From contig OZ034967.1 in the NCBI GenBank assembly GCA_964030785.1, positions 59,169,665 through 59,233,664 of the forward strand: a stretch of 64,000 bases of DNA. Direction: 5' to 3'. Made by a program: the position numbers and the translations under genes. Below are positions 1 to 64,000 of this stretch, one piece after another; position 1 is the stretch's first letter, and every line of letters begins with the position of its first letter. The DNA comes from Siderastrea siderea. Its lineage: Eukaryota > Cnidaria > Anthozoa > Scleractinia > Rhizangiidae. The notes under the pieces were generated by a model. That model was not told the DNA's origin, searched no databases, and worked only from the letters and a program-made list of their open reading frames with translations.

Positions 1-577
1 AACAAAAAAAAAGTTATTGTTAAGTTTTTGTTTACCTTGTTTTTTGTTTACCCTGAACAGCAGTCATGAAGTTGTCATAAATTTATTATAGTTATAATTA
101 AGCGTATCTTTGTTTAACATCCCAAGCGCTGTATAATTGACGAAACTTACCCTCCTTCGCAATCTTCCTAAAAAATGTCGATTTAATTAAAATATGCGGT
201 CGGCTATGTCAGAGTTCAAATAATACCCTTACGTTAGATTGATCTTTATTTATCAAGCAGTTCTAATGGCATCTCATTCACAACAAGGTTAGGGGCACCC
301 AACGAAAAACTTTTAGCAAAATACTTGAAATTTCATTTTCTACTTTCTTGGACTGTCTCAGCTAGTTAAAAGCATATTTGTGTAACATAAAACGGGTTGA
401 ACGGTTCGGCGTTTTTAGCAGAAATTTAGGCCGCAGAAACTTTTAGGAAACACAATCCTATCTGTCGAATTTCCGAGCTGCTGCTGGCTCTCCGAAAATG
501 CTAGATGGCCTCTAACTAACTTTTTCAGGCATACTGAAATGTATTAATAGGTCTCTGCCATAAATGTACAAGTCTAA

Positions 578-799
578 AGCGGCCTTCACACGTCAAACCA
601 ATGTTGGCCAACTCGTGTTGGCAAACTCAAATTGGTGCTTGTGAACGACACAACAACTTGTTGACAAACTGTTAGCAACAGATAGAACTTGTCTCCATTC
701 TCGCCAACTTTTGCCAACAGTTTTTGTGTCGTTCACACGCACCAATTTGAGTTTGCCAACACGAGTTGGCCAACATTAGTTTGACGTGTGAAGGCCGCT
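578..799. mobile_element. 222 bp inverted-repeat MITE with TAA target duplication
   Basis: The two ends are inverted copies of each other over more than 60 bp, starting AGCGGCCTTCACACGTCAAA and ending with its near-perfect reverse complement. The trinucleotide TAA flanks both sides (575-577 and 800-802). The other three array copies lack it at the matching site, so it inserted after, or during, amplification of the array. A 3 bp TAA duplication and a GGCC-containing terminus fit the PIF/Harbinger superfamily. It has no coding capacity. Confidence 0.85.
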
Positions 800-2692
800 T
801 AAGAGCTTCCTGACACCAGTTCGATCATGATCTTTGAACGAACACAGAGAACGACTGACAAGATTCAATAAGAGTTAAACTGAACTGCTTTAACAATAAT
901 ACAACGGAAGGTAATGATTCCATAAAAAAAATATTGTGAAAGGAAAACCGTTTTAGTGTTTTTGCCGCCAAAATAGTTGGGTGAAAAACATGTAAACTGT
1001 AGCACTTGTACGCAGACGTGAGCGAAATTGGATGCCAATTGTTTTTCTCCAAATGTAACTGAGAACAACGGATGAGTTGTAAGCTTAAAATACAGTAGCA
1101 TGCAAAAGAGGTTCATTATTGTAAGAATGATAAGAGGAAAATTCTTAAGGATCGACTAATTATTGAACCCGGCTTGCACTGCAAACCAATTGCTTTTGGG
1201 TTGCTTACAGCCTGGATAAGGTAAAAATCTTAAAAGTGGTGAAATTAGAGAGTTGAACTATGCAATTCTATTCAGGTCCACGAGCCGACGACTTTCAGAA
1301 AATTGAGCGGATGCTAAAAGATGAAATAATCGTCCCACTTGAAAAGCGGAAAGTGGGCATGAAAAGTGGGCATGAAAGTGGGCATGAAAATTCTGTTTAA
1401 GGCTTCACGGAATGGCGCAGTATAGTTTGATAATCTTTGGAGGCGTGTTGTTTATTTAAGCATTTCACAAGAAATATCATTCGATCTCAGTTCGCACGAT
1501 TTTACAGACTGTGCTAATTAACCAGTAAGATCTCGGTGTTTCATAAACTCAGACATTGTATACTTCGACTTTTTAGTGAGACAAAGGTGAAGGGATCGAG
1601 GTGTCTATGCATAAGTGTTTCCAACAAGTAGAATAAGGGTAGATAATCTGTTTATAGAGCTGAAATGGAAACCTAGTTGATTTGGAAGATGAAAGATGGG
1701 TTTTTTTTAAAGCCACAAACGTGATAGACTTAGGTGGAAATTGAACTGACTTGCTCGAGCTCCACCATTACAAGTACCTTTTGGAGATGGTAAGAGGAAA
1801 GGTTTCTTTCAATAATATCACCCCATTACCTCAAGAATCTATGTTGAACAGTTGTTTCAGTGGTTCACTGACAACTCCTGCAAACTTCAAGGTTTGAAAC
1901 GCTTTTTATGCAGAGTAGCTAGGTTTTTTCCTGTTAAAAACAAACGTGTTCCTTCAGCTTCCTCATTTCAGGATTCTTAGCTGTTTATAATATTGGAATA
2001 GAGATGTAGTCTGCAAAAATGAAATGCTTTGCGCGAGTTTTGAAGTCTTTGTATTTTTATCGTGCCGTGCATGGCTGTCTTCAAACTCTGTTTTAAGATG
2101 AGTTTTACACGAGTCCAATTTTTTTGGTACTCCTCAGATTCTAACAAAGAAAGTGATTATGTCTTTTTTGTTCATTTAATTTTGTTCTGCGTCCCCCGAT
2201 CAGCATGCATATTTCTTGGTTAATATCCCAATCGATACAATTGTCGAAACTGCGTAGGCCTCCTTCGCAATCTTGCTAACTGAAACAATGTCGATTTAGC
2301 CAGAAATATGCGGTCTGCGTCAGCTATCAACGCACTTTCGTTGGCTTGATCTTCTTTTATTAAGCAGTTCTGAAGACATCTTTTCATTACAGGATGCTAA
2401 TATAAATTATAGAGAAAACATTTAAACTTTTTCAGTGACGCTGAAAGTATTCGTAATTTTTCCAAGGTCTGTGGTCCAGACCTAGAAGTGTTTTAATTGC
2501 GATTGAGCTTCAGAGCTCCCTGACGTCAGTTCAATATCTTTAAACTTGAACACAGAATGACAGACAAAATTTAATAAAGGTAAAACTGAGCGGCTACAAA
2601 CATAACACAAGGAAGATAATAATTTCATCCAAAACAGGTATTCTAAAAATCGACCTCGTTATTTGTTGCCTCCAAAATAGTTGGGTGCAAAC

Positions 2693-2899
2693 ATGCAAAA
2701 TGCATCCGCGGAACTGAACGAATTTGGTTGCCAAATATTTTTCGCCAAATACAATTCTGGACAATTGGTCAATTGTAAAGGGTTGGGTAGGGTTATAATG
2801 GCAGACGAAAGAGATTCATTTCTTCTCTGGAAAAACAGTGGAAAAGTGGAATTGAACTGGCTTGCCAGCGTTACAAGCACGGCACATCGGAGATGGTGA
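2693..2899 (+). other. Short ORF conserved between array copies (function unknown)
   Basis: From an ATG at 2693 this frame encodes about 68 residues. The matching frame in copy 2 (5178-5384) differs by only three residues, and in copy 3 (from 6955) a 63-nt deletion removes exactly 21 codons without breaking the frame. In all copies the frame ends just at a GGAGATG-GTGAGT stretch that looks like a splice donor. No family is recognised. The copies are so alike at the DNA level that frame conservation proves little. It may be an exon relic or chance. Confidence 0.25.
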
Positions 2900-5800
2900 G
2901 TGAATACGTTTCTTGGACGACAAAGTAGTCGCTGCGTTTAAATTGTTAGTTTTTTTAGCAGTTTTAATTGTTTAAAAACAAATGTCTTTTCCCACCTTCG
3001 TCAGTTAATTAATTAAGTACTTAAATGTGTCTTGGTTAACATCCCAAGCAATACAATTTGACGAAACTGCATACCTCCTTTGCAATCTTGCTAAACAATG
3101 TTGATTTAAGCTAAAATATGCGGTGAGCTATCAATACGCTCTGTACGTTAGATTGATCTTTATTAATGAAGTTGTTTTGAAAGCATCTTATTCATAACAG
3201 GGTACTACTGTAATTTCGGTCGAGAAAACATTTTAACTTTTTCAGGTACACTAAAATGTTTTGGTAATTTTTGCTAAGTCTGTGGCCTAAACGAAGAAGT
3301 CTTTCACTTGCCATTAAGTTTAAGAGGTTCCTGACACCAGTTAAATCCTGATCTTTGAACGAACACAGAGAACGACTGACAAGATTCAATAAGAGTTAAA
3401 CTGAACTGCTATAACAATAATACAAAGAAGATAATGATTCCATAAAAATAAATTATTGTAAAAAGAAAACCGTTGCAGTATTTGTTGCCGCCAAAATAGT
3501 TGGGTGCAAGACATGTAAAATGTAGCACTCGCACGCAGACGTGAGCGAAATTGGATGCCAAATATTTTTCCTCAAATGTAACTGAGGACAATGGATGAGT
3601 TGTAAGCTTAAAATACAGTAGCATGCAAGAGAGATTCATTATTGTAAGAATGGTAAGAGGAAAATTCTGAGGTATCAGCTAATTATTGAACCTCGCACTG
3701 CAAACCAATTGCTTTTGGATTGCTTGAAGCCTGGATAAGGTAAAAATCTTAAAAGTGGTAAAATAAGAGAGTTGAACTATGCAATTCTATTCAGGTCCAC
3801 GAGCCGACGACTTTCAGAAAATTGAGCGGATGCTAAAAGATGAAATAATCGTCCCACTTGAAAAGAGGAAATGACATGAAAATTCTGTTTAAGACTTCAC
3901 GGAATGGCTCAGTATAGTTTGATAATCTTTGGAGACGTGTTGTTTATTTAAGCATTTCACAAGAAATATCATTCGATCTCAGTTCGCGCGATGCTAATTA
4001 ACCAGTAAGATCATAGAATCATGGGGTATCATAAACTCAGACATTGTATACTTCGACTTTTTAGTGAGACAAAGGTGAAGGGATCGAGGTGTCTATGCAT
4101 AAGTGTTTCCAACAAGTAGAATAAGGGTAGATAATCTGTTTATAGAGCTGAAACGGGAATCCCGTTGATTTGGGTATGTAAAAAATCAAGGAAGGCGGGA
4201 TTTTATTAAAGCCGCAAACGTGATAGGCTTAGGTGGAAATTGAACTGGCTTGCTCGAGCTCCACCATTACAAGTACCTTTTGGAGATGGTAAGACGAAAG
4301 GTTTCTTTCATTACCTCAAGAATCTATGTTGAATAATTGTTTCAGTGGTTCACTGACAACGCCTACCAAACTTCAAGGTTTGAAACGCTTTTTATGCAGA
4401 GTAGCTAGGTTTTTTTCCTGTTAAAAACAAACGTCTTCCTTCAGCTTCCTCATTTCAGGATTCTTAGCTCTTTGTAATGTTGGAATAGAGATGTAGTCTG
4501 GAAAAATGAAATCCTTTGCGCGAGTTTTGAAGTCTTTGTATTTTTATAGTGCTGTGAATGGCTGTCTTCAAACTCTTCTGTTTTAAGATGAGTTTTCCAC
4601 GAGTCCAATTTTTTGGGTATTCCTGAGATTCTAACAAAGAAAGTGATTATGTCTTTTTTGTTCATTTAATTTTGTTGTGTGCCCCCCCGATCAGCATGCG
4701 TATTTCTTGGTTAATATCCCAATCGATACAATTGTCGAAACTGCGTAGGCCTCCTTCGCAATCTTGCTACCTGAAGCAATGTCGATTTAGCCAGAAATAT
4801 GCGGTCAGCTAACAACGCACTTTGGTTGGCTTGATCTTCTTTTATTAAGCAGTTCTGAAGACATCTTTTCATTACAGGATGATAATATAAATTATAGAGA
4901 AAACATTTAAACTTTTTCAGTGACGCTGAAAGTACTCGTAATTTTTCCAAGGTCTGTGGTCCAGACCTAGAAGTGTTTTAATTGCGATTGAGCTTCAGAG
5001 CTCCCCGACGTCAGTTCAATATCTTTAAACGAGAACACAGAATGACAGACAAAATTTAATAAAGGTAAAACTGAGCGGCTACAAACATAACACAAGGAAG
5101 ATAAAAATTTCATCCAAAACAGGTATTCTAAAATTCGACCTCGTTATTTGTTGCCTCCAAAATAGTTGGGTGCAAACATGCAAAATGCATCCGCGGAACT
5201 GAACGAAATTGGTTGCCAAATATTTTTTGCCAAATACAATTCTGGACAACTGGTCAATTGTAAAGGGTTGGGTAGGGTTATAATGGCAGACGAAAGAGAT
5301 TCATTTATTCTCTGGAAAAACAGTGGAAAAGTAGAATTGAACTGGCTTGCCAGCGTTACAAGTACGGCATATCGGAGATGGTGAGTGAATATACGTTTCT
5401 TGGACGACAAAGTAGTCGCTGTGCTTAAATTGTTAGTTTACTTTAGCAGTTTTAATTGTTTAAAAACAAATGTCTTTTCTCTCCTTCGTCAGTTAATTAA
5501 TTAAGTACTTAAGCGTGTCTTGGTTAACATCTTAAGCGATACAATTTGGCGAAACTGCATACCTCCTTTGTAATCTTGCTAAAGAATGTTGATTTAAGCT
5601 AAAATATGCGGTCAGCCATCAATATGCAATGAAATGACATGAAAATTCTGTTTAAGGCTTCACGGAATGGCTCAGTATAGTTTGATAATCTTTGGAGACG
5701 TGTTGTCTATTTAAGCATTTCACAAGAAATATCATTCGATCTCAGTTCGCGCGATTTTACAGACTGTGCTAATTAACCAGTAAGATCATAGCATCATGGG

Positions 5801-8800
5801 GTATCATAAACTCAGACATTGTATACTTCGACTTTTTAGTGAGATAAAGGTGAAGGGATCGAGGTGTCTATGCATAAGTGTTTCCAACAAGTAGAATAAG
5901 GGTAGATAATCTGTTTATAGAGCTGAAACGGAAACCTAGTTGATTTGGAAGATGAAAGATGGGTTTTTTTTAAAGCCACAAACGTGATAGGCTTAGGTGG
6001 AAATTGAACTGACTTGCTCGAGCTCCACCATTACAAGTACCTTTTGGAGATGGTAAGAGGAAAGGTTTCTTTCAATAATATCACCCCATTACCTCAAGAA
6101 TCTATGCTGAATAATTGTTTCAGTGGTTCACTGACAACGCCTACCAAACTTCAAGGTTTGAAACGCTTTTTATGCAGAGTAGCTAGGCTTTTTTCCTGTT
6201 AAAAACAAACGTGTTCCTTCAGCTTCCTCGTTTCAGGATTCTTAGCTGTTTATATTGTTGGAATAGAGATGTAGTCTGCAAAAATGAAATGCTTTGCGCG
6301 AGTTTTGAAGTCTTTGTATTTTTATAGTGCTGTGCATGGCTGTCTTCAAACTCTGTTTTAAGATGAGTTTTCCACGAGTCCAATGTTTTGGGTATTCCTG
6401 AGATTCTAACAAAGAAAGTGATTATGTCTTTTTTGTTCATTTAATTTTGTTGTGTGTCCCCTGATCAGCATGCGTATTTCTTGGTTAATATCCCAATCGA
6501 TACAATTGTCGAAACTGCGTAGGCCTCCTTCGCAATCTTGCTAACTGAAACAATGTCGATTTAGCCAGAAATATGCGGTCAGTTAACAACGCACTTTGGT
6601 TGGCTTGATCTTCTTTTATCAAGCAGTTCTGAAGACATCTTTTCATTACAGGATGCTACTATAAATTATAGAGAAAACATTTAAACTTTTTCAGCGACGC
6701 TGAAAGAACTCGTAATTTTTCCAAGGTCTGTGGTCCAGACCTAGAAGTGTTTTAATTGCGATTGAGCTTCAGAGCTCCCTGACGTCAGTTCAATATCTTT
6801 AACCCACGAGAACACAGAATGACAGACAAAATTTAATAAAGGTAAAACTGAGCGGCTACAAACATAACACAAGGAAGATAACAATTTCATCCAAAACAGG
6901 TATTCTAAAATTCGACCTCGTTATTTGTTGCCTCCAAAATAGTTGGGTGCAAACATGCAAAATGCATCCGCGGAACTGAACGAAATTGGTTGCCAAATAT
7001 TTTTCGCCAAATACAATTCTGGACAACCGGTCAATTGTAAAGGGTTGGGTAGGAACTGGCTTGTTAGCGTTACAAGTACGGCACATCGGAGATGGTGAGT
7101 GAATACGTTTCTTGGACGACAAAGTAGTCGCTGTGCTTAAATTGTTAGTTTACTTTAGCAGTTTTAATTGTTTAAAAACAAATGTCTTTTTTCTCCTTCG
7201 TCAGTTAATTAATTAAGTACTTAAGTGTGTCTTGGTTAACATCCCAAGCGATACAATTAGACGTAACTGCATACCTCCTTTGTAATCTTGCTAAACAATG
7301 TTGATTTAAGCTAAAATATTCGGTTAGCCATCAATGCGCTCAGTACGTTAGATTGATCTTTATTAATGAAGTTGTTTTGAAAGCATCTTATTCATAACAG
7401 GGTACTACTGTAATTTCGGTCGAGAAAACATTTTAACTTTTTCAGGTACACTAAAATGTTTTGGTAATTTTTGCTAAGTCTGTGGCCTAAACGAAGAAGT
7501 CTTTCACTTGCCATTAAGTTTAAGAGGTTCCTGACACCAGTTAAATCCTGATCTTTGAACGAACATAGAGAACTACTGACAAGATTCAATAAGAGTTAAA
7601 CTGAACTGCTATAACAATAATGCAAAGACGATAATGATTCCATAAGTATTTCAGTATTTTTTGCCGCCAAACTAGTTGGGTGCAAGACATGTAAAATGTA
7701 GCACTCGCACGCAGACGTGAGCGAAATTGGATGCCAAATATTTTTCCCAAAAGTAAGTGAGGACAACGGATGAGTTGTAAGCTTAAAATACAGTAGCATG
7801 CAAAAGAGATTCATTATTGTAAGAATGGTAAGAGGAAAATTCTTAGGGATCGGCTAATTATTGAACCTCGCACTGCAAACCAATTGCTTTTGGATTGCTT
7901 GAAGCCTGGATAAGGTAAAAATCTTAAAAGTGGTAAAATAAGAGAGTTGAACTATGCAATTCTATTCAGGGCCACGAGCCAATGACTTTCAGAAAATTGA
8001 GCGGATGCTAAAAGATGAAATAATCGTCCCACTTGAAAAGCGGAAATGACATGAAAATTCTGTTTAAGGCTTCACGGAATGGCTCAGTATAGTTTGATAA
8101 TCTTTGGAGAGGTGTTGTTTATTTAAGCATTTCACAAGAAATGTCATTCGATCTCAGTTCGCGCGATTTTACAGACTGTGCTAATTAACCAGTAAGATCA
8201 CGGGGTTTCATAAACTCAGACATTGTATGCTTCCACTTGTTAGTGCGATAAAAGTGAAGGAATCGAGGTGTGTATTCATAAGTGTTTCCAACAAGTAGAA
8301 TAAGGGTAGATAATCTGTTTATAGAGCTGAAACGGAAACCTAGTTGATTTGGAAGATGAAAGAAGGGATTTTTTTAAAGCTGCAAACCTGATAGGCTTAG
8401 GTGGAAATTGAACTGGCTTGCTCGAGCTCTACCATTGCAAGTACTTTTTGGAGATGGTAAGAGGAAAGGTTTCTTTCAATAATATCACACCATTACCTCT
8501 AGAATCTATGTTGAATAATTGTTTCAGTGGTTCACTGACAACTCCTGCCAAACTTCAAGGTTTGAAACGCTTTTTATGCAGAGTAGCTAGGTATTTTTCC
8601 TGTTAAAAACAAACGTCTTCCTTCAGCTTCCTCGTTTCAGGATTTTTAGCTGTTTATAATGTTGGAATAGAGATGTAGTCTGCAAAAATGAAATGCTTTG
8701 CGTGAGTTTTGAAGTCTTTGTATTTTTATCGTGCTGCGGCTGTCTTCAAACTCTGTTTTAAGATGAGTTTTCCACGAGTCCAATTCTTTTGGTATTCGTC

Positions 8801-9390
8801 AGATTTTAACAAAGAAAGTGATTATGTCTTTTTTGTTCATTTAATTTTGTTGTGTGTCCCCTGATCAGCATGCGTATTTCTTGGTTAATATCCCAATCGA
8901 TACAATTGTCGAAACTGCATGTATAGGGCTCCTTCGCAGTCTTTTAAACAATGTCGACTTAGGCAAAAATACGTGGTCAGCTATTGATAAATGCACTTTC
9001 GTTTGTTTGATCTTCTTTTGTTTAGCAGTTTTGAAGACATGTTTTGAAGACAGTTCTTAGGACATCCTTTCATTACAGGACACTACTATAAATAATCGAG
9101 GAAACATTTTTATCTTTTTTAGCGGCGCTGAAAGTACTCGTAATTTTTCCTAGGTCTGTTGCCTAGATCTAGAAGTATTTCAAAATTTTGTCGGCGATTG
9201 AGCTTCAGAGCTCCCTGACGTTAGTTCCTGAATATCTTCGAACGAGACACAGGATGGCAGACAAAATTTAATAAAAGTAAAACTGAGCGGCTATAAACAC
9301 AGTACTGAAGGAAGATAATGATTCCATTCAAAACTGGCATTCTAAAAAGCGTTCATTATTGTCGCCAAAATAGTTTGGTGCAAACATGCG

Positions 9391-12300
9391 AGTAAGAAAA
9401 CCAATCGTTGTTCAGGAACAAGTGCTATTCGAGTCCTTTTATGGCTTCTTTTGATGCTGGGTGTTTTGCTTGTCTCCTAGAATTTACAGGATGGTATAAG
9501 GAAGGAGTAAACGGGCCCAGTCTTGTGTTGAACCTGCTGCCGAGATGGAAGCGGTTGAGAGATTAGAGAGCAATGAAAGTTTCCCTCAGCAAAGGTGCGT
9601 ATCTGTTCTTTTCTGCTATGAGTTTCCCCCAGGTACTGGAAATACTTAAAATCGAAATACTTTGAAAAATCTGGAAACAGGATTAGAGAGAGGCTGGCAA
9701 AGCGGCATTTCTCTCCTTGTCCGGTGCCGCGTAACAATGCTGTTCCGATGTAAAGCAACGGTGTCAAAGTGGTGCCAAGCAATTCGCCGGTTTTACGCAC
9801 TCTGAGTAGTATTTTGGGAAAATTTTGCACACCTACAATTCCCTTTTTACCTTTGTAGTATTTTGTGGCGATGATCAATGAAACACTCACATTACGCTGT
9901 CTCGGGAAAGGTTGTCGCATTTATATGGAACAAATGAAAACAGGCAAACTGACTCACAAACCTTTTAACTCCTGTTTCATAGTTGTCTTAAAATGAGTAC
10001 GAAATACAAACCCGACTGGCGTGCAGGAAGGTTACACAAAAGCAGAAGGACGCACTCATCTGACAACTTATTCAAAGTTTTAGAAAAACCTCGGCAAGTA
10101 GTCAAATGCCTTAAAAAATAACCCCTTTCCCTTGAATTCTGGATTTCGTTTGAATTCTCCGACGGCGAAATGCTGATGCAACTACAAGTGCGAAGGCTCT
10201 TCGTCGCGTATTGTTTCTTCGTACGCTAAAAGTGCGTAAAACTTAGTGCCCGCCGTATGTGAACGCTGATACATGGGGAAGAAATCCTTTTCACAGTTGA
10301 GAATGTGAGCTCTGAAGAACACAGATTAAAGTACCAGATAAGATTGGAACACTGTAATACAAGTTTTTCTTTTTTTTTTTTTATGATAAGTGAAATGGCG
10401 ACTTGGATGCCAATGAAAAGAATGTAAATAACTCTCTCAAGTCGAATACTCAGAAAAAATTCTGAGTCCTCCAGACAGGAGTCGAAGCCATGACCTTCCC
10501 TTTACGCGTTCGGCACACGTTAAGTTCGACGTTTGAGCAAGGCCTTAAGATATTAGTGACTTTTAGATCCAGGTTTCCCGCGAACGGTGATCCGCTGGGG
10601 GTACCATGACCAGTCCCAGACGTCAAGTTTGAGGTTTTCAACGCGCGTTTCGGACGGCTAGATGTACGTTTTCACGTTAGTCATTTACCTCAAGTTTTTT
10701 TGCCTAAATTTTGTGTTATGTCACGTACAAATGCTAAAATCAATGAATTAACCCTATTCTACAAATTGGTTCTTAATAGCAATTCTCAAGCCTTTTGTTG
10801 TCCTATGAAGAAATGCATTGATCCTCGGATCTAATATGGTGGCAGCCTAAGTTGAATGGGTGTTTCGTGATGTTTCATCTTTCTAGAGAGCTGCACATGC
10901 TGGAAAACATACCTTTTTCGAATTTAGCGCAATTTTGATCATTTACAATGAAATTGTCGGGCCTGGTACGTTGTCGGAAGCTTCGAGAAACGGGTCCCGC
11001 CTAGCCTGTAGGCTGATATAAATGTTCCATCTCTTCTTCTACCTCTGTTCCACTTGGAACATTCAGGTTAGGAAGGTGCTCTATACACTACCTCTTTGCC
11101 AAATCTGAGTTCTTCTCATTTTCTTCTCAGTAGAATAGAGTCGTGAGACGACCTTTGCGCAGTTACTTGACCGGATTGGCTTCCTTTCCTATATAGCAAT
11201 ATAGTTTTGTAATGGCCTTCTTCCTTTAATGCATTGTCTTACAAATTTGCTGACATGGTAGACTGGGGAAGTGCTGGCCTGGTCACATATCTCCCAAGAC
11301 CGGTTCTGTAAAAAGGTTCCTTAACTGGCTACAAGAAGGTTTGCATTGATTCTTTGACATTGTCCGCATCCGCTTAGACTGCGAGTAGTCGTCCTATTTT
11401 CCTCAGATCTCATACGCGAGTGGAAATGAATAAATTATGCAAAATGACGGTAAGAACAAGGAGGGATTACTACTCCAGGCTCGGGTGCCTCAATCTTTTT
11501 GCAAGCTTCTCGCTGAAATTAGGGAAAGAAAGAGACTGATCGCAGTCTAGCATCCGCTGTCAACATTATCCAAAGGATTCAACCCCTGGGGGCCCCCTGG
11601 GGAATGTTAATGGCCATTGGCTAATCCCACGGTCCTAGACGCGGATTTGGGGGAAAATTAGTAAGTGGACCGTGTGAGATCCAACGAGAAACTTCACTTC
11701 GGTTCCACCAAGATCAGGAAATTCAACTCTTGATACATAACTCCATCATTCAGTCGCCCTTTCCTTTGACACCATGACAGATATAATATTGAGTTTATTT
11801 GGGCTTTCTTTGAGGCTAACTGGTAGTAAGCTTGATGCCTCTCTGGAACCTGTGATGGGAAAAACAGGTGACTGAGCTGTACTGGGTGTCCAACGTTGAA
11901 CATGTTCGTGTAGGGAGGTAGATGACGGAATATTGCTATTCTGGGCTTTGGTCCAGTTAACTTTGCCCGTAGACCTTCTTAACCCTTTCACTCCCAGAGT
12001 CAGTTATGCCAACTCGTGAATGCAAATACGAAATAAATCATTGTTATGTGATCAGGTGCATTTTTCGCGAAACAAAGGCTTCGTTCCGAAACTATAGGCC
12101 CTCTTAAATGTATGTTCGCCTCTATCGTACAGGTTACAAGAAAGAGCATTAGAGGCATTTGCCAGTCGTTTTGACCTACTCCACCCTCGATAAATATTTT
12201 TACTTGGCTCAACGTGCTAACCGACGTGACGAAAATTGTGACAGTATTTTCCCTTTTGCGTTACCGAATGACGTAATGCTTAAAATCTGATGACTCAGCT

Positions 12301-13627
12301 CATCTGTCTTATCGCTTTGAATATTGAATTTTGTTGAATTAAACTAAAAATTTAAATGTCGATATAAATTTGCCCAATTTTTTTCGCTTATATAGAAAAA
12401 ATTAGCATAACTAAAATCCTCACGACTACAGTACTGTCGCTAGTATCAATCAGCTTGATGCTGCACACTAAAGAAAACCACGGGAAACAAACAACGCACG
12501 CATGTTGATAATTTTAATTTTATTTATTTTTGCTTTTCTCAACTATTGTGGACTCCCTGTGGTCCGGCCAAAAGCTAACACCGCTTGGCGGACGTGTGCG
12601 TCTATACCTAAGATACTTTCTTGTGGACCTTTGTCCTATCGTGCGTCCGTGTGTGTACTTATCGATGTCTGTGTGCAACGTCTTCTCTATATGTTTAGAG
12701 GTCAGCACAAAATTATACCACAACACAGTCGACGCAAATCTTCCACCAAACCTCTTGACCTGCCAATTCAAAATGGCGATTAGTCTGCTCTTGTTCTCAC
12801 GTCATCTCATCCCATCGGCCATAGCGAAATACACACCTTATGAGGCTTACACAACGTCATTTAGCGCCGCCTACACCAATCCACCGTCTTCCCCTCTCAC
12901 TATCCGACTTCGTCGGTTAAAAACGCCCAGTCCAATTTATAAGCCAGCGATTGCCTTATGGCGATGGCCGGTTAATAAAAACGTAAGCTCATAATATAAT
13001 TGTTAATTGTTAAAATTATCTAATAAGTACGTTTCAAAAAGGGAATATTATATTGTAAAGGGTTATTTTCTTGCTAGTAAAGGAACCTCGCTGTCCAAAG
13101 GAATTGAGTGGCAATTAAACAAGATGTTCAGAGAAATAGAATACCAATTTGCTGAGACTATATTTCCTACATAACAGACTATGGCTTCAATCGAATTTAC
13201 GATTCGATTTTAAACAGGCATAAACATGACTTAATTGTTGCAATAACGACTCTTTTTATTATTTTTAGGCCTCATTTGCATGGATGGCTCAAATTTTAAA
13301 ATTTTTAAAATTAAATTTCGTGTATCTCACTACTTGACAGTCTGAAATGTAGTAGAGGTGGTGTTGAGGTTATACAGCGACTGTAGTCTAAGGGCACAGC
13401 ACACACCTCTACGGTTTGGCTAGAACTATGCGCATTCGCACAGCAAAGACGGTCCCCGGCAATGGTAGATTCAAGAAGCGTGATACAGGACTGTATGTGT
13501 TGTGGTAATGCCTTGGTTGCACAAGTACTTCTAGCTACCAATTCACGGATAGTTAAAATGGGAAAATCTGCACCAAGGTGTGCAGCGTGTTCATTGCAGT
13601 CAATGGCTTAACGTTTCTATAAACCTC
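9391..13627. other. Gene-poor intergenic stretch
   Basis: I find no convincing gene in these 4.2 kb. The longest open frames are 147 codons on the minus strand (9477-9920) and 154 codons on the plus strand (12530-12994). Neither resembles a known family nor shows repeated hydrophobic or catalytic motifs, and both have the composition of translated non-coding DNA. Around 10,450-10,640 is a tRNA-like SINE scrap, annotated separately. Promoter elements or a 5' non-coding exon for the following gene could lie here, but I cannot point to them. Confidence 0.5.
10440..10530 (-). mobile_element. tRNA-derived SINE fragment (possible)
   Basis: Read on the minus strand, it holds a box-B-like element (CTTCGACTCC) after GAACGCGTAAAGGGAAGGTC, the arrangement left by a tRNA-derived SINE head. 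The A box is not clear, so this is a partial copy at best. Confidence 0.35.
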
Positions 13628-13770
13628 TTCGATTTTGAGACGACATTACGGCTTTATAATAACGGCTAGTTTAGTGGGCGGAGTCGCGGCGCGACAGAGC
13701 CTAATATACACGGAGTGTATTTTCCCCTAACACCCTCATCATAAAGTAATAATGTCGTCTTAAAATCGAA
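13628..13770. mobile_element. Short inverted-repeat element (MITE), same family as 62495-62630
   Basis: The left end TTCGATTTTGAGACGACATTA is matched in inverted form at the right end (GTCGTCTTAAAATCGAA). The ends and the GGAGTC... core resemble the more symmetric element at 62495-62630, so both belong to one family. It has no coding capacity. It lies 0.4 kb upstream of the PKS fusion gene. Confidence 0.6.
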
Positions 13771-14200
13771 TTTTGTGTTTTAATCGCGATCCAATAGAAA
13801 TTGGTACTTTATCGTCGAGAGTTACTCGCGCGATACTTGCTTACCATAATAGTTTTGGTTTTGCAGCAAAATGTTTGAATTGGTTGCTTTCCAACCCAAA
13901 CTGATAGCAAAAACAATTTCTTTATTGCATCAATATGTTTATATATAGATTTTTTTTTCGAAAGACGGGGATCAAAAACAGTTGCTTGTAGGGAAGAACC
14001 ACAGTATAATACAGCTTTTCGCACTACATTACTGAGCAAAAAGTAGAATCGCATTGCTTTGACAGTTCTTGAACCAATCACAAGCCAGCTTTTGAAACGA
14101 CATTATCGCAGAATAATGTCTTCTAATAAAATCAAAAGAGACCATTGGATCGCGTTTGATAGATTAAATCGATCCTGTTTTTACGCTTAGGTCTCTTCAC

Positions 14201-16800
14201 ATGCACGTGAGTCATAAAAGACGTCGCCTTGGATGTGGAACTACCCTCAGAAGACGAAAAATCGTCACCTTTCGCATTCTCACTGCCTACGAGAAAGGGT
14301 TCGAAAAATACGGTTTTTTTCTAGCTCACAAACCATTGGTCCTTCTAATTATCTCAATAACCGTTCTCGCTGCCTGCTGTCTGGGATTAATTCGTGTTAG
14401 TGTTGAAGAGCCCTCAAGACAATATTTTACCGTGACTAATAGCCAGTCCAGGGAGGACTTGCGCCATGCAGCTCAGTTCTTTCCGCTACTTGAAGCACGC
14501 AAAGAGCAGATCATCTTGATCCCTAAACATGGTAAAAACATCCTAAGTGAAGATTGCTTAAAGGACGCTGTGCTAGTACACCAGACCGTTGTGAACATCA
14601 GCCTTTACAAAAATATATGTTTCAGAAAACTTCATTCGGATAACACCATTCAAAGCTTTGTAAAACATGATTGCTTCATCAGCAGTCCTCTTGAGTTGGC
14701 TGGTGCTGATTTTAAACTTTTAAGCAACCTGCCTTCCATTCTGGCTCGTGAATGGAAAAATCCCAACACAGTACTTTCTACTGGGCAAACACTCCAATCC
14801 GCATTGAAGGAGATGCTTAGTGGCTTTAAAGTAGACCAGAAAACAGACCCGCCAACAGCCCGGGCTGACGCTCTTCGATTCATTTACTTTATCACGAAGG
14901 CAACCAAAGAAGAGGGAGACAGAAATATTTTTAACTTCGAAAAGTCTCTCGAGAGTAATGTGTTATCTACGAAACAGCGCTTGAAATGTGCATCAGTCTT
15001 CCTCAAGAATGAAAAAACTACATATGATGCTTTCCAAAGCATCTTGCAACCAGAGATTATGTCTCTATATCTGTCAGCTGTGGTTATGGTTTTACTTGTC
15101 TTTATTGTCATCTACTTTTCTTCCAGTAATCTCGGCTGCCTTACAACAGTGTTACTGATCTTCTTATCAATCCTGTTACCTCTGACAGGCGCTGTAGGTA
15201 TTATCTCAGTGGCAAAAATTCCTCTTTCCCAAACTACCTCTTTCATTCCCTTCCTGCTAATCGGAAAATCAACATCAGACGTTGTTTTCCTCATGGAAGA
15301 ATGGAAACGACAAAAGAAGGTACCATCACTTAAATATCGAGCCAGCAGCTGTGCTGTCAGAGCGGGAATACCCTCAGGAATGGCAGCATTTTGTGGAGTA
15401 CCGATCTTTGGAATTGCAATCAAATCATCCTTTCAAGTCATTTCTGATTTCTTCCTGGCAACACTTCTCACTTATGTCATTGTTTCGGTTGCATCTTTCA
15501 CAATAGCTGAAACTTTGCTATTGTATTTTGGTGGACAGTTAAAGGCATTCAACGCTTTCTGCACGAGAACCTGTTTCAGAAGGTCGTTATTTGCAAACGG
15601 CAGAAGCTTTGGGCCCATACAACAACTAACTGCTACACTGCGGCACTCTCTTGAAAGCGTCCGTGGGTTTCTTATTTCAGTTGGGGGCAAAGTAATCTCA
15701 ATCTTAATTTTGGCTTGCATCGTTACTTTGTGTGTGTTGTCAACCTTACAACCTGGCAAAAGAATAAGTACCACTGCAAGTCTATATCGCGGGCAAAATG
15801 GCAACAACTTCTACGAATTCAATGAAGCACAAAGAAAGTTCTTTGGAAACGAAACCGACGTAAGCATCGTTTTCTCCCAGAAGACTGACTATTCACAGAA
15901 GACTGTGCAAAATAAAATGATCAACATTTGTGAAGCATTAACAGATGCCACCTTCAGTCAGAAAAAAACAGTTTGTTGGATGGCCGCCTTGCTACAGTGG
16001 GTAAATCTTCAAAACATGAGTTGCTCAGGTTCACATTTCTATCGGTGTTTGAAGATTTTTCTTACTCAAAAGCAAAGCATCCCCTTTCGACGAGACTTTC
16101 GCTTTGAAGATTACAATCGTCAATCTCAAATTCTCGCTTCTCGCATTCATGTTCAGATGGCATTAAAAAGCCGATTTAAAGAAGACAAAAGATCGCTAGA
16201 GAAACTGAGAAACGATATGCCTAAACAATCTTCCTTGAAAGCAGCGCCAGTTTCAGAAGCCTTTTTTGAGCTTGATGACTTCTCGTGGCTGGAAAGAGAG
16301 ATGCTCATCTTTCTCTTGATCGCAACTTTTGTAGTCTTTGTCATTTGTCTGTTCTCCACCTTAAACTGTGAAATCAGTTTTTGCCTCGCAGTAACATTCA
16401 ATATACTGGTATTTGGAACAACAGCTATTATGGAACCCTTGTCAATGCACTTTAACCATATCACCGTCATCGCCTTGCTTCTGACAATTATAGTAGCCCT
16501 CAATTTCAGCCTTCAAGTAGCATATTCGTTCGTATTTTCTGAAAAACAAGAAGCAAGTGAACGCGTGAATGACGTTCTGTGCTCAGTCTCTTGGCCTGTG
16601 ATAACTGCAACACTGTTGGGGATATCTGGATCCGTTTCACTAGGCTTTATTTATCGAAGTCTAACAGACATTTTTTTCCGAGTAATTCCTCTGGTATTTG
16701 CATTAGGGTTGATTCACGCTCTCGTAGTACTCCCACCAATAATCACATTCTTTTTCGCCTGTATGAGGTGTTTTGATTCTCAGAATGATCTGGATGTGCT
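14201..16800 (+). other. N-terminal RND/Patched-related permease domain of the fusion
   Basis: Residues 1-867 have the full RND plan. There is a short basic cytoplasmic tail, TM1 (46-66), a large Cys-containing extracellular loop, TM2-TM6 (about 288-443, sterol-sensing-domain-like), TM7 (about 497-519), a second large loop, and TM8-TM12 (about 701-852). The N-terminal FEKYGFFLAHKP and the TM11-12 stretch ending IHALVVLPPI are typical of Patched-domain (PTCHD/ptr) proteins. At the TM4 proton-relay site the usual GxGxDD reads GKSTSD (355-360), so only one of the two Asp residues remains. The matching TM10 site has Asn-Phe rather than an acidic residue. It is intact as an ORF, but transport may be weakened or differently driven. 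Confidence 0.85.
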
Positions 16801-19800
16801 ACGTTTGAAGAAGGAAAAAATGTCGTTGAAATTACGGGACAGAGACATACCACCGGTCAAGTCTAAGCGTCCTGGTATATCAATCGTAGGCATCAGTTGC
16901 AGGTTCCCTGGGGCAAACAGTAAGGACATGTTTTGGAACTTACTCGAGCAAGGAAAGAGTTCAGTTGGTGCATTTCCACGGAACAGGAAAGAAATACACG
17001 AAAAGTTCTTTGAGCTTTATCATCCCAGGCGCTTTGTTAGTGGACGCCTGTGTGCTGTCAATGGTTCCTACTTGGAAGATATTGCAAATTTTGACAACAG
17101 GTTTTTCGGTATATCTAATCAGGAGGCTTGTGGGATGGACCCCCAACAAAGGATTCTCCTAGAGGTTGTGTACGAGGCCATTGAAGACGCTGGAATGAGG
17201 CTTGAAGACCTTCAGCAGTGCAAAACAGGGGTGTTTGTGGGTGTGATGAATTTGGAATACGGAGCTCTTATAACAGACTCATCGAACTACAATAACATCG
17301 ACCAGTTTTCATCAACAGGAATGACTGCATCAGTTCTTGCCAACAGAGTGTCCTTCTGTCTCAACCTAACAGGTCCAAGCTTCGCAGTTGATACAGCATG
17401 TTCATCGTCCTTGACTGCACTGAAACTTGCATGCGATAACCTGCACAATGAAGACTGCGAGATAGCCATCGTTTGCGCACCTAACATAGTCCTCAACCAT
17501 GCCATGCAAATGGTCTCCAGCATTGCTGGCCTTCTGGCACCTGATGGGCGCTGTAAGAGTTTTGACGCTTCTGGAGATGGCTATGGACGTGGCGAAGGCT
17601 TTGCAGCGGTTATTCTGAAACTGGCCCATGCAGCCTCGAGCGACAAAGACGACGAATATTGCGAGATAATTGCTTGTGGTATGAACAACGATGGTCAAAA
17701 TGCCGTACCCATGACTGCTCCCAGCTCAAAGACTCAAGCTGAATTATGTAGAACGGTTTTAGAGCATTCAGGTTTGAGTCCTCAAGACATTGGTTACTTT
17801 GAGGCGCATGGCACTGGTACTGCTATCGGAGACGTTATAGAGGTCACTTCCATTGCCGATGCCTACACCACAGGGACAACAGACACCACACGAAAGCTAC
17901 GAATTGGATCTGTTAAGTCAAACCTTAATCACACAGAATCTACATCCGGTCTTGCTGGGATTATCAAAGTCGCTCTAATGATCAAAAACAAGAGATTTGT
18001 GCCAACTGTTAACGTGCATGTCTTGAATCCTAAACTGAAGTTAGAGGAGAAAGGTCTTTTTGTGCAACAAACCAACGAACCCTGGAAGACAGAAAATGGT
18101 AAACCAAGAGTAGGTGCCGTGAACTCCTTTGGTTACGGTGGGTCAAACGTGCACGCTATCCTTCGAGAAGTTACAACAAAGCAGTCCGTTGACGGAGAAA
18201 ACGTTCAACGTCTGAATCATGTTCTCACTCTTTCCGCACGTTCACAAGACGCTTTGAAGAGGATGGCAGGGCTTTATTCTAAGTGGCTTAATGATAGTGC
18301 CCAAGATATGGATTCAACATTTGTGGAAAACTTATGCTATTCACTGAACGAACGCCGCAGTCAATTCCAACACCGGCTGGCACTTCCTTTTGGATCCATC
18401 TCTGAAGGGTCCAAGTCTTTGGCAGACTTTGCTGGGGACTCCAATGGATGGGAAAAGGTCGTTTCCTATGGTGAAGTGAAGTTTTCTAACCCCAAAATCG
18501 TCTTCATGTTTGGAGGCCAGGGATCACAATGGTACGCTATGGGAAGACAGCTGTTTGAAACTGAGCCTGTTTTTAAAGAGGCTGTATTGGCCGTCAACAA
18601 CTTAGTTCGAGACTTTGGAAAAACGTGGTCTCTTATAGATGAGTTGATGGCAACAGAAGACGAATCGAGGATCGCAGAAAATTCCATAGCTCAACCAGCC
18701 ACCTTTGCTGTGCAGTATGCGACCGCACAACTACTGATGTCTTGGAGAATCTATCCCTCCGCAGTTCTTGGCCACAGTTTGGGAGAGTTTACAGCAGCCT
18801 GTGTTGCTGGGATCATAACTCTCAAGGAGGCTGTGCAGCTGGTATTGACACGGTCTACTCTGCAGGATCAATGCCCCAGTAATGGAGGAATGGCTGCTCT
18901 GGGCATGTCAGAAGAAGAGGCAAGGAGGCTACTGATGGACCTGAGGTTAAGCGCTACACTAAGCATCGCCGCAGTCAACGATGCAAAGAGTGTAACAGTG
19001 TCCGGTGATTCCCAATCAGTTGAGGCCTTAGGTCAATATTTAGCCAATCACGCAAAAGAAACTTTCTGGCGCGTTCTTGGAACAAAACGAGCATTTCACA
19101 GCTCACATATGGAACTCATCAAGAAACCTTTTCAAGCAGCCATGAGGCGCGTCAAGTTAAACCCTCAGCTGTCCAAGATTCCAATGTACTCTACAGTGGA
19201 AGGTGAAGTCATCTCAGGTGAACAGTTTGATCGTGATTATTGGTGGCGGAACATTCGGTGTCCAGTCCAGTTCCAACCAGCATTGATGCACCTGCTCAGA
19301 GACGGTTATAAGCAGATCATTGAGATAAGCACGCAGCCGATACTAGCCCACTACGTCAAACAGATAGCTGTGCAAGAAAAACTTCAAGATCAAGCTGCTC
19401 CAGTTGTTTTGGCAACTCTGCCGCGTAAAAGAGTACCTGTCAGTGATCAAGGCAAGTCCTTTCTGCTAAACACAGTATGCAAATTGTACACGCTAGGATT
19501 TCCGGTTGACTGGACAAGTGTGCAGAGGAACCCATCGGCCAAATTTGTTCGATCGCTTAACTATCCATGGTTAGAGAGCAGCTTTTGGTACAGAGAACGT
19601 CCACCTCAAGGCATAATACCTCATCTCGGTACGGACAAAAGCACGGAGAGCAAAACACATCCGTTTTTGGGAAAGGTTAAGATGACCGAGCTGTATTCAG
19701 GCCTGCACTGTTGGGAAACTGAAATTGACCTCCATCGCTTTCCAAACCTGAAAGATCATGCTCTTATTCAGGGAGGTACTGTGATGCCAGGAGCAACCTA

Positions 19801-22800
19801 CCTGGAAATGGCCTTTGCAATGGTGAAAGACCTGTTCGTCGACGTGGTTGGATTAGAACTAACTGATGTAAGGCTCTCGAGCCTTCTGACGCTGCCTGAA
19901 ACACAGGTAACTAATTTACAATGCACAAATGTGGACGAATTGTTTTCATAAATAATCAAATAAATAGAAAGGCCTTGCACATGCCAACAAACACTCCCAT
20001 TTCTCCACCTCTTCCTGCCTAAATTTGGTTTCCCCGCCTAAATTCAGATAGATGTAGGCTATGAGAGCTTTCTTTCAGTGTTTTGTGTCATGTTGATTGC
20101 GTTCTCGATATTCTTTCTGAATTCTTGTCGACAAGAAGAAATTTCCTCTGAAACATGTTTTTCTCTAATGGTTTTTTCTTTGGTATTATAGGTTCGGTCT
20201 TTACGACTGCGCATTCACAAGGCCGACGGAATTGCGGAGGCCCAGTACAACATTACAAGTGTTCAGGACGATCAGTCCGAGATTAATCTAAGCAGTGGAA
20301 GAATCTCTGTGGATCTTCTGCATAAAAAAGAAATCCTTGAGAATGAAGGTACTACTTCTCTGGATGTCTTTTCGCCTTTTTTAATGTCACCGTCTAGGAG
20401 TTATGTTTAATTTAGACTGTACAACTCTGTTGCATATGGTGGAACTTTCTCCATTTAAAAGCTGTAGGATTGATTTATTCTTTTTTTGCATAGTAGTCCA
20501 GTCGTAAACTTATTAAAAACGACAAAGCCCTTACACTTTTACTAGTTTTGGATGAGTAGTCTCATTTGGAGACTAACTAAACCTCCGAAAATTACAGCCT
20601 TCTGTGCGGGACATTTCAATTTGCCATGTTTTTTGTATCCTATTAGCTTCTTAGCTTTAACCACACAATTTCCATATGCGCGTCTTCAAAAAATGAACTC
20701 CAAAAGATGTCAATCGAAATCGTTCGAACGATTGTCAGAGAGCAAGTACACGTATCCAACAACCTAAGACTTTTATGTACTTCTATCATTTTGTAGCTTC
20801 AAAGCAAGTAGGCGTCGTAGTAAACGAGCTGATGTCAAGCATGAAGAAAATGCCTGTCACCCGATTCAGAGAAATAACAGAAAAGTACGGGTTCAACTAC
20901 GGACCAACGTTCTCCATCATCAAAGAGATCTGGGAGTGCGATAACGAAGGGCTCTGCCTCATTGACATCAGTGAGTCACTTGCCATTCAAAGGGAAACTG
21001 GAAGTTACGTTATCCATCCTTCCATATTAGATGCCTGCCTTCAGTCATGCTTCATCCCACTGGGAAGCTCCTCTGCTGATGGCAAGTCCATTGTGCCAGT
21101 TGGTTTCAAAAGCATTACTCTCAATGACGTGCCATCAACCACCCACTTGTACTGCCACGTCAACGCCAGTGTGGCGGTGTTTGGGAGATTCGACGTCACA
21201 CTCATGAGTCCATCAGGGAATGTTTTGCTAACAATGAGTGACTTTCGCGTTGCGGAGCTGACAAGTTCACGGCGACAACTTCCCTTTGACGAGCTAGCAT
21301 ACGAAGTCCAGTGGAAAGAAGATGAGTTGCAAGGGCAAGGTAAACCTATGCCACAATTAACCTGCATAGTGCTCAAAGACTCCACTGATTTCTCAGTCAG
21401 ATTGCTGACAAAACTTCAGACATTTGATGTTAAAGTTGTCATCGTTAACCCACCAAATGCTGGCTGTTTTGATACCGAACTGGAAGAGGCAATACGAGGA
21501 GTCTTTGCAGACATACCAACCAGTAATTCATCCAACCTAAGGGTCATCAACCTATGGCCTCTGGAAGCATCACTTTTCCAGGAGAATTACGAAATCATTG
21601 AACAAGTCCAACGCCTGGTCTTCAACAGTTCCATCTTTTTATTGAAGCTGATGATTGAGAAAGAGCTGCTCGATTCTCGACTGTTCTTCATCACCGAGTG
21701 CACTCAGCTGCTGGATGCTTGTGACAGGGCTCCTGAGATGATATCCATTCCATGGGGTTCGACATTGTGGGGACTAAGACGAACAGCAAACCTCGAGGAA
21801 TTCAATCTCAGGGTGACTACTGTTGACCTGTGCAATAAGAAAGATCAACACGATGTAGATTCCTTGGTTAACGAGGTTCTGGGTGCAAGCATTGAGGATG
21901 AAGTCGCCTTTCGAAATGGCAAGCGATTCATAAATCGCCTTGTGAGGTCGAAATTACAACCGGAGAAATTAACAAAGACAGCTTCTAAAGAAAACAAGCG
22001 AAGGAGATCACTGTACTTGTCAACTATCCCTTCATCAAGAATACTGTGTCTGCGCCAGCAAAGTTTCGCGAAGCCATCTTCTAATGAAGTCACAGTAGAT
22101 GTTCACTTTTGCTGGACACCTTCAGAATCAGTGTTTGATTTATCCAAACCAAACGGATGTGTGTTTGTTAGCGGGAAAGTGACCGCACTTCCAGAAACGA
22201 AGGATCATACTTTACAGACTGGAGACGAGGTATGTGGTATTATTCCTTCTGGACGTGTTGCACGCTCCATCTCTATACACATCAGTAACGTGTTCGTACA
22301 ACCGGTCAGCCTAACAAAGGAGAAAGCTACATACATCCCTGCATGCCTGGCCTTAGCTTCTCATGCTCTTCAAAGAGCGGCATGCGGTGCACAAAATCAA
22401 AGGTTACTGGTGCACCAAGCTGACCGTGGTCCTGGTCCTGCAGCCGTTGTCCTTGCAAAAGCATCGGGTCACAGAGTGGTTTGCACTGTTTCCGACACTT
22501 GCAAAACGTGTACAAAAGCTGTTCTTGTCAATTTGGGAGCAGAGAGTGTGATGCGGCAGAATTTCTTCGCACTCAGCAATGATTCGAGCGACAAGTTTGA
22601 CGCAGTTTTGTTTTTCTTTCCACCTTCTCCAAACGCTCTTCAGAAAAGCAGCCGAGGTCTGAAAAAGGGGGGAAGAGTCATTATCTTGAGTTCCGAGTTT
22701 GCCGGCAACGTTGTGTTTCCTGCAAACAAGAACATCAAATATGAGAGAGAAGACATATCGGATATTCTACAGTCTCCTCTGGCATTTGAGAAGCTCAGTT

Positions 22801-24852
22801 TACAAAGCCTGGAAGTTTTGGAAAGCAAAGGAGTTTTAAAGCAGCTGCTGGGAATACAAGTGGAGTGTGCAGACGTGGTAGCATCAATCAAAGCTGCAAA
22901 CAGGTCCCTTAAGAAACAGTCATTTAAACAACAAGAAGTGAAAGAATCCTCTGACATTTCCTATGTGATTCAATCACTTACAACACTTCACGACGAACAC
23001 CATCTTGACGACGTCCCAGTGCTTCTGCCAGGCTTAGATGAATGTGGATTGAAAGGGAGCAGGACGTATTTGGTAGCAGGTGGATTGGGAGGATTTGGAT
23101 TTGAGGTCGCCTGCTGGATGGCGGAGAACGGTGCAGGGACTATTGGACTTCTCGGTCGCTCCAAACCCTCAGATGCAAAACGCCAAGAGCTGCGACAGAT
23201 TGAAATGAAAACCGGCGCTAAAATTCACACCTTTCAGGTATGTAAATTATCTACAAGTTGCTGTTCATAAAGGACGACAGGTGTTACGACTTCTTTCCCG
23301 TCACTTGGATGGGATGGTAGGCCATGGATTCGTTATGCCCAACAAATCATTGGGATTTAATACCCAATTACCTGTATACCCGTTGTTAGTAGAAAGACAA
23401 TGTGGAACAAAGCGTATTGTTTGAGGACTGGACCAAGAAGCCCTTAACTAGTACTGAGACTAGGTCTACCCGTTAAGCTCTTTACTGTAAGAACAAAGAC
23501 CAATGAGCTAGAATTTAATCCTTACATATAAAGCCATGCAGAGCCTACTTTGATTTACTCTTCTCATTCTAAGCTCATGACATATTTTCAGGTTGACATA
23601 TCTGACCAAAAACAAATTTCGAATTTCAAAGACCAGCTTCAGTCTCTTCCAAGTGTAGCAGGCATTGTACACACTGCTATGGTACTTCGAGACCAGTTCA
23701 TCAAGGATTTGTCATTTCAGAGCTTTAAAGAGGTCATGGGTCCGAAGATCAAAGGTACGTTTTGTTAATAACCGTAATTAGCTAATATTTATTTACTTTT
23801 ACACTAAACTTCAAAGTTTTGCACACTGGGGCTTGTCAAAGCGATAGCCAGGTTAGGAAATAAAAACGATATATGCGGGCTCTCATTGATTGAAAACTAT
23901 TTCCCCGAACCATATGGTAACATAACAAACTCCCGGTAATATGTACATTCCTGAAAGTTTCGCTCGGAAAAATCGAGCCAACTGAGAAACGCTCTCCTTT
24001 GGCTCCAAAAGATCTGTTGTGTTTATGGCCATCTCTGTACGGAAATGCGGAAGATTTTGTACTCCTTAAATATATACCAGAGATTTGCGCAGCAATTTCT
24101 TTCGAAACTAGGGCTTATTTCCAGTGTTCATCAACAGTACTAAATGAAGTGGAAATTTTTATTCTTAACAGCTCAAATTCGTTAGCAAATGGATATAAGA
24201 AAAATGATTGGATTTAGAAAGGTCAATACACCCTACGTCGTTCTTGACTTGTCACTGCTTTCCCGTAGTATCACATTAAGCCATGAGTAATTTTGACTTA
24301 TTCTTAGGTTCATTTTTACTGCATCAAATGAGTTTGGAAATGGATCTGGATTTCTTCGTCATGTTTTCGTCCATGGCGTCAATCGTGGGTAACATGGGAC
24401 AGTCCTCATACTCCGCTGGCAATGCCTTTCAAGATTCTCTTGCCCAGTACCGGAGACACGTGCTCGGTCTGCCGGCGCTTGCGATCAACTGGGGACCAAT
24501 CAGTGGAGCTGGTGTGATGGAAAGAGAAAGTGGCATCGCTAAGTTGCTCACCATGGCAGGATTGGGCTTTGTAAACGCTAAAGAAGGTAGGCTCTTTGCT
24601 TACAAAAGGATAAGGATGCCCTGAATTCTTTGCACAAGGATTTTCTTCCAGGCCTTCCGACAAATTGCGGTTTCATTTAGGCGAGAAAAATAATATTATC
24701 GAGCGCGGGAACCCGACTGGAGTTGTAACTGGCAAGACAAAACAATAGTAAGAATGTTTATCCTCCCAGATCAATACCTTTTGTAGAAGAATGAAATTCA
24801 GTGAGCTTTAGGTAGTCATCAGCATGAACGATTGCTAACTCAAGGCAAGCAA

Positions 24853-24887
<35 letters not shown>

Positions 24888-27800
24888 GCAACAACAATAA
24901 TAATATAATAATAATAATAATAACTAATAATAATAATGATAGAGAATTATCTCCTTAAGTCACAAGAACAGCAGATTTCTTCTGTATTGAGAGACTGTTC
25001 GGCAATGAACTGAACTGGTGAAATTACTGAGAGCTTGGCAAAGTTTTTTTTATAGCTGAAGCTACTTCATGGATCCCGTTTTATTGATAGCAAAATTTTC
25101 TCAAAATCCGATCCAATTCAAGTTAGATTTACACCATAAATCAAGTATCATTTTGTGATCCTCGTTTGTTCTCCACAGGCGCTAAACATATGGCTAAAGT
25201 ACTAACTGAGGAGCCAGGTCGCTGTCAAATCTCTCTCTTTGATGCGGACTGGCCTCGTTTCTTAAAGAGTAACGCAGGGCTTCGAAAAACTCCTCGACTG
25301 TCGGTCATCAGCAACGCAAGCAGCGCTTCTGACGGTCAGACGAGTTCATCAGAGTCTTTGGCCCAAAGAATCATTCTGGAGAAGGATCAAGAAAAGAGGA
25401 CGGAGCTTGTCAACGAGTACGTTGGCATGTCAGTGACAGAATGGACCGGAATTTCCTCGCTATCTGAGACAGATCTAAACAAGAGCTTGTACAGATACGG
25501 AGTCGACTCCACCGCGGCTCTGACTTTAAAAATGCAGCTTGAAACCAATTTGCAAGTCTCTTTTGAGGTACCGTGTATCATTTATTTACCATGTGCAGCC
25601 TACCCATTCCTACCCCTCAGGCTTAGGGATTAACGTCATTACCTGCCTCCTTTAAACTACTCCTGAGAAGAGAAAGAAAAATTCATCTTGATGTCTTAGC
25701 CCACCATAAAATGCTAAAAACACATATAGGGCCCTATTTCCTAAAAAAACTAAATATGATGTAATTATAAGGGGTATTCCACGATACCTCATACTGCAGG
25801 GATCTATCCTTTTGCGAGTCTTGATTGCTCCGGAATGGAACAGATTATCATGGCTACGGTATCACACACCTCAATGATACGTAGTCTATGTACATTTTCG
25901 AGATCAAACAATTCATAAACAAATTTTTCATGCTTCAGGTTTTCTACTTCATGCAACCTGATACCACTCCTCTAAAACTGGCGAGAGATATCGCTGCCAA
26001 GCTCAGTGGCAAAAAATCAGACTCCCAACAGCCCAAAGAACAGCCTCGAAATAGCGACACCCAAGAAACTGAGCCTGCGCAAAGACAAGCAGATCCCGAA
26101 AGAACTCAACCAGCTGATTTGCCAGGGAACCAGATACAAATTATACCACTGTACACTACCGAAGGCTCAGCTATAAAGTTTTTCTGTGTGCATCCCTCGC
26201 ATCGCTATGCAATGAGTTTGGTGCCGATATCTACAGGATTTCAAGGACAGGTAAAGTGAACAAAGGGAGATCATATTAGTATTTACTTTAGGGCAATACT
26301 GGTTCTCGGTAAGATGGAAGAACATGTCTGGATGCCACAATCACACGAGGAGCTCCCGTTGGTCACGAGTTGATCATGCGTGTCTTAGACGTAGTTGTCT
26401 TTCGCGTTGTAACTATGTTTTGTTTTTAAAGTTAAAGGATGAACGTAGAAAACGTGCGATTAACTGCTTTTACTGACTCAGGAGCGTATGACAAGAATTG
26501 TGGGTTATGACGTAGAACAATGATCACAGATATTGACCACGTTTTTGTTTTATGTTAATAACTCTTTCAGGATTTAGTGTCCTTCTATGCACTGGGCTTT
26601 ACTGACCCAACAGTAGTGGGTGAGGACTGGGGTGGAGTGCGTGAACTTGCCAAACATTACGTTCAACTGATCAGAAAGGAGCAGCGCCATGGGCCGTATT
26701 TTCTTGGTGGATACTCATACGGAGGGCTGCTTGCCTACGAGATAGCTTCCTTGTTGACGGAAAAGAACCAGAAAGTGGAGTTTGTGGCAATGATTGACAC
26801 ATTCCCTTGGTTTCCTCATTCACGGACTATCAGCACTAGACTGGCTTCCATGCAGGAGGATGAAAACTCACAACGTCGACATGTTAAGGTTTGGGGAGGT
26901 GTTTCTATCTCAGTGACTGTAAACTACGTCACAAAATCAATTGGCAAGTGTTACTTGCTTTCAAAAAGGAAAACAATGTTTTGTAAATCGTACGTACAAT
27001 AAACTGCAATTGTTCGTCTAGCTCAATAACGGATTTCACTCATAGCTTTTAGTTGCTGAAGAGGTGGCTAGCAGGGTTGCTAATTTGACCTCGTCCATCA
27101 GGACATACTGAAAAATAAAAATAAATATGAAACAAAAATGTTCAATTACAAATCGCAACTGCTGCCAGTTTAACCAGTTGCCAGCTGTCAAAAGTGGCTA
27201 ATTTATATTGAAAGGTCAAGAAGTAAACTTAGCATCACCGGCTTACAGCACCAGAAAGTGCATGAGAGCATTTTAAACCACTTTCAAGTATAGTACCGCT
27301 TCACGCCTATTTTACAGTGCATTATCGGTCCTGAAAAGCCCTAGTGGGGAATTTCAATAAAGTATGTACGCATGTATACGTATGAGTTTATCCAGGATAC
27401 GGATGTATAATTAGATGTACGGTCTAATTTTAATGAACAAAACAATCATTAAAAGCCGTCTTTCTTTCTAACAAATGTGGAAAATGTTTTCTGACACGCT
27501 TTCTTGTTGACAGTTTCTTTAAAAATACACCTTGTTTCACTGTCTTTCAGTTTCAGTTTGAAAGCCATCTGAGAAAACTGGCAGTAGACTCACTAAAGAT
27601 GACAGCTGATGAATACCAACGCCTGAGAGAGGAACATAGTCAAGAGTGGGTCATCGATGAGTTACAGAGTGGGAGCCTTGAGAGAGGGCTCGCTGCATAC
27701 AATCTGAGGGCTCTAAGAGATTCTTTGCTAAGGGACCATAGCGTCGCCAATAGAACCCACAACGAGTGGCAGCCGCCTGAGGTATGAGACGTCTTTTCAT

Positions 27801-29404
27801 ACTCCTCGGACATCGAAGTTTTGTTTTCCGATGCCATCGATAGAAAGAAACTGCCCAAAATCTTTTTCTTGTGTGAAAAACATGCTTTTGGGCAAATTAT
27901 AAACAAAAACCTTGGTGAGCCAGCTTCAGAGCAAATTTTTCTTGCGGGATCATATAAGGCAATCCCCAGCGGGGGAGATAGCTCCTGACCATCTTACCCA
28001 CTTGAGTAGCCAATCAGAGCACAGGATTTGGTTCATCTTGCCCGATCGCACAGCAAGCAATGAAAAGCGTTCCAACCCTTCCAAGTCGACGTCTTTTCTT
28101 GCGGTTTTGTGAAGGGGTGGGAGATGAGTCTGGGATTGACAGAAAGGGGAGTGAGGGTTATTGAAAACTTGACACGGTAGAGAGGGTTTGATAAAGAGGG
28201 GGACGTAATAGAAATGGGAAGCTCATTAGAACGTTTCCGAGGTGAAACAATGATTATATACTGAGACGAAGCTAATTGCGGACCTTTGAAGAAAACTGAA
28301 TGTAATTTACTGTTAGATTCAAACGTCTCGTTTTGTTTTCTTATTATTTACACGTGTTCACACGCGTGTGCGGCTCTATCAACCTCTCGGTCTACACGCG
28401 TGACATTGCGTTACTTTGCTTATCATGTGATTGCGATCAGTTTTCATCTATGTTATTTCACAATCACCACGTGTTTGGATTTCTCTGTTACTACGTACTG
28501 TCTAATTCACGTTTTATTCTGATTTGTCTTCGCTCTACCGGATCAGAGGAATATTTGTAAGTTTTGCCCCTTCAGTGTTTTTCAAATCGTTAATTAGTTT
28601 CTTAGAAGTATTGTATCTATTGCTTTTCAGTCGAACCATATTCATCAGAATCGTCTCAATTGTCAAATGCGTTCGGATTACCTCTGTGGAAAATCAATTA
28701 AAGTAAGCGTTAAATGGAACTTTGTTTCAAGACTCTGAACTGAACGGTTTAGTGCTTACATTTACAATTCAAGTCAGAAATCTCAAAGTGATACGGCGTA
28801 AACTAATAAAAATGATCGAGTTGGATGGAGTACAGTACTAATTATTTTACCAGTTGATTGTGCTAGTATTTTTTGTCGCATATTGTTTTTTCTTGGTAGG
28901 AATTCACGTGTCTCATTCATACCATCATGTGGAATTGAAGTGAAAAGCTGTGTCCAATAAGGACCAGGTGTTCTAAATGCAACGGGTTTCTGGGATTGAT
29001 GATATTTTTCAAAGTAAACTTTGTCTCCGAAATGTTGTGCTCGGTGCAGTTAAACTTCATAGCTACCTCCGAGTTAGTTCAGTTTTTTTTTTGTTTACTA
29101 GTAGGGATATCTTACTTGTGTTTAGGGAGTCTTTTCTTAATTTTGTGTGGAACCAACATATTGAAGGTTACAAATTTTATTAATAACCAAGGTTACAGTT
29201 ACTTAATAATAAAAAAACTTGTGAGTTGGCCATGCATTTTAACCGCACTGACCACAACACTTCAGCGATTAAATTCCAAAACTCCCAAAAGTCGGCAAGA
29301 TTTTCGTCCTTTTTCTCCTCCGTCCTCTGCCTTTTCCTCTCTTTTATCTTTGGTGTGATTTTGAGGCTGGTTGGATATAAAAAAAAAACCCAAAACAAAA
29401 CAGC

Positions 29405-29448
<44 letters not shown>

Positions 29449-32321
29449 CCTTTTTTGAGCGCTGTTCTGGTGAAAATGCGAAAATTGTCAAGAACAACTT
29501 GTTCAAAGAACCACTATATATTTATATATCTATTGCGTTTCTGAAAGTTCTGTACATGGCGGTCTTTGAAGGATTAATATGGACACATTTACTTAGTATT
29601 TTTATACGGTATAGCTGACAGTCTTTTTAAAAAAACAGGTTCGTTATCGAGGTCCACTTACCTTCCTCAAATGCCAAAACACACGATTCTCGCCCAGACT
29701 TCGCTCATCAGATAGCGCCGAGGAGGCATGGGGCCAGTTAGTGGATGGAGGAACAACTGTGCTCGTTTGTCCTGGTGACCATTACTCCATGAGTGAGCCA
29801 CCTCATGCTCGCTTGACAGGCAGTGTCCTAGCAACGGCCCTATTATTCAGCTACCGTGTGCTGTTCCCAGAATTTCCCAGACCTTTTACGACATTTATCC
29901 AGAGGCGAGCCACGGAAAAACTCTCCAGAGGAGTAAATGTGTTCCTTCACTCCAAAAGAGGTAATAATGGCCTTAAACGAGGAAACTGCGTAGCCACTCA
30001 TACAATGATTTAAGGAAATGAATATCGCAATTAGTCAACCATAAAGGACAAGAGCCTTAAAGGCTCTTGGGTTAGTACACTGCAATATATAGTTAAAACA
30101 TGAAGGAGTTATTAAAACATTACGAAACTGCTGATATATTTTAACAAGTATTTATCACGGTAAATTAAATAAGCGCTAATTGTATTAACCTAACCAAACC
30201 TTAACTGGGAATGACTACAGAGATTAACTCAAGCGAACAAGGAGTATGTCATTTAATTTGAATGAGAAAGAGAAACATGTTACCAGGAGATTCTCTTTCA
30301 ATCAGTTGCCAGGATTCACCTAAATGACTCTAGCTACGTTGCTAAACCCCGGGTGAGGTCTTCCGAGTCCTAAATTTTGCGCTTTCTCATGCGTATCTCT
30401 TTGCCCACCAGTTGGAGCCATAAACCATATTTGGTTAATAGTGTCCAAGTTTGCCTTATCCTTTTCAGCCTTCGCTTTGCAAATGATGGGCACTTCAGGT
30501 TTGGGCAGGTTTGATGCGAAGCTTTTCCAAGTGATAATTTCACGGTTGTGATGTCAGTGAAACCTCAATTTCGTTTTCAGAAGAACACCTTCAAAGTGAC
30601 GGAGAAAGTCCGTGAAACCGGCAACAACATGGACATCCTATAAACCCATCCAAAGCTCGATTTAGGAAATTCTTCATTAGGCAAAGAAAACTTTGTGATA
30701 CAAAAAATACTTAGCAGTACAATTCTCGCTCTGTATGTAAAAATAGGGTGAAGTAACTTTAACTATACATGGCGAGTTGTAAAGCTGAAATGTTTGAAGC
30801 ATAAGATATTAAGAATTCCAACTGGCTGGAGTCTGGCCAGTTGGCTATTTTCATAACTTGCATGACCGTTCTTAAGTTACATTTCTCTGCAGTCATCTGC
30901 AAAACAACATCGTGCCAGGTCCGGTGTTACGGTAGATTTAATCAGGATTTACAAATTTCTTAATCTTAAAAACAGCTCAATTGCAACGCTTCTAGTGATT
31001 ACCATTTCTAGCTTTCTGGTTGTTTCACCGCTCACAGCAGTTATCACCTTTTTGCCTTATAAGGAAATTGGATGCTGAGTGAAAAGCAAGGGCTTTTTGC
31101 AAACACATAACAAAAAGCCAGCAGCGACAACCAAAGTTAAGACCTCGATCAAACAATTACCGTTTTCGCAGGGACAAATTTGTCTTTTGGGGTGGGAAGT
31201 AAAGTCAGCTAGCATCAGTTTGGAATACCAACTGCGACTCAGGAATTGGGAGAGTAGGCTTTTCTTACATTTTTCTGCGGTTTTAATTTTCATTCATAGA
31301 ATCCGAACTGATCAACCTATATGAGGTTACTGAGCTTACTGGGTGCCCTTGATTTATCACTTCACACCCAAGGCGTGCTTGTGGAGTATTTGTAAACATT
31401 CAGTATCTTTTGCAAAACTAAACAAAATTAATATAATGAAAATGTCAAATGGAACCTGAATTTCACGGAATTTTTCAAAATCACTCTATTACACGAGTCC
31501 GTTTAACAAATGTAATTGTTCAGTATATTTATGCAGCATTGCTTATTGTTGGCTAACACTTTTGAAACTTGTTAAGGTGGCAACAAACTATTTAATCCCT
31601 AACGTGGGAGGATAAGTTCAAAAGCGAAGATATTATTTTAAGGGTAACTACAGCTGCAGCTGACCTTTCCACCAATTCTAGGAAACAAGGGACCTCATTT
31701 TGGAGAACTACGTTTAGTGGAAGATGCTTATTACCTCGAACTGGGTTCAAATTCAGACGAAGGAGTAACAGACAAGAAAGACAAAACTAAAAAAATTATC
31801 GACCTGAAAGGTACTCTACCTTATGAATTGCTGTTCATATGTATAGTTAATATTATAGGTTCTTGTAAATCCTCTTTTCGACAAGTATTTCCTATCTTTT
31901 ATCTACTGTTATGTTACACTAAAATGTATAGAGTTTTGATTTCTCAAACTTGCACAGCTCAGTCTTTCCAGGACCGAGGCCTCGTCACAACCTCCTGTCA
32001 GCTCATTTAACAAGCCATTATAATCCCTTTTAATGTGAAAAAATAAATAAATAATAATAACATGTTCCAAATTTTTTAACAATCATTTTTTTAACACCAG
32101 ATCTTCGCATGGTCCAACCAGGAAGACTTGTTTCCAGTGCCCTTAAGTATGCTGGCCGAAGGCGAAGGATTGGAGCTCACCACAGTGGGAACCTGGGTCA
32201 GATTGCCTCCGTCATAACAAGCAAACGGGTTTACAACTTGGAATTCACCAATTATTCTGATTTAAAAACTTTTTACAGCATGATTGAAGGTGTTTTCGGA
32301 GTGACATTGCTGTCCACTTAG
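14201..32321 (+). CDS. Patched/RND permease fused to reducing type I polyketide synthase
   Basis: Twelve exons join in frame: 14201-19906, 20192-20348, 20797-23237, 23592-23754, 24308-24586, 25179-25567, 25939-26250, 26571-26888, 27551-27781, 29639-29960, 31682-31810, 32101-32321. Every border is GT/AG and phases agree throughout, giving 3,555 residues. Order: 12-TM RND/Patched-like permease (about 20-855), KS (891-1305), AT (1433-1745), DH (1820-2105), structural KR (2110-2340), ER-like (2385-2680), KR (2711-2900), ACP (2985-3055), Gln/Pro-rich linker, TE (3115-3430), extension to 3555. The product should be an integral membrane enzyme making a polyketide or fatty-acid-like chain; the chain is unknown. 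The ATG at 14201 is the only Met near the N-terminus, an in-frame stop sits at 14165, and TTAG at 14187-14190 could be an acceptor joining a 5' non-coding exon. KS and KR motifs are PKS-like rather than vertebrate-FAS-like. All active sites are present except in the ER-like part. Confidence 0.9.
16871..19906 (+). other. KS, AT and first half of DH, all within exon 1
   Basis: KS: the active-site Cys1067 lies in DTACSSS, His1203 in EAHGTGT, and His1244 in SNLNHTES (the usual Gly before His is Asn here). This gives a complete decarboxylative condensation triad. AT: the nucleophile Ser1526 lies in GHSLGE and the partner His1633 in RAFHSSH; the xAFH form fits malonyl rather than methylmalonyl selection. 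DH: the HPFLG start is at 1820 and catalytic His1853 lies in DHALIQGGTVMPG, which has one residue more than the usual HxxxGxxxxP spacing. The second DH catalytic residue, Asp2033 in HPSILDACLQ, is in exon 3. Confidence 0.9.
20797..24586 (+). other. DH second half, structural KR, degenerate ER and KR
   Basis: Exon 3 starts in the second hot-dog of DH (YGFNYGPTF, then Asp2033). LWGLRRTANLE (from about 2278) marks the structural KR half. The ER-like part (2385-2680) keeps the MDR fold signature GDEVCG. Its cofactor loop reads HQADRGPGPAA (around 2498) instead of a GGVG-type loop, and the N-terminal substrate/NADPH motif is not recognisable, so enoyl reduction is doubtful. The KR is complete: the NADPH loop GGLGGFG lies at about 2716, with Ser2844, Tyr2857 and Asn2861. 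The VLRDQ segment keeps the Asp of B-type ketoreductases. A methyltransferase domain is absent. Predicted output: hydroxyl or trans double bond per cycle. Confidence 0.8.
24857..24939. repeat. (AAT)n microsatellite
   Basis: Trinucleotide tract with a few interruptions, inside intron 5 of the PKS fusion gene. Confidence 0.95.
25179..29960 (+). other. ACP and thioesterase domains
   Basis: ACP: the phosphopantetheine attachment Ser3026 lies in YGVDSTAAL, and the domain runs over the exon 6/7 border. A linker rich in Gln, Pro, Glu and Asp (about 3060-3105) follows. TE: the nucleophile Ser3198 lies in GGYSYGG, Asp3225 in MIDTFPW and His3380 in PGDHYSM. This is the full alpha/beta-hydrolase triad of PKS/FAS-type thioesterases, so chain release by hydrolysis or cyclisation is expected. 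The TE is spread over exons 7-10. Intron 9 (27782-29638) holds a (CAA)n tract. Confidence 0.85.
29402..29449. repeat. (CAA)n microsatellite
   Basis: Sixteen or so CAA units inside intron 9 of the PKS fusion gene. They create poly-Thr/poly-Val frames that are not genes. Confidence 0.95.
31682..32321 (+). other. C-terminal extension of the PKS fusion (possibly PH-like)
   Basis: After the TE, the last two exons add about 115 residues (3440-3555). The pattern is FGELRLVEDAYYLEL, a Lys/Asp-rich loop, KKIIDLKDLRMV, a basic stretch (AGRRRRIG), then KRVYNLEFTNYSDLKTFYSM and a terminal helix. Alternating strands followed by one C-terminal amphipathic helix recall a PH-type fold, which could bind lipid headgroups. 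This is an inference from pattern only; no motif is diagnostic. The stop is TAG at 32319. No AATAAA was found in the next ~300 bp. Confidence 0.45.
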
Positions 32322-32826
32322 AACTGAATGTCTATTCCAAATGAACAAGTACCTCATAAGTACCAGGTGGCAAATAAGTATATTGTTAACAAGTTTGGCC
32401 TTTCAAAGTTGTCAGCTCTTTTACGTCAATAAGCAATTTCAAGAAATGTTTATGGACACTTACTTCACGATTCGACGCTATAAATTTCTCAGAGCAATAT
32501 CTTGTATTTTATTTGCAAAAGCAAAAAATAAGGAACTGATTCAATTACCTATCAAACTGTGGCTTTTTAAGCAACTCTTTATAAGAGTGTTACATTAGCT
32601 TACAGAGTATTAGACACATTGACGTTACAGTGTTAGACACAACAGGGAACCTTAGATTTGAGTACGAGTACGAGATTGAGTACGAGTGCAAGTATTCGAT
32701 CAATTCTAGTTTGCAGGCTTTACATTATCACATCACAAACCAACCTCATTGCTGAAGCTTCCTTTTCTACTGGTAAACAACAAGGAGGAAGGGCTCTGGA
32801 AACGTGACAGGTTTGAAATTAATATT
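32322..32826. other. 3' flank of the PKS fusion gene
   Basis: AT-rich sequence that presumably carries the 3' UTR. Variants such as AATAAG occur, but I see no canonical AATAAA. Nothing else is recognised. Confidence 0.4.
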
Positions 32827-32937
32827 TTGGAATTATCAACTGAGTTGATAAGGTTAATTGGCCACCGTAAAGAGATTGAAAGCTTTCAATCTCTTTAGGT
32901 GGCCAATTTACCTTATCAACTCAGTTGATAATTCCAA
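32827..32937. mobile_element. 111 bp near-perfect palindrome (hairpin MITE)
   Basis: The two halves are inverted copies over about 55 bp each, meeting at AAGCTTT near 32880. The termini carry TTATCAACTGAGTTGATAA-type sequence, itself a palindrome. A single-stranded copy would fold into one long hairpin. It is typical of short foldback DNA elements. No target duplication is obvious. Confidence 0.75.
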
Positions 32938-32955
32938 CATTTTGTGTTTCACGTC

Positions 32956-32991
<36 letters not shown>

Positions 32992-33673
32992 ACCCCCTTG
33001 CTTGTTTGAAAGTAAGTCTTACTCGCATACAATATCGTACTGGTACTTCAATCTAAAGGTCGCTAATGGCGTTACCGGAGTAACAGATACAGTAGAGATT
33101 TAGTTAGAAAGTCTTAATTTTTTCTGCCATTTGTAAGAGCTCAGAAGAAACATTTAAATAAGCCAATTAATAATTTGAGAATCGAAGATAACCCAAATTT
33201 TAGAATATACATGTATAGTGCAGTAGCACCCATGTGTGTTTTTTTTTTGCTTCCATATTAGCAGTTTTAAATTCCCAAGCCGTGTAAGAACATCAAAAGA
33301 ACGTTTTCAAGCTGAAATCGAAAAAAAAAAAGAAAACAAAGAAAATGAAGGTTCAGCTCCTGCTAGCCCTCAGCTAAAAAATTAGACGTTCTTACATAAT
33401 AATAAAAAAAGAATGTATCAGACATACAGGGGTAATTAGAATCCTTACGGATTAGAGCATTAAAATTGTTAGTCAGTGGCTGAGTCACACTAGAAAGTTA
33501 AATCGTGACTAAAACTGTAAATCACGATTTAACCTAAATCGCGATCTACCGATCTGTGTACCCTTATCGCATCCGGTTGTCAAACATTGATCCAGAACAG
33601 GAGCCGATAACCAAATTCTAGTAGCATACAGGTATTTGAATGCTCTTCACATAATTCAGTAATTTAGGGAGGG

Positions 33674-33934
33674 ATGGATTCGGAAAAAGTCATCGTTACT
33701 GTGTTAGCTATTTTTCTTGTGAGACGCGTAATCTTCAAATTCCGATGCAGGGGCATGAGAAGATTGACATTTGTTTTGTCACGAAGGCAACGCAACCAAA
33801 GAATTGCAGCTTCTATTTGTTGGGAGAGCACCAGACGGCATAGACGCTTTTGGGTATTTCCACGACCGCAGCACTTGTTTGTTGCTTTACTCTTCAGTCC
33901 AGGTCTCGAGTCGGAATGGAAAAACATATTTTAG
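33674..33934 (+). pseudogene. Possible N-terminal remnant of a HARBI1-like transposase
   Basis: An 86-codon frame with many basic residues. The segment RRHRRFWVFP resembles the RRRFWV(R/H)P motif near the start of PIF/Harbinger nucleases. The frame ends long before any DDE catalytic region, and no continuation is visible, so it is a fragment at most. The inverted-repeat context supports a transposon origin; the family assignment is tentative. Confidence 0.4.
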
Positions 33935-34142
33935 TGACTCGTAGAACCTTTAAGGTAATTTTAAGAGCTTTGTGAAGGCCGAATGAAAGAGTTGCGAATA
34001 CAGCGCAAAATTGGCGGGAATGATTCCCTAAGCTGAGGAATTTGAAGAAGCTGCCGCCACTCTCCTAATTCGTCGTCTGATTGGTTAGCCAAAGGAGAGT
34101 AAGATAAATCGACTGATAAATCGTACTTTCGAAGACGATTTA

Positions 34143-34987
34143 GGGGCCGACCATTTAACTCTTGAGGGGGGGTGTGGATGATTTCGAAAAAAAATTTCCT
34201 GCAAGCCCTTGTCGGAAGAAAAAAATTGCATGCAGCACAAATGAAATAGAAAAAAAATTCTTGCACTGCTGCAAGCAAGAAAAAAAAATGTTGCAAAGCT
34301 ATTTCATCATTCCAGGGGGACTTTACAAAATCCCAGCAAAACTGCAACCATTCTTCCCTTGCTCCCTTTAAACTCTGGAGTTTGTTATGCTTCAGAATGT
34401 GCAATGCATTCTTAGCTTTATAGGGTCCGACAATCTATGAGCCAGCGAGCCACTCCAGTTAGCCGAAAGCTATTTTTCAAATTAGACCATGATCAACTAA
34501 CTTCAATTCTGCTTTCACATTTGTTTTTGAGATTTCAGTCCACTTTTAAATTTTAACTTATGATTCTAGCAGTAATTACCATGCTATGAGCATTTCTAAA
34601 CTGCTTTTTGCTTCTTTTTTTAAATAAGAAACTAAACATTTTCAAATCTACCTGTGGAGCATCACTAATATTATGACGTAAAATTAAATGAGTGTAAAGA
34701 ATGACTTTCCGAAAACATGTTTTTGTATAGCATGATTTTGTATAGCTTACAACATTTTAAGGCTTTGCAGCTCCATATTGAACTATGTAAATACATTCTG
34801 TAAATGTAAACACATGACACTTTTTTGAGGAAAAAAAAATCCTGCAGAGAAATGAAGAGGAAAAAAAATATTCTGCAGAGCATTTAGAAGGAAAAAAAAT
34901 ATCCTGCCCACCAGGTTGCTAGAAAAAAAAAAGCTTGCTGACCAGAAATCATCCACCCCCTCCCTCAAGAGTTAAATGGTCGGCCCC
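34143..34987. mobile_element. 845 bp Harbinger-like element with TTA target duplication
   Basis: The ends GGGGCCGACCATTTAACTCT and its reverse complement are perfect over about 25 bp, flanked by TTA at 34140-34142 and 34988-34990. The interior has runs of A-rich (GAAAAAAAA) blocks next to both ends and no gene. The TSD length and TIR fit PIF/Harbinger (ISL2EU-like) elements. It sits inside the older element at 33470-35150. Confidence 0.8.
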
Positions 34988-35150
34988 TTAGAACGAGATT
35001 TACTGTCTTTGAACTCTGCCGCTACGGCATCAATTTTCATCGGGGTCTCCAAACGGCTATTTTGGAGGTCACACACAGATTTCGCTAAATCGTGATTTAG
35101 CAGAGTTAAATCGCGATTTAACTCTCTAGTATGACCTCGGCCACTAGTGA

Positions 35151-37064
35151 GTAGTTTTAACAGACGGCAAATTGTAATTTATGATCCCTTTCTTATTCTC
35201 GAGGAGCTTGTTACCTTAAATAGTAAAATTTATAATAACTGAACCAATAAAATCGATGAGTTTTGGTAAAGTCATTTCCAATTAACTGAGAGAAGTCTGT
35301 AGGACAAGTTCTTTAGTTTTACGATAGTTTCGTCGTAGTAGGTTGTTTAAGGTCAGTGGATTTGTTAGTGGTTTTCTTGGGGACATGAGTGGGTCGACAA
35401 TGCCCCCACCACACTTATTTGGAAGTCATGAGGAACCCTTTGAAAAATGGTGGCCCGTCCGATGGTTGTACACAACAATTTTTAAGGTTTTGTACATTTT
35501 ATGGGTCAAAAGAAATGGGAAAGCTCTGAAAGTCTCGACAAAGTGTAACAAAATTCTCGAATCCGATTGGTCATAGGAGCCTCCGATTTCAAAATAACAG
35601 TCGCAACACAACTCATTGTCCATCATCATTATTATTACCTTAATCAATACAGAATTATTTTCTGCCGTTTACACTCTGCAATTAACACGCAAATGAACAA
35701 CAAGAGGGGGGAATGAAATTGAACTTATTTCACGGGAAACAGCCCCTACACGCGACATATCAAGTCAAGAATCGCCATGAAGTTTCTGTTGAGCGGCACC
35801 ATTAATAAATATTTGTAAAGTAGAGGCTGTAAATTTCATGTTGAGCCAAACTCTTTCATCCAGTCTTTGTATTTCGTGATGTTGGCGTTTGAAACATACT
35901 TGGAGACTTTGTTAAGAGCCAGGTTGAAGTCTTCCGTATTATTAAACAGGCAAATCCAGCTCTTCTTTCGGCAAGTTTTTTTTTAAATCTGTTCTGGAGT
36001 CAAGCCACGAATGCGATGTCTCATTGCCATCATGGATGCGTCCCTGTGAAAGAAGAAAAAAACCGTTAAAATGCAAGGTTTTTAAGATTTTGCAAACCAT
36101 GAATATGTATGCAAAATTAGCAGCGTTCGTACAAAATTCTGATCAATAACAAATAGTCCTCTGCCCTTGGGGCCAATCAAATTCATAGTAAGGCCTCTTT
36201 CTCTTTTCGCGCGCTTTTCTGGCACCCCTTACCGCGTTTCACTTTTGACAATCAGAATGTTTACCATTTACAACACAAGACCTGCCTTTTCTTCGGACAA
36301 CCACCCTGTTTTAGCGTGCGTGACGAAGAGCGTGATGAAATATTTTGATCATAGCGTGACTCAGTGTGACCCAAATAGCTATTGCGCTATTAATGTAAAT
36401 GTATGCCAGCTCGATTCGTTAACTTCAGTGGCTTTCAAAGCTCGTCAGCACCTCCGTCCTTCCTCTCATCGAATAGAAGTTAACACTTCTTTGAATTCCT
36501 TGTACTTTTCTACATTGATTTTTAGGCAGGCTCGGGTCGAGTAGCGAAAATGTCGAAAATAACAACTGTATAACAAGATTGAATCGTGGCTTTCAAAGCT
36601 CGTTAGCATCTTCGTTCTTGCTCTCATCGAAGGGAGTTTTATGCATTTTAATCGCCAGTGATTTTCTACACCAACTTTCATGAAAATTCTGGACTGTAAA
36701 TGGTAAGGCTATTTTGGCTTGCCTGACCGGTCCTGCGCCAATAGTCAAACTAGTTTTAGGCTCTCTGTAAATTAGAGTGAATTGCATTGCACAAATGATA
36801 CATGTTAATCTGGAATGGAATTTCCGAAACATTCGGGAGGTTTTGCTCACCATTTGCACAACCCGTAGACCAACCGGTTTCCCCCTGTAAATGGTAAACA
36901 ACCTCAGATGCAAAAATTGTTACGCACAAGGAAGGCGAAAACAAACAAACAAACAAAAAAACAAAAGAAAAAAACATTAACAACTAATCTAACAGCAAAC
37001 AGCAAGAAAACCACGGGGAAAAAGACGATGAGAAAGGAAAGTAGTTCTGAAGGTGAAATAATTT
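35151..37064. other. Intergenic, no gene seen
   Basis: Only short open frames. Around 36,430 and 36,588 there is a direct repeat of about 55 bp (GTGGCTTTCAAAGCTCGT..., about 158 bp apart), a small local duplication. Nothing else is recognised. Confidence 0.5.
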
Positions 37065-37340
37065 TTTGTAAAGTGGCATGTACTGTGCTAATCCCCTCTC
37101 CCCTTGGGTGGTGCATGTTGGACTTCAGATCTGAAGATCGGTGGTTCCAGACCTTGTCCATGCCGTCGTGTAGCTTCCTTGGACACGAAACTTTACTGCA
37201 CATTGTTTCTCTCCACCCAGGTGTTAAAATCGGTATCAGAGACACACTGCTGGGTTAACCCTATGGCAGACTAACATCAACATTCAGGGGGGAGCAGCAA
37301 TCTCAGTTGCTCTATGCTACAGGCACCCCAAAAGGAAAGA
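37065..37340 (+). mobile_element. tRNA-derived SINE
   Basis: The head contains a box-B-like GGTGGTTCCAGACC near 37139. The body has CCACCCAGGTGTTAAAATCG, then CTGGGTTAACCCTATGGCAG and a GGGGGGAGCAG stretch. That order (CACCCAGGTGTA, then a TAACCCT block, then GGGGGGAG) is the one I know for a SINE widespread in cnidarian genomes. A related, more decayed copy lies at 55676-55925. Confidence 0.6.
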
Positions 37341-38116
37341 TCTGCTTTGAGACTGTAGATGAATTTTTTAAGTGTACCTATTTAGGTGGTCATTTCCCCC
37401 CAAGTTTTGTATATTTGATGAAGCAGGGAAGTTTTTAGAAGTTCATGAATACCACAGATATGCAGGTCTTGCTGATACTCTTAATTAACTAGATTTGAAG
37501 GAAATCTCCTGGGTGTCAGATAGGAGAGTACTAAGTGGTTTGAGCTAAGAGGTCCATTGAAGGTGAAGGGGGGGGAGGGAGTGCCTTGTTAAGAAGCCCT
37601 TTGCACTCAACTGTGTTCGTCGAAAGGAAATCTATGCTTTCCCTTTCAAATTACAACAAATATAAATGGAAATCATGTTGGTAGTTGTGTTTGAAACGCG
37701 ATTCGTTCAGGTTAAAAGAATACAAGCAAGTTTGTAGCCTTCCCCAGAAATCCAAGATGAGGGACAAATTTAAAATTCGATTTAAAAAGTGAAAGCTACT
37801 GTTCTATCTTTGCTATCATACATTTTTATGATGCTTAATAGTCAAAGATTAAGATAAGACATGTTTTGGTTGTTTTGGCTGAGTGTAGGTTTTTGTCGAG
37901 AGTCGAAGGTCGAGGGTAATATGTCGAGGGTCGAGGGAAAAATGTCGAGGGTCGAGGGTAAAATGTCGAGGGTTCAAAAATGTCGTCTACATTCAGGCTT
38001 TGAGTCTCTTGTCAAAAAGCCAGAATTCTTAGGTCGTTTCTGCATCATTGAACTGTTTACATTTTTGTATACGATTGAATACTTTCATACAGTTAGCAGC
38101 ATTCCGAAGTTATCCA

Positions 38117-39281
38117 GGCATCGCCGGCAGCGAGGAAGTTTATAACGCTGTGGCTATATGCCCGGCAGCAGTCTCAAATAGACTAAAATGTTCACCAAAT
38201 TTCCCGAGAAAAGCCTTTCTCAAACCCCATGAAACTATTATATCTTTGTTTAGAAAAGTCAAAATGTCAAAAATTATTTTGGCTGTGTAGTTGATGGGAT
38301 ATTTTCGCGTGGGCATACTATGAAATCGCTACGACCTTGACACTGAAAATTTTCAGCTCGGCCTCCGCAGTCGGAAAGTGTTACAGAATTTCCACTGCCA
38401 AGCTCATACAAACGGCTTGAGAGTATAAGATGTTCATTTAGAAATGTCAAAAATTATTTTGGCTGTTTAGTTGATGGGATATTTTCGCGTGGGCATACTA
38501 TGAAATCGCTACGACCTTGACACTGAAAATTTTCAGCTCGGCCTCCGCAGTCGGAAAGTGTTACAGAATTTCCACTGCCAAGCTCATACAAACGGCTTGA
38601 GAGTATAAGATGTTCATTTAGAAATGTCAAGCGATTCCAAAAATCATTTTGGTTTTTTCAGTAGTTGAAGAAATGTCTGAGCCTGGGCCCACTATAAATT
38701 CGCTATGCTATTGACACGCTCAGACTGCCGGGCACGGTCTCAAATGGACTAAAATGCCAGGCAGTCGGAAATTTGTGTCAGCATATCCACCTGTTTGAGA
38801 GTATTCGATGTTTGTATCAATGTTATATAACTTTGTGCACCCCCCCCCCGGCTCAGAAATTAAAAAAAAAAAAGCCCAGGCAGAATAGCATTAAGTAGAA
38901 TTTCTTTCAGAATTTAAAGCCCAGGCTTAGACATTTCTTGATCTACTGAAACAATCAAAATAATTTTTGGAATCGCTTGACATTTCAAACGAACATCTCA
39001 TACTCTCAAGCCGTTTGTATGAGTTTAGCAGTGGAAATTCCGTAACACTTTCCGACTGCCGAGCTGAAAATTTTCAAAGTGTCAAGGTCATGGCGATTTC
39101 ATAGTATGCCCCCCGCGAAAATATCCCATCGACTACACAGCCAAAATAATTTTTGACATTTTGACATTTCTAAACAAAGATATAATAGTTTCATAAGGTT
39201 TGAGAAAGGCTTTCTGGGGAAACTTGGTGACTGCTGCCGGGCATATAGCCACAGCGTTATAAACGTCCTCGCTGCGATGCC
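38117..39281. mobile_element. 1.17 kb palindromic insertion with internal 180 bp tandem repeat
   Basis: Starts GGCATCGCCGGCAGCGAGG and ends with the near-exact inverse. Most of the left half is found inverted in the right half, the centre being near 38,860. Inside, a 180 bp unit is repeated head to tail (38262-38441 and 38442-38621, almost identical), with a third diverged partial copy. It splits the left arm of the surrounding 8 kb element, so it is younger than that element. Confidence 0.75.
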
Positions 39282-39500
39282 TTATCAGACGGGTGTTCCG
39301 AAAACGCGGGGTCGGTGTGCGGGGTGCGGATTGCAGTTTGCGGGGTCAGCAAAAACCGAAAAAAAATAACAATAATGATAATACAGCCAAAATAAAAAGA
39401 AAAACAAACGAAAATAGCTAAATACATACAAAAATACAATAACAAATACAACAGAATGTAAAAATAGAGCGAGAATTGAATATTTGACTGTCACGGGACC

Positions 39501-39558
39501 CAATAAATAAGCGAATAAATAAATAAATAAATAAATAAATAAATGTATATATATATAT
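39501..39558. repeat. (AAAT)n / (AT)n microsatellite
   Basis: Simple repeat between the left arm of the 8 kb element and the nested hAT element. Confidence 0.9.
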
Positions 39559-39964
39559 TCATTTCTATATAAATAACGAGAATTTTTTGTCCTTTGTAAT
39601 AATCATGAGGTCGCTGTGGAACACTGTTTTGCACTCTCTTTTTTATTTTATTTCATTTCTGATGCATTTTTACCGCTTCTGTGACCAAAACAAAACGTAG
39701 CTGAACATAGGCGTACGGGCACATTCGGACTTGGGGGGGCGGTGATCTTCTTACCCGAAAAAATTACACAATGCCCGAATGTGTAAGCGTTGAAATTTGG
39801 ATATAAACGAACTTAAATTGCAAGAAAAACAAAAACGTTCACAATTGCCACGTCTACTGAAACTGTTATAACTCCAAAAACAGTTGTTTTCAAACCTCGC
39901 ATACTCTATGAACTCTATTGACAAGTCTACTCATGCGATCAATCTTGTTAAAATTAAAAAGTTA

Positions 39965-42900
39965 TTAAAAGAAAAAGCTTTTCCTTCCGTGGCGCTGTCC
40001 GAAAGTGTTAATAATCTTGTCCATACTGTTAACAATAACTTTGTTCCCATAAGAGCGCTCAATGCACACGATAGCGAGGCTGTTCAGCCTATTTTGACCC
40101 ATCGTGCTCCGAAGGTAGGTCTTCAAGCGTCGGAGTCCGCTGAATGAGCGCTCCGCTGAGCACGACGTTGCGGGGATGACGGCCAGAATGGACGCGACCT
40201 TTGAAAATTCTGGGGTCATTTCATACAGGCTGTTTGCGTTCAACACTTCGATGACTTCTGCAGGTGTTTTTATCGATTTCCCCACGTGTGCTGCCTTAAA
40301 CTGACAGAAAAGGCGTTGGTCTGCCTGGAGTAGGTCCCTGTCGAGGTTATAGTACCTGGCAACCCGGTCGAAGCTAGCACTGGTGGGCGAATCACTTATG
40401 GTGATGTCACCTAACGCACAAAGAACATCTTGATCATTGCCACTGAATCGAGTTTCAATTTCTGCCAGTACCTCATCCAGAGAGGTGTAAAAGGTGTTCA
40501 CACGATGGTAGTCCTCTGGTTTTGATGGCGGAGGCGCTGCATTGACGTTTTGCACGGTTTCCCCGACTAAAGCTTGTAAGCGAGTTGAGGGTTGTCGTCG
40601 CGGCACACGAGCATCGCGGAATGAAAACTCCGAGTCAGAAATCCACGATTTCATCTTAATACTGATGCATTCACACAGTTTCCACTCTGAGGTGAAACTC
40701 TCCTCATTTCGGCAGCTTCGTAGAGTCGCCAAAGTCAAATTGGCATTCCGCCTCGCCGTGATAACATACATAGTTTTTCCCTGAAGGTAAGCACTCAGGC
40801 TGCTTGTATTAGATAAAATAATCTTCAAAACACGCAGACCGAGGACAAACTGGAAATCACAGATTCCATGCAGAAGCGAGCGACTTTCCGAGTATGTTTT
40901 AGTGTCCTTGTCGGTGGATAATACTAACAATGCCTTCACTATTCGCTCGAGCTGCTGGTCGACGGCTTTCACCGCTTCCCACCGACATGCCCATCTTGTT
41001 ACACTTTGAGACTTCAATGTCTTAAGCAGACTACCTTCTTCAGTCTCAATGTCTCCAAACAAAGCGTGTCGCTTTGGACTAGCCTCTAGAAAATTGTACA
41101 GGCTCTGAATTGTGCCCAGAGTATTTCGCAATGGTTCCACTGTTGTCATGGTGTCTTGCAGTGCCAAATTTAACAAGTGGCCATAGCAGTGCACATAAAT
41201 CGCGAGGGGAGAGCATTCTTTCATTCGCGCACTGAGTCCCTTATTTACACCACTCATGTTACTTGCGCCGTCAAAGCACTCACCCACGATATTCTGGAGC
41301 TCTAACTGCAGCTTGTTGATAACTTCTTTGACTAGTTGGTAAAGAGTTTCACCGTCTGTTGTTTTCGTCGCATGAAATCCAACAAATGCTTCTTTCTTAC
41401 TGCCATTCGCTATGTAGCTGAGACAAAAGGACACTTGCTCGGCTCGGCTTAAATCGGACGTTTCATCAATTATGATCCCATACCAGCCGCTATCTCTTAC
41501 ATCCTTATGCATCAGTCAATTCCAGCTGCGCCCATGTCCCCCCCGGGCTAACCCCCGGGCATTAGCATTTTTTTCTCTCGGATGGCAAATTCCCGGGGGT
41601 GGGGACACTTTAGCTGCCAAATGCCCCGCCGTGTGGACGAAGGAAGAGGGCAAATGCCCCGCCCCGGGATCGTACGTCCCCAATCAACACTGCAGCAGTT
41701 TTCATTCATTGCACAATAATACCACTTTCAGCATTTTTATGTGTGATTTTTCACTTCTGTAGGACTACCTCTCCGTTTTCTATTGTTTGTAACGGCACTA
41801 TCCGATGTTAATAAAGTTAGTATAAATGTCAAGTGATGATATTTTAATACTTCACAGACAACAATACTACATGATAGTTGATTGTTACTTTAATGTTTTG
41901 TTTTAAACAGTTCGCTAGTAAACAAAAATCTTGACATTATAAAAGTCTGTTGTAACGTCATCTGTTGTGAATATTTTAATAATATGCGAAAGTATAAAAC
42001 GACGATCCCTATACACATGTTTAGAATTTAAGAATCATCGCGACTAAATTTTATTTAAATCCTTAAGAAGAATGCGTACGTCGATTCACGTTGATCGTTC
42101 CCGATCGATCTCGCTATATTAAGTGATAGTTGTGCCTTGATGAGTAATGAAGAAATGCATAAAATCGAGAAAACCTCCACAAGTTTGCCCAGTCCTTGGA
42201 AGACGATCCAATCTGCGACGAACTGCTGGTCCTTTGCGATAAAAACCTCCATGTTTGGATTTCGAGTCGGAAACCACATGTGTGTCAAAAGCCCGGGGGC
42301 TGGCAAATGCCCGACCCCCGGGCCGTGCCAAATTTTCTAATGCCCTACCTCCGGGACTGACAAGGCACGCAAATGCCCCGCAGTTGCCCGGGGCGGGGGG
42401 GGAGATTTGCACAGCTGGAATTGACTGATGCATTACAGATAAGTTCAATTATGAGGTCAGCAAAAATTTCCAGCAGCTCATTCTGGATGGATGGCGAGGT
42501 CCACTGAGCGTGGTTTTGTAACTGAGTGTTCAATGTCTGTTCCAGCCAAGGAATGTCTTTACACCGAAGGTGCAAAAGCTCTAGAAAATTACCCCTGTTG
42601 ACATCTGATCTTTGTCCGAGATTCGATCGGTCCTCTTCGTGACCTCTTTGAGCGATGTTTTGTTGGCCAGTGTAAAAAAGACATTCGATGATCACACGTA
42701 AAAACTCGCGGTTGCGTTGGACGTACTTACGATGCCCATCATCAATGATGCTGATGATAGAAGAGGATTTCCTCTCCATCTGGCGGTATTCCAACCACTT
42801 TGTCATCGCCAGAGAGTGCGCGTCACTTTGATGGTGTTTTGTAAGGCGCTCAGGTTTCTTCCAATTGGAAAACGTGAAAGCATTATCCTTTAAAAACGTG

Positions 42901-43559
42901 GAACACGCATAGCAAGTTGCAACCTTTCCATCTACTGAGTAATTTAACCAAGGATATTGTTTGAACCACTTTGGCTGGAAATCTCTGGTGAATGTTTCGT
43001 TCCCAAATCTTTGCGGGTTATATTCGCGGAGAGTCGGTTGCCGCGGCCCCTCACTTGTGGCCAGCCCTGATTCACGTACTGCGTTATCATCTCTTTGTAA
43101 CGGCACAGTCATCTCTACTTCAGGCTCCATCGCTACTTCCACGGTTTGAGGCGAGAATGGTTAAGGTTCTTCAGTAGCTTCCTGAATAGGGACGTGTTCA
43201 TCTTGGTCATCCTGCAGTTCCAGAACCACCGACACAGGCGAGATTTCAACTCTTTCAATGCCATCAGTTTGTACATTGGAACAGGAACCAGTGTTATCTT
43301 GGTCATGTGCGTCAGTCTGGTTGTCTGATCTGAAGAGCTTCTGTGACGGCCGCGACTCCGCGGAGCTCTTGGTGAAAAAAGCAAGCTGACTCTGATTACG
43401 CTCACGTACCATAGTGAAAGCAACTTTCTGTCCTTTGTGCACAGTTTTGGCATAATTATCTTTATAATCGGAATCGAGTTCCTTCTTACATACACCACAA
43501 ATAACGCGCTGGCGATAAGGGCGTTTTCTTTTTCCTCTATCAGGCTCTTGATCCGTCAT
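39965..43559 (-). pseudogene. Broken hAT transposase (TTF zinc finger, DUF4371, hAT C-terminal)
   Basis: Read on the minus strand. Part 1 is 43559-43161 (132 codons; CxxC motif ICGVCKKEL near the start), ended by TAA at 43163-43161. Part 2 is in the same frame (ATG at 43142) and has the TTF-type finger (FQPKWFKQYPWLNY, later CYACSTF) and the start of DUF4371. It is cut by a 925 bp insertion at 41508-42432. Part 3 (41504-39965, about 510 codons) has IIDETSDLS, FDGASNMSG, the HCYGHLLNLALQD block and the C-terminal SAERSFSGLRRLKTYLRS dimerisation motif. The insertion has a TTA duplication and falls inside a codon stretch, so the gene was intact there before. A nonsense codon plus the insertion make it inactive. 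It resembles the ZMYM1/P52rIPK-like hAT group. Confidence 0.85.
41508..42432. mobile_element. 925 bp Harbinger-like insertion in the hAT transposase gene
   Basis: TIRs TGCATCAGTCAATTCCAGCT at both ends in inverted orientation, flanked by TTA at 41505-41507 and 42433-42435. Just inside each end is a very GC-rich zone with repeated motifs such as AAATGCCCCGCCCCGGG, while the middle is AT-rich. No transposase is present. TTA duplication fits PIF/Harbinger. It is the innermost and youngest of the nested set. Confidence 0.85.
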
Positions 43560-45884
43560 AATTCAAGGTTCACCTCTACCTCTCGATCTGCAGTCTACAA
43601 ATGGGACGTTGAATAGAGTACTTTAAGGTATCCGTTTACTTTCTGAATAAATCGCTTTAAATTATGAAGTTGAAGCATCGGATGCTGTTCTTACCATTTC
43701 AAGCGTGACAAAAAGACCGTAACGCATTCCATAATAAAACTAAGTTGCGGAGCATAGTGCAGTGTGATGTTTTTATATGTACTGATTAGTAATGTTTATT
43801 AAAAATTCAAGATTATAAGTTTTGATTCAAGGATTTCTTTTTGCCAAAAATTTTTCTTGTATTTCTAATGCAAATCGCACGGGACTGTACACGATAAAAC
43901 TAAGATAAAACACAGCTTTTGCACACGTGGCCGACATTTTGCTATACATAATAGATCATTTATGCAGCGGTCCAAAAATATATAAGCTTTCACTGAATGA
44001 GAAGTAATTTCGCCTTTTAACACGCTAAAGTGCACCCTACCAAAATCGAACAAAAACACCCAATTTATGCCGTTTTGGTGAAATTGGAATAAGCGTTTCT
44101 TCTAATCTAAAATCAACTGTCAAATTTGCAACGCGCTCACGTTGTTGCTTTTAATCTCCATTCACGCAAATTTGGAGAGTTTTCCAAAATTTTTCACCTA
44201 GCTTGACAATGACGGACAGTTCGACCAGGTTTAACGCTTAAGATAAACCCGTTTAATTAAGATTACACCAAAGAAAAAAATAAAAACACTCGGGCAAAAA
44301 CCCGAAGAGCTATTTTTGTACATCTTTATCTCCACGCTTTGGTAGTTAGTACAAGCCGACAAAATGCCTTGACTTAATTACCAATCATTTACCTTTCGTC
44401 TTGTCGACCGCTTGACCTTAAGGCACTTTCTACTTGATCTTGAACTTGAACTCTTTTCTTGATCTTGAATTTGAACTTTTTTTTTCTTAAACAACGTTTG
44501 CTTTGACTCCACGAAGGCCTCAACCGAAACTCAACTACCTGTGAGCAGCACGCGATTCACAAAGCGTACGCGTTCTCCCGCCTTATGTGAATTGGCGCGA
44601 ACGTTGGCGCGAACTGGAGCAAATGCCAAGCTGCTAGCGATCGGCAAATCGGCAGCAAAGCCATTCAAACGTTTCAAGATGGACCGTTTGGTCGTGTTGT
44701 AGAAGCCAGACTCAATAAATAGATACATATTTTAATCAATGTATAAAATAAGTAGATAAATAAATATTTTAATCAATAAATATTTTATCCCAAGTGCTTT
44801 TGCCCGAATCACAAGCGTTTTGCCCGAAATTTTTTGGAACTGGGGGGGCTGCAGCCCCCCCCGCCCCCCCGGCCCGTACGCCTATGCAGCTGAACCGTAT
44901 GTTGAGCGATCCGAGAGAATCAGAGTTACCGGTTCGCACGATGTTGATTTCACGCACGAAAATAAAATCGTGCACTATTTTCATTGCATAGGAGATGCCA
45001 GTGCCAGTAAGGGATGGCATGTGTTTTTGAAAATAACGATATTTATTAAATTCATGCAACCAAAACTGCAACTGAACGGTATATCGAGCGATCGGAGCCG
45101 ATAGAGTTAGCAGTTCCTATTATGTTGGTTTTACACACGAGAATAAAATCGTGCACTGCTTGCGCAATTGTTCCCGTAAATTTGCATTCATCGCATCGTC
45201 AACCTTCTGCTTGATCTTAGCATCAATAGAATCTTGAATTCTTGAATTTTGGGCACGGGTACAATCTCTGCAACACCGCAACTGCTTGTACAGAACACAC
45301 AGAACAAGTGCTCAGCTCTTTGCTGTAATGTTTACGTTTGTTTTGAAAGTCACGACATCCCATTTTGTTTCAAAGTCCCAGCAGCTCCCATTTGTAATAT
45401 CCTTTGGTCAGTCTATTATCGAACGTATAGTGAATGTATAGTGCACAATTTTATTCTCTTGCGTGAAATTGGTCCGCGTGAGATGCAAATAATCAATGTT
45501 CTCTTTATTTGTATATTTTACTTGTGCATTTAAATTGTATTTTTGTATGTATTAAGCTGTTTTGTTTTGATTTCGTCTCTTTTGTTATTATTTTAATTTA
45601 TTCGGTGTTTTTGACCTGCACCCCGACCCCGCGTTTCCGGAACACCCCCTATCTGGACATCTTCGGAATGCTGCTAACTGCATGAAAGTATTCAATCGTA
45701 TACAAAAATGTAAACAGTTCAATGATGCAGAAACGACCTAAGAATTCTGGCTTTTTGACAAGAGACTTAAAAATGTAGACGACATTTTTGAACCCTCGAC
45801 ATTTTACCCTCGACCCTCGACATTTTTCCCTCGACCTTCGACATTTTTCCCTCTACCCTCGACTCTCGACAAAAACCTACACTC

Positions 45885-46034
45885 CCCCTCAAGTGAGCCA
45901 TAGACCCAAATTTCTGGATCTCAGCTGATGGACTAAGAGCAGAGAAACCCAAACCAGATTGACAATGAAAGTCAATCGCCTTAACAGTTAGGACAGGAAA
46001 GTATTAGCGGGTTGCGAAAGCTATCAATCGCGGG
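45885..46034. other. Junction sequence
   Basis: Short unique stretch between the 8 kb element and the duplicated upstream region of the cPLA2 gene. Nothing recognised. Confidence 0.4.
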
Positions 46035-47547
46035 CCGAGAGCATATGAGAAACGTGACAAACGCGCTAGATGATCGGCTGACAACAATAATGTGACAATA
46101 ATCCACACTGATTCCACCTACGCTAATTCAGGAAAAGCGTCAAAACTGACAAAACTGAACTCTCGAGGACGAATTGCGCAAACACCTGGTAAAATGCAGT
46201 GAAAAACGCTTGCTAGATTAGCGCTTATCTGCTTTCAAACAACCGGCCATTGGTCAGCGTATTTCTCCCGTTTTTTCAAAAGCCCAGCACCTCCTTGATA
46301 CGATCTTTTTCTGCGAGCCAGTGGAAGTTTAATAGAATTTTTGCTAGTTGGCACGTGACACGTGAAATTCCTTCTTCCTGTATCAGAGAACTGTCGTTTT
46401 GGGAAGATGCGCATGATGGAGTTATGGTGTTAATAACCAAGATATACTTTGAAAATTAATAGTAAACAAAACCGCCCTGCTGACTTTCTCGCATGAGTTG
46501 ATATTTCGCCACCTTCCCACTCCCTCCAAAACAAAACAAAAATAACAGTGTCGGGTAGGTAATCAAGAGAAGGGTGAAATAAAGTTTTACCTTACTTGCT
46601 TGATGGTTGGATGGATATATGGTCCTCCTCCTCCTGTTGGTTACTTAATTTTTTTCCTTTGTCCCACGGTCGTGACAAACTGAAATCTACATCTTTCTTA
46701 TCAGCTTATTTCGGATAAAACTGATAAAGGTTTTAGTATCAAAGTCCGGCTGTGGCTTTGTATTCTTGCCGTTCCATTTGTGCATTATAATATTAGAAAT
46801 TAAGTCAAAACAAACACGTTTATTAAATGGTCAAAAACTCGTTTTGCCAATGAGTAGATTTTTCCTAGATTTTAAGCGTACGCACTTGGCATGGATACTT
46901 GCGGATGTGCTCGCTACGCCCAAGTTCCTTCCGGGGTAAGACGTGACTTCTTGTACGCGTGACATGATAACTGATCGAAATTTTCATAATACCAAATTGA
47001 AGTGTACTGTTTGCTGAGAATTACACAGGCAAAATTAAGCATAAATGCCACGTATTGGCGACTTAAACAGGAACGAAAAACTATTTCTAGCGTTATTACT
47101 CCTATTTCATGGCCTCTTATTCTTCTCAAATCTGCTCGAAGTACAGTAGGCTTAACGCACGTTGTGAGACGATCAAGGTCGGCTGTTCTCAGCCGCACTC
47201 TTACTGAAGTGTAAAGACAGCTATGCTAATGATGATCAACAATGTAAAACTACACTGAGTGAACACTGAGAGTACCAGAAATAAATAAAAAGGAGACAGA
47301 GAGCTTCAGAGTTTCGAAGAATAGCAAAATGAGTACCATAAAGCCGGCCAAAGAGGGTCTACTTTTTCCTGTGACGTGAAATGTGACGTTATTGCACGCT
47401 TTTTACGTGACATGCTTCTTGCGTAAGCCGTTGGGTATTATTATATAAGTAATGCACAAATCGAAATCCAGCTAATTAGAAAGCACATTTCAGTTGCAAA
47501 ACTGCGCTTACTTTCTTCTGATATTCCACGTTGAAGAAGAAACAGCG

Positions 47548-47565
47548 ATGGTGACGATATATCAG
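47548..47565 (+). other. Possible alternative first coding exon of the cPLA2 gene
   Basis: ATG followed by five codons (MVTIYQ), then the donor GTAGGATCGG. It matches the presumed exon 1 at 52184-52201 (MAMIYQ) in sequence, phase and flanking DNA. Spliced to the exon at 54199, it would give an in-frame product differing only at residues 2-3. It could be an alternative promoter and start, or a dead copy. Confidence 0.45.
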
Positions 47566-47773
47566 GTAGGATCGGATTATCTGTTAAGATTTAGGTATAC
47601 GGTGTAAAATGTTTATAGTGTATGGGTACGTGTGCAATGAACTAGCAAAATTCAAAATTCAATTTCTACCGTGTGTTATAGCTAGTACATGTTTTAGTAT
47701 GTAAGTTTCTTTTCGAAACCAGCCAAAAGAAATCATTGCGTTTAGTGTAACCATTCTACTCAAAGTTTAAATG

Positions 47774-47806
<33 letters not shown>

Positions 47807-48480
47807 GCAACAACAACAACAACAACAAGAGGCTTTATTTGCAGGACTATAAATTATTATAGTATTGCAAAAGCATAGTTAATAAAGAAAGTTAACAAAC
47901 ATACTCAGTAAAAAATAAAATAGATAAAAGAGGAAAAAAGAATTAAGTCTTAATAATCAAACTGGATTGATAACGACTAGTTTGGTAGGTCAAAACAGGA
48001 GGAAATGAACTAAACAATGAATAAAATAATCACTGGAGTTCATCAATTCTGTAATTGACTCTGTTAACGGTAATTGCTTAAAATTCGGGTTTCTATTATC
48101 CAATATCTTTAAAAAAGTCATCTCCAGTTGACGAATAATTGGGACAATAAGAAAGAAAATAAATTTCGTCTTCGATATTATTGAGATCTCAAATGGTGCA
48201 ATCTTTCACACCTAGAAGTTGCGGCGTATCTTGCGGTTTCGCTCTTAAGATGGTGGTTACTTAATCGCAGTTTTACTAAAGCTTTTCTATTACAGTCTTT
48301 TCTAGTTAGATCCAAATAAACTGAAGGTGTATAACTGTTTTCAAAAGTGCTATAAAATCTGATTTTGCGAGTACTGAAGGGTATGTTTCCAATGGATGAT
48401 GTGTTCTCCTTCTTAATATCTACTTGGCTTTTGATCGCCGTACCTTCATCTAAAGTGTCATGATTGAAGTCAGTAAAATT
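47774..48480 (-). mobile_element. LINE 3' end remnant (minus strand)
   Basis: On the minus strand it ends in GCAAATAAAGCCTC followed by a (TTG)n tail (47774-47829), the usual 3' terminus of a non-LTR retrotransposon. Upstream (about 48100-48300) the translation gives ALVKLRLSNHHLKSETARY and, after a frameshift and a stop, NNIEDEIYFLSYCPNY. These match the C-terminal zinc-knuckle-like end of cnidarian LINE ORF2 proteins. The ORF is broken and the element is 5' truncated. Confidence 0.7.
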
Positions 48481-49650
48481 TAATGTAGTAGTCGAACATC
48501 TGATGTCAAGTGAAAGCTATTGCAGTGTAGCACTCTCCTGGGGCTTGGTGCTGTTAAATCTACTGTGTAAGGCGTGTTTCTAACTTGTAAGCCTGTGGAT
48601 GTAATCGATCATAAATCTGACCACTTAAATGAAAGCACACGAGCAGTAATTTTGAGCGTATGAGCGTATGAGAAACGTGACAAACGCGATAGATGATCGG
48701 CTGATAGCAATTGTGACAATAATCCACACTGATCCACATACACTAATTCGGGAAAAGCGTCAAAATTGACAAAACTGAACTCTCGAATACGAATTCTTTA
48801 AACACCTGGTAAAATGCAGTGAAAACACTTGCTAGGTTAGCGCTAATCTGCTTTCAAACAACCGGCCAACGGTCACCGTATTTCTCCCGTTCTGTCAAAA
48901 GCCCAGCAAGCTCCTGTCGTGATGCGATTTTCGTTCACGTGCCAGTTGAAGTTAGAAAGTTTGCCTGTTGGCGCGTGACACGTGAATATTTCTTCTTAGT
49001 TCCTGTATCAGGGAACAGTCGTTTTGGGACGGTCAAAGTGAACACTAACGTGTACAATGATGCGCATGATCGAGTTAATAACCAAGAATTAATAGTAAAC
49101 AGAACCGTAGTCCTAACTTTCTCATATGAGTTCCCTCCCTCGAAAACAGCTAAAACAAACCAAACAAAACAAAAATAGCAGTGTCGGGTAGGTAATCGAG
49201 AAAGGGTGAAATAAAGTTTTACCTTGCTTGCTTGATGGTTGGATGGATATATGGATGGATGGATGGATGGATGGACGAAGGGATGAGACACGCTTCGAGA
49301 CAGGCAACAAACCAGATATACACTTAGCACTGGGCTTTGGTGGCTGACGCTATGCCAAGAAATATATTTTTCTCGCAATAATATTTAACATACGATTTTT
49401 GACAAACTTTCATAAGTTGTTATCTATCATGCCACGTTTTGAAATATAAAATAAAAGGAATATGTCCCCGTGTCCGTTTACGAGATATCGTCGTCTCAAG
49501 GTACCCCATAATTCCTTGCAATTTCGCCGAACAACACTGTTTTTTATCAGTTTACGCTATTTTCTGCCTGAGGAACAGGAATCACATAACCAAAGCAACT
49601 CTTGAAACAATGTACTAGATATAATTTACTGATAACAAGGAACAATTTAA

Positions 49651-49957
49651 GGACGGTGCCTCCTTTGTTACTGCACATACGTTCTGCGCATCTCGGGATA
49701 TTCGGCTTTCTTAACGAATTTGCCCAATAATACAACAATATTTTTGCGCGGTTTAAGTCTATGTGGAAAAAGCAGATCTTAGCAAGGGCTATCAGAATCG
49801 CGCATTTTTCAGAGATAATTGAGCTTAAATTTGGAAAAAAAATGCCTTACATTCTTTGTATATCAACGCTTTCATTTTTCTTTTTGGATTCCAATAACCC
49901 TTGCTAAGAATTACCTTTTCCCCATAGTCATAACATCTGTATTGGGAGGCACCGTCC
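49651..49957. mobile_element. 307 bp element with TTAA target duplication
   Basis: Ends GGACGGTGCCTCC and GGAGGCACCGTCC, flanked by TTAA at 49647-49650 and 49958-49961. The termini and the GCGCATCT motif near the left end resemble a short element frequent in coral DNA. The TTAA site fits the piggyBac or Kolobok superfamilies. It is non-autonomous. Confidence 0.8.
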
Positions 49958-50242
49958 TTAATAGATGTTTCGTGGCAGATGCTCGTAGCATCAGACGAAA
50001 TTGACTTAAAACCTTCCTCGCGTTTGTGTTCTCGAGGTCATGATTTTATCTCCGTGAGTAACGCGTTTCTAGTAATGAATTATTTGGAAAAAAAGGTAGG
50101 TCCTCATGCTTGTTTCTGGTGAGCTTAGCCTCCTAGGAAAACTATTGCGCCCTGGACGTGCGCGCGCTAACAGCGGGCGCTAATGACGTGCCAAATCATG
50201 CGCAGTAAAGATGCCTAATGCATCACAGGGGAATGACCTTAA

Positions 50243-51130
50243 GGTGATTCCATCGAAAAAGAAGTTGTAATGAGAATTTGTTGAAACTTTGCACAGTTAT
50301 TAATTTCACCTAGGGGGTCACCGTGTCTGATTTCACGCTACAGGGCTGTAGTATAAAGGTACCTTACTAGCTATCGACAGCAATATTAAAAAGCCTTTTC
50401 TTGTACCAGAGACACCCACTATTTTAAGAAAGTTATCACTAGCAATAAAATATAAGCACTATTCTTGTGATAGCAAAACAATGTTACAGTAAAAGGCCTT
50501 AAAGTTGCCTCAAAAAAAAAAGTAGTGAAATAATGAGCAAATTGAGCACATGCACTCTTCCAGTGAAATGCCTAAAATCAGATTGTAATAATGAATTAAT
50601 CAGAGTATTTGAAAATTGAATAATGAAAAATTCTTAAAATTTGGAGATATCATACAGAGTCGTGTTTTCTTCAAATAAATGGAATAAAAAAGAGGGTTCA
50701 CCGAGTTCATTTTGGAGAAAACGACAACTCATTTCTCTCAACAGCTCAGTTTTCATAAGAAAACCTACGAAATCTCGAACGCGCGCGCACATTCAATTGC
50801 ATTGCGCATCCTTCCTGTGCATCAATTTTTGCGTGACTAGCGCGCGCACGAGCGCCCGCACGTTCGGAGCTTGGTAGTTTTTCTATGAAACGAACTCGGT
50901 GACCCCACATATATCCAAATTTAAAGAATTTTTCATCATTCGATTTTCAAATACTCCGATTAATTCACTTTTACAATATTACTATAATATATATTCTACA
51001 ACCCTGTAGCGTAAAATCAGACACGGTGAACTCTCTCTTTATTTTATTTTTTCAATGTACTAGGTGCAATTAATAACTGTGCAAAGTTTCAACAAATCCT
51101 CATTACAACTTCTTTTTCGATGGATTCGCC
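50243..51130. mobile_element. 888 bp element with TTAA target duplication and ~110 bp TIRs
   Basis: The left end GGTGATTCCATCGAAAAAGA through the CAGACACGGTGA region (about 50330) is inverted at 51000-51130. TTAA flanks at 50239-50242 and 51131-51134. The interior has GC-rich CGCGCGC patches around 50160 and 50840 that are also roughly inverted. No gene. Its right border abuts a partial copy of the cPLA2 upstream repeat. Confidence 0.8.
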
Positions 51131-51345
51131 TTAAGTGTGCGCAATTGGGTACTTGCGGATATGCTCTCTACGCCAGTGGAATTATTTCACTTGCCAGTGG
51201 AAGTTGGAATGTTTTCCAGTGGAAGCAATTTCCACTGGGGCGTGGCACGTGACAGGTGGTACGTGGATATATATTCCTTCCTCCTGAATCAGAGAACAGC
51301 CGTCTTGGAAAGTGAATCGAAATAAATAAAAACCTTAAAAAATTC

Positions 51346-51417
51346 AGGCTTGAACAGGATTCAAACGCAGGACATCTGCGACACCGGTTCAGCGCTCTAG
51401 CCAATTGAGATATCAAG
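51346..51417 (-). mobile_element. tRNA-like sequence (SINE or tRNA pseudogene)
   Basis: On the minus strand a 7 bp acceptor stem (GGCTTGA ... TCAAGCC) encloses an A-box-like TGGCTAGAGCG and a B-box-like GTTTGAATCC at tRNA spacing. The anticodon stem has mismatches, so it is unlikely to be a working tRNA gene. It is followed by an A/T-rich tail, as in SINE copies. Confidence 0.55.
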
Positions 51418-52183
51418 CCAACTGGGAGCCGGTCATTTGCGAATTCATGGTGATCCCGTAGATGGTGAACAAATGTGAATAAATATATGAAATAATCATA
51501 TATGTGAATTGCGGATGCAAGGAGAAATAATGATGAGCCTCGCCGGTTAAACTGAAGGATGTCAATTAACTGCAAGGGACATCATTCCGTAGTTTACATA
51601 TGCGTATAACTATTTCATATACTCACTCTCAACTACTGATTTTTCTTAGATTTTAAAATTAAGCACTTGGATACTTGCGGATATACTCGCTATGCCCATG
51701 GAATTATTTTACTTGCCAGTGGAAGTTGGAAAATTTGCCATTTTCCACTGGCACGTGGGATGTGACATGTGGCAGGTGAATATTCCTTCTTCCTGTTCGG
51801 GACAGTCGTTTTGTGAAGGACGTGAGCAATGATGCGTATGATCAAGTTGATAAACGAACTCTTGTTGAAATGGTAAGACAACTATGTGAATGATGATCCA
51901 CAATGTTAAAATACACTGGGAATAACGGAAATAGCTAAAAAAAAAGAGGCAGAGCTAATTAGCAAAATGAATGTCATATTAAGGCCAAAGGTCTAGTTCT
52001 TCCTGTGGTTAGTGTGTGGTGGGGAAACATGACGGAAATGCATGACATGCTTCCTGCGTAAGCCGTTGGGTATTATGATATAAGTAATGCAAAAAATCGG
52101 AATCCAGTCAATAACAAAGCACACTTCAGTTGCAAAACTGCACGTACTTTCCACTGATATTCCACGTTGAAGAAGAAACAGTG

Positions 52184-55100
52184 ATGGCGATGATATATCA
52201 GGTAGGATCGTATTATCTGTTTAGATGTAGGTATGCAAAATTTCTACTATGTATGTGTAAACAATGAACTTGCAAAATTCTATTTATACACTGTGTTGTA
52301 GCTAGTACATGCTTTAGGATGAAAGTTTGTTTTCGAAACAAACCAGAACTAGTTATTGTACGGATCATGAAAAAGAAAATGATGTGAATCAATAATTCAG
52401 GGTTGGACAGCCCTACTATTTAAAAACCTTCTGTCTTCAAGACCTCCAAACTTCAGCCTTACGCGATGAATTGCAAAAATAGCCTGAAAATTGAGTACTG
52501 TGGATGAAATCTTTTCGGAACGGTTACCAGTAAAATAAAATAAAAAAAACCGAAGGCAATATTTTTCTTAGTTCAATCGTGTAGCATAGTTTCGGGGGTT
52601 TTGCTATAGTCTCTGTTTAATGACTTTCCTTTTGTATTTTTTGTGACCATGCGGAGTGGGTGACTGCTTTGATTGCCATCTCCTGATAACTCAAACTCCC
52701 GATAGCGCGAACATTTTTCGATTTCCCTTAAAGGATCGAGTTATCATGAGTCAACTTGATTTTCACTTCCATACAAACTCTTATCAGGTCCGCTTCAAAA
52801 CTCGTCCTACTGCATGCAGTTACTGCTGTGCCCCCCCCTCCCCAAAAAAAAAGCACTAACCTCCAGGGATGTGAGGGCCCTAGTGTTGGGAGCTACAAAA
52901 GTAGTTAAATCTCGACCCAAAATGCTCCAGCTTATTGAAATTTGCTTTAGTTATCATAAAGAAAACATTGCAGTAGCAGTATAATTTGGCCTAATTTTCA
53001 TTTCAATTTAGTATTTTTGCTTGTCGCCAAAGACTGTGATAAACGTTTTCAGGCAAATATCAAGTAAATGTTTCTTGAACTGGAATGATTTGTAATCTTC
53101 TTTAAGGCTGGTACTATAACTTAACTACAGATACAAAATTCATTTTTTGGCGCTCAAAACAAGAAAACACGAAAAGCCAGAGATATCATTATATGTAGAG
53201 GCTGAGTGGTTCTGACTTTTGAGTCTTTGCTGAGATCCTAAGTGTAATCATTCTACTGAAAGTTTAATTGAGGAGTAGTTTTCTTGTGGTGTGCTTATTT
53301 TGCTGTAAAAGATGGCTCTGCCGTTTCAGTCTGTTGATAGAATCGTAAGATGTCAAATGAAAGCATTGCAGTGCATCACTTTTCTGTGGTCAGTTGTTTA
53401 TCTGCTATACAAGGCGTGGTTATAGCTTGAAAGCCAGCGGATGAATTAATAAAGCTGACCATTCAAACGAAAGCTCACTTAAGCAGTACTTTTCGTCAGT
53501 ATTGTTTGGTCTTCAATCCTTTACAAATGGCAACAATATTGTCCCAGATTTAAAGGTACAGACATCTATTGCCTGGCAAATGACTGCCATAACAGTTATT
53601 GCTGCTCACCTGGTGTAACCGGAACAAATGGGAACTCGAAAGCTCCCGAAAACTTCCTGTTCTGTTGTCATGTAAATATGACAGGTGGTGAATAACTTAA
53701 AAGTACCACCTGCTCGATAGAGAGCAAGCCTTACAGTTTTGTAAAATGCAGGTTGTTTTTCAATTGGTCTTATTTCTTAGATATTGATCTTGGTTTTATT
53801 TCAAATACGTTAATCTGATCGGCTAAATATTCGGTCTCTAATTATTTAGGCTGACCGGCAGTCTCAACGATCGATCGCATGCACCTTGCCTTGGAAAGTA
53901 AACATATCGTCGTTTTCCCATTGCAATCGTTTAGGTGTGTACCAAAAACAAACTTGCCGGCTTTACAATACTAGTCTTCCGCCTCGTTTTCTAGATGCTA
54001 ATGACCTCCTTAAATTGCAAACATTAAATGTGGCAGAAAATACTAATATTTTTATCTCCTAAAACTTTAGGTCGCCAATCCAAGCTTTCTTAAAAATTCA
54101 ATGACGAACGTTAATCAGTACAGTAAACGTGAAACTCCCGACCTCCTCATAAGAGCGGCAAAGGCATTCACGTGGTCACTGTTATATCTTTTCTTTAGGC
54201 TTCCTATCGCCAGTGTCTGTCCCTTGAAATTAAAGTTCTCTGCGGTCGAAACGTCACGCTGGGTTATTGGAATGATAAGTGTAAGTGTATACTAACTTGT
54301 TTCCATTGTTTTCAAACGAGTGTTACTGAGATCCCTATCAACATTCACTCTCACTTAATGAGGATCACTGACTCTCATTGTGACTGACTGCCACTTTCGC
54401 TGTCTGAATCATTGGCCCATCGACTGCAGAGGTGACTGTTTGTCTCTGTCTAACCCACTGCGCGCCTCACTAGCGGGATGCCTGTTCGCCAGACTGTCTA
54501 ATCGGCCTAACTGATTTAGTGGCTTACTGAGAGTCTACTGACTAACCCGTTGTCCGAGTAACTACATGACGTACTGGTTGTTCTTTTCTACCAACTGACT
54601 AGTTGAATAACTTACTGACTAACCGACCTAGCCAACTGTACTGAACGGATGAACTACTGACTGTGTGTGAGCTGAGGGGACAAGGAGGGGAGATTAAGGA
54701 TAGATGGTGGACTTTATTCGGATCATGGAGTAATGAGGTGACTTACGTTAACGATTTGCTGACTACAAACAGCTGACGATTCAATACAAGAACAGTGAAT
54801 AGATAAGTGAAATCGATAAATAAATTGATTTATGATTTCGGTCTCTTTTAGTTGACACGCCGGATCCATATGTCAAGTTGTATATTAAGACAGCACCAAA
54901 TGGTAGAAGAAGAACGAAAATACAAAATAACACTGTAAACCCAACGTGGGATGAAGTGTTCCACTTTCTCCTCGACCCAGAGATTGAAAACACTTTAGGT
55001 GAGATGGAATATGATTATATTTCTACTTTGAAGTGGTATCATTAAACAATTGTCACAGACCATTATGATTACAAGTGTTTTGGAGCGAGAGAAGCTTCTG

Positions 55101-58100
55101 ACTGTTGTGGCGTTGATAGAAAAAATTCTTCTAGTATTAGCTCACACACTGTCATTTTCCTATATTTTGACCGCTATACCCTTTCCGTAACCAAGTTGTT
55201 GAGTTTCCCTGTTTCTTTTATATCTTGTTAGAGTGTTCAAAAGGTTTTTGGCTGCGTTGATTTGAATAATAACAGGGCGTACTTGCATATTCCCACACAA
55301 AGTTTAAAAGACACTGAGACAACCATAACGAGATGTGAGATGGCCTTCCGTAGAAGACTTTTGATTCTTTTTGTCGCCACACTTACGTTTACAAGGAACA
55401 GCCGACGTCCTGAAACGAATTTCTGATCGTCGCTAATCAAGGTAGCGGTGGTTCAAGATGGAGATTTCTCTCGATGCCGGTGGCTGTTTAAGTTGTTGTT
55501 GTTAACAAATAGTGTTTTATTCTTCCTAGAAATTACTCTGATGGAGGCAGATCCTATTAGCGATGATTTGGTCGACTCCCAGACCTTTGACCTGAGTTGT
55601 TTAGAACTCGATAAATTTTATTACAAAACGTTCATATTCCGTCAGGTAAATTCCTTAAAGCATTATGTGATTTTTTACAGTCGTTTTGGTCTAGGGTGGG
55701 GCTCGAACCCGAGTCATTGCCCTCTGCACCCGGGTGTATAGATTAGTGAAGAGGAATAGTTGGACAAGCCAGATCGAAAATGCTAGAGAGGAGGGAGAGT
55801 TAAAAGTCTGCCATGGACTATTAAGTTTTTTTCCCATCCTTGGCGGGGCAGGGGGGAGGGATACATACTGAATCGTTTCATACTACAGAAACCAGAGTTA
55901 AGCAAATGTAAGCTCAGGAGAGAGGATGTTAATTACTTCTGCTCCTGAAGGACAGGTGGGTAACTATATAAAAAAATAAGAGGGTATAAAAAAAAACTAA
56001 GAGGGTATATACGTCGATGAAATCACAGTAGGTTTCTAAAATACTCGGTTTAATGCATTTCAGACTTCTGAGGTTGATGTGGAGATGAAAGTTACTTTCT
56101 GGTAAGATATGATTTCATAGTTGCGCTTTCGTAATTCCTGTTGAAAACTTTGATCATGAAACAATCAACAGTTTCATGAAATTGCTTAATTAATAAGTAC
56201 GTTCGTAGTAGTTCTATCCCGTCTATGAATTCTGATAATTATTATTTAAATACTCAACTGATGAAGTTCATTTTGAGATGCTTATCTTTACGAAATAATC
56301 TTCTATCGAATGAAAGTAATGTAACGCATACATAATTGCTTTTTTTCCTATTACATGATTATGATTGTTATAAGTTTCGTTTTAGTTAATTTTTATGCTT
56401 TTGCAGTACTGTATGTACTTATAATCATGCAAATAAAGCTTGTTGTTGTTGTTGTTGTTGTTGTTGTCTTGACTTTTTAACAAATATTTTTACTAGTATT
56501 CCACGTTTGCAGAAGCTTATTACTCCCCTGTGATATGCTCCTGACGTTTGTTACATTTTTCTGCGATCCTAACATCGTGTAAAATCCAAACTCAATGGCG
56601 TGTGTAATTTTCCTGGCAGTTCTGCGCCCTCTGACATGCGGTACAGCGTGGATCTATGCAGCGATGAAAGCAATTTTGTTGAGAAGAGGAGACACGTTGT
56701 GTTTAAAGCCATGAAGAAACTGCTAGGAAGGGAAGGACCAAAAACTCCAGATGAGGTAGGGTGAACGTACAAGAAGTCAAGTACGTCTAGGCTGTTCTGA
56801 GTGATTTTTTAATTTGAGAAAATAGGTCTGTAAAGAACCTTACAGCGTTGGATTCGCTTTAGAACGGAGTTGTTTGATGTGGCCCTAGTTTAAGGGCGCG
56901 TCCAGCGAATCTGGATTTAGATTCACGCAATCAAATTCTGGCTTCGGCGTTCCATTAACAAAAATCTGAAATGAGATTCGAATTCAAATATCCACTCCAC
57001 TGAGTGAATTTTTTGCATTCAATCTCAATCCAGATTTGTTTGATGTGGCCCTAGTTTTAGACTACAGAGTCTCTTCCCCTTAAATGGTGAATCCTCCTTG
57101 TACATTACTTTGCACACAGATATCAGCAAATTGCTGGGATATTGTGAAAAAAGCTATCACGAGTGGTGAAGGGATAAGGGGTTTGTCATCAACTCCATCG
57201 AGGGGGTGTAAAATCACTCTAAGTCACTTCATGATTATAGAGATACAAGTGACACAAGCCAGGAGAATGTGCCTGATTTAGATCGTGTGCTTTACCTTAC
57301 CGTAAACCACAAATGGCAAGTACTCTGATCCAGCGGCTAGACGTTCAAACAGTAGTGTAAGGATTCTATCCAATTCAAGCTAGTGATGATGGCGAATATT
57401 TTTCTTGTTCAATTCCTAGGTGCCTTCCATCGCCGTGCTAGGTTCTGGTGGAGGATTTCGAGCCATGGTGTCCCTTAGTGGAGTGTTCTGTGCTCTGAAG
57501 GACATGGGTGTACTGGACTGTACCATGTACACCGCTGGATTGTCTGGATCAGCTTGGTAAGTTTTTAGCTATACACTCTCCTCCCCAGACTGACTACTCG
57601 AGTCTCCTACTTTTAAACTGGTACAGCTGTTACTTTTCTCTCAAGCCGTGCCCACCCCGACATCCTCTTACCTCCTTCGTCCAAAAACTAAATTAGAGGT
57701 ACAGAACATTAGCGGTAGTTGCGAGCTACTAGGACTTACATGTAGTTATTATGCTTTTGGCTCTTGTCACTATCAAGTTTATTCTGTGAGAAGGTCCACT
57801 AACGAAGAAGATCCACTAACGATTAATTACAGGCAAAACAAACGTTTGTGACGGGAAATCTAACGAAATTACTTGATTTCTCGTTTTTGTCCTCCCTTTT
57901 TAACAAAAATTTCAGTATTTCATCATACAGAGTACTCCCGCCTTCGGCTAAGACTGATTTACATCGTCAATTCTCTCTCTTTATAACTTCTAGCCTACTG
58001 CATTTAGCCTCGACTTTATGTCGCACCCAGCACCCTGTCATCAAAATGCAGCGGCTCGTATTGTAACGTGTACCCGAAAATTCGATCAGAACACCCCTGT

Positions 58101-58142
58101 GTTGGAAGAGCTTTACTGGTTGCCGGTTCGGCATCGCATTAA

Positions 58143-58176
<34 letters not shown>

Positions 58177-61100
58177 GACCCTCGTGCACGATAATCTTTC
58201 CGTGACGGTGATCCTGATAAGCTGCGATAGGGCCGGCTCACATATAACAGCGACGGGGATACTCGTCGGCCGGACATTTTGAAGTTTGGCTTGTGAGTTA
58301 TTAGAATTAATTTTTACCCCTAAAGGCTATCAATTCGGGTAAGAATATACCTTTCCAGTCAGATGTTTCCCCAACTTAGATTACTTATTCTACGCGCGCG
58401 CGATACCAACATAACTCTAACAGCGGTACCAACATAATTCTAGCAATGATTATTTTAAAATTCAACATCTTAAGCAGTACCAAACCACGAATTTTATCCC
58501 CTGAAATGTACCACGAATACTCCCAGGCACTGGACTAGTGGCTTGTCTACCTGAGCTTGAAATCGCGTAGTTCATGGATAAATAAAATAAATCACTTTAT
58601 TTGTTGTCAACGGTATTTAGCGCAGAATGCTAATTGGGGACACCTCCCTAATCGAATTGGAAATTGAATGTGTTGGTTTTTGAGGAGAGGGGAAACCGGA
58701 TTACAGAGAGAAAAACCTCTTGGAGCAAGGACGAGAACCAACAACAAACTCAACCCACATATGACACCGGGACCGGGAGTCGAACCCGGGCCACATTGGT
58801 GGGAGGCGAGTGCTCTCACCACTGCGCCATCCCTGCCTTCCGAGTTCATTGACTCACACCAGTTAACTATGTGACATCTGTAATATTTCAGGTACCTATC
58901 CACACTATATTCCCATCCCGACTGGCCGGATGCTCATCCCAGTAAAATCAGAGAAGACTTGAAGAAAAACGTAGAACACAACTGGTGGCACCTACTGACA
59001 CCTTCTTGGTTACGCAGGCATTTGCATATCATCCGGGAAAAGAAGTCACATGGTCAGCCTGTCAGTTTTACTGATTTCTTTGGTTACCTGGTTGGTGACA
59101 CCATTTTGAAAGACGTAAGTTTGTTAATTGCCATATGCATGCTGACTTTATTTACCAACTGAAATTCAGTGCTAAACACGTAGAACTTCACTAAACAGGT
59201 ACAAAAGAACTGTTTGAAAGATCTACCAAAATGGTGGAAAAAACTTTAAAGTGTTTCCACTGAACTTTTGGGTCTGTAGGTGAAATGCTAAACTATGACC
59301 ATTCCATTAAACAACGCTGTTGGACATTGATTTCTTTCCGCTGGTACATTTTTTATTGTTCAAGGTGTTCCCAACTGTTGAGTGTATGGATGAAATCCTG
59401 ACGTGTATTGTTCACACTTTCAAGTCTGTGGATAAAATTTTCAAGGCCGGGTACCCATTCAAAATGAAAGCTATTGTCAGTCAAGTTCGGCCAGTTTTCT
59501 ACTGATATTTTGCTAAATGAAATTTGGTACTATTTAGCTCAGATCTAAGTTGGCCACATAAGAGAAAAAACGATTATATTTTAAATTAAAGAGAAAACGA
59601 ATATATTTTCATCATCTTCTTTGTTTTAAAGCGGGAAGACGTTCCAAAGCTGAGCGAGCAACGCCTCAAAGTGAAGGAAGCCATGGTTCCACTTCCACTG
59701 TACACATGTTTGCATGTGAAGAAAGATGTGTCTGCACAGACTTTCTCAGGTGAGGTTAACCCTTAAGGCCCTGGCATCATTATACAAATTCTCCTTACTG
59801 GTCTCCATACATTTCATTAAGTGCTTTTTGGGGAAACGTGTTTAATAAGCAAGATAATCTTTTGTGATCACTTAATTCTTATGACCAGAATGTGTTACAA
59901 CGCACTCATATGATGAGAAGTTCAATGCTGATCACTATCGAGGTTTAAAGAGTTATTAGAGCGAAACACGTTACACACGATCAGACAGTTGCTCTTAATC
60001 AAAAGTGATGTCGCCTGTTGAGGATTTTTGGGTGTCTCATTCAGAGATGCTCGTTGCGAGAGGTCATTGAGTAACTGTATCAGATCTCAAACAGAACAAC
60101 TTATTCATTTTCAACAAAGTTAATAATTTCATGGAGTTTCTGTATTCTTAATTCACAGAATGGCTCGAGTTTAGCCCTTACGAAATAGGAATGGCAAAAT
60201 ATGGCACCTTTATGAAGACTGAACATTTTGGAAGCAAGTTTTTCTGCGGCAAGCTTCTTCTTTCATATCCTGAACCTCCACTAACTTTCTTGCAAGGTAA
60301 TAACTACGAGACACTGTCATGCATTGTTGGGGACCTTAAAAAACTTCTAATAGGTCATGTTTGTTCTAAACATGCAGTTTTCCCATGCTAGGAAAAACAA
60401 AGAAATGATAAAAACCTCTAGTGAAATATGCTTTTACCTTTCTCCGAGTTAAACGATTTTTTTTTACGTGAGCAGTTCTATGAACGAGCAAAACTTTAAC
60501 CCCAATGTAACACTGCCTTATCAACACAGCATTCCCTATGAATTCCCCAGCTACATTACTTACAAAAAATGTCGGACAAAAGTAGTGTCCGAAAATAAAA
60601 CCGTCCGAAATTTTTAAGCGTCCGAAATTTTAAGCGTCCGAAATTGTTTGGGCTACGCCATCACAAATTCAAGGCCAATATGCAGGATGTATTGCTAGAA
60701 TTCGGATTAGGCTTTGCCCAAATGTCGTTCTTTTTAATTATCATTGGAGGGGAAAAATTTGTTTCTTTTATGAAAGACAAAAACATACATAAATTCCATT
60801 TTGTTGTTGCTATTTCAATTTTCGATCCAAGCCCAGTTTTATGACAATTGCATTGCCAGTGCCGGTGGTGCTAGTCCTCTTCTGCTTGATCATCAATCAA
60901 CACAGTTGAAATGTCCTCTTCATTGTCACCAGCGTGTAGCTATTTTTCATCTGTAGCTGTCGGTGACTAAGGTGATTGATCAAGAACTGAGCTCATAGTT
61001 CTTTTAAATAAGCTCTTTGAGACGACGAAGAACAAACCGCTTGCCGTCGTCAATTTTAAACATAGCTCGGAGGACTATCTCAAGCCCTTCCTTTGCAACT

Positions 61101-64000
61101 GGAGAAAGTCCAGCTATACTTTCCATCCTCAGCTCTTGCGTCGATACTGCCGAACTCTACCGAACTCTAGTTGAGACATTGCTTGGGACTGACATAAGCT
61201 TAATTGAATTTGTACTATTTTCTTGTCGGTGTATCTGTAAAACCTTGATGTGTAGTAAAACTATCATTTTCACAGATCTTACTTAAGTCTAATTCATGTT
61301 TTGTAGGTGTAAATTTTCATGTAGGCATATTTCAGCAAAGTGTCCGAAATTTTTGTCCGAAATTTGTCCGAAATAAGAGAAAAAGTGTCCGAAAATTAAA
61401 CGTCTGAATTTTTAACGTCCGAAATTTTTTGCAAGTAATGTATGTCTTATTTTTGTTTGCAACTGTGCAGTACCTCAGGCTAGATATAAATGTACTCGAT
61501 CTTATTCTGTATATTCTTTGTAACGTCTTTTTTGGATAAATGCTTTAAAAGTTGCATGCTTTTTGTATTGCAATTGTAGCCTTTTTGCCCAAACTTTTGT
61601 CTTGTTAGAAAAGAAAGCACTGAATTCCCTATCCGTAGCTAGTTAAGATCTCTATAACTTATGTAGTCTTGTTCCTCGCCTGCAGGCATATGGGGCAGCG
61701 CATTTACCATACTGCTACAGCGACTACTTCATGAGGAACAGTCTCCTGAAGAAACAGTCACAAGCATGCGCAACACTGGTGATCTGAGAGAGGAGCTACG
61801 TACGTAATTACTATATTATTAGTATTGTTCGTATCCAGTCTGGATACGGGCAAGCGCGCGCTCTGATTGGCTCCTCAAGATTTTAGTTTCTTTCGATTGT
61901 TTTTGAGACGTCAATATAACTACGTATTGACATGTCAAAAGCGAGCCAGTGATTGGTTGAAAATTTCGCGCCGTTTTCGTCGGGCTTCTTCCATTCAAAA
62001 CAGAAATTCAAAGTTTCTCGTCAAAAAGCGGCCAGAAATGTAAATTGCTTTGCCGTTTGAAAGATAAAGGAAAGCGATATTCAACTTTAGAGTCCACGTT
62101 ATTGAAAAAACAAGGTAAGACGAGAATTAAAACGTATTTTCATTTGTTTTTACCAGTTTGTTTTTGTGGAGGTATGTTGTGTGCGCTAATCACGTAATCA
62201 TGTTTTTGAAAAAGTTCGTTGGACGAAAAGGTCGTCGAGTATGCGTTATTTTACCTGTTTTGTCGACTTCTGGAACCTAAAGAAACCACATAGAGACGCT
62301 ACTTTGAATTTATTTATGTGAAACACCGATTTATGGTGAGGAAAGTCCATATTTGATAATTTTTCTTCAAAGCAAAGATTTGATAGCGCGTACAAAGATT
62401 CGTGTTCAACACGTGACAAGTTGTAAGAATTTATCTTTCAATCCGTGCAGGAAATTCTCAGTTTTGCGTTTGTCTTGCCCGAAATCGTGATACAAAACTA
62501 ATTGCGATTTTGAGACGGCAATTCTGCATTATATTGACGGCGTTGAAAGAAAATATATTCTCCGTATTGGGTGGAGTCACGAAGCCGTCAATATAATGCA
62601 GAATTGCCGTCTCAAAATCGCAATTAGTTTATACTATTGCGCTGTCTATATAATGTGTGACAATCAAAAGACCTAGTGCTAAAAGCACTAGATGTCAGTC
62701 CAGTCAAGACTAAAAATATATTACGCCCCACACTGTAGATGGTATGATCCACTCTGAGGATGTTGAACCCGTTGGGGAGGAGGACAGCGACGAAGAAGAC
62801 GATGCCACAGACGATGCCACGGACGCGAGCTCCAAAGAGGAAGCGTCAATGCCACCAGACGAGAGCTCTGATCACAGCTTCAGGAAAAGAATGCTGGAGA
62901 CGTTCGTGGCAAAATTCAACATACTCAAAACACGTGCTGGCCGAGCAGGCCTGGTGCATAACTTCCTCCGTGGATTGCAGTTGATGGCTGCCCCAGTTCC
63001 TTCGGGTAAGTCACGATTTTTGATTGATTGTCGAAAGTCAAGCCTTTGGTTCGTCCGAAATACCACCCTCTAATAAATAAATAAAAAATAAATAAATAAA
63101 TAAATAAATAAACAAATATAAACTGATTCGGGTTACGTATTGTGTGGGGTAATTGGGTTGGAGACCCGTTCTTTATACTGGGTTAGCATCTTCAACTCCG
63201 ATGGTCAATATTATTTCTTCTTTCTGATTGGCTGTTTTGTCACACAGAAATGAGAGATGTCACTGATGCCGCTGACCAGATGGCTACTGAGACAAAACGT
63301 ATGTACGTGGTTGACAGCGGGCTCATGTTCAACTCGCCATATCCGCTGCTGCTGAGACCCCAGCGACATGTGGACATTTTTCTGTCGTTTGACTTCAGTG
63401 CACGGGACAAGGATGACGAAATGCCTTTCAAGGTAAGTTGGGACATATTTAATATTGCAATCAACAGAGCTGAATAACGCACCAAGCATGCTTTATGAAC
63501 CATTACAGCAAAATGTGTAAAGAACGACTACTTTTGAATTAACTCGTACTAGCAACTATACAAACAGAATCAGGAATACGCAAAAACAGATGACTCACGC
63601 CAAGTTCGGGAAAACACGAAAGGAGCGCCAAGCACACGAAAGCGTAAAGCCAGTGCCAAACGCAAGAAGGTGTTGACCGAGTTTTTTTTTTTCACAGGTC
63701 CAAGACCGCGATATTTTTTCTGATTTAAGCAGATAATTTATTTTCGCGATTTCGACAGCCAAGTGATAATTGCCCATGAGCAGTAAATCTAAAGAACATT
63801 TGTTGTAATTTCAGGAACTTTTGCTGGCAGAGAAATGGGCCAGAAATAACAACATAAAGTTCCCTCCGATAAACGCCAAAGAACAGTACAAGAAGTACGG
63901 CATGAAAGAATTCTACGTGTTCTCCGACCCCGAGGACCCAGCTTGCCCTGTTGTGGTGCATTTTGCGCTTTGCAATAAGACTTTCAAAGAACAAAGCCGT
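52184..64000 (+). CDS. Cytosolic phospholipase A2 (group IV), 3' end outside window
   Basis: Fourteen exons join in frame: 52184-52201, 54199-54280, 54852-54998, 55530-55645, 56064-56101, 56620-56755, 57420-57556, 58892-59114, 59632-59749, 60159-60296, 61686-61799, 62739-63005, 63248-63432, 63815-64000 (continuing). This gives 635 residues. An N-terminal C2 domain keeps Ca-binding acidic residues (FDTPDPYV at 34-41; EADPISDD at 88-95) for Ca-dependent docking to membranes. The lipase domain has the oxyanion loop GSGGGFRAM with Arg193, the nucleophile Ser221 in AGLSGS, and Asp534 in VVDSGL, completing the Ser/Asp dyad and the phosphate-binding Arg. An acidic, probably disordered insert (DSDEEDDATDDA, exon 12) separates the lipase halves. 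It should hydrolyse phospholipids at sn-2, releasing polyunsaturated fatty acid. About 100 C-terminal residues are missing. The 6-codon first exon is inferred from phase and a duplicated context. Confidence 0.93.
53500..54198. other. End of cPLA2 intron 1
   Basis: AT-rich intronic sequence up to the acceptor TTCTTTAG at 54191-54198. A 64-codon frame here (54101-54295) runs through the splice site and is not used as such. No other element recognised. Confidence 0.5.
54340..54680. repeat. Degenerate CTGA/ACTG-rich tract
   Basis: Low-complexity sequence with many imperfect ACTG/GACT units (for example GACTAACC, CTACTGACTG) inside cPLA2 intron 2. It probably decayed from a tetranucleotide satellite. 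Confidence 0.6.
55676..55925 (+). mobile_element. Decayed tRNA-derived SINE in cPLA2 intron 4
   Basis: Contains GGGGCTCGAACCCGAG, CTGCACCCGGGTGTATAGAT, a GGGGGGAGGGATACA block and CATACTACAGAAACCAGAGT. The order is the same as in the SINE at 37065-37340, with a diverged middle. Confidence 0.55.
56340..56467 (+). mobile_element. LINE 3' tail with (GTT)n
   Basis: ATGCAAATAAAGCTTG followed by (TTG)n at 56440-56467. This is the same type of 3' terminus as the minus-strand LINE remnant at 47774. Only the 3' end is present, in cPLA2 intron 5. Confidence 0.5.
58143..58176. repeat. (ATT)n microsatellite
   Basis: About eleven ATT units in cPLA2 intron 7. Confidence 0.95.
58612..58838 (-). mobile_element. 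tRNA-derived SINE (minus strand) in cPLA2 intron 7
   Basis: On the minus strand the head reads GGCAGGGATGGCGCAGTGGT (A box TGGCGCAGTGG), then B box GGGTTCGACTCCC at tRNA spacing (about 58765-58838). The body contains TTGGTTCTCGTCCTTGCTCC and ends with GGGGACACCTCCC reversed near 58640. A clear Pol III promoter makes this the best-preserved SINE in the window. It ends about 50 bp before the exon 8 acceptor. Confidence 0.85.
60552..61442. mobile_element. ~890 bp element with GTCCGAAA-array ends in cPLA2 intron 10
   Basis: Terminal TACATTACTTACAAAAAAT and its inverse (GCAAGTAATGTA), with TA at both borders fitting a Tc1/mariner-type TA target. Next to each end the octamer GTCCGAAA or its close variants is repeated four or more times with T-rich spacers (60586-60645 and about 61341-61430). 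The interior has no recognisable transposase. It resembles a non-autonomous element with subterminal transposase-binding repeats. Confidence 0.7.
61804..62738. other. cPLA2 intron 11
   Basis: Contains AT-rich intronic sequence and the palindromic MITE at 62495-62630. Around 61,830-62,000 there are paired GATTGG boxes (GCGCGCTCTGATTGGCTCC and AGTGATTGG), which may be transposon-derived. No gene seen. Confidence 0.5.
62495..62630. mobile_element. 136 bp perfect-arm palindromic MITE
   Basis: 47 bp arms (starting AAACTAATTGCGATTTTGAG) are exact inverse copies around a 42 bp core. The arms and core are related to the element at 13628-13770. The perfect arms suggest recent insertion. It lies about 110 bp upstream of the exon 12 acceptor. 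Confidence 0.85.
63071..63114. repeat. (AAAT)n microsatellite
   Basis: Simple repeat in cPLA2 intron 12. Confidence 0.95.

What the first reader, a model, noticed from the sequence alone, without database searches (positions are those of the whole stretch)
14201..32321. A Patched/RND permease fused to a complete reducing polyketide synthase
One uninterrupted exon encodes 12 TM segments of a Patched-type permease and runs without a break into KS-AT-DH. The remaining eleven exons complete ER-like, KR, ACP and TE domains with every phase consistent. I know of RND lipid exporters encoded next to PKS genes in bacteria (MmpL with mycobacterial PKSs), but not of a single animal polypeptide joining both. 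It suggests a membrane-anchored factory in which the product is handed to, or sensed by, its own permease. Novelty is my judgement and was not searched.
Basis: partly seen in the sequence, partly recalled or inferred. Interest (0 to 1): 0.93.

Follow-up and report, generated by a model that had tools for sequence, protein, structure and literature searches.

The report
Coral polyketide synthase fused to permease
Stony corals carry genes that encode, in a single protein, a twelve-span lipid-type membrane pump joined to a complete polyketide-making enzyme, which may build a lipid-like product and pass it straight to its own pump.

Summary
One intron-free exon (14191-19906) encodes a 12-TM NPC1/Patched-type RND permease running in frame into KS-AT and the first half of DH. 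Eleven more exons complete DH, an ER-like domain, KR, ACP, TE and an unassigned C-terminal domain. I add a likely first coding exon (9545-9594): 13 exons, 3575 aa; four annotated coral models have 3533-3578 aa.

The fusion is conserved. Of 129 proteins retrieved, 115 hold both halves in one frame, 113 of them with a 20-30-residue linker. The members with a visible species name come from three stony corals (Desmophyllum, Oculina, Stylophora). In two paralogue pairs the synthase halves are 95-97% identical but the permeases only 60-61%, with the step at the junction.

Best explanation: a synthase-exporter in cis, the covalent counterpart of mycobacterial MmpL7-PpsE and MmpL5-AcpM. Transport, expression and product are untested; altered TM4/TM10 charges also allow a sensor/anchor role.

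A 2015 paper lists three Acropora PKSs as "other-KS-AT-DH-KR-...-TE", none in Nematostella or Hydra, and suggests a link to calcification. "Other" is probably this permease (not checked). Nine literature searches found no paper naming it.

The parts
9545..9594 (+). Likely first coding exon (MEAVERLESNESFPQQ + split Arg codon); intron 9595-14190
   Evidence: Donor and acceptor in matching phase; N-terminus like P0015 (8 of 17 residues, E 0.13); total length 3575 aa fits annotated models. Likely, not shown
14191..19906 (+). Large exon: permease, linker, KS, AT, N-terminal half of DH
   Evidence: Single open frame, Pfam, donor GTAACT
14201..16810 (+). NPC1/Patched-type RND permease, 12 TM helices, two extracellular domains (about aa 68-285 and 517-685)
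   Evidence: Model and structure matches; NPC1 profile; phmmer to PDB
15266..15280 (+). TM4 motif Lys356...Asp360
   Evidence: Lys 116 of 116, Asp 111 of 116
16502..16504 (+). TM10 Asn768, in place of a Glu of NPC1L1
   Evidence: Asn in 101 of 117; alignment to NPC1L1
16811..16876 (+). Linker from TM12 to KS; fusion junction
   Evidence: Linker 20-30 aa in 113 of 115 fused homologues; identity step in two paralogue pairs
16877..18016 (+). Ketosynthase (active Cys at 17399-17401)
   Evidence: Pfam, motif
18500..19375 (+). Acyltransferase (active Ser at 18776-18778)
   Evidence: Pfam, motif
19658..19906 (+). Dehydratase, N-terminal half (His at 19757-19759)
   Evidence: Pfam PF21089, motif
20192..20348 (+). 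Exon: dehydratase, continued
   Evidence: GT-AG, phase
20797..23237 (+). Exon: end of dehydratase (Asp at 21030-21032), ER-like domain (from about 22008), start of KR (23070)
   Evidence: Pfam PF14765 and KR, motifs
23592..23754 (+). Exon: ketoreductase
   Evidence: GT-AG, phase
24308..24586 (+). Exon: ketoreductase (Tyr at 24409-24411)
25179..25567 (+). Exon: acyl carrier protein (Ser at 25508-25510)
25939..26250 (+). Exon: end of ACP, start of thioesterase (about 26140)
26571..26888 (+). Exon: thioesterase (Ser at 26715-26717)
27551..27781 (+). Exon: thioesterase
29639..29960 (+). Exon: end of thioesterase (His at 29780-29782), start of C-terminal domain (29930)
31682..31810 (+). Exon: unassigned C-terminal domain
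   Evidence: Conserved in 5 homologues; no Pfam match, no credible PDB match
32101..32321 (+). Last coding exon: unassigned C-terminal domain and stop

Best explanation
A coral gene family encodes a permease and a synthase in one chain. The N-terminal half is an NPC1/Patched-type RND permease whose C-terminus should lie in the cytosol. A linker of about 24 residues after TM12 tethers an iterative reducing type I PKS (KS-AT-DH-ER-like-KR-ACP-TE) to the membrane. The PKS would build a lipophilic, partly reduced chain from (probably malonyl) units, TE would release it at the membrane, and the attached permease would move it to the outer or luminal side. Shown: one reading frame, domain content, PKS catalytic residues, RND fold, conservation of the fusion. 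Inferred: cytosolic side, coupling, direction, substrate and product.
For: 115 of 129 retrieved proteins hold both halves in one frame; of the 37 proteins new in the PKS-half search, 26 carry the permease, one is a model starting inside KS, and ten are about 32-36% identical PKSs without it. Linker length is nearly constant (113 of 115 within 20-30 aa). The permease has 71 near-invariant positions, among them residues inside TM4, more than an inert anchor would seem to need. PKS active sites are kept. Precedents: MmpL7 binds PpsE and was proposed to couple synthesis and export (PMC1238737, passages); MmpL5 holds the carrier protein AcpM on its cytosolic side in cryo-EM (PMC12346298, abstract and passages). 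The medaka PKS sits near the apical membrane and its product acts outside the cell (PMC4604110, section 18).
Against: No transcript, protein, product or transport data. The TM10 acid is replaced by Asn in 101 of 117, and TM4 keeps only one of the acids that I recall for Patched, so proton or sodium coupling may be lost. NPC1-type proteins are known for uptake from the lumen (recalled). In the MmpL7 work a mutant with much weaker PpsE binding still exported, so contact is not proof of coupling.
Confidence: 0.5

Rival explanations
1. Sensor or anchor: the permease part no longer pumps but works as a sterol-sensing membrane anchor that controls stability or activity of the PKS, as the membrane domain of HMG-CoA reductase does for its enzyme (recalled).
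For: Sterol-sensing domain PF12349 passes its cut-off in homologues P0103 (27.2 against 22.3) and P0106 (35.0); TM10 acid lost.
Against: Both large extracellular domains are kept with conserved cysteines, unneeded for a pure anchor; Lys356 and Asp360 in TM4 are conserved; the window copy itself gives no sterol-sensing match.
Confidence: 0.22
2. Importer or feeder: the permease takes a lipid or acyl group from the outside or lumen and feeds it to the PKS as starter.
For: NPC1 and NPC1L1, its nearest relatives by profile and phmmer, act in lipid uptake (recalled).
Against: The PKS has its own AT and TE, and nothing at the junction resembles a loading enzyme; MmpL relatives by fold are exporters (function recalled).
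Confidence: 0.13
3. Separate products: an internal promoter or proteolysis yields free permease and free PKS, and the joint frame matters little.
For: No transcript data; the two halves evolve at different rates (median identity 52% and 74% over 5538 pairs), and in two pairs the identity changes sharply at the junction.
Against: 115 of 129 proteins keep the frame through the linker, whose length is nearly constant; no intron lies at the junction in the window.
Confidence: 0.1
4. Artefact of assembly, or a broken gene.
For: None found beyond the lack of transcript data.
Against: A 99%-identical protein from another public record (P0001) and 114 other fused proteins; intact frame and catalytic residues.
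Confidence: 0.01

Closest known systems
Acropora digitifera PKS models aug_v2a.12941, .16843 and .16847 (Hojo et al. 2015, PMC4604110, Table 2)
   Same: Coral; KS-AT-DH-KR-(ACP)-TE order after an unnamed N-terminal 'other' part in all three; two lie on one scaffold
   Different: 'Other' is not defined there (one turtle PKS carries the label too), no permease is named, and I did not hold those sequences
MmpL7 with PpsE, Mycobacterium tuberculosis
   Same: RND lipid exporter and type I PKS in physical contact, proposed to couple synthesis and export
   Different: Separate proteins, bacterial, a multi-enzyme PKS line
MmpL5-AcpM complex (mycobacteria)
   Same: RND transporter holding an acyl carrier protein on its cytosolic side
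   Different: Separate proteins; AcpM belongs to mycolate synthesis
NPC1, NPC1L1 and Patched1
   Same: Fold, 12 TM helices, two extracellular domains
   Different: No PKS; TM10 acid present in NPC1L1; family cut-offs not reached
Sea urchin PKS-2 and medaka OlPKS
   Same: Animal type I PKSs of similar domain order; needed for spicules and otoliths (PMC4604110)
   Different: The paper lists no N-terminal extra part for either
Mycocerosic acid synthase and CurL
   Same: KS-AT-DH similarity, 456 and 521 bits; some coral models bear the synthase's name
   Different: No permease; bacterial
HMG-CoA reductase (recalled)
   Same: Sterol-sensing membrane domain fused to a cytosolic lipid-synthesis enzyme
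   Different: 8 TM helices without RND extracellular domains; a reductase, not a PKS

Membership tests
Eukaryotic RND superfamily (NPC1/Patched/Dispatched fold) | 12 TM helices as 1+5+1+5 with two large extracellular domains | tested here: met
   Model (TM5-TM6 region poor) and matches to NPC1, Patched, Dispatched
Eukaryotic RND superfamily (NPC1/Patched/Dispatched fold) | Sterol-sensing domain profile | tested here: inconclusive
   Passes in P0103 and P0106; no match in the window copy
Eukaryotic RND superfamily (NPC1/Patched/Dispatched fold) | Acidic residues in TM4 and TM10 for ion coupling (recalled) | tested here: not met
   TM4 Asp kept in 111 of 116, TM10 acid replaced by Asn in 101 of 117; TM4 not aligned to a solved chain
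Patched family (PF02460, TIGR00918) | Family cut-off | tested here: not met
   No Pfam match; TIGR00918 22 bits against 1120; P0106 20.9 against 23. Precomputed PF02460 is listed for P0009 and P0083
Reducing type I PKS | KS, AT, DH, KR, ACP and TE with catalytic residues | tested here: met
Reducing type I PKS | Working ER domain (fully reducing type) | tested here: inconclusive
   ER-like sequence with changed nucleotide motif RGPGPAA
Animal FAS-like PKS (AFPK) | KS in a clade with animal FAS | tested here: inconclusive
   KS-AT-DH scores 521 bits to CurL and 315 to the best FAS chain, which speaks against; no tree built. The AFPK paper reports AFPKs only in molluscs and arthropods
Coupled RND exporter-PKS (MmpL7-PpsE type) | RND transporter and PKS physically joined | tested here: met
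   One reading frame, in cis
Coupled RND exporter-PKS (MmpL7-PpsE type) | Transporter exports the product of that PKS | not testable with these tools
   Needs cell experiments
HMG-CoA-reductase-like sterol-sensing enzyme | Sterol-dependent control through the membrane domain | not testable with these tools
   Needs cell experiments

The most novel reading that the evidence does not exclude
Stony corals evolved a one-chain synthase-exporter that makes a lipophilic polyketide and releases it into the calcifying space as a nucleation aid, doing in cis what fish ear stones and sea urchin spicules do with a PKS and an unknown export step; duplicate copies carry different permeases while gene conversion keeps the synthase uniform.
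Probability: 0.17. Interest if true: 0.95.

Novelty: new variant of a known kind. Interest (0 to 1): 0.82.

Why it matters
If the coupling holds, this is a natural polyketide line wired covalently to its own RND-type pump, so the handover from ACP or TE to a transporter could be studied in one chain. It probably names the part left as 'other' in the 2015 list of coral PKSs and makes that paper's suggested PKS-calcification link testable: find where the protein sits and what it makes. It also gives corals a native polyketide family, a possible source of metabolites usually credited to microbes.

Tried and rejected
Two neighbouring genes or chance read-through: rejected. Animal FAS as nearest relative: PDB bit scores favour bacterial PKSs; no tree was built. 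C-terminal domain: no Pfam match at E 10 for two sequences, only two matches at E 0.57 and 0.94 in the PDB; my impression of a PH-like pattern is recollection only. TM4 against solved chains: no hits. Phage records: no match.

Results that do not help the bold reading: the coral skeletal-proteome paper PMC4890752 has no occurrence of 'polyketide', and the Acropora KEGG paper PMC3750612 none either. Hojo et al. use 'other' also for one turtle PKS and say that pks genes may be overlooked in incomplete genomes. Not every paralogue pair shows the step at the junction: P0002 and P0008 are 87% and 88% identical in the two halves. P0090 and P0091 have the permease without KS. A heat-stress paper reports a polyketide synthase over-expressed in a coral and its alga (PMC8484447, one passage); whether it is this gene is unknown.

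Limits: the protein searches scored about 8000 candidates each; one search listed 120 of 7609 hits and took only candidates of 0.55-1.75 times the query length, so free-standing relatives of either half could be missed, and absence from anemones or octocorals is not shown by me. The species of most proteins and of the window are unknown. Co-location of paralogues is judged from equal longest-contig lengths. The second structure job and most cap-free annotation tools were not used.

Full report

GENE MODEL. Four annotated proteins align through to the C-terminus: P0099 (3570 aa), P0101 (3578) and P0103 (3574, 'mycocerosic acid synthase-like isoform X4') of Oculina patagonica and P0106 (3533) of Stylophora pistillata. 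The three Oculina models start some 20-30 aa earlier than ATG 14201. An acceptor lies at 14190/14191, and 9545-9594 encodes MEAVERLESNESFPQQ with a donor in the right phase; joined, the protein has 3575 aa. The exon's own similarity is weak (47% over 17 aa to P0015, E 0.13), so I call it likely. No transcript was available.

CATALYTIC PARTS. In an alignment with eight homologues, several of them incomplete (P0063, P0100, P0118, P0119), the window protein has KS Cys/His/His, AT Ser/His, DH His/Asp, KR glycine motif and Tyr, ACP Ser, and TE Ser/Asp/His (motifs recalled). The ER-like region reads RGPGPAA where a GGVG-type motif is expected (recalled): 5 of 8 homologues agree exactly, 2 differ at one position, P0118 at two. 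ER activity is therefore doubtful. AFHSSH in AT suggests malonyl-CoA (recalled rule). After TE comes a domain (aa 3430-3555); the 134-aa C-terminal pieces of five homologues are 65-77% identical to the window's, without Pfam match or credible PDB match.

THE FUSION IS A FAMILY. A search with the permease half found 88 proteins; one restricted to shorter proteins found 8, of which 4 were new; a search with the PKS half of P0063 listed 120 of 7609 hits, 37 of them new. Of the 129 proteins held, 115 have a permease match reaching profile position 800 plus a PKS match; P0076 has both, but its permease match ends at position 742; P0090 and P0091 have the permease only; P0119 has the PKS only and begins inside KS; P0120-P0129 are PKSs without the permease, bacterial where a name is shown. 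The linker is 20-30 aa in 113 of the 115. Where a species name was visible it was Desmophyllum pertusum, Oculina patagonica or Stylophora pistillata, all Scleractinia; most rows carry no name and that of P0118 is cut off. Up to six family proteins share one longest-contig length, and Desmophyllum locus tags OS493_013721 to _013735 lie close together, which suggests clusters. The window itself holds one copy.

CONSTRAINT AND CHARGE. In an alignment of 93 rows, 71 permease positions are at least 97% conserved; nine cysteines are conserved above 90%. TM4 reads GKxxxD, with Lys356 in 116 of 116 and Asp360 in 111 of 116; TM10 has Asn768 in 101 of 117, aligned with a Glu of NPC1L1. A conserved Lys-Asp pair inside TM4 speaks for a working though altered charge relay; loss of the TM10 acid speaks against ordinary coupling. 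I cannot decide between these.

RECOMBINATION AT THE JUNCTION. The window protein and P0012 are 97% identical in KS-AT-DH but 60% in the permease, with the change at about aa 890-900. By permease, P0012 is closer to P0004 and P0033 (67%) than to the window (60%); by PKS it is closest to the window. This fits gene conversion of the synthase half, or exchange of permeases, between copies. It is not universal: P0002 and P0008 are 87% and 88%. Over 5538 pairs the medians are 52% (permease) and 74% (PKS).

ORIGIN. The PKS half scores 577 bits in two stretches against 7zma and 521 against CurL, 456 against mycocerosic acid synthase, 397 against lovastatin nonaketide synthase and 315 against the best fatty acid synthase chain. 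Hojo et al. report that animal PKSs lie apart from animal FASs and near microbial PKSs (PMC4604110, section 19). I built no tree.

HOW IT MAY WORK. An RND C-terminus is cytosolic (established for the family), so the PKS would sit on the cytosolic face on a tether of about 24 residues. KS dimers would pair two permeases (inference). Contact has precedents: MmpL7 binds PpsE and was proposed to coordinate synthesis with export (PMC1238737, passages), although a mutant with much weaker binding still exported; and MmpL5 holds AcpM on its cytosolic side in cryo-EM structures (PMC12346298, abstract and passages). The main rival is a sterol-sensing anchor. Direction, substrate and coupling are not shown.

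WHAT WAS KNOWN. Hojo et al. 2015 list three Acropora digitifera PKSs as 'other-KS-AT-DH-KR-ACP*-TE' (one) and 'other-KS-AT-DH-KR-TE' (two, on one scaffold), none in Nematostella or Hydra, and suggest that coral PKSs serve calcification (sections 17-19 and passages). 'Other' is undefined there and is also used for one turtle PKS. In medaka the PKS is apical and its extractable product restores otoliths; in sea urchin PKS-2 is needed for spicules. Their coral 'other' is probably this permease, but I did not hold those sequences. The AFPK paper (abstract, section 7 and passages) reports PKSs in every animal phylum it studied except sponges and ctenophores, and AFPKs only in molluscs and arthropods. 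Nine literature searches showed no paper that names a permease-PKS fusion; I saw listings of at most 25 papers each, and the library holds open-licence papers only. A tenth search concerned MmpL-AcpM.

JUDGEMENT. I rate it a new variant of a known kind (coupled exporter and synthase), with a fused architecture of which I found no description.

Noticed in passing
799-9389: Array of direct repeats with units of roughly 1.7-2.5 kb, upstream of the gene and ending just before the likely first exon; Tandem Repeats Finder lists only short arrays there.
   Followed up: partly
39968-43160, minus strand: Pieces of a hAT-type transposase gene (Dimer_Tnp_hAT, DUF4371) in two open frames.
   Followed up: partly
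573-804, 32821-32943, 62495-62630: Three near-palindromic stretches (87%, 94% and 79% self-complementary), possibly foldback elements.
   Followed up: no
29930-29960, 31682-31810, 32101-32321: C-terminal domain after the thioesterase, conserved in five coral homologues, without Pfam match or credible PDB match.
   Followed up: partly
Proteins P0012 and P0041/P0071 against the window protein and each other: Synthase halves nearly identical while permease halves are only 60-61% identical, with a sharp step at the junction.
   Followed up: partly
Proteins P0090 and P0091: Family permeases whose open frame ends at or near the junction without KS; broken copies, contig ends or true free permeases.
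   Followed up: no
33964-34434, minus strand: Open frame of 157 codons without Pfam match.
   Followed up: no
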